NCBI GenBank assembly: GCA_018817405.1
Contig: JAHITZ010000058.1
Location: 1 to 39,082 of the forward strand
From: Nanobdellota archaeon
GTDB taxonomy: Archaea; Nanobdellota; Nanobdellia; Pacearchaeales; GW2011-AR1
Reading direction: 5' to 3'
DNA: 39,082 bases
Shown here: in pieces, positions 1-39,082 of the stretch
Layout: each line of letters starts with the position of its first letter
Position numbering within the stretch: the first letter of the stretch is position 1
Notes under the pieces: generated by a model
What the model saw: the letters and a program-made list of their open reading frames with translations, nothing else
What the model was told of the DNA's origin: nothing
Database searches by the model: none
Program-made: the position numbers and the translations under genes

Positions 1-139
1 GAATAGTGATTTTGAGCGGGCTTATGATTACGTCGAAAATCAACAGATGCACCACGCGTAAAACGAAAGGACGCCCAGTTCCGAACGAAGTGAGGAATTG
101 ACGCTTCGCGTCAACCCTTTAGGGCTGGGAGGATGTCAC
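1..139 (+). mobile_element. IS200/IS605-type right end with omega-RNA-like fold (left contig end)
   Basis: The same sequence occurs inverted at 38943-39080, differing by one inserted G near position 14. Similarity stops exactly at GGATGTCAC and the flanks are unrelated, so position 139 is an element boundary. The AGCCCT/AGGGCT hairpins ending in GGGAGGATGTCAC resemble right ends of archaeal IS605/IS1341 elements. On this strand bases 74-129 form a junction with no unpaired linkers: outer stem CCCAG/CTGGG (74-78/125-129), TTCC/GGAA (79-82/94-97, with tandem G-A mismatches inside), TTGACGC/GCGTCAA (98-104/108-114) and CCCT/AGGG (115-118/121-124). The tandem GA pairs favour RNA from this strand, the expected tnpB-sense direction. 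tnpB itself would lie outside the window. Element identity is inferred; the repeat and fold are seen directly. Confidence 0.7.
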
Positions 140-259
140 ATTCACAGGGATGTTTTATGCACTTGGAGCTGCTTCCATAATTTTCTCTTTTCTTAATGCG
201 ATTTCTGACTTTATGGGTTTCAGGAGGTATAGATAATTTTTCCGCGCCTACTTATCTTT

Positions 260-427
260 CTATCGCTTCTCAATCGTGTGCCCGCACTTACTGCATTTCC
301 ACTTTTCGAAAACATCTTCTGCTCGTGAGAAAGGTAATAGAACTCCCTCCCCGCACGCCGGACATTTTGGAAAAATGCCGTTGCCGCAATAACAACCTTC
401 ACCGCATTCACATTTTTTATCTTCCAT
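260..427 (-). CDS. Small zinc-ribbon protein, 55 aa (below ORF-track cutoff)
   Basis: This ORF is too short for the supplied track. It reads MEDKKCECGEGCYCGNG at the N terminus, then CPAC (residues 22-25) and CSKC (45-48). The last two make a classical two-knuckle zinc ribbon, preceded by an extra Cys cluster (C6, C8, C12, C14). The ATG at 427 has a TTTTAAG TATA-like box about 26 nt upstream, as at many genes here. No membrane segment is visible. Such tiny zinc ribbons are common in archaea and may bind nucleic acid or a transcription or translation partner, but no function can be assigned. The ORF-track entries at 196-429 and 220-411 are shadows of it. Confidence 0.72.
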   Translation of the reverse strand: MEDKKCECGEGCYCGNGIFPKCPACGEGVLLPFSRAEDVFEKWKCSKCGHTIEKR

Positions 428-666
428 GAAAATTTAAGGGAAAGAGGGGTTTTAAGTTTTTTGTAGGTTGCGGCTTAGTTGAAAATAAGTTGATTTATTA
501 AGCTACATAATAAAATAGCCAACCCTGCTTATTAATAATAAATCTGTCTTGTGAGTTTAGTTAAAGAATCAGATGGTTTGTTAATCACAATAATAATAGT
601 TCTTTGGCAGTATTTGAGGAAAGGAGTAATGAAAACATTTTAATACAATTGTAATTTAGTCAATTT

Positions 667-1098
667 ATGAAAAACAGGCTTTTATCTAGGACAAAAATAG
701 TGTTTTATTCGATGATTGTGATTTTCGTTTTATTGGTGGTTTATTTTGCAATTCCATTTGCGCATGAGGTTAAGAGGGCATTGTTTCCTGCTGTTGCTGT
801 TTTAGGGGTTGTTTTCTTTTTGTTAGGGGGAGCCTTGATTTATTTTACTTACAAGTCAAAGGTTAAAGGCAGACTTAAAGTGTTTTTGTTGATGGTTGGT
901 TTTTCAGCTGTTGGAGTTTTGGTTTTTGCTCTTTTGCATAATCTTGTTTATGGTTTGATGATTTACTTTTTTGGGGATGCGTTTTGGCAAGGTGGGGATG
1001 AGCCCTTGTTTTTTATTTTAGCTTTGATTGTTTGTCCGATTGTGTTTTTGGTTGGGATTATTGGGAGTTTGGTGGTGTTGGGGAAGAAGAGATCATAA
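667..1098 (+). CDS. Four-helix membrane protein, unknown function
   Basis: The 143-residue protein has four hydrophobic segments at about residues 11-31, 38-60, 70-100 and 112-138. A short basic stretch (KSKVKGRLK) follows helix 2, and the C terminus is GKKRS. No catalytic or metal-binding motif is visible and I do not recognise the family. The ATG at 667 lies about 26 nt after a TTTTAATA box, consistent with leaderless transcription. The gene stands alone: its upstream neighbour is divergent and the downstream gene convergent. The coding strand is strongly T/G-rich, like the surrounding + strand. Confidence 0.7.
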   Translation: MKNRLLSRTKIVFYSMIVIFVLLVVYFAIPFAHEVKRALFPAVAVLGVVFFLLGGALIYFTYKSKVKGRLKVFLLMVGFSAVGVLVFALLHNLVYGLMIYFFGDAFWQGGDEPLFFILALIVCPIVFLVGIIGSLVVLGKKRS

Positions 1099-1144
1099 CT
1101 TCTTCAAAACCTTCAAAACAAAGTTTTGAATGGCTCCAAAAAAT

Positions 1145-1900
1145 TTATAATTTTTTTAGGGCTTTAATCTCATCGTGAGAAATAGACGAGCCTTTGTATT
1201 TTGTTGCGAATAAGACTGCCTCCAGGGCTTTGGGGTCTTTGACGTTTAGGACGCCTTTTTTGCAGGCGACGTAAGCGAGTTCTGATGAGCGGATGAATTT
1301 GAAATCCTTGAAGAGATTGAAATTTGTTGTTTTTAATTTTACATGAAAGTGCAGTTTTTTTGACATTATCTTTTGGAGGTTTTCTGGTTTTTCTGCGAGG
1401 ATTCTGGTTGTGCGCTCGTCAATTGCAATGATGTTTTTTATTCCTCTTTCTGTTAGGATAGAAGAAAGAGCAAGGCAGGACATTTCTGCGTCGCTTACGA
1501 TGTTTATGAATTTTCCTCTGGCTTGGACAGTATGGTTGGCGATGTGAAGCAGTTCATTTGATTTTGATTTTATCTTTTCATTTGAAATAGAAAACGAAGA
1601 AGGCATTTCTAATTCTTTTGAGTCAATCAATTTTTTGATTCTTAATGCTTCTAATTGAAATCTTGGAATCTTGATTGGTCTGTCTAATGTTTCGTATTTA
1701 ACTTGTTCTGTTATTGCAAATCTTGTATTTGTTAATTTTTTTAATTCTGGAATTATGTAAAGCAAGCCGTTCATACTAAGGTTGATTAATGTGCCTGAGT
1801 CGAGGATTAGGGTTTTTGTTTTTTCAGGGCGTTTTATCATGGGTTGTGGTATGAATGTTATTACTTGCGAAGGTGTGTCGAGGGTTGTTGTTTGGGTCAT
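1145..1900 (-). CDS. PIN-like domain protein (putative nuclease)
   Basis: The 251-residue protein begins its fold with LILDSGTLINL, where D34 is in the place of the first PIN-domain aspartate. Further acidic positions occur in NIVSDAEMSCLAL and IIAIDERTTRI, matching the spaced acidic residues of PIN ribonucleases. It is longer than a VapC toxin (about 130 aa) and has a basic C-terminal part. Its start codon overlaps the stop of the GNAT gene by 4 nt (ATGA), so it is probably translationally coupled. It is the last gene of a three-gene minus-strand operon (190-aa HTH protein, GNAT, PIN). The PIN fold is an inference from motif spacing; RNase activity is unproven. Confidence 0.6.
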   Translation of the reverse strand: MTQTTTLDTPSQVITFIPQPMIKRPEKTKTLILDSGTLINLSMNGLLYIIPELKKLTNTRFAITEQVKYETLDRPIKIPRFQLEALRIKKLIDSKELEMPSSFSISNEKIKSKSNELLHIANHTVQARGKFINIVSDAEMSCLALSSILTERGIKNIIAIDERTTRILAEKPENLQKIMSKKLHFHVKLKTTNFNLFKDFKFIRSSELAYVACKKGVLNVKDPKALEAVLFATKYKGSSISHDEIKALKKL

Positions 1901-2397
1901 TTTAGTTTCCCCCAGATTAAAACATCAATAAATTTACCTTCCTTCTTACAGTGTTTTTTTAGTCTGCCTTCGAGTTTGAAACCAGTGTTTTTCATAACTT
2001 TTCCTGAAGCACGATTATCAGAATCATTATCTCCCCAGATTTTGTACAGGCCTAATTCTTTAAATCCAAATTTTACAACCTCTTTAACCGATTTTGTTGC
2101 AATGCCTTTATTCCAAAATTGTTTACCGATAAAATAGCCAACTTCATATCTTCCGTTGTCTTTGCTTGGGTTTTCTAGAAATACTTGGCCTACTATTTTT
2201 TTATCTGCGAGGATTGTGAAAGTATAAGCCTTTTTCTTTTTCCAATCGTCTAACCCTTTCGAGATATCTTTTTTTATTTTAGAAAGTGGACAAGGGAAAG
2301 GATAGCCACTTAGTTCTTTTATTACATTTTTGTTATTGATTAGTTTGTGGATTGCTTTTGCGTCTGATATTCGAGTTTTGCGGATCTTGATCGTCAT
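1897..2397 (-). CDS. GNAT-family N-acetyltransferase (RimJ/RimL-like)
   Basis: The 166-residue protein has the layout of RimJ/RimL-like GNAT enzymes. An N-terminal IRKTRISDAKAIHKLI strand-helix is followed by a central VGQVFLE strand and YEVGYFIGKQFWNKGIATKS, which holds the acetyl-CoA loop. GLYKIWGDNDSDNRASGKVMKNTGFKLEGRLKK is the usual N-x-x-S/A-x-x-x-x-x-K-x-G-F end. These enzymes transfer acetyl groups from acetyl-CoA to an amine such as a protein N terminus; the substrate here is unknown. The gene overlaps the downstream PIN gene by 4 nt and starts 52 nt after the HTH gene. Confidence 0.85.
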   Translation of the reverse strand: MTIKIRKTRISDAKAIHKLINNKNVIKELSGYPFPCPLSKIKKDISKGLDDWKKKKAYTFTILADKKIVGQVFLENPSKDNGRYEVGYFIGKQFWNKGIATKSVKEVVKFGFKELGLYKIWGDNDSDNRASGKVMKNTGFKLEGRLKKHCKKEGKFIDVLIWGKLK

Positions 2398-2449
2398 GAG
2401 AAAAACCTCCGTTTTTCTATGAAACTCAAACTTGTTGAGGCTTTTGAGC

Positions 2450-3022
2450 TCATGAAAAAAACTCCATTGCCATTTTAGCTCTTTCTTTTACATTGATTGT
2501 CTGGTTTTGTTTGATGTCTGCTAATGTTCTGGAGCCGATGTAGTTGGAAAGTTCCCATTGTGTTATGCCTAAGAGTTTTGATGTTTGTTCTAGCGAGATT
2601 CCGTGTTCATATATCTTCGAGCCTTTGTTGATGGATGCTTTCTTTAAGACATCTTGTATGTATGGTTTGAGAGTTATTGATTGTGATTCTAATATCTGCC
2701 TTGCTTTTTGGATATGTTTTTCATAGGCTTCTTGTTTTTTGTCGTTTAATGCTTTGACTGCTAAGTCCAAGAAAGAATTGAATTTTTTTACAAAATTGTC
2801 CCAGTTTTTTATTTTGTTGTAATCAGCTCGTTCAACTAGTTTGCTTAATGTGTAGATGATGACTGCAATTGTGATGCTTGCGGAATCCTGCTGGCTTGAT
2901 GCTGTGTTGATTGTTTTGTTTGAAAGGTCTTTGAGTTGGATAGTGTTTTTGTTTAGGAGTGCTGATTTTGTTTGTTCTAAAACAGATGTTTGGTGAAGGA
3001 TTTCTTCTTTTGGTAGTTGCAT
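2450..3022 (-). CDS. Helical protein with C-terminal helix-turn-helix, unknown
   Basis: The 190-residue protein is mostly helical and polar. Residues ~144-168 (ISLEQTSKLLGITQWELSNY) look like an XRE-type helix-turn-helix, with ARDs such as 'LGIT' at the turn. The N-terminal two thirds may be an oligomerisation domain. It heads the operon with the GNAT and PIN proteins. A TTATATAA box at 3043-3050 is about 25 nt from the ATG, and a GGAGG-rich stretch lies between. The HTH plus PIN arrangement recalls antitoxin/toxin pairs, but both proteins are longer than usual and a GNAT gene separates them, so this is only a suggestion. Confidence 0.6.
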   Translation of the reverse strand: MQLPKEEILHQTSVLEQTKSALLNKNTIQLKDLSNKTINTASSQQDSASITIAVIIYTLSKLVERADYNKIKNWDNFVKKFNSFLDLAVKALNDKKQEAYEKHIQKARQILESQSITLKPYIQDVLKKASINKGSKIYEHGISLEQTSKLLGITQWELSNYIGSRTLADIKQNQTINVKERAKMAMEFFS

Positions 3023-3094
3023 AAAAAGAGGAGGGGGAGGAGTTATATAAAGATTTGCAGGAAATTATCTAAACAGATATTTAATTAAAAGATT

Positions 3095-3352
3095 ATGAAA
3101 TGGCTGAGCAGATTGTTAAGGTATGTTACAGGAAGGAGACAAGTGGTTGGAGAGTCTGATGATGAAATGTCCTTGGATGAATGGGATTCTCTTATTGAGG
3201 AATTGGAACAGGATGTTGGGAGAAATCGAAATGAACGAGAGATAAAATATCTTGATGTTTACGAAATGGCAAGTCGGGAATCTTTTAGATTGTTTGCTAA
3301 ACCTATACCAGATAGGTCTTATGATATGGATGTTAGGGGTTTGGATGATTGA
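3095..3352 (+). CDS. Small acidic hypothetical protein, 85 aa
   Basis: A short basic, amphipathic N terminus (MKWLSRLLRYVTGRR) is followed by an acidic region (DDEMSLDEWDSLIEELEQD) and a polar tail ending in RGLDD. No family is recognised. It is divergent from the HTH gene and 73 nt away. A long inverted-repeat element begins 8 nt after its stop codon. Coding is supported by the clean ATG start and the charge pattern; the 3116-3481 minus-strand ORF over the same DNA is a shadow. Confidence 0.5.
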   Translation: MKWLSRLLRYVTGRRQVVGESDDEMSLDEWDSLIEELEQDVGRNRNEREIKYLDVYEMASRESFRLFAKPIPDRSYDMDVRGLDD

Positions 3353-3360
3353 TTTTAGGT

Positions 3361-3520
3361 AGTATCTCTGCATATACTTTTTAGATTTATTTTTTGCCCT
3401 ACCCAACCCACCCAACTGGTTCAATTTCGTGCAATTTTTGTCGTTGCGTTTTTTCCGCACAAAATTGATTACTTGTTGCAAAAAATAAATCTATAATTTT
3501 TATTCTTGTGCGGAGATACT
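3361..3520. repeat. MITE-like element with nested inverted repeats
   Basis: The left arm AGTATCTCTGCA...AGATTTATTTTTTGC (3361-3397) is matched by the reverse complement of 3478-3520 (AGTATCTCCGCA...AGATTTATTTTTTGC); the right arm has about 6 extra central bases. Inside, CAATTTCGTGC (3422-3432) pairs with GCACAAAATTG (3457-3467). CCGCACAA (3455-3462) can alternatively pair with TTGTGCGG (3506-3513). The element fills the gap between the 85-aa gene and rarA and carries no ORF. It could be a miniature inverted-repeat transposable element or a structured transcript end. It lies just upstream of the rarA TATA box. Confidence 0.65.
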
Positions 3521-3565
3521 GTTTAGGACACAAATTATTAAATATTCTTTTGAGGAGATTTTAAT

Positions 3566-4759
3566 ATGGAAAAATCACAACCGTTAGCGGCGCGGATGCG
3601 GCCAAGGTCGTTGAGCGAGTTTGTCGGGCAGGAGCATTTAGTTGGAGAAGGAAAGCTGTTGCGTGTGGCGATTGAGTCGCGTAATTTACCTGCGTCGTTA
3701 ATATTTTGGGGGCCGCCGGGGTGCGGGAAGACGACTCTTGCTAGGCTGATTTGCAAACTGACTGGGGCTGAATTTGTTGGGATGAGTGCTGTTAATGCTG
3801 GCAAAGATGATATGAGAAAAGCTGTTGGGAAGGCTCGGTTGTTTCATCAGAAGACGATTCTTTTTTTGGATGAAATCCATAGGTTTAATAAAGCGCAGCA
3901 GGATTTTTTGCTTCCGTATGTTGAGGACGGGACAATTGTTTTGATTGGAGCGACGACGGAGAATCCTTCGTTTGAGGTGATTAGTGCTTTGCTTTCTCGT
4001 TCGAGGGTTTTTGTTTTGGAGAGACTTCGGGAAGAAGATTTGCTGGCGATTGTTTCGCGGGCTGTTGAGTCTGAAGATATTAAGATTGGGGAGGATGAGA
4101 AGAAAGTGATTGTTGGTTTGGCAAACGGAGATGCGCGAAATGCTTTGAATATTTTAGAAATTGCAGATTCTCTTGGTGGGGGAGTGATTAGCAAGGAAAT
4201 GATTTTGGATGCAGCTCAGAAGAAGATTTTGGATTATGATAAAGACGGTGAGGAACATTATAATATTATTTCGGCGTTGCATAAGTCTATGAGGGATAGT
4301 GATGTTGATGGGGCGGTTTATTGGACAATGCGGATGCTTGAGGGAGGGGAGGATCCGAAGTATATTATTCGGCGGATGATTCGGTTTGCGTCGGAGGATA
4401 TTGGGAATGCAGACCCAATGGCTTTGGTTTTGGCTACATCTGCAAAAGATGCGATTGAGTTTATTGGTTTGCCTGAATGTGATACTGCGTTGGTTCAGTT
4501 GGCTGCTTATTTGGCTCGGGCGAAGAAATCAAATGCTGCTTACCGGGCGGTTGGGAAAGCTCGGCAGGATATTAAAGAAAGTGGAAATTTGCCAGTGCCT
4601 TTGCATTTACGGAATGCGCCGACTAAACTGATGAAAGAGCTTGGTTACGGGAAAGGGTACAAGTATGCGCATGATTTTCCTGATGCTAAAGTGGAGCAGA
4701 AGCATTTGCCTGATGAGTTGGCTGGGAGGAAGTATTGGGAAGAGGATACAGATACATAA
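3566..4759 (+). CDS. rarA: Replication-associated recombination protein A (RarA/MgsA AAA+ ATPase)
   Basis: The 397-residue protein has Walker A GPPGCGKT (49-56), Walker B ILFLDEIHRF (98-107) and the sensor-1 motif IGATTENPSF (127-136). The C-terminal half carries the family signature PKYIIRRMIRFASEDIGNADP. This AAA+ ATPase (Mgs1/WRNIP1 in eukaryotes) forms tetramers, binds ssDNA ends and SSB, and acts at stalled replication forks. Its length is close to bacterial RarA (about 440 aa). The ATG has TTAAATATT about 25 nt upstream and a GAGGAG ribosome-binding site. RarA is mainly bacterial/eukaryal, so an archaeal copy may be ancient transfer; its codon use matches its neighbours. Confidence 0.95.
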   Translation: MEKSQPLAARMRPRSLSEFVGQEHLVGEGKLLRVAIESRNLPASLIFWGPPGCGKTTLARLICKLTGAEFVGMSAVNAGKDDMRKAVGKARLFHQKTILFLDEIHRFNKAQQDFLLPYVEDGTIVLIGATTENPSFEVISALLSRSRVFVLERLREEDLLAIVSRAVESEDIKIGEDEKKVIVGLANGDARNALNILEIADSLGGGVISKEMILDAAQKKILDYDKDGEEHYNIISALHKSMRDSDVDGAVYWTMRMLEGGEDPKYIIRRMIRFASEDIGNADPMALVLATSAKDAIEFIGLPECDTALVQLAAYLARAKKSNAAYRAVGKARQDIKESGNLPVPLHLRNAPTKLMKELGYGKGYKYAHDFPDAKVEQKHLPDELAGRKYWEEDTDT

Positions 4760-4847
4760 AAAGAAGGGATAATTCTATGGGAAATAATTTATTCCTTTTT
4801 GAGGTTCAATATCTTCCATCTCTGCTGTGACCAAAAGGGGATTAAAA

Positions 4848-4926
4848 AAATTCCGTTAAAAAATTCGATAATACCCTACAACTTGTTGCGAAGCGGAACG
4901 AGGGGATAGCGAATTTTTAGGAATTT
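4848..4926. other. Long hairpin in the 348-bp gap 4760-5107
   Basis: The gap between rarA and the next gene has no convincing ORF. It contains a long inverted repeat: AAATTCC (4848-4854) with GGAATTT (4920-4926), and inside it AAAAATTCG (4859-4867) with CGAATTTTT (4910-4918). The enclosed GC-richer part (GTTGCGAAGCGGAAC) can form a further small hairpin. It may be a transcription end for rarA or a mobile-element remnant. A weaker CTACG/CGTAG hairpin follows near 4970-5010. The TATA box TTAAATA (5078-5084) belongs to the next gene. Confidence 0.45.
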
Positions 4927-5107
4927 GCTCTTTATTTAATCTTTTTGAGAAAGGTAATTAAGGAGATGTGGCTACGTGCCTGACTTCGTAGAGACACTAC
5001 GCTAAAAAATTAATAATGCGGAGAAGAAGGTTAAGATAAAATGGAGGTATCTGTTATTCGATGCATTATCGTAACAATTAAATATACTTATCACTTCATC
5101 TTATTAC

Positions 5108-5479
5108 ATGGAAGTTTTACTTGACACGAATTTTATTATTTCTTGCGTATTGAAGAGGATTGATTTTGTTAATGAATTGGCTGAAATGGGTTTTAATGTC
5201 AAGGTGCCGAGGGAGGTTTTGCAGGAGCTTAAAGATTTGAAGAAAGAAGAGAAGACATCGCGTGCAGAAAGAGTTGCGATTGATGTTGCGTTTGCATTGT
5301 TGGATGAGAGAAAAGTCAAGAAGATGAAAATTGGAGGGAGATATGTTGATGAGGGCTTGATCCAAAAGGGCAAGAAAGGGATTCATATTGCGACGTTAGA
5401 TAGGGGGATTAAGAGAGAAGTCCCGAATAAGGTTGTGATTGATGCGGCGAGGAAGAGCTTGAAGGTTGAGAGGAGTTGA
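5108..5479 (+). CDS. PIN-domain protein, Fcf1/Utp23-like (archaeal VapC9 type)
   Basis: The 123-residue single-domain protein starts MEVLLDTNFIISCVLK, with the first PIN aspartate at D6. Conserved acidic positions follow in VPREVLQELKDLK (E~40), RYVDEGLI and IATLDRGIKREVPNK. This arrangement and length match archaeal relatives of the Fcf1/Utp23 PIN family, linked in eukaryotes to 18S rRNA processing. The likely role is a metal-dependent endoribonuclease in rRNA maturation or turnover. No antitoxin gene is adjacent. The TATA box TTAAATA at 5078-5084 sets the start at 5108. Confidence 0.82.
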   Translation: MEVLLDTNFIISCVLKRIDFVNELAEMGFNVKVPREVLQELKDLKKEEKTSRAERVAIDVAFALLDERKVKKMKIGGRYVDEGLIQKGKKGIHIATLDRGIKREVPNKVVIDAARKSLKVERS

Positions 5480-5519
5480 TTGCAATAATACCTTTAAAGG
5501 AAATCGTAGCAGAATTATT

Positions 5520-5527
5520 TTTAAATA
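5520..5527 (+). promoter_or_regulatory. TATA box deciding the 5548 start
   Basis: TTTAAATA is centred about 24 nt upstream of the ATG at 5548. This spacing recurs before most genes in the window and implies that transcription begins at or next to the start codon. It also means the upstream TTG start offered by the ORF track would lie outside the mRNA. Confidence 0.55.
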
Positions 5528-5547
5528 GTCGAATTATACTCTTTTTT

Positions 5548-5823
5548 ATGATAGATGTTACTGACAATGTTGGGGGGAATGGATTTAAGGTAATGGCTGA
5601 GGCAGTTGAAGGTGACGCAGATCATCCCGAGGCGTTGGCGAGGTATTGGTATTTTAGAAATGCTTACGGTCTTGAACTTGAACTTGGAAGTATTATTTCT
5701 GCGAGACTAGTCTGGGATAGCCGGTTTAGAATAAGGTCCACAAAGGGGTTTGGGAGTGTTTCTCCAGATCCTCATGCAAGAAGAAGAGATGCTGAGGGTA
5801 GAGGGATTATAGGATATTTGTAA
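5548..5823 (+). CDS. Hypothetical protein, 91 aa (start moved downstream)
   Basis: The ORF track begins at a TTG overlapping the previous stop. A clear TTTAAATA box at 5520-5527 is about 24 nt before the ATG at 5548, so that start is preferred. The protein (MIDVTDNVGGNGFKVMAEAV...) has a small domain with LARYWYFRNAYGLELELG and an Arg-rich end (SPDPHARRRDAEGRG). No family is recognised and there is no membrane segment. A possible 29-codon ORF follows immediately. Confidence 0.55.
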   Translation: MIDVTDNVGGNGFKVMAEAVEGDADHPEALARYWYFRNAYGLELELGSIISARLVWDSRFRIRSTKGFGSVSPDPHARRRDAEGRGIIGYL

Positions 5824-5834
5824 GGGGGAGGAAT

Positions 5835-5924
5835 ATAGTTACAATTTATCGGGCAGAGGGCGGTGGTCTTGTTGAGGTGTATATGCCATCTGTTCCTGAT
5901 TTGGATGGAATTGTAGAGCAGTGA
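5835..5924 (+). CDS. Possible micro-ORF after the 91-aa gene (29 codons, non-AUG start)
   Basis: GGGGGAGG at 5824-5831 follows the previous stop directly and resembles a ribosome-binding site. The frame then reads ATA-VTIYRAEGGG...VYMPSVPDLDGIVEQ and ends at TGA 5922-5924. The amino-acid pattern looks protein-like, but there is no ATG, GTG or TTG at the right place, so it may be a gene remnant. It abuts the convergent pyrG stop. Confidence 0.2.
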   Translation: MVTIYRAEGGGLVEVYMPSVPDLDGIVEQ

Positions 5925-5926
5925 GG

Positions 5927-7558
5927 TTAGTTGGTAGAGGTTTGAAGTGCTGTTTTCACAAAAGCATCGAACAAAGGTGCTGGCTTTTCTAGAGAGGATT
6001 TGAATTCTGGATGGGCTTGTGTGGCAATGAAGAACTTGTGATTTGGGAGCTCAATGAACTCAACTAGTTTTTTGTCTGGGCTTTTTCCACATAACGAGAG
6101 GCCTTTGTTTTCAAGTATTGTGTGGTAAAAAGGGTTGACTTCGTACCTGTGTCTGTGACGTTCGTGGACGATTTCTGATTTGTAGATTGATTTTACTACG
6201 CTGTCTTGGAGGATTGCTTTGTAAGAACCTAAGCGCATTGTTCCGCCCTTTGTGTAAATGTCTTTCTGTTCTGGCAGGATGTCGATTACTGGATGAGGGG
6301 TGTTTGAATCGACTTCTGTAGTGTTTGCGTTAACTAGGCCGCAGACGTTTCTTGCAAATTCAACAACTGCGAACTGCAATCCGTAGCAGAGACCGAGGAA
6401 TGGTAGGTTGTTTTCTCGGCAGAATTTTATTGTGTTTATTTTGCCTTCGGTTCCTGATGAGCCGAACCCGCCGGGGATGATTATTCCATCGAATTCATTG
6501 AGCTGAGGGAGGTTTGTTGGGTCTTCGAGGTCTTTTGAGTTCAGCCAGGAGACTTCTATTTTTGTGTCGTTGTTTGCACCTGCATGTTTTAGCGCTTCTG
6601 AAATTGAAATGTAAGAATCACGGAGACTATAATCTCCAATGTTGAGGTATTTTCCAACTATCGCTATTTTTGTTTTATTCATTGGATTAATTAGCTTGCT
6701 TACTTTTTCTTTCCAACTTGTCCAATCAGGATTTTTCTTTTTCTCTAGTTTTAGTTTTTTTAGGACCTTTTCTCCAAGGTTTTCTTCTTCTAGTTCAAGT
6801 GGAACGACGTAGACAGTGTTTGGCTTTCCAGGGCCTGAGATGTCTGGCATTGAGATGACGTCTTCGGAATCAATTCCAGAGTAGGTCTCTATCTTTTTTT
6901 TTCTTACTTTGTCCAGTGCTGTTTTTCCGCGGCATAAGATAAAATCTGGGTGGATGCCTGATTCTTCCAGGAGTTTTATCGACATTTGAGTTGGTTTTGT
7001 TTTCATTTCTTCTATATGTGATGGAATTGGGAGGTATGTTACGAGGATGTGGATGAGGCTGTCTTTTCCGACTTCTCTTTTTAAACTTCTTGTTGCAAGG
7101 AGGAAAGGGATGTTTTCGTAATCGCCGATTGTTCCGCCAATCTCAACAAGGCAGATGTCGTGGTCTTTTGTAGATTCTTTTATTCTTTTATTAATTTCTT
7201 CTGGGATGTGGGGTATGAATTGAACTGTCTGACCCAGGAAGTCGCCGCGTCTTTCTTTTTCTAATATTGTCCTATAGATTTGTCCGGTTGTTATGTTGTT
7301 TGTTCTTGGTAATTGAATGTCTAGAAATCTTTCGTAAGTGCCGAGATCTTGGTCTGTTTCTCCGCCGTCGTCTGTTACCCAAACTTCACCATGTTCTGTT
7401 GGGCGCATTGTGCCTGCGTCGCAGTTTAGATATGGATCGATTTTTACTGCAGTGACTGAGAAGCCGTATTCTTGGAGAATTTTGCCTATTGATGCGGTAG
7501 CGACACCTTTGCCGACACCAGAAATAACCCCTCCTGCAACGACTATGTACTTTGTCAT
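5927..7558 (-). CDS. pyrG: CTP synthase
   Basis: The 543-residue enzyme makes CTP from UTP, ATP and glutamine. The N-terminal amidoligase domain begins YIVVAGGVISGVGKGVATAS (P-loop type) and contains PYLNCDAGTMRPTEHGEV and GTIGDYENIPF. The C-terminal class I glutamine amidotransferase has the nucleophile in LGLCYGLQFAVVE and the His-Glu pair in QAHPEFKSS. Length and motifs are complete for the family (about 535-550 aa). The start at 7558 has TTATAAA about 27 nt upstream on the minus strand. It stands alone between a small hypothetical gene and the divergent DoxX-like gene. Confidence 0.98.
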   Translation of the reverse strand: MTKYIVVAGGVISGVGKGVATASIGKILQEYGFSVTAVKIDPYLNCDAGTMRPTEHGEVWVTDDGGETDQDLGTYERFLDIQLPRTNNITTGQIYRTILEKERRGDFLGQTVQFIPHIPEEINKRIKESTKDHDICLVEIGGTIGDYENIPFLLATRSLKREVGKDSLIHILVTYLPIPSHIEEMKTKPTQMSIKLLEESGIHPDFILCRGKTALDKVRKKKIETYSGIDSEDVISMPDISGPGKPNTVYVVPLELEEENLGEKVLKKLKLEKKKNPDWTSWKEKVSKLINPMNKTKIAIVGKYLNIGDYSLRDSYISISEALKHAGANNDTKIEVSWLNSKDLEDPTNLPQLNEFDGIIIPGGFGSSGTEGKINTIKFCRENNLPFLGLCYGLQFAVVEFARNVCGLVNANTTEVDSNTPHPVIDILPEQKDIYTKGGTMRLGSYKAILQDSVVKSIYKSEIVHERHRHRYEVNPFYHTILENKGLSLCGKSPDKKLVEFIELPNHKFFIATQAHPEFKSSLEKPAPLFDAFVKTALQTSTN

Positions 7559-7637
7559 CTAGGCAGGGATATGAAAATTGGTTTATAATGATTTATGTTT
7601 GGCAATAGTGTCTTTTTTGTTAACGGTGTTTCGGGCA

Positions 7638-7674
7638 TGTTTAAATAAAAGTTTTAACAAGTGTTAACATGTTA
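7638..7674 (+). promoter_or_regulatory. TATA box with palindromic TGTTAACA operator-like site
   Basis: TTTAAATA at about 7640-7647 is followed by TAACAAGTGTTAACATGTTA (7655-7674). That stretch contains the 8-bp palindrome TGTTAACA and flanking TAACA/TGTTA half-sites. The palindrome covers the expected transcription start, where a repressor would block it. The DoxX-like gene starts at 7701 and, unusually here, has a GGAGG site (7690-7694), so this mRNA likely has a leader. Confidence 0.4.
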
Positions 7675-7700
7675 GATAAGAACATGAAAGGAGGGGTGAG

Positions 7701-8066
7701 ATGAAAGGAATGAATAGGAGCGCAGTCACTGTGAATTGGATTTTGTTAGGTTTGGTGATGCTTGTGCCTGGTTTGTTGAAGTTGTTCGTGACGGGACTTG
7801 CGGCTATTGTGGGCATGTTGTCTGGAACGCCTTTGTTTGCGTGGGCGCCGACTTTTTGGGCGTGGGTTTTGATTCTTGCAGAGATACTTTCAGGAATCTT
7901 GATTTTAGCTAAATGGAAAGTCGAGAAGGTGATTTGGTTCCCAATAATAATATTAGTTGTGGCGACGTTTACAGCACATTGGGCTAACTGGGGCAATATG
8001 CTTGTTCACTTAGCATTGGCTTCAAATTACTGGCTGCTTCCTGGTTTGTTGAAATCAGGCAAGTAA
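7701..8066 (+). CDS. DoxX-like four-helix membrane protein
   Basis: The 121-residue protein has four hydrophobic segments (about 11-30, 45-70, 75-90 and 97-115). It also has the DoxX-type first helix ILLGLVMLVPGLLKLF and the helix-3 pattern ILAEILSGILILAKW. DoxX/SURF4-type proteins are small membrane proteins linked in bacteria to redox or oxidative-stress functions; the archaeal role is unknown. A GGAGG ribosome-binding site lies 6 nt before the ATG. Upstream is a palindromic site that may regulate it. Confidence 0.65.
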   Translation: MKGMNRSAVTVNWILLGLVMLVPGLLKLFVTGLAAIVGMLSGTPLFAWAPTFWAWVLILAEILSGILILAKWKVEKVIWFPIIILVVATFTAHWANWGNMLVHLALASNYWLLPGLLKSGK

Positions 8067-8113
8067 ATTCTGAATTTATTTTTTATTTTTAAAAAAGTTG
8101 GCTTGGTGATAAA

Positions 8114-8296
8114 TTGGACGCCAGGCCTGAAGCGGCGTCTTGTAGTAAGCGTTTGTTTCGTTTGCATAAATCTGATACATTCATATCGAATGGTTTGGGT
8201 GTTGTGTTGGAAAGAATGGATACTGTTGGAAAGAAAGGCAAGGGAAGAGTTCCTCTTGTTGCGATGCGAGCAGTTCTTAATGAGTTGCTTGTTTAG
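8114..8296 (+). CDS. Small basic protein, 60 aa, TTG start
   Basis: No ATG is available early in this frame, but TTG at 8114 lies about 24 nt after TTTTTAAAAAA (8086-8096), matching the leaderless promoter spacing seen elsewhere. The product (LDARPEAASCSKRLFRLHKS...) is Lys/Arg-rich with a hydrophobic C-terminal helix VPLVAMRAVLNELLV. It could be a small nucleic-acid-binding protein. It overlaps the convergent serS stop by 4 nt. The alternative frame 8103-8306 looks less protein-like. It could also be a remnant of a longer gene. Confidence 0.4.
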   Translation: MDARPEAASCSKRLFRLHKSDTFISNGLGVVLERMDTVGKKGKGRVPLVAMRAVLNELLV

Positions 8297-9573
8297 TTTT
8301 TCTTGATAACTTTCTTACCTTGCATGTAAGGTTGGAGAACTTTAGGGATTTCGACTGTGCCGTCTTTTTGCTGGTAGTTTTCTAGAATAGCTACGAGAGC
8401 TCGGGATGTTGCAATTACTGTGTTGTTGAGTGTGTGGGGGAAACGGCGTTCGTTCTTTTCGTCAACATACTTAATGTTTAGTCTTCTGGCTTGGGCTTCT
8501 TCCATGTTTGTGACAGAGCCGATTTCTTTGTATTCTTGATCGAGAAGGGACCAGTATTCTAGATCTGCGCCTTTTGCTTTGAGGTCTGCGAGATCGCCTG
8601 AGCAAGACTCCAAGATTCTTGTGGGTATGCCTAGTTTTTTGTAAAATTCTACAGAGATGTTTAATATTTCATCGTAGAACTTGTAGGAATCTTCTGGTTT
8701 GCAAATCACGACCATTTCTTGTTTGTTGAACTGGTGTGTTCTGAACAAACCTTTTTCGTTGATGCCGTGCGAGCCGATTTCTTTTCTAAAGCACATAGAG
8801 TAGCCTGTTAGTTTTATTGGGAGTTCTTCTTTTCTTAATGTCTTGTTGATGAACATTCCGATTAATGGATGTTCGGATGTTGCGATGAGGTAGAGATCTT
8901 CGTCTTGGATTTTGTAAGACATTTGGTTTATTTCTTCTGTTGAGTAGACTCCTCTCAGGATATTTTCGCGAATCATTAAAGGGGGTTCGATGTAGTCGTA
9001 CTTTTTTGAAAGCATGAGTTCTCGCGAGAAACTTATCAATGCTTGGTTTAGCAAGGCGAGGTCTCCTTTTAGGTAATAAAAACCGTTGCCTGATGTTTTT
9101 GCAGAGGTGTCGAAGTCTGCTATGCCTAAAGATTCTGCTAACTCCACGTGGTTTTTTAATTTGAAGTTGAACTTCTTTGGCTTGCCTATTTTTTTTATTT
9201 CAACATTTTCGGTTCCGTCTTTACCAATTGGAACCGATTTATGGATTATGTTTGGTAATTTTTTAAGAGTTTCATCGATTTGTTCCTTGAGTTTGTTTAC
9301 TTTTTTCTCAATTTCTTCTATCTTGTTTGGGATGAGTTTAGCAGCATGCATTAATTTCTTTACTTCTTTGCCTTGTTTTTTGTAGTTGGCAATTTCTTTC
9401 GAGATTATGTTTCTTTCGTTGCGGAGTTTGTCGACTCGTTGTTTTTGGTTTCGCCAGTCTATGTCTTTTTTTCTGATTATATCTATAAGATATAATTTTT
9501 CTCCTTGGAACTTTTTCTTTAGGTTTTCTTTTACTAACTCAGGATTTTCTCTGACTAGTTTGATGTCTATCAT
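8293..9573 (-). CDS. serS: Seryl-tRNA synthetase
   Basis: The 426-residue class II synthetase charges tRNA-Ser with serine. Residues ~30-110 form the tRNA-binding coiled coil (Lys/Glu-rich heptads). The catalytic core contains motif 2 (MCFRKEIGSHG...LFRTHQFNKQE) and motif 3 (NTVIATSRALVAILENYQ). The C terminus is a short basic tail. It is the common bacterial/eukaryal-type SerRS rather than the methanogen form. The ATG at 9573 has TATTTAAA (9595-9602) about 25 nt upstream. Coding-strand composition is A/C-rich because the + strand here is G/T-rich. Confidence 0.97.
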   Translation of the reverse strand: MIDIKLVRENPELVKENLKKKFQGEKLYLIDIIRKKDIDWRNQKQRVDKLRNERNIISKEIANYKKQGKEVKKLMHAAKLIPNKIEEIEKKVNKLKEQIDETLKKLPNIIHKSVPIGKDGTENVEIKKIGKPKKFNFKLKNHVELAESLGIADFDTSAKTSGNGFYYLKGDLALLNQALISFSRELMLSKKYDYIEPPLMIRENILRGVYSTEEINQMSYKIQDEDLYLIATSEHPLIGMFINKTLRKEELPIKLTGYSMCFRKEIGSHGINEKGLFRTHQFNKQEMVVICKPEDSYKFYDEILNISVEFYKKLGIPTRILESCSGDLADLKAKGADLEYWSLLDQEYKEIGSVTNMEEAQARRLNIKYVDEKNERRFPHTLNNTVIATSRALVAILENYQQKDGTVEIPKVLQPYMQGKKVIKKN

Positions 9574-9818
9574 GTTAAATGTAAGAAGAATGGATATTTA
9601 AAAGTTAACAATTGTCTATGTTGGTGATTGTTTGCTACGAATCGGCTTTGAGCACGATTCTTCGCTGAAAAGAAGAGTAAGTAATATAAATTGATTTGAT
9701 GATTGGAGTTCTAGTTATTTTTGTATACTTTAGGTAATTTGATTTTACATTCCCCTATCTTATTATTGTAAGCAAAATCTTATAAACTCCTCCTTCTAAT
9801 TAAAGAACAGAGGAGAGC

Positions 9819-10511
9819 ATGGCATTTGAAAGTATAGAATCAATTTACGGCGGTTTTTTATCGTCGCTCTTTTTTGATAGAGCGCTCGCTGTGAGTGTTT
9901 TGGTTTTGGCGGTGACATTAGCTGTTGCAGCATTGTTTATATTTAAGTTTTATAAGTCAATATCAAAAAGAAATTTGATTGCACTTAATTTGAACAAGTA
10001 CAATACTTCAGAACATCCTATTATGGGAAAACTTTTTGCCATGGTTCTTTATTTGTTAGAGTACATAGTTATCATGCCGGTGATAATTGTGCTTTGGTTT
10101 GCTGCGCTGGCAATTATTCTTTTGTTAATTGCAAAAGAGCAGAGTATTGGATATATTCTCTGGCTTTCTGCATCAATGATTGGTGCAATTAGAATTTTGG
10201 CTTATATTAGGGGAGAGATAGCTAAAGACCTGGCGAAATTATTTCCTTTTATCACTTTGTCTATTTTTCTTTTAAGTCCTGGAGAGTTCAACCTTAATGT
10301 TATTATAGAAAAGGTAAGGACAATTCCTGATTTGTTGACCCATATCTTTTCTTTTATTTTTGTTGTTTTAGTTGTTGAGATTATTTTGAGAGTTTTTTAT
10401 ACAGTTTATGAATTTTGGCGAAGTGAAGGTGGTAAGGAAGAGGCGGTTGTAGATGTTGTTAAGGAGAAGATTGATGAAGAGGTTAAGAAGAGGGTTGATG
10501 AAGGAGATTGA
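9819..10511 (+). CDS. Membrane protein with charged C-terminal tail, unknown
   Basis: The 230-residue protein has hydrophobic helices at about 20-45, 72-108, 112-130, 140-155 and 168-192. A highly charged tail (EEAVVDVVKEKIDEEVKKRVDEGD) is likely a short coiled coil in the cytoplasm. A basic KFYKSISKRNLIALNLNKY segment follows helix 1. The fold recalls small channel-like membrane proteins, but no conserved pore motif is seen. A GAGGAG site precedes the ATG and a TTATAAA box lies about 35-40 nt upstream. I do not recognise the family. Confidence 0.7.
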   Translation: MAFESIESIYGGFLSSLFFDRALAVSVLVLAVTLAVAALFIFKFYKSISKRNLIALNLNKYNTSEHPIMGKLFAMVLYLLEYIVIMPVIIVLWFAALAIILLLIAKEQSIGYILWLSASMIGAIRILAYIRGEIAKDLAKLFPFITLSIFLLSPGEFNLNVIIEKVRTIPDLLTHIFSFIFVVLVVEIILRVFYTVYEFWRSEGGKEEAVVDVVKEKIDEEVKKRVDEGD

Positions 10512-10746
10512 AGGGTGATGAGGATAGGAGAGATTCTCTGGTTTTATAAATTTAATTCGGTTGTTTATTAGAAATGATTATAACAAGCAATATCTTCAAA
10601 ATATACAGTTCTGTATAATATTATTAAACAGTTTTTGGAGTGGTTAGTGGCGTTGGTAATGAATTATACAATTTTGATGTTGTAACCGCTAATTTTGACA
10701 ATAGATAATCTTAAAAAAGTTCTTTTTTTGAAGGTTATATCATATT

Positions 10747-10806
10747 CATCCCACTTGGCTGGGGTGAAAGGGGCTGGCACACGCGGCGTGTCCAGTCCCA
10801 TTTTTT
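10747..10806 (+). ncRNA. Candidate structured RNA: two GC-rich hairpins and a T-tract
   Basis: In the AT-rich gap 10512-10820, CATCCCA/TGGGGTG (10747-10753/10760-10766) forms a 7-bp stem. It is followed by GGGG-CTGG-ACACG paired with CGTGT-CCAG-CCC (10770-10799) and then ATTTTTTAATT. GC-rich paired islands in AT-rich archaeal DNA often mark small RNAs. The T-tract could also make this a terminator for the 230-aa membrane gene upstream, though that gene ends 236 nt earlier. Nothing else is recognised in the gap. Confidence 0.4.
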
Positions 10807-10820
10807 AATTATTTGGATTA

Positions 10821-10991
10821 TCAAAACAAAAATTTCTTTTTTTTGCACATGCAGACAATTCCGTATGTGCCTGCAATTAAGAAAGCAATGCTGAGGAAGT
10901 TCCAAAATAAAGTTCCTAAGATGTTTGAAGAGGTAACTGCTGCTAGAATATAAATTGCAATTGCGAGAGTGTTTTTTGTGGAAGGTTTCAT
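10821..10991 (-). CDS. Small two-helix membrane protein, 56 aa
   Basis: The ORF track extends this frame to 11138, but the upstream part lies inside a strong inverted repeat, so the internal ATG at 10991 is preferred. The 56-aa product has helices IAIYILAAVTSSNILG and FWNFLSIAFLIAGTYGIVC with a basic tail CKKKKFLF. No function can be assigned. No good ribosome-binding site or TATA box is clear at this start, which lowers confidence. Confidence 0.4.
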   Translation of the reverse strand: MKPSTKNTLAIAIYILAAVTSSNILGTLFWNFLSIAFLIAGTYGIVCMCKKKKFLF

Positions 10992-11007
10992 TATTTGTTG
11001 AGGGGGG

Positions 11008-11134
11008 CTTTGTTGAAAATTAACTTTCTGTTGTTCGCTTCCCACACACCTCGCCCGGTTACTTTCGATTTGTCTCGCTTTGCTCGACAAATAGAGCAGA
11101 TAATAACGAACAACTTCTGACTTTTTCAACAAAG
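11008..11134. repeat. 127-bp inverted-repeat element (MITE-like)
   Basis: CTTTGTTGAAAA...TGTTGTTCG (11008-11037) is matched by the reverse complement of 11107-11134, CTTTGTTGAAAA...AGTTGTTCG, with a mismatched centre. Between the arms a further hairpin ATTTGTC/GACAAAT occurs. The element has no ORF of its own and sits just upstream of the promoter of the 1513-aa surface protein. It may be a miniature transposable element or a structured RNA. Confidence 0.6.
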
Positions 11135-11192
11135 TCACTAATGTGAAGAAGTTTAAATATATTTATATATGGAAATGTTTTAATTTAAGGGT

Positions 11193-14100
11193 ATGAAAAA
11201 GAGTGTTGTAATTGGATTTGCTTTTTGTTTGATTGTTTTAGTTAGTTTTGTTGCTGCGGCTGATTCTGGCGATGTTGATAAAAGAAGTTTTTTTGAGAAG
11301 ATTGTTGATTTTTTCAAGGAGAGGTTTGGTTTTGGAGTGATGTTTTCTCCAGAGTGTGGGGGAACGATAACAGAAAGCATTACGTTAACTGAAGATTTTG
11401 TTTGTGGAGCGGAGTTCGCAATAACTGTCGGAGCAGACGACATCACAATCAATTGCAACAGCAATACGATATTGGGGCCAGCAAGCGGAGCATTGGAAGG
11501 AACTTCAGTTGCGATCCGTAATCCTGGTTACAACAACCTTGTAATACAAAACTGCGTAATCCAGGACTACGGCGAAAGTATTAGTGTTTACAGCAACTCT
11601 GATAACACTCAAATACTAAATAACAATATTTATTGCAGTCAAAACATGAGAAACCTGCAACAAAAAGGAATTCGCATAATTGGCTCTCAAAACTCTAACG
11701 TAGACATGAACATTATTTCTAACTGTGACCTAGGAATCCTCTTTTTTGACTCTCAAGGAACAATCACAAACAACGATATATCACTCCCAAACGTAGATGC
11801 TGCCCTTGAGGGGATTAATGTGGGAGGTAGCAGCGGAAGTTCTGTCCAACAAAATACTATAACTGCTGAACTTCCAGCAGATTCATCCCTACTAAACGGA
11901 ATCCATATTTCTTATAGCAATAATAATATTATATCTTCTAACCAAATAAGTAATGTAAAAATTGGCGTGACTTCAACAGGCGACAGCAACCAAATCCTAG
12001 GAAACGAAATCGAAGGAATTCTTGACGAAAGTAATTCAATCACCGGAATATCTTCTTGGGGAAACAACAACATAATTCAAAACAACGTGATATCAAAAGA
12101 AAGATATGGCATAAGATTAAATGAAGGAACCCAAAACCAAATATCTTCAAATACAATAACAAGCGATCCATTTTTCTGGGATTCAGAAGGAATAGACATT
12201 TCAGCAGGAGTCAGCGGTAATGATTTCTTAGATAATAATATAATAACTACCTCTAAAGGAATCTTTCTTCGGGACAATAGTAATTACAACAACCTCTACG
12301 GTAACTACCTGCCAGATAATGCAGAAGAATCTGCTGGATGCACAGGTAATAATTGGAACAACTCTGAAAGAGGAAACTATTGGACTAACGCAGGCAACCC
12401 CGGTTTCCCTTATAATCACACAGTCGAAGGAGAAGGCGACGGAGTCGACTATTTGCCAGAATGGTTAGAGGTAGAATGTGTTATTGCGGAAAACGATTGT
12501 GCAGACGGAGAATATTGTTTTGAGGGAATTTGCACGCCTTGTGTTGATGCAGATGGCGATACTTATTTCGGAACAGAAGGAAACTGCGGGGAAATAGACT
12601 GCGACGACACAGACCTTAACATCTATCCTGGCGCAGAAGAAGTTTGTGATGGTGCTGATAATAATTGTGATGGGGATGTTGACGAAGAACCCCCGGCACT
12701 TTGCGACCCAAGTGAAACTTGCCAAGGAGAACAAGGCTGCCAATCAGTTTATTGTGGAGCCTGGATTTCACACGACACAGTCTTAACAGAAAACCTTACA
12801 GAATGTTCAGGTACCGGGCTATACATCCATGGAGACGATATAATGCTCGATTGCGCAGGCCATTTAATAGAAGGCTCTGGAACTAATGGAATAGGGACAA
12901 ATTCCGACAACGTCACAATAAAAAATTGCTTAATTGAAAACTTCTACTTTGGAATCGGCTTTGGGTCTTCTGATAATATTATTCTAAACAACACAATAAT
13001 AGAAAGCACCGCCCCCGGCTCAAAAGGGATTGCGGGATGGGGGTCAAATAATATAATTAAAATGAACAAAATCCTCGACAGAAGCCAAGGTATCTTTTTG
13101 GGAAATGGAGTCTCTTTAAACAACAACATCACAGAAAACATTTTAATTGAAAACAATGTTGGAATTTTTTTAGACACAGACACAAACAATAATCTTTTCT
13201 GGGCAAACAATCTTTCAAACACTCTTAATATAGATTCAAGTTCAACAACTGGCAATTATTGGAACCTCTCAACACAGGGCAATTATTGGAGTGACTTTGA
13301 AAATAATATAGGATATCCAGATAATCAATACATTATAATAGGAGACGGAATTGACTATCACCCTAAACAGCTCGAGCTTGAAACCTGCTCTGCCCAAGGA
13401 GGCTACGAATGTTCGGCCAACGAATTCTGCCCAGGAAGCATCATCCCATCCTTAGATACAGATAGTTGTTGCGACATTCCTTGTGAAGCAACTTGCGGTT
13501 CTGCCGACGGAATTTGCCCTCCTGGCTGTTCCCATTCTGATGGTGATCCAGATTGCACCTGGTGCGGTGATGGAATAGTACAAGCTCCGAACGATGACGG
13601 AGAAAATGAAGAATGCGATGACGGCAACAATCTCAATGGAGATGGCTGTGATGAATTCTGCCAAGATGAACCAGAGCCAGAATGCACAACCGACGAACAA
13701 TGCGATGATGGTTCATTCTGCGATGGTGTTGAAACCTGTCAGGCGGGAACCTGTGTTGCGGGAACACCTCCTTGTGTGGATGATGGGGTTGAATGTACAA
13801 CTGTTTTGTGTGATGAAGGATCTGATCAGTGTAATGTTCCGGATGATGGTTATTGCCAGGATATTTTGGGATTATTTTGCGATGGTGAAGAGACTTGTGA
13901 TGCTGTGGATGATTGTCAGGCAGGGTTTTTGGATTGGAGTGATGGGGTGTATTGTACAGTTGATAGTTGTGATGAAGACCTCGATGAAATAATTCATACT
14001 GCTAATGACGTGCTTTGCCAGGATGGGTTATGGTGTAATGGGGCTGAGATTTGTGATGCTGTTTTGGGTTGTCAAAATGGCACACAAGAAGTTTGTGATG

Positions 14101-15734
14101 ATGGTTTGGAGTGTTCGGTAGATAGTTGTGACGAAGGAGAAGATGAGGGAGATGATGAAGGGCAATGTGTTTCTGATACTTCAGATTGTACTTGTACTGT
14201 TGAAACCCAAGAAGTTGATTGCGATGATGGGAATCTTTGTACGCTTGATACTTGCAATCCAAATACCCTCCTTTGTAATCTTCCTGAAAATGTTATCAAT
14301 GGGACAGAGTGTGATGATGGATTCTTTTGTACATTAGGGGATGTTTGTAGTGGGGGGGTTTGTTCTGGAGATGAAAATGAATGTTCAGATGGATTTAGTT
14401 GCACTGTTGGAACATGTGATGATGTAAATGACGTTTGTATTCAAGCAGGATATGATGCGTTGTGTAACGATCAAACTTATTGTAACGGTACAGAGGTTTG
14501 TAACATAACCTTGGGTTGTGTGGCTGGAGACCCAATTGTTTGTGGGGGGGATGACGGAATTGAGTGTACTGACCATATTTGTGTGGAGGAAATAGCTAAC
14601 TGTGCACATGTGGAAAACAATACTAATTGCGAAGACGGATTTATGTGCTTAGTTGATGAAGGGGGGTGCGTGGATACTAGTGGAAGTTTCTGTGGAAACA
14701 ACATAGCGGAATTAGGAGAAGAATGCGATGGCTTAGATTTGAGTAACGAAACTTGTGAAAGCCTGGGCTTTCCTGCAGGAAATTCAACATCCCTCGGATT
14801 AATATGTGCGAACTGCGAATTCGACACAACTGACTGTGTCCTTCTCCCTCTCTTGCCAGAACTACTAGAGGGCTCTTCTGATTTTAGCAATCCAATTGTT
14901 GAGGATGCCGTCTTGATTTTAGAAAGCGGAAAAATCAACCTCGCCGGAATTCTAAACTTCACAAAATTAGATCTCGTTAATAATATGGAAGTGTCTCAGG
15001 GAAGAATTGGTTTTGACATGACAAAACCGCGAATGCACCAGATAAATGCGCCTGCCGATTTGGGGTTTGTAGGGGTTGGTGAATTGGACGAGGCATCTGT
15101 GATTAGAGAATTAGATGGTGGAACTCTGGAAGTTTGCGAGGAATGCGGTTTGGTTTTTGATTCTGAAACAGGAGAATACTCTGTCGGGGTTTTTGGTTTT
15201 AGCACTTACGTTCTGGGCGAGAAATGCGGCAACAGTCTTTGCGAAAGTGGTGAGAGTTGTTCAACTTGCCCTACGGATTGCGGGGCTTGCGATACTGGAG
15301 GCGGCGGAGGTGGCGGGGGAGGTTCGCCTACTGTTTATGAATGTAATGATGGTCTTGATAATGATTTAGATGGAAAGATAGATTATCCTGATGATTTGGG
15401 CTGTGTTTCTGCTACTGATAACACAGAATTGGATATTTCAGAATTGGCTGGTTGTGTGGAAAACTGGGTGTGTGGTGATTGGAGCGAGTGTGAAAATGAT
15501 GTTAAGACAAGGGATTGTTATGATACAAATAATTGCGGGACCTTTTTCTATAAGCCGGCGACTGAAAAAGAATGCAGTTTGTTTGACAGAGATGTAATTA
15601 TCGGGGGAATAAGGTTAGACCTTATCTTTGTTGTGATAGTGGTGATTGCGGCTGCGATTATTTGTGCAATTGGTGTTGTGCTGTTGATTAGAAACAAGAG
15701 ACTGGAACTTGCCAGCAAGAATATAGTGGAATAG
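11193..15734 (+). CDS. Giant surface protein: beta-helix, MopE-like and Cys-rich repeats, C-terminal anchor
   Basis: The 1513-residue protein starts with a signal peptide (MKKSVVIGFAFCLIVLVSF, cleavage near AAA-DSG). Residues ~60-400 are NosD-type right-handed beta-helix repeats (N-N-x-I-x-x-N patterns). Residues ~450-503 are a MopE-like motif (DCDDTDLNIYPGAEEVCDG). A second beta-helix spans ~530-720, and ~790-830 is a DUF4215-like segment (ECDDGNNLNGDGCDEFC). Then come many C-x-D-G/C-x-x-G Cys repeats (~830-1190), a beta-rich part, CGNSLCESGESCSTC, a Gly9 linker, a calcium-like LDNDLDGKIDYPDD and a thrombospondin-like WVCGDWSEC. A membrane helix (~1473-1500) and short basic tail end it. It is probably a cell-surface adhesin or carbohydrate-binding/degrading protein. 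TTTATATAT lies ~27 nt upstream. Composition switches between A/C-rich and G/T-rich blocks inside the gene. Confidence 0.88.
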   Translation: MKKSVVIGFAFCLIVLVSFVAAADSGDVDKRSFFEKIVDFFKERFGFGVMFSPECGGTITESITLTEDFVCGAEFAITVGADDITINCNSNTILGPASGALEGTSVAIRNPGYNNLVIQNCVIQDYGESISVYSNSDNTQILNNNIYCSQNMRNLQQKGIRIIGSQNSNVDMNIISNCDLGILFFDSQGTITNNDISLPNVDAALEGINVGGSSGSSVQQNTITAELPADSSLLNGIHISYSNNNIISSNQISNVKIGVTSTGDSNQILGNEIEGILDESNSITGISSWGNNNIIQNNVISKERYGIRLNEGTQNQISSNTITSDPFFWDSEGIDISAGVSGNDFLDNNIITTSKGIFLRDNSNYNNLYGNYLPDNAEESAGCTGNNWNNSERGNYWTNAGNPGFPYNHTVEGEGDGVDYLPEWLEVECVIAENDCADGEYCFEGICTPCVDADGDTYFGTEGNCGEIDCDDTDLNIYPGAEEVCDGADNNCDGDVDEEPPALCDPSETCQGEQGCQSVYCGAWISHDTVLTENLTECSGTGLYIHGDDIMLDCAGHLIEGSGTNGIGTNSDNVTIKNCLIENFYFGIGFGSSDNIILNNTIIESTAPGSKGIAGWGSNNIIKMNKILDRSQGIFLGNGVSLNNNITENILIENNVGIFLDTDTNNNLFWANNLSNTLNIDSSSTTGNYWNLSTQGNYWSDFENNIGYPDNQYIIIGDGIDYHPKQLELETCSAQGGYECSANEFCPGSIIPSLDTDSCCDIPCEATCGSADGICPPGCSHSDGDPDCTWCGDGIVQAPNDDGENEECDDGNNLNGDGCDEFCQDEPEPECTTDEQCDDGSFCDGVETCQAGTCVAGTPPCVDDGVECTTVLCDEGSDQCNVPDDGYCQDILGLFCDGEETCDAVDDCQAGFLDWSDGVYCTVDSCDEDLDEIIHTANDVLCQDGLWCNGAEICDAVLGCQNGTQEVCDDGLECSVDSCDEGEDEGDDEGQCVSDTSDCTCTVETQEVDCDDGNLCTLDTCNPNTLLCNLPENVINGTECDDGFFCTLGDVCSGGVCSGDENECSDGFSCTVGTCDDVNDVCIQAGYDALCNDQTYCNGTEVCNITLGCVAGDPIVCGGDDGIECTDHICVEEIANCAHVENNTNCEDGFMCLVDEGGCVDTSGSFCGNNIAELGEECDGLDLSNETCESLGFPAGNSTSLGLICANCEFDTTDCVLLPLLPELLEGSSDFSNPIVEDAVLILESGKINLAGILNFTKLDLVNNMEVSQGRIGFDMTKPRMHQINAPADLGFVGVGELDEASVIRELDGGTLEVCEECGLVFDSETGEYSVGVFGFSTYVLGEKCGNSLCESGESCSTCPTDCGACDTGGGGGGGGGSPTVYECNDGLDNDLDGKIDYPDDLGCVSATDNTELDISELAGCVENWVCGDWSECENDVKTRDCYDTNNCGTFFYKPATEKECSLFDRDVIIGGIRLDLIFVVIVVIAAAIICAIGVVLLIRNKRLELASKNIVE

Positions 15735-15741
15735 AAAGGCA

Positions 15742-15750
15742 TTTAAACTA
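15742..15750 (+). promoter_or_regulatory. TATA box of the MscS gene
   Basis: TTTAAACTA is centred about 23 nt upstream of the ATG at 15769. The preceding gene stops at 15734, so the channel gene has its own promoter. The position favours 15769 over the TTG at 15763 used by the ORF track. Confidence 0.5.
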
Positions 15751-15768
15751 AATTTTGTTATTTTGTTT

Positions 15769-16833
15769 ATGGGTTTTGGTGAAATGATTCCGCAGTTTGC
15801 AAGTTATATTCCTAATCAGTATGCAAGGGCTTTGATTGTTTTGATTGTGCTGTTTTTGGTTTTTAGAGTTTTATTGGCTTTATTTAACAAGTTTGTTATG
15901 AAGCTGACTTCAAAGACGAAGACTGATATTGATGATATTTTATTAGCGAAGGCTTCAACACCGATGAGCATGGTTGCTTTGTTCATCAGCTTGCGCTTTG
16001 CGATAGAGGAACTTTTTTTGAGTGAGGCGTTTTCATTGAATGCGGAGAGGGTTATTTATTCTGCGTTGGTGATTGCGATAGGTTATCTGATTTTTGCGTT
16101 TGTAGATGTTGCTTTAGTTGTTGCGTGGAAGAATGTTGCTAAGAAAACAAAGGTTAAAATGAATGATAGTTTGACGAACTTGGTTCATGGGACGTTGAAG
16201 ATTATTTTGATTATCCTTGTCTTGTTGTATGTTTTGGAAATTTGGGGTGTTGAGATTGTGCCGGTTTTGGGGGCGTTGGGTATAGCTGGATTGGCTGTTG
16301 CTTTGGCATTGCAACCTGTTTTAGCAAACATTTTCTCAGGGATTTCAGTCATAATGGACAAGTCGGTTAAGGTGGGGGACTGGATAATTATGGAAGATGG
16401 GACTTGGGGAGTTATTCAGAAGATTGGGATTAGGGGCACGAGGGTTAGGACGTTTGATAATGATGTTGTGATAATTCCGAACACGAAATTGGCTGATACT
16501 CCGATTAGGAATGTTTCGTTGCCTGAGACGAGGGTTAGGAAGACGATTCCGTTTGGAGTTGCTTACGGCAGCGATATTGAGAAAGTTAAGAAGGTTGTTC
16601 TTGCAGAGCTGGGCAAGGTAAAGCACGCGTTGAAGGATCCTGCTCCGAGTATTTATTTCCTGAAAATGGGAGATTCTTCGTTGAACTTTAAGGCGTTTTT
16701 CCATATCGACAGTTATGAGAATGGTTATGGTTCGGTTGATGAAGCGAATACGAGGATTTACAATGCTTTGAATCGGGCTGGAATTACAATTCCGTTTCCG
16801 CAGATGGATGTGCACCTCAAGGACAAGAAATAA
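15769..16833 (+). CDS. Small-conductance mechanosensitive channel (MscS family)
   Basis: The 354-residue protein has membrane helices at about 20-45, 65-80, 90-115 and 130-185. The pore helix VLGALGIAGLAVALALQPVL is followed by ANIFSGISVIMDKSVKVGDWI, the signature of the MscS TM3/beta-domain junction. The remainder forms the cytoplasmic beta and alpha/beta domains (IIPNTKLADTPIRNVS). These channels open under membrane tension and release solutes during osmotic downshock. The ATG at 15769 is chosen from the TATA spacing. It lies next to the 1513-aa surface protein but has its own promoter. Confidence 0.93.
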   Translation: MGFGEMIPQFASYIPNQYARALIVLIVLFLVFRVLLALFNKFVMKLTSKTKTDIDDILLAKASTPMSMVALFISLRFAIEELFLSEAFSLNAERVIYSALVIAIGYLIFAFVDVALVVAWKNVAKKTKVKMNDSLTNLVHGTLKIILIILVLLYVLEIWGVEIVPVLGALGIAGLAVALALQPVLANIFSGISVIMDKSVKVGDWIIMEDGTWGVIQKIGIRGTRVRTFDNDVVIIPNTKLADTPIRNVSLPETRVRKTIPFGVAYGSDIEKVKKVVLAELGKVKHALKDPAPSIYFLKMGDSSLNFKAFFHIDSYENGYGSVDEANTRIYNALNRAGITIPFPQMDVHLKDKK

Positions 16834-16908
16834 GAATTCCCCCATAAGAAAATAAAGAGAGTGTCAAGAATTCGTGGCTTGAATAGTGCTGTCAAGTGGC
16901 GTGGCTTT

Positions 16909-17991
16909 TTACTTTCCTGATTTAATTCTATTATCCTGTTTGCATAACATTTGACAATTCTTTGCTATGGTCTTTCCGCCTTCATGCCATGGCTTGATGT
17001 GGTCTGCTTCCATTTCTTCTATTTCAAAATGTTCTTTACATTTTGGACAATTACCTTTTTGCCTTTCGTATGCTTCCCTTTTCATGTTATCAGTAAAAGA
17101 ACGAATACTTAGGTATTTCTCATTTCTTGTTAAAACATAAGGATAAATCCCAGATTTTTTAGTTACATCTTCATCAAGCATTAATTTTGTTATTTCCTTT
17201 TCTATTTTTTTCTGGTCAAATTCCTTATCTCCAAATTTGTTATATAAAGTTCCAAAATCAACCCCCTTCATTTCTTTACGATAATTCGGAAAAACTGCTT
17301 TAATCCAGCTTATAACTTTTTGGAAATATAGCCATAATTCATTTGCGTTTGGTTTGTGTTGGTGTTTCCCCATATATTCCTCTATTTTACCATTACTAAT
17401 CCAACTAATAGCGGTTTCTAAGTAGTCTTGACGAATAGGAGAACCTTTCATATAATCACTCGCTATATTTTTGGCAGGGCAATTAGCTTTACTAAAATGT
17501 CTTTTAGCGTCTGTTAGTCATGTGCCTGAATAAATAGCATTTCGTAATTCTTGGTCAAACAATTTTTCTCCTGCAATATTGATAATTTTAAACCACTCTA
17601 ATTTTTCGCTATCAGTTCCTGAACACAAATAAATTTTAAGAGGATAATTTAATATTTGTTCTTGTTTGTCCTTTTGGAGATTGTGAAAAGCCAATCCATT
17701 AATTGAAAAGTCACCAATAACATACTGGCAAAGTGAAATTGTTCTTTGCTGTCCGTCTATTATTTCAAAGTTTCCATCATTACGCACTGCCCAATACATT
17801 ACATTCAGAGGAAAATCTTTTGTTACAGTATTAATAACAGCATCACGCTGTTTGTCTTTGTAAACAAATTCTCGCTGAAATGGTGGGCGAATATCAAGTT
17901 TACCTCCAAACCCAACTACACCTTCTTCTGCGTTATCTTGATAACCTTTTGATAATTCACCAACTGTAATTTCTTTTAATTCTATTTTCAT
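16909..17991 (-). pseudogene. DUF262-HNH endonuclease, split by one in-frame TGA
   Basis: The track shows two ORFs (17518-17991 and 16909-17451) in the same frame, separated by 22 sense codons after a single TGA at codon 158. Read through as TGG the junction is YSGT-W-LTDAKRHFSK, giving a 360-aa protein. The N-terminal part is DUF262 (ParB/GmrS-like), with PPFQREFVY (36-44) and DGQQR (79-83), motifs tied to nucleotide hydrolysis. The C-terminal part is an HNH nuclease (CPKC...EADHIKPWHEGG...NCQMLC..DN). DUF262-nuclease proteins such as GmrSD cut modified or foreign DNA. TGA ends other genes here, so it is a real stop or a sequence error. A TATTTAAA box (18013-18020) is ~25 nt from its start. 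Confidence 0.85.
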
Positions 17992-18012
17992 AGAATAACA
18001 CTCAAAACCAAT

Positions 18013-18020
18013 TATTTAAA
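18013..18020 (-). promoter_or_regulatory. Internal TATA box before the DUF262-HNH gene
   Basis: TATTTAAA is centred about 25 nt upstream of the minus-strand ATG at 17991 and overlaps the last codons of the methyltransferase gene. The nuclease can therefore be transcribed separately from the fic-methyltransferase unit, which would allow independent timing of modification and cleavage. Confidence 0.45.
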
Positions 18021-19025
18021 TTTTCTTATTCCGAATTATTATACGGGCAAATTTGGGAGACCCATTTATTTTGGTTAAATATGTCCCTCTTGTTTTATCC
18101 GTTGGTCCCGTTAACATACTATATCTTCCGATACCATCTAAAATTTCAAATTGTTCAGGATTATGTTTGTCTAAAAATGTAACCGGAACGCCCATAGCCC
18201 CCCTGTAATCCATTGGAATTCTGCTACCCTATCAACATTTATTGCATCGTAATGGTCATATTTCGGATATTCTTCTTTATGTTCTTTATATGTTTTACAT
18301 AATATTAAATCTTCATGCCTTTTCTTAATATCTAAATTTGTAAACCAAACAATACTCCCCATGCTAAAAAATTTCTTTCCATCTTCAATTTTTTTTCTGG
18401 ATTCAGTAGTTATCTCATAATCCTTAGGAACTTGAAACCATTTTGTCCCATTATTATCAACTCCCAACCAGAATTTATTTTCTTTTATTAACTTAAAAAT
18501 TTCTTTGTAAGATATTGCATTTTGTTGTGCTAGGATTATAAACTTTTTATCATATTTTATCAACTGTGCAACATATTCCCTAAACAACGAAAAAGGTGGA
18601 TTGGTAACAACAATGTCGGATTGTTTTAGCAGTTCAATACATTCTTTGCTACGGAAATCTCCGTCTCCCTTTAGATGTTTAATTCCTATTTCCTTAATAT
18701 CTGGAATGTTATTTTGATTTTTGTCACCAAAATATTCCAAGTAAATTGCTTTTTCAGACTTATATTCACTAAATAAATCCGTCTGTTGATTTTTATAGCA
18801 AGTAGTAATTAGTTTCTTCAATCCTAACTCCTCAAAGTTGTATGAGAAATAATGAAAGAAATTACTTACACGAGGGTCATCACAGTTACAAAAAACTACT
18901 TTGTTTTTGAAATGTTCTTTATAATGTTTTAACTCTTTTTCAATATCCGTTAATTGAGTGTAAAAATCATCATTCTTTGAAATGTTCGCCTTTCGTAAAC
19001 TTTTATTTAACGATTTTTTCTCCAT
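18016..19025 (-). pseudogene. EcoRI-type adenine-specific DNA methyltransferase, frameshifted
   Basis: ORFs 18171-19025 (284 aa) and 18016-18213 (65 aa) are adjacent frames of one gene. The first holds the AdoMet-loop-like VVFCNCDDPRVSNFF (43-57) and catalytic NPPF (142-145). The second continues with MDYRGAMGVPVTFLDKHNPE, the expected C-terminal signature of the EcoRI methylase family. Joined, they give about 336 aa, near M.EcoRI (326 aa), which methylates adenine in GAATTC. The shift lies after VAE at about 18214-18221, where one base seems lost, inside a GAATTC hexamer. The ATG follows the fic stop by 1 nt, so the two genes form an operon. It may be a real lesion or an assembly error. Target specificity is unknown. 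Confidence 0.85.
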
Positions 19026-19026
19026 T

Positions 19027-20217
19027 TTAAATTATATCTTCCTCCATTATTCTAAGAATATCCATCGCCACATATATCTTGTTTCTTTTATGTTTTGTGT
19101 ATAATTTTATCGCTCCACACTTTACTAAATAGTTCATACCTCTTTTTGTCTTTGGATAATTCTCTCCTAATTCTTCTTGTAGTAAACTAATAAAATAATA
19201 TGGGTTTTCAAAAAACTTGTCTAATAAAGTATATGAAATCGGAGTAGCATTAATGTCTACCAATCTCTTTTTGTAATCATTGTATAATTCAATTAACTTT
19301 CTAACTCTCTTTGAAGTGTCTAATGCAACATCTCTAACTCCTTCCAAAAATAATTTTAACCATCTTGTGAATTCTCCTGTCTCTCTTGCTTCTGTCAAGC
19401 TATTATAATATGCTTCTTTGTATTTGCTAAAATAAGGACTTAAAAATAAAATTGGGTTATCTAATACTTTTGATTGGACAAGATAAAGCAATATTAATGT
19501 TCTGCCCATTCTTCCGTTTCCATCTTCGTAAGGATGTATTGTTTCAAAAAGATAATGAACCAAACCCGCCTTGAGCAATCTAAAAGCCCCATCATCTTTA
19601 TTCAGATAATCAAATAAATAACTCATCAGTCTATCAACTTGCTCTTCGGATGGTGGAACAAAATCGGCTTCGTGAATGTCGCTTGTTTTTCCTTTGCTCT
19701 GTATCCAATTTTGCCTTTTTCTAAACTCTCCTACAAGTTTTTCTTGTCCTCTTGTTTTTGTCAATAAAATTTTGTGCATCTCGTTTAAAATTTCTTTATC
19801 TATTTTTTTACCTTCCTTTAATTTTGATAAACCATACTCTATTGCTCTAACAAAATTTACAACTTCTCTTACATTTGGATTTACAAATTCTGGTTTTTTG
19901 CTTCCCGCTTCTGTTAAAAAAACTTCTGTTAAAGAAACATAAGTGCCTTCTATCTTTGAACTTTCAACTGCTTCTTTTCTCATATGAGCATCTACAAATA
20001 ATTCTAAGCTCCCTAAATTTTTGGTTAATCCTTGTAACTCTCCTAACGCCCTATTCGCTTCATTTGATTTTTCAAATAAGACTGGGTCTAAACAAATCTC
20101 TTTTAAATTTGGTAATTCCTTTGGTAAAAAATATTGGAACTCTACAAATTCATCTCCCAAAAAAGCACCTCTTGGAACAATATCCCCCGCTTTCCCATTA
20201 AACCTATTTGTGTCCAT
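19027..20217 (-). CDS. Fic-domain protein (AMPylase, class II autoinhibited)
   Basis: The 396-residue protein has a Fic/DOC N-terminal region with the inhibitory helix motif SSKIEG (86-91, fitting S/T-x-x-x-E-G/N). The catalytic Fic motif HPYEDGNGRMGR is at 228-239, and the C terminus is winged-helix-like (YPKTKRGMNYLVKCGAIKLYTK). Fic enzymes usually transfer AMP from ATP to a target hydroxyl, and the inhibitory Glu blocks ATP until relieved. Catalytic His and both Gly/Arg positions are intact. It starts the operon with the EcoRI-type methyltransferase 1 nt downstream. A TTTATAT box (20242-20248) lies ~28 nt upstream. The target is unknown. Fic genes often accompany defence or toxin loci. Confidence 0.93.
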   Translation of the reverse strand: MDTNRFNGKAGDIVPRGAFLGDEFVEFQYFLPKELPNLKEICLDPVLFEKSNEANRALGELQGLTKNLGSLELFVDAHMRKEAVESSKIEGTYVSLTEVFLTEAGSKKPEFVNPNVREVVNFVRAIEYGLSKLKEGKKIDKEILNEMHKILLTKTRGQEKLVGEFRKRQNWIQSKGKTSDIHEADFVPPSEEQVDRLMSYLFDYLNKDDGAFRLLKAGLVHYLFETIHPYEDGNGRMGRTLILLYLVQSKVLDNPILFLSPYFSKYKEAYYNSLTEARETGEFTRWLKLFLEGVRDVALDTSKRVRKLIELYNDYKKRLVDINATPISYTLLDKFFENPYYFISLLQEELGENYPKTKRGMNYLVKCGAIKLYTKHKRNKIYVAMDILRIMEEDII

Positions 20218-20348
20218 GACTATTATGTGAGAATCATACTATTTATATCTTTCTGATTTTATGTTAATAGTATTATCTATATTATCATAGAACCATTGGG
20301 AAGGAAATAAGTAAATAAATAGATAACATATATATACATATTATATGT

Positions 20349-20444
20349 CCATATTAACATAGAACACCATATGTCGTTATTATAGAAAGGTTTATATACA
20401 GCTTATTCTTATTAATATTAATAAAATAAAGTGTTAATATGGAA
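20349..20444. promoter_or_regulatory. Paired TCCATATTAACA / TGTTAATATGGA sites before the transposase
   Basis: TCCATATTAACA (20349-20360) and its perfect reverse complement TGTTAATATGGA (20433-20444) flank the transposase promoter region; the second covers the start codon. TTTATATA (20391-20398) and ATTAATATTAA (20411-) are TATA candidates between them. A related pair, ATTATCATAGAACCAT and ATTAACATAGAACACCAT, lies at ~20282 and ~20354. These may be self-regulatory or transposase-binding sites. No matching terminal repeat was found after the gene. Confidence 0.4.
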
Positions 20445-21677
20445 CAAACAACAGAATACCTAAAGAATTTCTCTGAATGGAGAAACGAAAGAGCAAAAGC
20501 AATTTTACAGAAAGGCAACCCTGAAACATTAGACGAGTTTACTTATTTAGTCCCTTCTCAAAATTCAGACAAGAAATACAAGGTAACGCACATAGACGCT
20601 TATAGTTGCGAGTGTGAGGACTTTAAGAGAAGATGTCAAGGTAAAAATCTCTACTGCAAACACATTAAAGCCATTCTTCTATTTGAGAAGATTAAGGCAA
20701 AGTATGAAGTGAAACCAGAAGTAGAAAGAGAAATTGAGTTTATTATTGACACTCCTAAAAAAGATATTTGTCCTTATTGTTCTTGCGAAGAGATGTTTAA
20801 GCGAGGGCAACGTAAAACAAAGTTAGGAATGAAACAACTCTATTGCTGTAAGTCATGTAAGAAGAGATTTGTTTTACAACCAATAAGCCACATCAAAGGA
20901 AATGCTAAACTTGTTTGTCTTGCTATGGATTGTTACTATAAGGGTTTGTCTTACCGAGATATAAGCGACCAGTTCTCACAATTCTACGGATTGAAAATAA
21001 GCCATGTTACGATTAGAGATTGGGTTTTGAAGTTCGGGAAGATTATGAACAAATACACCAAAACAATCAAACCAGAGATTAAAGGAATTTGGAACACAGA
21101 CGAAACATTAATCTTAACTAAAAGAGGAAAGGACAAAAAGAACCCTAATAAGAATTTTGATTATGTCTGGAATGTTATGGATAATAAAACTAAATTCTTA
21201 CTTGCGTCTGAATGTTCAGGAAGAAGTAGAAAATCAAAAGACGCTGTTCATGTTTTCAAAGAGGCACATAAACAGAATGGAAAAATCCCATTTCAGATAA
21301 TTACAGATAGATATGCAGGTTATCAAGATGGAGTTAGGAAAGCATTTAGGAATTGGGGTAATGAAAGAAAAGTTAAGCATACTTCTATTGTGGGAAAAAG
21401 GAAAGTAATAAACAATAACGCAATAGAAAGCCATCATTCACATCAAAAAGAATTTCATAAGATTAGAAGAGGAGTTACAGAAGTGCAAAGTTATCAGGAT
21501 GGATTTAGAGTTTTCCATAATTTCGTGAGAAAAAACGCAAGAGATAAATTAACTCCTGCTGAAAAGTGTGGAATTGGAGTTAATGGAAACAGATGGAATA
21601 CACTTTTATTAAACTCAATTAAACAACAAAAAGCCACGAGCTTAACAGGAGAAGAAAAAATTATAGAAAGCCACTAA
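20439..21677 (+). mobile_element. SWIM-DDE transposase (IS6/IS240-like catalytic domain)
   Basis: The 412-residue protein begins with a SWIM-type zinc finger (C57-x-C59 ... C73-x-H75), then a second zinc ribbon (CPYC...CCKSC, 111-140). A DDE core follows with D221 (NTDET), D290 (ITDRYAGY) and E330 (NNAIESHH). This is the arrangement of IS6-like archaeal transposases with an extra DNA-binding front end. It would cut and paste its own insertion sequence. All three catalytic acids are present, so it may be active. It divides the fic operon from the 1538-aa surface gene. No clear terminal inverted repeats or target duplications were found by eye, so the element limits are unknown. Confidence 0.85.
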
Positions 21678-21733
21678 TTCCTAACACTCTCGAAAATAAA
21701 AACTTTTATTAACCCCCTCCTCCTGGTTTAGCG

Positions 21734-24700
21734 ATGTGCAAAAGAGGGTTGTTTGTTTTGGTTCTGGTATTAGCGTTAGTGTTTTCTTTATCTTTAGTTT
21801 CTGCTGGTGAAGTTGATGACGAAATAAAAAAATTAACACACTATGCCGAGGGATATGAAACTGGGAATATTGATTATGTCCAGCTTATGGTTTATAGTTC
21901 TTCTGTAAGGGAGAAATTGAATGAAATGCTGGGAGTTGTCAGCAAAGAAGAAGGCGGACTTTTGAAGCAAGAGCAGATTAAGCAAGTTCTGGGAGAACCA
22001 GATGAATGGACAAAGTGGGTTTGGGTTGAAATGGAGGAGCGTGAAGTAAGATTAGGCAATGAAGTTCCTGTATGGAAAAAAATAGTTTTTGATGGCAAGA
22101 AAATCCAGATAAGACTTAGCGCGCAGCCCACTCTTTTTAAGAAAAAGGATTTTGGAAGAGAGGAAAACGGAGAAAAGTTTGAACAGAACATTGAAGATTT
22201 TGACATTGTCGAGGGGGGGTATCTGGTTTATCGGCTGCATTTTGAAACAGAATTTAAAAGGCCGCAAGAAGAATTAGACATAATATCAAAATTCGTTGAA
22301 ATTCAAGAACTGGCTGAATATTATAGTTCCAATCCAAGCCAATCTAATGCAGAATCTTTGGCAAAAGAAAGCGTAAACATTGAGAGGACGTTTGAGCCTT
22401 ATTTTAGGCAGAGTTCTGAGGATTGCGGGAAATTAATGAATTCTATTTTTGGTTCAGAAAACAAAAGGGAAATCCAGAAAGTCCTTGTTCAAGAAGTTGA
22501 GTTTTATGGGGGAGATAATTTTGAAGCGATTTTAAGATTAGAGATGTGTGATGATTGTGAGTGGCATTGGATTGGAATGAATCTGGGGCTTGAAGGCCGT
22601 GGTCCTGGATTTAAGTTTCCAGAAAATGCCATGGACACGGATAAAAAGCAATCTAAAGAGAGATTCAAAGATATGGGTACTGAGGGTTTTGAGGCAGAGA
22701 CAAAAGAACTGGTAAGTGAGATGAGAAGATTGTTAGAAAATGGAGATTATGGACAGGCGATGTCTTACTCGCATAGACTGCAGATGTTAACAGATGCTTG
22801 GAATGAAAAAGCTAACAATGTCTGGGAAGAGTTAGACAAAACTTACAGGTTAGAAGAAGAATCAATGAGTGAAGAGGAGAGAAGGAAAATTGATAAAAAC
22901 TACGGCTGGATAAAAAGAGAGCAGGAAAAAAGAGCTAAAATGAAAGACCTGGCTGGGAAAAACTACCAAGAAAGAAAGTTGTTTTATCTAGAGCTGTTTT
23001 CTGACTATGAGAAAAAAGATTTTTATTTTAAACAGGAAGAATGGGAAAAAAGACTTGTTGAAGAGTTCAGAGAATTTGGCGAAGAGGTTTGTGATAATAA
23101 TAAGGACGATAATGATAACGGGGAAATTGATTGTGCTGAAGCGCAGTGCGGGGGCAAGTTTTGCGGGAAATTCGTTGATGCAACAGTTGTTGGTGACGAA
23201 TCAGGGGTGGTTGAGAAGGAGTTGTATTGTATTGCAGGGACTTGTCAGGTAAAGGAAGAAATTATTACAGAAAAAGGAGCTGTTTGCGGGAACAATATTT
23301 GTGAGCCAGGCGAGATGGGCGAGCTAACTACACATTCCTTTCCTCCACAGGAAGAAGAGGAAAACGTTGAAGAGGAATTGCTTGCAGTTTTGTTATCTGA
23401 TAATGTAAGCGAGGAAGAAAATGGAGGTGAAGGAGGAGAAGAGGAAGAAGGCGACGATTCAGTGACTGTTTGTCATATTCCTCCAGGAAATCCAAATAAT
23501 GCACATACCATAATTGTTGGGGCTTCAGCTGTTTCAGATCATCTAGATCATGGTGATTATTTAGGTGAGTGTACAGATGATGATGAATCCTTGCTTTGTC
23601 CTCAAGATTGTGTTGAATGTCTGGTTTATGATGCTTTGCCTTGCTCAGGAGAAGTTATTTTTAGTGGAGAGGATGAAAATGGTTGTCCTTTACCGCCGAT
23701 TTGTATAGGTGGAGAAGGAAAATGCAAAACAAATGAGGAGTGTGTGTTTTTATGCGGAGAAGGTGAATGTGTATGGGAGAATGAAGCAGATGAATTTGGA
23801 GAGTGTCGATTAATAAAGTTAGAAGATTGTGTGAAGCCAGATTGTGTTGCTGGTGAGAAGAAGATAGAGCGGTGTCAAAACAGAGATGAAGTAGTTGTTG
23901 AAATTTGTGTAGAAGGACTTTGGGAAGAGACAGGTGTTAAGTGCGAGAAGGGGGGAGGATTAGGGTGTGGAAAATGCGGGAACGGATGCATGTTAATAAA
24001 AGATATGATGGCTGTAGACTGCATGCAGCCTACTGAAGAATTTGAATGTGTTGAAGAAAATGGACAATGTGTTAAAAAGGAAGAAAGAGGTGAGTCATGT
24101 ACTAACTATTGCAATGACTATATCAGCAGTATGATACCAGAGTGTCCAGGACATATGGAAATTTCAGGAGGTTATCCTGATTGTGATTGCAACTGGATTT
24201 GTGACGAGGGGGCTGGGGAAGAATGCAGAGTAAAAAGTGATTGCGGCGGGGAAAATGATGTTTGTAGTAATGGAAAATGTGTTACACTTCCTGGAAAAGT
24301 AAAACCTGAATGTGCTGAAATTAATTGTGAGACAGGATATGAATGTGTTCCTGAAACAGGAGAATGTAAAAAAATAGAAGGTTGGGTTGAAGAAGAAGAG
24401 GAAGAAAAGGAGGAAGAAGGTGTCCCACCCGCCCACCCTGAGGAAGAAGAGGAATCAGAAGTACCTAAAGAGCAGGAGCAAGAAGAACCTGAAGAATCAG
24501 AACAACAAGAATCAGAGCCAGAGTCAGAACCTGAAGTTGAGCCAGAAGCAGGAGCTATAATTGGAGAGGTTGTTTTTGCGCCTCTTAAGGCAGCGATAAG
24601 TTATGTTGCTAATGTTTTTTTAGATATTGGTAAAAGAGCAAGTATCACAGGGTATGCTGTAAATGGTGATGGAGGAGATAGTGGAGATGGTGATGGAGGA

Positions 24701-26350
24701 GATAGTGGAGATGGTGATGGAGGAGATAGTGGAGATGGTGATGGAGGTGAAGGATGGGAAGATAATTATGATAATAATCAGAATGATGACTGGGAAGACC
24801 GTGATAGAGAAGGAAGTAGAGAGATGGAGGAAGACAACGAGGAGAGATGCAAAAAGGATTGTAATGAAGTATGTTATAATAATAAAATCAGGCCATGTGT
24901 TGAATCCTGTATTCGAGAATCATGCGGAGATGAATTAGACTGTGATGTTGATGAAGAAAGTGTAAGGTGCGAGGAAAATTGCAAGGAAGAGAAAGATGTA
25001 AGCGGATGTGTTGATGATTGTTTTGGCAAGTGCGTATCGGGGAAGGGTGATTTTTGGGAAGATGTTGAATCTGATTGGGATGAAGAAGAACATAAAGAAG
25101 AAAAAGGAGTTTATCTGGCAGGAGGTTCTTGCAGGGTTGCGCAAGGAAAGACAGAAGGATTTATTTTCTTTGACGGATGGGGCGAGTCTTTTGAAGGAGT
25201 CAGAGATTTGAAACATAAATATTATCAGGGAGGAGAAGCTGATTGGTGCAAGTATGATTTTGAAAATTTGAAAAAACAAAGAGCAGAATTTGAGCAAGGT
25301 TTTGATGAAGAGTTTGTAAAATGGTTTTTTGAGGATTATTTAGCTAATTCTGCAGAAGACTGGGAGCAGGCTGTTTCCGGGATTTTTGAGCTTTATTGGA
25401 GTGATGTTGATATTTCCAGAGAAATGGGGCATAGAATGAAGTGTCTTGGTATTGACGAGTTTCCAAAGCATGAGTTGATTAATGTTAAGTATGAAACAGA
25501 ATATGGGATGGTGGAATTTTGGGAAGAGCTTAAAACAGCGAGATTGCCTGGGACAGATGAAGAGATAGAACTTATATCTCCTTACATGAAGATTTGGATT
25601 TTTCCTTCTAAGCAGGCTATGAAGAGCATGTTTGGGAAGTCAATGAAAAAGCATGAGTTTCCAGGACCTGATGGTGAAACTGGAGGAGGACTTTCAGAAG
25701 AAGAGAAAGAAGAGATTAGAAATGACCCTGGAGAGATGGAGGATTTAAGAGAAGTGATGGAAAAATACGGCGGAAGTTTTGAAGGGGCTGTCCAGTTTTT
25801 GGATTATGAAACCGGGGAAAATGTGTTTAATCTGTATGTTGAGATTAATGAGGAAGAGCTAATCAATACTGAGCCGATGCTGCCGGAAGAAATGCCGGAA
25901 TTAGACGCACGAGTTGAGCTTGACTTTGAGAAACTTTATGATATAATTTATATTTCAGAAAAGGAGATAATGGGAATAGAGGTAGAAAGTCCTCCGTGGG
26001 ATAGAAAACCAAGAAAGTTGGGAGACAGGATTAAAGGGGCGGTGAGCGGGGCGAAGATGTGGCTTAAAATGAGGAGTTTGATGAATTCTGCAGAGTATTA
26101 TCCTGCTTCTTCGGAGAAAGAAATGAAAATGTTTTTGAAAGATTTTTTTGGGGGGATGATGGGTGGTCCTGATGGGCCTCCTGGAGACGAGGATGAGCAA
26201 GAAGGGCCTGGCGGATGCACAACTGAAGAAGAGTGCAAAGAGTATTGTGAAAATCCTGAAAATAAGGAAGAGTGCATGCAATTTAGCGATAAAACTCCAG
26301 AAGGCTGGGAAGACAGAAAGGTAATGACTGGGGAAGTTGTTAGGGTTTAA
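21734..26350 (+). CDS. Giant acidic Cys-rich secreted protein, 1538 aa
   Basis: A signal peptide (MCKRGLFVLVLVLALVFSLS, cleavage near VSA-GEV) leads into a helical, charged N-terminal region (~25-440). Cys-rich modules follow: CDNNKDDNDNGEIDCAEAQC (~455), CHIPPGNPNNAHTII...HGDYLGEC (~580-612) and several CxxxxECxxxC units. A Glu/Pro-rich linker spans ~882-945, then a short hydrophobic segment and ITGYAV, a GDGGDSGD tandem repeat, another Cys region, and a C-terminal domain (~1115-1460). It ends with TEEECKEYCENPENKEEC and VMTGEVVRV. No C-terminal membrane helix is seen, so it is probably secreted or held by other means. No enzyme motif is recognised. TTTTATTAA lies ~25 nt upstream; its stop overlaps the convergent nuclease gene by 4 nt. 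Confidence 0.85.
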   Translation: MCKRGLFVLVLVLALVFSLSLVSAGEVDDEIKKLTHYAEGYETGNIDYVQLMVYSSSVREKLNEMLGVVSKEEGGLLKQEQIKQVLGEPDEWTKWVWVEMEEREVRLGNEVPVWKKIVFDGKKIQIRLSAQPTLFKKKDFGREENGEKFEQNIEDFDIVEGGYLVYRLHFETEFKRPQEELDIISKFVEIQELAEYYSSNPSQSNAESLAKESVNIERTFEPYFRQSSEDCGKLMNSIFGSENKREIQKVLVQEVEFYGGDNFEAILRLEMCDDCEWHWIGMNLGLEGRGPGFKFPENAMDTDKKQSKERFKDMGTEGFEAETKELVSEMRRLLENGDYGQAMSYSHRLQMLTDAWNEKANNVWEELDKTYRLEEESMSEEERRKIDKNYGWIKREQEKRAKMKDLAGKNYQERKLFYLELFSDYEKKDFYFKQEEWEKRLVEEFREFGEEVCDNNKDDNDNGEIDCAEAQCGGKFCGKFVDATVVGDESGVVEKELYCIAGTCQVKEEIITEKGAVCGNNICEPGEMGELTTHSFPPQEEEENVEEELLAVLLSDNVSEEENGGEGGEEEEGDDSVTVCHIPPGNPNNAHTIIVGASAVSDHLDHGDYLGECTDDDESLLCPQDCVECLVYDALPCSGEVIFSGEDENGCPLPPICIGGEGKCKTNEECVFLCGEGECVWENEADEFGECRLIKLEDCVKPDCVAGEKKIERCQNRDEVVVEICVEGLWEETGVKCEKGGGLGCGKCGNGCMLIKDMMAVDCMQPTEEFECVEENGQCVKKEERGESCTNYCNDYISSMIPECPGHMEISGGYPDCDCNWICDEGAGEECRVKSDCGGENDVCSNGKCVTLPGKVKPECAEINCETGYECVPETGECKKIEGWVEEEEEEKEEEGVPPAHPEEEEESEVPKEQEQEEPEESEQQESEPESEPEVEPEAGAIIGEVVFAPLKAAISYVANVFLDIGKRASITGYAVNGDGGDSGDGDGGDSGDGDGGDSGDGDGGEGWEDNYDNNQNDDWEDRDREGSREMEEDNEERCKKDCNEVCYNNKIRPCVESCIRESCGDELDCDVDEESVRCEENCKEEKDVSGCVDDCFGKCVSGKGDFWEDVESDWDEEEHKEEKGVYLAGGSCRVAQGKTEGFIFFDGWGESFEGVRDLKHKYYQGGEADWCKYDFENLKKQRAEFEQGFDEEFVKWFFEDYLANSAEDWEQAVSGIFELYWSDVDISREMGHRMKCLGIDEFPKHELINVKYETEYGMVEFWEELKTARLPGTDEEIELISPYMKIWIFPSKQAMKSMFGKSMKKHEFPGPDGETGGGLSEEEKEEIRNDPGEMEDLREVMEKYGGSFEGAVQFLDYETGENVFNLYVEINEEELINTEPMLPEEMPELDARVELDFEKLYDIIYISEKEIMGIEVESPPWDRKPRKLGDRIKGAVSGAKMWLKMRSLMNSAEYYPASSEKEMKMFLKDFFGGMMGGPDGPPGDEDEQEGPGGCTTEEECKEYCENPENKEECMQFSDKTPEGWEDRKVMTGEVVRV
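24665..24748 (+). repeat. 24-bp in-frame tandem repeat (GDGGDSGD)
   Basis: GGTGATGGAGGAGATAGTGG with its following AGAT makes a 24-nt unit present three times without mismatch (24665-24736), plus a partial fourth. It encodes GDGGDSGD units between ITGYAV and the next Cys domain. Perfect copies suggest recent expansion or frequent length change by slippage. The Asp/Gly pattern could bind calcium. Confidence 0.9.
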
Positions 26351-26835
26351 TTTTCTTCAAACAATTCAAAGTATCTTACTTCTCGTACTCCTCTACGGCG
26401 AGTGCCAACAACTCCGCTGAAACCGATTGTTAAATCAGCTATTTCATCAAGGGAGATACCTCTTTTTTCTAAGAATTCTGATAAGTCTTTTGGATGTTTT
26501 GCAATATACTCGTGATATTCCCCCAATTGCCGACACATATCTTCTCCTGAGGCGCGGGTTAATCTTGATTTGACTTCTATGATAATGAGATGTCCTGGAT
26601 TTTCTGTAAGGAGTATAATGTCTGGGCTTGCATAGTTAGTATAAGACATGTAGCTGTCCAGCAGGATTCCGAGCGATGTAAAGCGAAGCTCTCGCCATGC
26701 ATTTCTAAATTGTGGACTGTGCTCATGAAAAACTGATAGATTTTTATATAACTTTTGTTTTAGTATTCTGTCTATAACTTGTTTATGTAGTTCTTCACCA
26801 CATGTTGAACTAACTTTTTTTCTAGTCTTTATCAT
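26347..26835 (-). CDS. PD-(D/E)XK nuclease-like protein
   Basis: The 162-residue protein contains ASPDIILLTENPGHLIIIEVKSR, an arrangement of D...(I/V)-E-V-K that matches the PD-(D/E)XK nuclease core. A helix with a conserved-looking Gln-Tyr pair (CRQLGEYHEYI) follows, as in many restriction-like and archaeal Holliday-junction-type folds. The C terminus is mixed beta strands. It could be a stand-alone DNA nuclease or a repair/defence protein. It is convergent with the 1538-aa gene and overlaps its stop by 4 nt. The upstream gap holds repeat copy A. Confidence 0.6.
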   Translation of the reverse strand: MIKTRKKVSSTCGEELHKQVIDRILKQKLYKNLSVFHEHSPQFRNAWRELRFTSLGILLDSYMSYTNYASPDIILLTENPGHLIIIEVKSRLTRASGEDMCRQLGEYHEYIAKHPKDLSEFLEKRGISLDEIADLTIGFSGVVGTRRRGVREVRYFELFEEN

Positions 26836-26946
26836 CTTCTATTAAAAGCAGATAGTTGTCACTGTTAAATATCTTTAAGAGTTTTTAAGATTTTAATTTA
26901 TATCTTTTAGAGATTTTTAAATTTAACTGTTTTGTTATGCGGATTT

Positions 26947-27093
26947 TAGTATACGAAAACCAGTTCGCCTGTTTTATCAAAAAGATTAGAATAGAAAATA
27001 GCTTCAAACAGTTTGGTTTTAGGTAATAATACAAATCATTTTTTGGGGGGTTGGAGGAGGTGGGCAAAAGATTATGCTATTTTTATGTTGTAA
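26947..27093 (-). repeat. Dispersed ~150-bp intergenic repeat, copy A
   Basis: Read on the minus strand this copy runs TTACAACATAAAAATAGCAT ... CTGTTTGAAGCTATTTT ... GATAAAACAGGCGAACTGG ... TATACTA. It aligns along its whole length with copy C (35865-36017, + strand), in opposite orientation. Copies B and D match parts. No ORF is present. A and C mark the two ends of the A/C-rich segment of the + strand. Confidence 0.8.
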
Positions 27094-27117
27094 TTACAGT
27101 CAATCATTTTACATTCA

Positions 27118-27621
27118 TCACGTTTCAGAGAACAATTCTGGACTTAAGTCTTTCTTCAAATACAACACATGTTTTGGCTCGCCATTTTTATTCACACCAA
27201 TACAAAAAAGTTCATGTTTATGCAACAAACTCATCATCTCAATATTTCTATTCATAAACAAAGCGTGATTTCCCCATGCAATAACAATCTTCTCAGAACT
27301 TTGCGCTTCTTCTGTAATTGATTTATCATTTTCTCTGCCAACCAGCTCTTTTGTGTTCTTCAAATCTTTTGGAAATGTCGCGCGAAAAGCAAACACATTA
27401 CAAACAGAAACGCTTCCATAGCCCCATTGTTTAGCATAGTTGATCATTCTGCTAACTGTAGGGTCGTTTTTAATTTCATCAGCAGTTGAAGGATTCAAAC
27501 CAATGAACATAATCTGTGGCAGGTTATTATCCCATTTTCTTTTTAATTTATAACGATATTTTTCACATTCAGAAAACAGCGCCTCGCTGTAAACACCCTC
27601 TTTTTCAAATGTTCTAATCAT
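27118..27621 (-). CDS. DUF1643 family protein
   Basis: The 167-residue protein has the DUF1643 signature: FIGLNPSTADEIKNDPTVSR, then WGYGSVSVCNVFAFRATFPK and, later, KIVIAWGNHA. The family is widespread in bacteria and phages; its function is not established, although the fold resembles uracil-DNA-glycosylase-like proteins. A TTATAAA box (27644-27650) about 26 nt upstream indicates a leaderless mRNA. It is divergent from the dehydrogenase gene and 94 nt away. It has the A/C-rich + strand composition of the inverted segment. Confidence 0.85.
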   Translation of the reverse strand: MIRTFEKEGVYSEALFSECEKYRYKLKRKWDNNLPQIMFIGLNPSTADEIKNDPTVSRMINYAKQWGYGSVSVCNVFAFRATFPKDLKNTKELVGRENDKSITEEAQSSEKIVIAWGNHALFMNRNIEMMSLLHKHELFCIGVNKNGEPKHVLYLKKDLSPELFSET

Positions 27622-27715
27622 CTTACTGAATATCTAGAGGAAGTTATAAATGTTTTTGAACCGCGAGATTCACAATCACAACAATCCTTAAAAAAAGCAA
27701 AACTCTCTTCAATAC

Positions 27716-28585
27716 ATGAACATCGGAATGATTGGCATGGGTTTTGTCGGAGGAACAACAGCAAAGGTGCTATCAACAGCGCACCGCATTTTTCCCTACG
27801 ACAGATACAAAGCACCTTACAACACCGACGAATGTATAAAACAATTAGTTCAAAACGCAGAAGTAGTATTCATCTGCGTTCCAACGCCAATGAAAAAAAG
27901 CGGGGAAATAGATTACAGTCCAATGCATCATTCCCTGCAGCTATTAGCTAAAACTGCTGAACAAATCAGAAGAAACCCTGAAGAGATTTTAATAACTGTC
28001 CGGTCAACAGCAGTTTCAGGAACCACTGACAAGTTTACACAACAATATCCTTTCAAATTCGCTTTCAACCCAGAGTTCTTAAGAGAAAAACACGCTTTGG
28101 AAGATATGCAAAATACAAATCGCATTGTCATCGGAGTTCAGGACATTGAATCAGAAGAAAAATTAAAAAGAGTTTACAGACTTTTGTTTCCCAACGCACA
28201 AATAATAACCACAGATAGAAAAACAGCAGAGATGATAAAATACGCTGCAAACGCCACGTTGTCTGCGCAGGTTATGATTGCAAACGAATTATACAAAATA
28301 TGCCAAGCCTTGGGAATTGAATACAAAAAAGTAAAAGACTCGATTCAGCTGGACGATAGGATTGGAAAAAACATGGATGTCCCGGGCCCCGACGGTGATT
28401 TCGGTTTTGGAGGCAAATGTTTTCCAAAAGACCTCAATGCATTAATCTATCTTGCAAGAGAGCACAACGTAAGACCATACTTGTTGGAAGAAGTCTGGCG
28501 CTCAAACCTTAATATAAGAAAAAATCACGATTGGCTTGACATTGCAGGCGCAACTGAAGAAAACAAAAATTTTTCACAGGAATGA
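27716..28585 (+). CDS. Short UDP-glucose/GDP-mannose dehydrogenase-type enzyme
   Basis: The 289-residue protein has the NAD-binding motif GMIGMGFVGG (4-13), CVPTPMKKSGEIDYS, the FNPEFLREKHALEDM loop, the central dimer helix AEMIKYAANATLSAQVMIAN, and the catalytic Cys in GFGGKCFPKDLNAL. These enzymes oxidise nucleotide sugars (UDP-Glc, UDP-ManNAc and similar) to uronic acids for surface polysaccharides. The usual third domain, about 120 aa that binds the nucleotide, is missing and the protein ends soon after the catalytic region. It may be a naturally short form. CTTAAAAAA about 25 nt upstream fixes the start. Confidence 0.88.
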   Translation: MNIGMIGMGFVGGTTAKVLSTAHRIFPYDRYKAPYNTDECIKQLVQNAEVVFICVPTPMKKSGEIDYSPMHHSLQLLAKTAEQIRRNPEEILITVRSTAVSGTTDKFTQQYPFKFAFNPEFLREKHALEDMQNTNRIVIGVQDIESEEKLKRVYRLLFPNAQIITTDRKTAEMIKYAANATLSAQVMIANELYKICQALGIEYKKVKDSIQLDDRIGKNMDVPGPDGDFGFGGKCFPKDLNALIYLAREHNVRPYLLEEVWRSNLNIRKNHDWLDIAGATEENKNFSQE

Positions 28586-28713
28586 AAATTTAGCCCAAGT
28601 CAAAACCACAGTTATAACCCAAAGCAGAAGGAGGAGATTGCAAAGTAACCCCTTTACCTGTTAATTTCAGGAGGGTTGGCTATTATTGAGGATATTATTT
28701 TTAATTCAGCAAG

Positions 28714-29250
28714 TCACAAATCAAACATAAAATACTCTGCATTCTTTACATTAGTCATTAAAGAATCCTCATCTCCTAACTCATTAAAAATCACCCTGGC
28801 AGCAATGACAACTGCTTCATGCGCAACAATCAAAACCCTCGCATAATTCTCCTTTTTCAAATCTTCTAAAAATTGTTTAACACGAGCTTTGACATCCAAA
28901 AAAGACTCTCCTCCTTCCGTCTTAAAGTTAATTATATCTCCGGATTTATTTCTTTGTTCAATATATTCCAAATAATACTTACCCTCAAATCCAAACTTCA
29001 CTTCATTCAATCTTTTATCAATTTTTATCTCTAAATCTCTGCCTTCTCCTGCAATTTCAGCAGTTTCCCTAGCACGGGGAAATTCAGAACTACAAATCGC
29101 ATCAAATCTAATGTGCTTCAACTCCCCCGCAGCTTCCTCTGCTTGCTTCTTTCCGTTCTCAGTAAGATGCACAGGAACAGAAGGATCAAAATTAATAAGC
29201 TTCTTCACGTTGTACTCGCTTTCTCCATGTCGCATAAAGTAGATTTCCAT
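28714..29250 (-). CDS. Histidine phosphatase family protein (phosphoglycerate-mutase-like)
   Basis: The 178-residue protein begins MEIYFMRHGESEYN, with the catalytic RHG motif (7-9). Downstream are CSSEFPRARETAEI (substrate Arg) and LIVAHEAVVIAARV, where the second catalytic His lies. Enzymes of this clan are phosphoglycerate mutases or broad phosphatases; the substrate cannot be told. It is convergent with the nucleotide-sugar dehydrogenase gene (128-bp gap with no recognised feature). TTAAAAAG about 26 nt upstream marks the promoter. Confidence 0.92.
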   Translation of the reverse strand: MEIYFMRHGESEYNVKKLINFDPSVPVHLTENGKKQAEEAAGELKHIRFDAICSSEFPRARETAEIAGEGRDLEIKIDKRLNEVKFGFEGKYYLEYIEQRNKSGDIINFKTEGGESFLDVKARVKQFLEDLKKENYARVLIVAHEAVVIAARVIFNELGDEDSLMTNVKNAEYFMFDL

Positions 29251-29344
29251 ATCAAAAAATAGAGAAGAGGGATTAAAAAGTTTGTTATATAATTCATTTT
29301 ATGACAACCATCAAACTTTTAAGCAGAGAACAACTAAAAAAATA

Positions 29345-29893
29345 ATGGAAACCTTAAATATAATCTTATCTGTCTTGTTAGTATATTTCTCCCTTACATT
29401 AATCATCCCGGCGATAATCGTCCCAAACCTCTGGCTTTACAAAACAAAAAAAACAATAACCTCAAAAAAGCTAAAAGAAAAAATAAAAGAACTGGGTAAG
29501 ATAAAAAATAAAAATCTGTTTGTTAAATCTACATTTTTGTATGTTGCAAAGAGATATTCTGCTGCAACAGGCCCTATCAACTTTCTCGTCAATCTGCCCA
29601 AGCTATTCCAGAACGATCCAAATAAAATAACTGAAAAAAACGGATTTGCCTATTGTCACGTTCAAGACCTTATAATAAAAACAATCTTAATCGGAAGTAA
29701 AAGATTTAAAGAAAAAGATATTAAGGAAAAAATAACCTTCTCAGCAGCTATTCATCAACATCTTGAAGTTAATATTGATGGCAAAAAGATTAATTTAGAT
29801 CCGTGGGCATATGACCTAGGAGTTCCTTACGGAAAATATCTCACAATATCCACATCTTTAAGAAATTTATTGCATTCCTTAACAAAACTATAA
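29345..29893 (+). CDS. Membrane-anchored transglutaminase-like protein (tentative)
   Basis: The ORF track starts at a TTG at 29282, but an ACTTTTAAG box ~28 nt upstream favours ATG 29345, giving 182 aa. One N-terminal helix (LSVLLVYFSLTLIIPAIIV) anchors it. The soluble part has FAYCHVQDLIIKTIL, then IHQHLEVNIDGKKINLDPWA. The spacing of Cys, His and Asp (C...HxHLEV.IDG....DPW) fits the transglutaminase-like protease fold. The activity could be peptide or amide hydrolysis, or it may only bind. This is motif reading by eye; another fold is possible. Confidence 0.55.
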   Translation: METLNIILSVLLVYFSLTLIIPAIIVPNLWLYKTKKTITSKKLKEKIKELGKIKNKNLFVKSTFLYVAKRYSAATGPINFLVNLPKLFQNDPNKITEKNGFAYCHVQDLIIKTILIGSKRFKEKDIKEKITFSAAIHQHLEVNIDGKKINLDPWAYDLGVPYGKYLTISTSLRNLLHSLTKL

Positions 29894-29925
29894 AAGTTTA
29901 AAACCTCTTTCTTCTTTAAAGTCGC

Positions 29926-30903
29926 ATGAAAAAAACATTCAAATACCAAATGAAGCCTGCATTTGAAGAACGAATGAAATCTCTCATCCCAGACAAAGAT
30001 GACTTCGCCCAATTCGAAAAAATAATTCATCAAGAACCACTAAGTTTTATCAGATGCAACACAATTAAAATTTCCCCTTGTGAATTATTAAAAAAATTAA
30101 ATAGAAAGAGCTGGCAAGTCAAACAGCCATATCCCAATTTTCCAGAAGTCATGCTCATTGAGTCCGACCTCTTACCGGGAGAACTAGGCAATGCACTTGA
30201 ACACCAACTCGGCTACTATTACATCCAAGAAGTTTCATCAATGCTCCCCCCGATAGCACTTAACCCACAACCTGAAGAATTAATTTTAGACCTAATGGCG
30301 TCACCTGGAAGCAAAACAACTCAAATCGCAGCTAAAATGCAAAACAAAGGCACGGTCGTCGCCAACGACTTAAAAATTCAGAGAATAAAAATCCTTGTCT
30401 CGAATTTAGAACGTTGTGGGGTAACAAACACAATTATAAGCAGAAAAGATGCCATAGCATTATGTTCAAAACTAGCTAATTTAAATTACACGAAATTCGA
30501 TAAAATACTTGTCGACGCACCTTGCTCTGGCGAAGGCACACTCCGCTCATCTCCAAAAACATTCATAATCTGGAATCACAAGATAACCAAATCTCTTTCA
30601 AGACAACAAAAAAAGTTCATTGCCTTTGCATTAAAATGTCTGAAAAAATCTGGGGTTCTTGTCTACTCAACATGCACCCATGCCCCAGAAGAAAATGAAG
30701 AAGTAATAGACTTCGCGTTAAGGAACTTTCCAGTAAAAATTGAAACTCTCGCCCTTCCTTTAAAATGCCGCCCAGGTATAACAAAATGGAAAGACAAAAC
30801 ATTCCATCAAGATGTTAAAAAAACCTGCAGAATCTACCCTCAAGACAACGACAGCGAGGGTTTTTTTGTTGCAAAGCTTAGGTTGTTGGAGGAAACAAAA
30901 TGA
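29926..30903 (+). CDS. NOP2/Sun-family RNA cytosine-C5 methyltransferase
   Basis: The 325-residue enzyme has the AdoMet motif ILDLMASPGSKTTQIAAKM, the general Cys motif DAPCSGEGTLRSSP, and the catalytic STCTHAPEENEEVIDFAL. These are the hallmarks of NSUN/RsmB-type m5C methyltransferases acting on tRNA or rRNA. The N-terminal region (FIRCNTIKISPCELL) is the usual RNA-binding front. It overlaps the next gene by 4 nt (ATGA) and a PUA-type protein follows two genes on, suggesting a shared RNA-modification unit. TTTAAAA about 25 nt upstream marks the promoter. Confidence 0.93.
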   Translation: MKKTFKYQMKPAFEERMKSLIPDKDDFAQFEKIIHQEPLSFIRCNTIKISPCELLKKLNRKSWQVKQPYPNFPEVMLIESDLLPGELGNALEHQLGYYYIQEVSSMLPPIALNPQPEELILDLMASPGSKTTQIAAKMQNKGTVVANDLKIQRIKILVSNLERCGVTNTIISRKDAIALCSKLANLNYTKFDKILVDAPCSGEGTLRSSPKTFIIWNHKITKSLSRQQKKFIAFALKCLKKSGVLVYSTCTHAPEENEEVIDFALRNFPVKIETLALPLKCRPGITKWKDKTFHQDVKKTCRIYPQDNDSEGFFVAKLRLLEETK

Positions 30904-31280
30904 GATTAAACCATGAAATCCTACAAGAAATTGCAAGGCAAGCAAAAATCCTAACAGCTCGAGACTACGTTTCTAAAGCCGTTTATTGTATTAATCTCCC
31001 TGTAAGCCACCTTCCACAAAGAGAAAGTCACTCTTTAATTCCAATACGCAATTCAACAGGCCACATTATAGGATATACTTGCTTCACAAGAGAGAGAAAA
31101 TATCGAGAAGACGAAGGAAAAATTGTTTGCTATTTCATGCCTGAAACAAAAACTCCGATTACACGAAGAGAAAAATATCATACTCGCACAAAACCTTGTT
31201 CCCCTGCTTCAAAAAATGCAGAAAGTTATGCTCCTACGTTTCGCTTATCAAACGAAGAAGATTCCGGCAGGGAAATATAA
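30900..31280 (+). CDS. Hypothetical protein in the RNA-methyltransferase operon
   Basis: The 126-residue protein is translationally coupled to the NSUN methyltransferase (ATGA overlap) and ends 2 nt before the PUA-protein start. It has a compact beta-rich middle (SLIPIRNSTGHIIGYTCFTR ... KIVCYFMPETKTPI) and a Lys/Arg- and Ser-rich tail likely to be disordered. No family is recognised. Its place suggests a role in RNA modification or an accessory to the enzyme. Confidence 0.65.
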   Translation: MRLNHEILQEIARQAKILTARDYVSKAVYCINLPVSHLPQRESHSLIPIRNSTGHIIGYTCFTRERKYREDEGKIVCYFMPETKTPITRREKYHTRTKPCSPASKNAESYAPTFRLSNEEDSGREI

Positions 31281-31282
31281 AA

Positions 31283-31753
31283 ATGATAAAATTCATAAAA
31301 TCCAGCGAAAAAAAGAAAATCCTAGCAGTGCTTGGAGAACAATATGGCCTTTCTTCCCTTTCTTACCTGCTAATTGAAGGAGGAAGGAAAAAACTCCGCG
31401 CTTTTTCAGGCTCTTTGTCAAAAGAAGAAATCCTCGGCTTAGGAAACCTAACAAACATTGAACTAATAGGCATGTACATAATCAGCAGAAGAGACCAAGA
31501 TTTAAGAATAAACTTCGACGCCCTCTCAATTCCAGAAATAAAAAACCAAATTTCAAAAAACATAATTAAAATCAGCAAACAACAACTTGAACTCTGGATG
31601 AGAGGCCACGATTTAGAAATAAAATGTGAAAGAGGCCCAGTAGTTCTCCAATTCCAAGATGATTTTGTAGGAATTGGAAAATCCAACACAGAGAAGATTT
31701 TTAATTATGTGCCGAAGGAGAGAAAGTTGAAGACTCCCTTACCAATTAGTTAA
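31283..31753 (+). CDS. PUA-domain protein, partner of the NSUN methyltransferase
   Basis: The track begins at 31196 inside the previous gene; the ATG at 31283, just after its stop, is chosen (156 aa). The C-terminal part, LELWMRGHDLEI...GPVVLQFQDDFVGIGKSN..KIFNYVPKERKLKTPL, matches PUA domains found at the C-terminal end of archaeal NOP2/NIP7-type proteins. PUA domains bind structured RNA. The N-terminal ~90 aa resemble the pre-PUA region of that family. It is probably the RNA-binding partner of the methyltransferase encoded two genes upstream. Confidence 0.75.
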   Translation: MIKFIKSSEKKKILAVLGEQYGLSSLSYLLIEGGRKKLRAFSGSLSKEEILGLGNLTNIELIGMYIISRRDQDLRINFDALSIPEIKNQISKNIIKISKQQLELWMRGHDLEIKCERGPVVLQFQDDFVGIGKSNTEKIFNYVPKERKLKTPLPIS

Positions 31754-31759
31754 TTTGTT

Positions 31760-31885
31760 TTGTTACAACATCAAAATAGCATAATTCTTTTCTCACACAA
31801 TCCGACCCATTAAAGATTATTTGATAAGGATATTACCTAGAACCTTATTGTTTGGAACTATTTCTTATGCCCTTTTACCTATACC
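31760..31885 (+). repeat. Dispersed ~150-bp intergenic repeat, copy D (partial)
   Basis: TTGTTACAACATCAAAATAGCATAATT matches copy C at the same end (one difference in the first 26 nt). The middle (GATTATTTGATAAGGATATTACCTA) is also similar, and the match fades near the TTTGGAACTATTTC part. It sits in the 183-bp gap after the PUA gene, upstream of the promoter TTATAA (31909-31914) of the next gene. Confidence 0.7.
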
Positions 31886-31936
31886 GGCTCTCTCCATTTC
31901 CGAAACAGTTATAACCTCTTTTTTCCCAAAAAAATT

Positions 31937-32308
31937 ATGAGGATACAAAGATACTTGCTGAAACATCCAGATAGAGGAGCTTACTTAGGAAAGCACATAG
32001 GAGCAGAGGGGGAAATGTTTAATTGGTATGTTGCTGATACAAGCGAAGGAGAGGCAATAGCCGTACAATCAAACACAATTGCAGCAGAAGCAGATGCATT
32101 TGTTAAAGATATTTTTCTGCGAACATTTACTTTACAGTTAAATCCAAAAATTCCATACATAGTAAGGAAATGTCTTAATGGATTTGACGTCACTGTAACT
32201 GAAAACCGCAACCCTGGGCAAATGATTGCTTTAATACATGGGATTAAAGAAAGGAGGTTGAAATATCTTTTTCAGTCTTCCTCTGATCCAAATGGAGCCT
32301 CGCCCTGA
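31937..32308 (+). CDS. Hypothetical protein, 123 aa
   Basis: The protein starts MRIQRYLLKHPDRGAYLGKH and reads as an alpha/beta domain (AIAVQSNTIAAEADAFVKDIF ... YIVRKCLNGFDVTVTENRN). The tail is short and polar. No family, membrane segment or metal motif is recognised. TTATAA at 31909-31914 lies about 25 nt from the ATG. A short, GNAT-like sequence follows its stop. Confidence 0.6.
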   Translation: MRIQRYLLKHPDRGAYLGKHIGAEGEMFNWYVADTSEGEAIAVQSNTIAAEADAFVKDIFLRTFTLQLNPKIPYIVRKCLNGFDVTVTENRNPGQMIALIHGIKERRLKYLFQSSSDPNGASP

Positions 32309-32380
32309 CTGTTAACATTCTCTCCAACAAAACCCGCAGCAGAAATTTACAGACCTCACGGTTTCCTTGAAGTAGAATAA
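32309..32380 (+). pseudogene. Fragment resembling the C-terminal end of a GNAT acetyltransferase
   Basis: Directly after the previous stop an open frame of 23 codons reads ...SPTKPAAEIYRPHGFLEVE and stops. The N-P-x-A-x-x-x-Y-x-x-x-G-F pattern is typical of the last helix and strand of GNAT enzymes. The rest of such a gene is absent, so this is likely a gene remnant. Too short to be certain. Confidence 0.3.
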
Positions 32381-32399
32381 TCTCTGACTCACAAAAAAC

Positions 32400-32576
32400 C
32401 TATTCATCACAAAGACCTAAAGCAACACACAACTTATCGACAACATCATCAACAACTTCTGGATTTTCAAGATGTTTTTCAAATCGCTGATAAGCCTGAA
32501 AAGTTTTCTTTCTGATTAATTCGCAACATCTGGTATTATCTTCGCAATTTTCTGAGTCATAATCTTCTCTTACCAT
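32400..32576 (-). CDS. Small acidic Cys-containing protein, 58 aa (below ORF-track cutoff)
   Basis: This minus-strand ORF is not in the track. It begins MVREDYDSENCEDNTRCCEL, continues as a helical charged segment (IRKKTFQAYQRFEKHLENPE) and ends KLCVALGLCDE. It has five Cys and may bind metal or form a small helical bundle. A TTTAAATA box shared with the divergent MetAP2 gene lies ~26 nt upstream. The stop is TAG at 32400-32402. Function unknown. Confidence 0.55.
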   Translation of the reverse strand: MVREDYDSENCEDNTRCCELIRKKTFQAYQRFEKHLENPEVVDDVVDKLCVALGLCDE

Positions 32577-32597
32577 AACTTCTCTCCAACCAAACGT

Positions 32598-32606
32598 TAT
32601 TTAAAG
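32598..32606. promoter_or_regulatory. Shared palindromic TATA box between divergent genes
   Basis: TATTTAAAG, read as CTTTAAATA on the other strand, lies ~25 nt from the minus-strand ATG at 32576 and ~25 nt from the + strand ATG at 32627. One TATA core is at the right distance for both leaderless genes, so their initiation may compete. Confidence 0.5.
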
Positions 32607-32626
32607 CTTTGCTTCATAAAAATTAG

Positions 32627-33514
32627 ATGGAAAAGGAACAAATAGAAAAACTAAAAAAAGCAGGCGACATCGCAAAAAAAGTAAAAGTCTTTGCCAGAGA
32701 AATAATCTGCAAAGACATCCCCCTTCTAGAAATCGCAGAAAAAATAGACGCTAAAATTCTTGAACTCGGCGGAAAACCAGCTTTCCCGATAAATCTTTCA
32801 ATCAACGAAATCGCAGCACACTCAACTCCAAGCCATAACGACGACCAAAAAGCCCACGGCTTGCTAAAAATAGACATCGGGGTACATATTGACGGCTTTG
32901 TCGCAGATACAGCTTTCTCCCTTGACCTTGAGAACAATGAAGAAAACAAACAACTGATTGAAGCAGCAGAATCTGCATTAGAATCTGGAATCAAAGCAAC
33001 AGACTACCATACAGAATTAAGAGAAATCGGCAAGGCGATAGAAAACACAATTAAATCCCGCGGTTTCCAGCCAATAATAAATCTCTCAGGCCACTCAATT
33101 GACCAATACGACCTCCATTCAGGAATTACAATACCAAATTACGACAACTTAAAAGAATACAACTTAGAAGAAGGAGTCTATGCAATTGAACCATTCTCAA
33201 CTTCAGGCCACGGCAAAGTTCGCGATGGAAAACCCTCTGGAATTTATCATTTAGAACCAGGCAGTGGTCAGGTCCGAGACCCATTTGCCAGAGAAGTTCT
33301 AAACTACATTAAAGAAAAATATCAAACCCTGCCTTTCTGCTCTCGCTGGCTTGTCAAAAAATTAAGTACAAGAGCACTCATAGCATTAAAACGCCTGGAA
33401 GAAGCAAACATAATCCACCAATATCTTCAATTAGTTGAAATCAATCGTAAACCAGTTGCACAGGCTGAGCATACGCTTGTTTTAACAAAGAATGAGAAGA
33501 TTGTTACGACGTAA
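32627..33514 (+). CDS. map: Methionine aminopeptidase, type II
   Basis: The 295-residue enzyme removes the initiator methionine from nascent proteins. Metal ligands are visible: D in LKIDIGVHIDGFVADTAFS (two Asp), H in NLSGHSIDQYDLH, E in GVYAIEPFSTSGHG and E in AQAEHTLVLT. HSTPSHNDDQ near residue 65 includes the substrate His. The ~60-aa insert in the C-terminal half (REVLNYIKEKYQTLPFCSRW) defines the type II (archaeal/eukaryotic) class. It has the promoter described above and is A/C-rich on the + strand. Confidence 0.97.
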   Translation: MEKEQIEKLKKAGDIAKKVKVFAREIICKDIPLLEIAEKIDAKILELGGKPAFPINLSINEIAAHSTPSHNDDQKAHGLLKIDIGVHIDGFVADTAFSLDLENNEENKQLIEAAESALESGIKATDYHTELREIGKAIENTIKSRGFQPIINLSGHSIDQYDLHSGITIPNYDNLKEYNLEEGVYAIEPFSTSGHGKVRDGKPSGIYHLEPGSGQVRDPFAREVLNYIKEKYQTLPFCSRWLVKKLSTRALIALKRLEEANIIHQYLQLVEINRKPVAQAEHTLVLTKNEKIVTT

Positions 33515-33523
33515 ATTAAATAT

Positions 33524-33586
33524 GGTACACGAAAACCAGTTCGCGTGTTTTATCAGATGGGATAATAAACAATAGCTTCAAACAAA
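33524..33586 (-). repeat. Dispersed intergenic repeat, copy B (core only)
   Basis: On the minus strand, TTTGTTTGAAGCTATT...GATAAAACACGCGAACTGG...GTACC matches the right half of copies A and C. The left half is not recognisable. It begins 9 nt after the MetAP2 stop and lies upstream of the promoter GTTTAAAAG (33632-) of the next gene. Confidence 0.75.
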
Positions 33587-33662
33587 ATGAATTAATAACT
33601 ATCTGCTACAATTACTCGTAGCATTAACAAGGTTTAAAAGATTGTAACCCTCCATTAATATA

Positions 33663-34163
33663 ATGCTAGAGAAAAAATTTTACAAGGTTGGTTTTTACAT
33701 AATATTGGTTCTACTAATATTTTCCCTCCTCTTATTCTTTTTTAATAAATTTACTCAATGTCCTAAGTGTGGACAGTGCGAGGCATGCCCTGCAATGGAA
33801 GAAGAAGCACTTATGGAATCTTTAGTGTCTTCATGGGGGAAAAATGCATTCAATGAAAGTGAAGTACTTTTCAATGTGGCAGTTTATAACTATGGGTACC
33901 AAGAAGCAAGAAACATTGTCATCCAATGTAATGTTTATAACACTGATGAAATGGGTTATCTTGTAGATAACACCCCTGTAGTGAGAGTATCAGAAAATGT
34001 AGGAACTGTAGGTTCAACCTCTGCTAAAACCATAGAACTAATGAAAAGCAATCCTCCCAACTTTTTGGATAGTGCAACAGCATTTTGTGATATTATCAGT
34101 TGTGACAACTGCGAAATTTTAAATGACCGGATTCCTGAATTGACTGAGTTTTCTCCAGCGTAG
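33663..34163 (+). CDS. Membrane-anchored protein with CPxCGxCxxCP motif
   Basis: The 166-residue protein has one N-terminal helix (VGFYIILVLLIFSLLLFFF) and no cleavage motif. After it comes FTQCPKCGQCEACP, four Cys that may bind a metal. The rest is beta-rich (VLFNVAVYNYGYQEARNIVIQCNVYN), like FxLD/CARDB-type extracellular sandwiches, with two more Cys pairs near the end (FCDIISCDNC). It is likely an extracytoplasmic domain on a stalk. GTTTAAAAG about 27 nt upstream marks the promoter. Function unknown. Confidence 0.7.
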   Translation: MLEKKFYKVGFYIILVLLIFSLLLFFFNKFTQCPKCGQCEACPAMEEEALMESLVSSWGKNAFNESEVLFNVAVYNYGYQEARNIVIQCNVYNTDEMGYLVDNTPVVRVSENVGTVGSTSAKTIELMKSNPPNFLDSATAFCDIISCDNCEILNDRIPELTEFSPA

Positions 34164-34174
34164 AATGAAAATTT

Positions 34175-34307
34175 AGGTTTTCGTAATAGAAAACCTTTCA
34201 ATCCGAGCAATTGTCAGGGAGGAGCAGAGGTTTTTCACATACCAAAAACATTTAACTCGAAGCTTCGTGAGAAGCGAGAGTCTAAGGTTTTCGCAAGCGA
34301 AAACCTT
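34175..34307 (+). other. Three hairpins upstream of tRNA-Tyr
   Basis: AGGTTTTC/GAAAACCT (34175-34182/34189-34196) lies just after the 166-aa gene. CTCG..CTTC-GTGA-GAAG..CGAG (34256-34278) has a GNRA-type loop, and AAGGTTTTCG-CAAG-CGAAAACCTT (34284-34307) has a 10-bp stem. The first and third share the AGGTTTTC sequence. The last overlaps the tRNA TATA box (TTTAATAA, 34306-34313). They may end the upstream transcript or belong to a structured RNA. Confidence 0.5.
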
Positions 34308-34336
34308 TAATAACCTCATTCTTCTTTTCATATTAT

Positions 34337-34499
34337 CCCCGCATAGCTCAGTGGTTAGAGCGTCCGGCTGTAGAATAGTGCAGACATTCCTTTATTGAGG
34401 ACAAGAATGAAGCGCAATTAGCCGATCTTTCACGTCTGAAGAAAAGTAAAAAAGCATGCAGACCCCGGAAGATCCCCAGTTCGACTCTGGGTGTGGGGA
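34337..34499 (+). tRNA. tRNA-Tyr (GTA) with 90-nt intron
   Basis: The mature part folds fully: acceptor CCCCGCA/TGTGGGG with discriminator A; D-stem GCTC/GAGC with GG in the loop; anticodon stem TCCGG/CCGGA with loop C-T-G-T-A-G-C (anticodon GTA, Tyr); variable AGATC; T-stem CCCAG/CTGGG with TTCGACT. The intron lies between positions 37 and 38. CCA is not encoded, as is common in archaea. TTTAATAA at 34306-34313 is ~27 nt upstream. Confidence 0.97.
34374..34463 (+). other. tRNA-Tyr intron with bulge-helix-bulge splice motif
   Basis: The exon stem TCCGG/CCGGA is joined to the 4-bp central helix CTGT (34368-34371)/GCAG (34458-34461) by 3-nt bulges AGA (34372-34374) and ACC (34462-34464). Cutting after the second bulge base (AG|A and AC|C) gives a 90-nt intron at 37/38. 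This is the archaeal endonuclease motif. The intron is long for this position, and its interior shows no convincing guide-RNA boxes. Confidence 0.9.
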
Positions 34500-34504
34500 T
34501 AAAT

Positions 34505-34525
34505 GGAGACTGCTATGCAGTCTCC
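34505..34525 (+). terminator. Perfect 9-bp hairpin just after tRNA-Tyr
   Basis: GGAGACTGC-TAT-GCAGTCTCC begins 5 nt after the tRNA discriminator. Its position suits a processing or termination signal, though there is no T-run. A second perfect 9-bp hairpin AAACTTTTT-TCT-AAAAAGTTT is at 34600-34620. Confidence 0.4.
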
Positions 34526-34629
34526 TCATACTCACCCTGTTGTGCCTGCGGCAGACAACTTCGCTTCCTGCGAAGCTATCTAAGTTTTTGAACTCATAGA
34601 AACTTTTTTCTAAAAAGTTTGTATTTGGG

Positions 34630-34645
34630 CTCTGGGTGCGGGGAT
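34630..34645 (+). repeat. Near-copy of the tRNA-Tyr 3' end (attachment-site-like)
   Basis: CTCTGGGTGCGGGGAT repeats 15 of 16 bases of the tRNA 3' end (34485-34500, CTCTGGGTGTGGGGAT) in direct orientation 145 bp away. Such duplications arise when integrative elements use a tRNA 3' end. Nothing element-like lies between. It also forms the arm of a GGGGATT/AATCCCC hairpin (34640-34665) over the end of the next convergent gene. Confidence 0.5.
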
Positions 34646-34656
34646 TTTTTTATTTC

Positions 34657-35220
34657 TCAATCCCCCACAAAAATCTTTATTGGAATCTTTAGCTCATCAG
34701 CTGTTGCTCTGTCTTCATCCTCAAGCCAGGCTGAAAGAATCACGTTTCTGTTATGCTCTCCTTTACTAATCACAACCCTAACCATAGAATCCTCTCCTTT
34801 AACCTTCACATCGTCAAGCGGAATAACAGAAACTGTAAAACTTTGACGTTGTCCTGGCAAAACCCTTGCGCTGTTTCCAGAACCTATGAAACTTCCGTCT
34901 TCATCAAACGTAAAACAATCAGAAGAAGGTACAAACTCCTGAAAATCGGAAAAAGAACAACCCAGCCGGATTATTTCATCATTCATATTCCGGATTTCAA
35001 AACTTTCCTTATTGTCCTTCCCAATAACAGCGACCATTTCTATATTTTTAGGCGTCAAAATATTATCAAACAAATTCTGTTTCACACTTAGTTTTGTTCC
35101 CTCTCCACTGACAACATCTCCTGTTACAGAAGTTTGAAAATAATATGCAACTAACACAAAGAGAACAACTGCAATAATCAAAACAATAATCACAACAAAA
35201 CCTGCCTGCCCCTTTTCCAT
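34657..35220 (-). CDS. Pilin-like single-helix protein with TGDVV motif (187 aa)
   Basis: The protein starts MEKGQAGFVV, resembling an archaeal class III (pilin) signal with possible cut KG|QA. It is followed by a hydrophobic helix to ~28 and TGDVV at residues 33-37. The rest is a beta-rich extracellular domain (SFEIRNMNDEIIRLGCSFSD ... SFTVSVIPLDDVKV). The neighbouring 138-aa protein shares the N-terminal layout. It could be a pilin subunit or a secreted anchored protein. TATTTAAG (35242-35249) lies ~25 nt upstream. Whether it is processed cannot be told. Confidence 0.7.
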   Translation of the reverse strand: MEKGQAGFVVIIVLIIAVVLFVLVAYYFQTSVTGDVVSGEGTKLSVKQNLFDNILTPKNIEMVAVIGKDNKESFEIRNMNDEIIRLGCSFSDFQEFVPSSDCFTFDEDGSFIGSGNSARVLPGQRQSFTVSVIPLDDVKVKGEDSMVRVVISKGEHNRNVILSAWLEDEDRATADELKIPIKIFVGD

Positions 35221-35392
35221 GTTTTTATGAGTACTATGAAATATTTAAGTTTTCTTAAGGTCTAGTATACGTAATTTAATGATAGAAAACAAAAAATGTT
35301 AACAAACACACAATATCCACAAAGAAGAGATTTAATACATAATTATCTTAATATTACTCATCAATTAAACCGATGTAAATGAATCAACAAAG

Positions 35393-35809
35393 TCAAACAG
35401 CCCCTCTCACATTCCCCTCAACAGTCGCATCTTCTCTTCCAGAAAAAGAATAAACAATCCCAATCTTTCCACTAAACTCTTCTCCTTCAACCAAAGAACA
35501 CTCAACTTCAAAAATTCTTGATTCCCCAGAAACGATTTGCTTTCCCCAGCTTATAGAACCACACCCCTCAACATCCAAAGAATTTATTAAATAATCCCTT
35601 GGCCCGGCATTGCGAATATCTAACTTCACACCGTCTTTATTTACAACCCAAGCCCTTAATTCAAACGGCCCGTTTAAAAAATTCGCTTTTTCCTCAGAAA
35701 CAACGCTTCCTGTAGTTGAAGGTTTGAATGCAAATCCAATAATGACAAATACAATAATTAAAATCGCAAATCCAACAACCACGCCAATAGGCCCCTGAGC
35801 TTTTTCCAT
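35393..35809 (-). CDS. Pilin-like single-helix protein with TGSVV motif (138 aa)
   Basis: This paralogue of the downstream gene starts MEKAQGPIGV (possible cut KA|QG), has a helix to ~28, and TGSVV at residues 33-37, exactly the same positions. The domain after it is beta-rich (FELRAWVVNKDGVKLDIRN ... GKIGIVYSF). It carries two Cys (GCGSI and VECSL) that may form a disulphide. TATTTAAAG about 26 nt upstream and repeat copy C precede it. It is 172 nt upstream of its paralogue, which has its own promoter. Confidence 0.7.
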   Translation of the reverse strand: MEKAQGPIGVVVGFAILIIVFVIIGFAFKPSTTGSVVSEEKANFLNGPFELRAWVVNKDGVKLDIRNAGPRDYLINSLDVEGCGSISWGKQIVSGESRIFEVECSLVEGEEFSGKIGIVYSFSGREDATVEGNVRGAV

Positions 35810-35864
35810 GATAGATAAAGAGATGCTTTGTATTTAAAGTTTGTTCAGATAATAAAATTCGTTT

Positions 35865-36017
35865 TTGTTACAACATTAAAATAGCATAATTTATCGCCCA
35901 CCACATCCACCCTACCCACTGAGATTATTTGAGAATATTACTATTTAAAACATACTGTTTGAAGCTATTTTTTATTCTATCCTTCTAATAAAATAGGCGA
36001 ATTGGTTTTCTATACTA
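35865..36017 (+). repeat. Dispersed ~150-bp intergenic repeat, copy C
   Basis: The + strand reads TTGTTACAACATTAAAATAGC ... ACTGTTTGAAGCTATTTT ... AATAGGCGAATTGGTTTTC ... TATACTA. It is the inverted match of copy A (26947-27093) at the other border of the A/C-rich segment. It fills the gap between the polB stop (36021) and the pilin-like gene promoter. Confidence 0.8.
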
Positions 36018-36020
36018 CAA

Positions 36021-38342
36021 TCAAAACAGCTTTGTCTGCCTAGTGTTTTGGCATAGGTCTTCAAAATCTTTGTCAAACAGGGAGAGTATTTGTTCTGCAA
36101 TTGGCTTGATTTGTTTTTCAATGTAATGCTCGTAGTCAATCTTGTGTTTTAATCTCTGAATTGGTTCCGGTCCGTCAAGAGTGATGTAATACTCAATGAT
36201 GTTTGATTCAATGGAAGGGAGTTTTCTGGCTGCTTTCACATGAGGAGGGGTTGTTTTCGTGTACTCCTTGAGGTCTTTTCTAATTGACTTTCTATATAAG
36301 AGTTTGCTGTCTAATTTTCCCTGCCAAATTTTTTTGATGTATTCACGGATGAATTTTTCTATTGGCTGGTTGTGGAACAATTTGTCTAATAGCTCAACCT
36401 GAAATTCCTTGGCCGCTTCTGTCCAATCTCCGCGAATTGCCTCTAAACCAGTAATTTCAATTTTCTCCCTGCCTCCTGGTTTTTCTACAAGGCCTGCGTA
36501 ACGTTTTTTGGCTGCTGCCTTTCCTCCACGAAGGTGGGGAATCATCAAAGAAAGATATTGTTTTTCAAATTCCAACTCAAGAAAGGATTTGCGATTGTAT
36601 TTCTTTTTGATGTAGTTTTTATAAAAGTTATTTATGTGGTCTTGAATTTCTTTCCCAAGTTCATTGGCTTTTTGTTTTCCTAGATTGGTTTCGATAAATA
36701 CTGAATCTGTGTCGCTGTAAATTGTTTTGTAACCTTTCTTTTTGATTTCTTCAGCAGTTAGTTTTATTAAAAACTGACCGAAGTGTGTGATGGCGTTTGC
36801 CATTTTCAAATTGAAGTATCTAAGATTTGGAGAAGCTAAAACCCCCCAAAATGAAAGCATGATAACTTTGATTGCATGATTTGATAATTCTCGGTTTTCT
36901 TTTTTTGCTTTTTCTCTTGCTTCATGAAGTTTTGTTAAAATCTTCGGCAGGATTCCGTCTTGATTTTTGAAACACGCGCCGTTGGGTGCCTGCACGCAAC
37001 CCCTTTCCTTTTTCTCTAAGAATGAAGCTGGGTCAATGTTAAATGTTTGAATAATTGAAGAATATAGTGCTTTGAAATCTAAAACTAAAACATTCTTGTA
37101 AAGCCCTGGCTTGGCGCTGAAAACGTATCCGCCTGTGATTCTTTTTTCTTTTTCTTTATACTCGTTTGTCGGTGAAACAAGATTGTTTTTTCTTGCTTCT
37201 CTAATGTAGAGGGAGTCAAAAGCTACAATTGAACCAGATAAACGGTCCATTGTGAGGCCTGTTAATTGGGAACGTTCAATGGCAAGGTCTATTATTTTTG
37301 TTTTTTCCAGCATTTCATAAACAAGTTCGCAGTCTAAGAGATTGTAATCAACTAGTTTTTGCTGAGACTTCTCGGTATTGTCCTTGTAGAGTTTTTCAAT
37401 TTCAGCATGCCTATCTTTTCCTTTTAATAATTTTCCCTTGCCAAGCAATGCCTGTGACACATCTTCTAAAGTTAGGGAAGCGAAGTCAGCGTATTTTATA
37501 GTCGGGGCTTCTTTTATGAAAGGGTCTTTGATTAAGTTTAAACCGTCGAGAACTTGTCTGCCTGAGAGGTCTATGCTTGACGAGCGGAAAAAGTTTGATT
37601 CAATCCTGAATCTTGGTTCGTCGTTTGTTCTCCCGATATCAAATTTTATTTTGTGTTTTTTGAATAATTCTCTAAGAAAAACAAAATCAAAATCAATAAC
37701 ATTCCAGCCGGTTATGATGTCTGGGTCTAGCTTAAGCAATTCTGCTTTGAATGTTTCAAGACATTCTTCTTCGTTCTTGCAGGAAACTGTGTTTTTTAGT
37801 CTATGAGAAGTTATCATGAAGTTTTTTTGATAATTGCCTGAGTGAAGGCCTATGCAGAATAGTTTTCCTTTTTTGTCTGACTCTATGTCTATTGAGAGAA
37901 TTTTTAATTTCGGTTTGTGGTCTCTTATCGGAGAGATTTCTGGTTCGTGATAAATGCAGTCAATTTTTTCAGATGGTTCGTTGGAGCCTTCAATATTTAT
38001 GCTTCCTAACAAGTCGTTGTCTATGATAAACTTGTAATGGGGTTTTAAGTCAGCTTCATAGATTTCTATTTCTTTGCGATATTTTTTGTATGCGTTGTTT
38101 AAGTCGGTTTTATTGTCAAAAGAAAACCTTACAACTTCTTCTCCTTTGAAATTTTTTAGTTTGGTTTCTTCTGGAATTTGTTTTACCTTTAATTTTTTTG
38201 AATCTTTCTTTTTCACAAAGAAGTATGGCTTGAATTTATTGATTGTTGCGAAGGACTGGCCGTTTTCTAGTCTTCCGAATAGTTGGATTACTGTCTGATT
38301 GTCAATGATTTCATTGGTTGCATAGATGATGAAGGCTTTCAT
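36021..38342 (-). CDS. polB: DNA polymerase family B (PolB/Pol II-like)
   Basis: The 773-residue enzyme has the 3'-5' exonuclease motifs LSIDIESD (Exo I), WNVIDFDFVFL (Exo II) and YNLLDCELVYEM (Exo III). Polymerase motif A is DFKALYSSIIQTFNIDP, motif B KVIMLSFWGVLASP and motif C YSDTDSVF, with KKRYAG following. All catalytic acids are kept. Motif A has Y-S in place of the usual Y-P, and motif B has L-S-F-W-G in place of N-S-x-Y-G. Length and FNIDP recall the Pol II-like branch. It would replicate or repair DNA with proofreading. ATTATAA is ~25 nt upstream of the start at 38342. Confidence 0.95.
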   Translation of the reverse strand: MKAFIIYATNEIIDNQTVIQLFGRLENGQSFATINKFKPYFFVKKKDSKKLKVKQIPEETKLKNFKGEEVVRFSFDNKTDLNNAYKKYRKEIEIYEADLKPHYKFIIDNDLLGSINIEGSNEPSEKIDCIYHEPEISPIRDHKPKLKILSIDIESDKKGKLFCIGLHSGNYQKNFMITSHRLKNTVSCKNEEECLETFKAELLKLDPDIITGWNVIDFDFVFLRELFKKHKIKFDIGRTNDEPRFRIESNFFRSSSIDLSGRQVLDGLNLIKDPFIKEAPTIKYADFASLTLEDVSQALLGKGKLLKGKDRHAEIEKLYKDNTEKSQQKLVDYNLLDCELVYEMLEKTKIIDLAIERSQLTGLTMDRLSGSIVAFDSLYIREARKNNLVSPTNEYKEKEKRITGGYVFSAKPGLYKNVLVLDFKALYSSIIQTFNIDPASFLEKKERGCVQAPNGACFKNQDGILPKILTKLHEAREKAKKENRELSNHAIKVIMLSFWGVLASPNLRYFNLKMANAITHFGQFLIKLTAEEIKKKGYKTIYSDTDSVFIETNLGKQKANELGKEIQDHINNFYKNYIKKKYNRKSFLELEFEKQYLSLMIPHLRGGKAAAKKRYAGLVEKPGGREKIEITGLEAIRGDWTEAAKEFQVELLDKLFHNQPIEKFIREYIKKIWQGKLDSKLLYRKSIRKDLKEYTKTTPPHVKAARKLPSIESNIIEYYITLDGPEPIQRLKHKIDYEHYIEKQIKPIAEQILSLFDKDFEDLCQNTRQTKLF

Positions 38343-38561
38343 AGAAGTTTTAAGACTTGGGAGATTATAAGTTTGGTGGTTTTTGTTATGCCAATATCAT
38401 TGCGAAAACTCCATAGTTTAATGTGGAGTTAGCATCTTGGTCGTCCAAAAGTTTTAAACAAACTGCACCTTGAAAGATGAGGTAAAACGCGAGAAACTTT
38501 TTGATTATTACTTTTCAGAGTGAACGGAAAGTTTTAAATAGGATTGATTTTGCGAAGGATT

Positions 38562-38897
38562 ATGGGGAAGAAATATATTCTGGCTGTGCCGGCTTCGCCG
38601 AGTTGGCCTCGAGGAGTTGAAGCGCCGTGTTATCCGGATGGACGGGTTATACCTAATGATAGAGTTAAGGATTTGGTTGAGATGCCTTATGAAGATGCAA
38701 GAGATTTTTTGGGCGAGGCTGAGTTAATTGGACTTGCTGTTGATATTCAAGCCTTGGATTGGAGAGCTGAGCTATTGACTAAACATTATTCGAGCGAATT
38801 TGGGAACAATCCAATTAGATTAAGGTCAAATTGGGGTGATGATAAGATAATCGCTGTTTTTAATAGGAAAAAGAGAGAGGCTAGGGCTTTTGTATAG
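38562..38897 (+). CDS. Hypothetical protein, 111 aa
   Basis: The track uses a TTG at 38544; TTTAAATA at 38533-38540 is ~25 nt before the ATG at 38562, which is preferred. The protein (MGKKYILAVPASPSWPRGVE...) is a compact alpha/beta domain with VEMPYEDARDFLGEAELIGL and a basic end KKREARAFV. No family is recognised. It is divergent from polB (219 bp away); the gap holds an AACTCCA/TGGAGTT hairpin near 38408-38431. A mobile-element end starts 46 nt downstream. Confidence 0.6.
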   Translation: MGKKYILAVPASPSWPRGVEAPCYPDGRVIPNDRVKDLVEMPYEDARDFLGEAELIGLAVDIQALDWRAELLTKHYSSEFGNNPIRLRSNWGDDKIIAVFNRKKREARAFV

Positions 38898-38942
38898 AAA
38901 TAAATATTAAGTTGTTTGCTTTTGTAGAGAGTGTTGGAAAGA

Positions 38943-39080
38943 GTGACATCCTCCCAGCCCTAAAGGGTTGACGCGAAGCGTCAATTCCTCACTTCGTTCG
39001 GAACTGGGCGTCCTTTCGTTTTACGCGTGGTGCATCTGTTGATTTTCGACGTAATCATAAGCCCGCTAAAATCACTATTC
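38943..39080 (-). mobile_element. IS200/IS605-type right end (right contig end, inverted copy)
   Basis: Reverse complement of 1-139 with one base missing (TTTTAGCGGG instead of TTTTGAGCGGG). The boundary GTGAC at 38943 matches the left copy and the flank differs. It repeats the four-way-junction fold on the minus strand. If it includes the tail of a tnpB gene, the indel would shift its frame relative to the left copy. The contig probably ends here because the element is multi-copy. Confidence 0.7.
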
Positions 39081-39082
39081 CC

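Follow-up and report, generated by a model that had tools for sequence, protein, structure and literature searches.

Features of the locus

The window (the whole 39,082-nucleotide stretch of DNA analysed here) is contig C23 of a draft MAG (1.07 Mb, 66 contigs, estimated 82% complete). It encodes a family B DNA polymerase (PolB), the closest counterpart of which among named records belongs to a Candidatus Pacearchaeota MAG (64% identity), followed by that of an archaeal MAG (50%). The features around polB, which serves here as the reference gene, are given below with the evidence for each; keto denotes the G+T fraction at third codon positions.

26347-26835, minus strand: closest gene on the left side of the inversion, without Pfam match (keto-rich strand, 0.63)
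About 26948-27097, plus strand: repeat copy A (RPT1, ~150-bp core), left inversion boundary (nhmmer/blastn family search and skew switch at 27151)
27098-35863, both strands: inverted segment of ~8.8 kb with an A/C-rich plus strand (skew and gene order compared with relatives)
27118-27621, minus strand: DUF1643 protein (PF07799, E=2e-44)
27716-28585, plus strand: UDP-glucose/GDP-mannose dehydrogenase family gene (Pfam scan and synteny)
28714-29250, minus strand: histidine phosphatase (Pfam scan; same-block orthologues in G003, G008 and G009)
29282-29893, plus strand: conserved protein with orthologues in G003 and G002 (no Pfam match)
29926-30903, plus strand: RsmB/F-type RNA methyltransferase (PF01189, E=9e-51; synteny)
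31196-31753, plus strand: putative RsmF PUA-like RNA-binding protein (weak PF13636 match under the cut-off; synteny)
31758-31868, minus strand: partial RPT1 copy within the segment (family search)
32627-33514, plus strand: methionine aminopeptidase-type M24 peptidase, MetAP2 (PF00557; synteny)
33523-33619, plus strand: partial RPT1 copy within the segment (family search)
34337-34499, plus strand: tRNA with a long anticodon-loop intron, reading as tRNA-Tyr (GUA) (RF00005)
About 35864-36015, minus strand: repeat copy C (RPT1), right boundary, adjoining the polB stop codon (family search and skew switch at 36042)
36021-38342, minus strand: polB, just beyond the right boundary (PF00136)

The intron in the anticodon loop of the tRNA is ~90 bases long, and ARAGORN missed this gene. 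Elsewhere in the window, a GC-poor block of neutral composition (16909-21677) encodes an HNH nuclease, a GmrSD-like N-terminal domain, a Fic protein and an IS240/IS66-type transposase; it resembles a mobile or defence island of recent origin. Two genes encode very large proteins (21734-26350, 1538 aa; 11193-15734, 1513 aa), the former of which has no Pfam match and contains an Asp/Gly-rich repeat (about 24649-24768). Furthermore, both ends of the window carry a 129-bp repeat in inverted orientation (11-139 and 38943-39071), which is found at about 28 places, mostly contig ends, with 98-100% identity, and which probably breaks the assembly. TnpB was considered as a partner of this repeat and rejected, as no TnpB gene was found in the genome.

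Strand composition changes at two points

Strand composition was followed as the plus-strand keto fraction at third codon positions, a measure that removes most effects of coding direction. This fraction is 0.58-0.73 upstream of ~27.1 kb, 0.35 for ~27.15-36.04 kb and 0.67 beyond, and the low-keto (A/C-rich) state of the middle part is independent of gene strand. Indeed, genes on both strands have values of 0.60-0.81 at 0.7-10.5 kb and of 0.28-0.40 at 27.1-35.8 kb, and polB (minus strand, 36.0-38.3 kb) has 0.66. The exceptions inside the segment are two small genes near 0.5 (31937-32308, 0.48; 33663-34163, 0.50). Outside it, the block at 16.9-21.7 kb, which resembles an insertion, has 0.47-0.55, and the giant gene at 11.2-15.7 kb departs in part of its length. 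The original prediction, which had described a plus strand that is A/C-rich at ~27.1-35.9 kb and G/T-rich on either side for genes of both strands, is thus borne out at third positions.

Maximum-likelihood change points were placed at 27151 on the left (95% support 26821-27187; log-likelihood gain 89) and at 36042 on the right (95% support 36030-36048, an interval bounded by the start of the polB coding region at 36021; log-likelihood gain 117). A two-state path led to identical places. As had been predicted, the switches coincide with repeat copies A and C: each is no more than 60 bp from one of them, where a distance of more than ~1 kb would have counted against an inversion. Most long contigs of this genome have one skew sign over tens of kb whatever the gene strand, as expected for replication-strand asymmetry, and a double flip was found on few contigs, the window among them.

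Gene order in related genomes

polB and the MetAP2 gene are co-directional and 5-10 kb apart in four genomes of the same genus (G002, G003, G004, G006) and in one of another genus (G017), and they are also co-directional in most other relatives in which both genes are close together on one contig. In the window, polB is opposed to the MetAP2 block. An exception among the relatives is the distant named record L118 (PolB 50% identical), where the two genes are adjacent and divergent.

The internal order of the block in the window is essentially that of the relatives, and it is the orientation relative to polB that differs. In G008, polB is followed by orthologues of the genes at 27716, 28714 (reverse), 29926 and 31196; in G003, it is followed by orthologues of the genes at 29282, 28714 (reverse), 29926 and 31196 and of the MetAP2 gene, so that small changes within the block also occur. 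Parts of the same order are present in G006, G004, G002 and G009. The orthologue of the dehydrogenase gene (27716) stands directly after polB in G008 and no more than ~2.3 kb from it in G006. In G002, an intron-bearing tRNA gene lies beside that for MetAP2 in the same direction, as in the window (34337-34499), and the block therefore extends at least to this tRNA. If the segment of the window is turned back, polB and MetAP2 genes are ~5.6 kb apart, compared with 5.3 kb in G003.

The relatives also have one skew sign across polB and the block (0.23-0.40 throughout in G008), and in contig pieces from both G008 and G009 polB and the block are co-directional with one sign. As co-direction and a single sign are shared by the relatives, the derived state belongs to the genome studied here: no relative has the order and skew of the window, and the block is inverted in this genome alone. 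For the genes at 33663, 34657, 35393 and 26347, no orthologues could be recognised in the stretches of the relatives that were examined, so that the left ancestral junction is revealed by skew and not by gene order. The DUF1643 gene (27118-27621) was likewise not seen beside polB in these stretches.

Could the pattern have arisen without an inversion, from a horizontally acquired or translocated block, from codon selection or from a replication origin or terminus? The neutral composition of the genes at 31937 and 33663 and of the 16.9-21.7 kb block resembles that of recent arrivals. However, the relatives have the same block with the same polB neighbour, vertically inherited orthologues and uniform skew, and the orientation alone differs; furthermore, an origin and a terminus 9 kb apart are implausible in a genome whose other contigs hold one sign over tens of kb. 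We regard an explanation of this kind as hardly credible. Compared with its relatives, this genome has the segment inverted, with boundaries that are located to a few hundred bases or better and a repeat at each of them.

Two further observations concern this locus in relatives. Orthologues of the genes at 1145-3022 of the window are ~4-7 kb from polB in G005 (contig C78) and G007 (contig C213) and ~33 kb from it in the window, which points to more rearrangement around the locus. The polB open frames of G025, G030 and G031 are ~1220-1230 aa long, compared with ~780-850 aa elsewhere, perhaps due to inteins.

The repeat family at the boundaries

Copies A and C are inverted relative to each other and 79% identical end to end (158 aligned columns including gaps, with 26942-27093 aligned to 35868-36022), with a longest exact run of 18 bp. 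The full-length match and the opposite orientation that had been claimed for them are both found; the strands are merely numbered the other way round (A plus and C minus here, A minus and C plus before). The repeat, designated RPT1, is AT-rich and occurs at 37 places in the 1.07-Mb genome, nearly always intergenic and in partial to full length; its copies are about 60-80% identical. Among the other genomes of the genus, G002 has 19 weak matches, G001 has one and the remaining seven have none, and no RPT1 was detected at the homologous locus in the stretches of relatives examined.

RPT1 is short, non-coding, multi-copy and dispersed, as MITEs are. Its 5' terminus reads GTAGTATA, and imperfect inverse forms of this terminus were recognised by eye ~20 bp past the 3' end of the core in several copies. 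These features suggest an old MITE-like element. Compared with what is described for prokaryotic MITEs (PMC10969869), RPT1 is similarly short, non-coding, intergenic, multi-copy and lineage-restricted, with apparent imperfect inverted termini in some copies, but it differs in its short and degenerate termini, in the age of its copies (about 60-80% identical) and in having no detected target-site duplication (flank-to-flank matches of 3-7 bp at the ends of the 152-bp core, against a mean of 4.5 for mismatched flanks). A structured RNA was considered and rejected, as the consensus fold (-2.6 kcal/mol, 5 pairs) is not conserved. An Rfam search with copy A gave only sub-threshold chance matches, and an exact pattern of the conserved 3' part had no match in the viral collection searched.

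The length of the exact runs bears on the assembly as well. In a draft MAG of 66 contigs, in which high-identity repeats break many contig ends, two mis-joins at repeat copies might mimic an inversion. Nevertheless, an exact stretch of at most 18 bp between A and C is too little to confuse a typical assembler, and both mis-joins would have had to occur in one contig; an artefact is highly improbable.

Some 3.5% of all intergenic positions have an RPT1 copy no more than 60 bp away, so that a chance coincidence of copies and boundaries is unlikely but not negligible. When segments were placed at random between intergenic positions, inverted copies stood at no more than this distance from both ends in 0.17% of cases for ~9-kb segments genome-wide and in 1.2% for segments of 5 kb or more in the repeat-rich window. 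Inverted RPT1 pairs share a contig in 15 cases, and A/C is the only pair that bounds a clean flip. Skew switches in general are not associated with RPT1 (those on contigs C22, C39 and C65 have no copy there). Direct repeats, compared as a control for the inverted ones, were too few for a statistical comparison.

A second inversion in the same genome

Contig C54 contains a reversed-skew block of ~20 kb (~30.5-50.5 kb), which is bounded by inverted 73-bp repeats (30542-30614 and 50443-50515) with 97% identity and exact runs of up to 36 bp. This repeat is unrelated to RPT1 and has an internal hairpin. Genes within the block are reversed in order and orientation (nine to ten compared with G001 and G003, six compared with G004), and the flanks are colinear with G001, G003 and G004 on the left and with G001 and G003 on the right. 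Together with the results for the window, this amounts to two inversions specific to this genome and bounded by two different repeat families. On contig C6, a reversed-skew block (10259-14437) is bounded by direct copies (93%) of the C54-type repeat; it may be an insertion.

These data bear on the role of the repeats. The inversion of the window may be real with the repeats as bystanders, breaks in the gene gaps where repeats gather having been rejoined by end-joining or through a transposase that acts on MITE-like ends. The low identity and short exact runs of A and C are in line with this, as are the intergenic and AT-rich position of RPT1, where breaks would be tolerated, and the imperfect inverted terminus in several copies, as a transposase substrate might have. 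However, inverted copies of the same family at both boundaries are rare among the random placements given above, and the C54 inversion has the same architecture with another repeat. We consider bystander repeats unlikely and recombination inside the repeats the simplest account.

Age of the inversion

Flipped genes should gradually acquire the composition of their new strand. The coding-strand third-position bias of the MetAP2 gene is 0.28 here and 0.24-0.36 in six same-genus relatives, where it is unflipped; for the RsmF-like gene, it is 0.32 here and 0.26-0.43 in unflipped orthologues. As the flipped genes keep the skew of the relatives, the flip took place later than the split from the sequenced relatives, among which MetAP2 identity within the genus is 58-78%. 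The description of the event as "fairly recent" in the original prediction holds only in the relative sense, when the event is set against how far the sequenced species have diverged. By a rough estimate, sequence change after the flip would escape detection up to ~0.1 substitution per site, so that A and C were possibly more alike at the time of recombination.

The age data also bear on another reading, in which the segment is a dedicated invertible switch (phase variation) that still operates, so that the population would contain both orientations. In favour are the inverted repeats at the ends of the segment and the five tyrosine-recombinase-type genes of the genome, although all of these are on other contigs. 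Against this stand the housekeeping nature of the genes in the segment, the absence of a recombinase family among its proteins with a Pfam match, and the repeats, which are diverged rather than near-identical sites. Moreover, a bias equal to that of the relatives suggests a single event and not an equilibrium. Such a switch is very improbable.

Proposed mechanism

We conclude that the segment between A and C was very probably inverted in this genome, after the split from the sequenced relatives, via exchange between inverted repeat copies. The ancestral order would have been polB, the genes for UDPG-dehydrogenase, histidine phosphatase and RsmF-like proteins, the MetAP2 gene and the intron-bearing tRNA, mostly in the direction of polB and all with one replication-strand composition. 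If two copies of a dispersed intergenic repeat, inverted relative to each other, underwent reciprocal exchange, the intervening DNA would be flipped and each junction would be left with a hybrid copy. As the strand bias has not yet been re-set by substitution, the flip would remain visible as a skew island. The earlier proposal of a flip by recombination between A and C holds for the inversion, which skew and synteny establish; for the repeats as its cause it is likely rather than proven, a crossover inside them being inferred.

The most likely agent would be RadA-type homologous recombination between diverged copies, and a RadA/Rad51-family gene is present in the genome. Strict homologous recombination would act poorly on copies with 79% identity and a longest exact run of 18 bp, unless these were formerly more alike. 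MutS domain V was found neither in this (incomplete) genome nor in six of the nine same-genus genomes, and an absence of MutS would ease recombination between diverged copies. More broadly, MITE-like repeats that are dispersed in this DPANN lineage and specific to it might be recurrent inversion hot-spots that tolerate ~20% divergence, perhaps because MutS appears to be missing, with some inversions possibly still polymorphic; we find this quite doubtful.

Relation to known systems and implications

Inversions flanked by inverted repeats are known as a major mechanism of rearrangement in bacteria (Pseudomonas aeruginosa and Escherichia coli; Wang et al. 2017, PMC5372343). As in those cases, order and orientation are reversed relative to relatives and the inverted repeat pair stays at the ends. 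The inversions described there are >10 kb and separate strains of one species, whereas the segment reported here is ~9 kb, comes from an uncultured Pacearchaeota-type archaeon, carries diverged (79% identical) MITE-like copies of 150 bp at its ends and also shows up as a skew island. The detection of inverted genes by local skew has been proposed (Merrikh & Merrikh 2018, PMC6220195), and whole-gene skew alone has been criticised as error-prone (Liu & Zhang 2022, PMC9098844). As in the former, an inverted fragment was detected here from strand composition that reverses locally; our analysis differs in the use of third codon positions and of independent synteny, the standard asked for by the latter.

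The process is of a known kind, and the event in the window is ordinary genome evolution. Its interest lies in the agreement of skew and synteny in an uncultured archaeon, together with the C54 case. Replication-strand asymmetry is strong in this genome (third-position keto up to ~0.8), so that a flipped block can be read from one draft contig. With two flipped blocks confirmed by synteny, strand composition can serve to trace recent inversions in uncultured DPANN archaea, for which strain collections are lacking, and two repeat families can be named as likely inversion agents. If the hot-spot reading were true, chromosomes in this DPANN lineage would be shuffled by small inversions.
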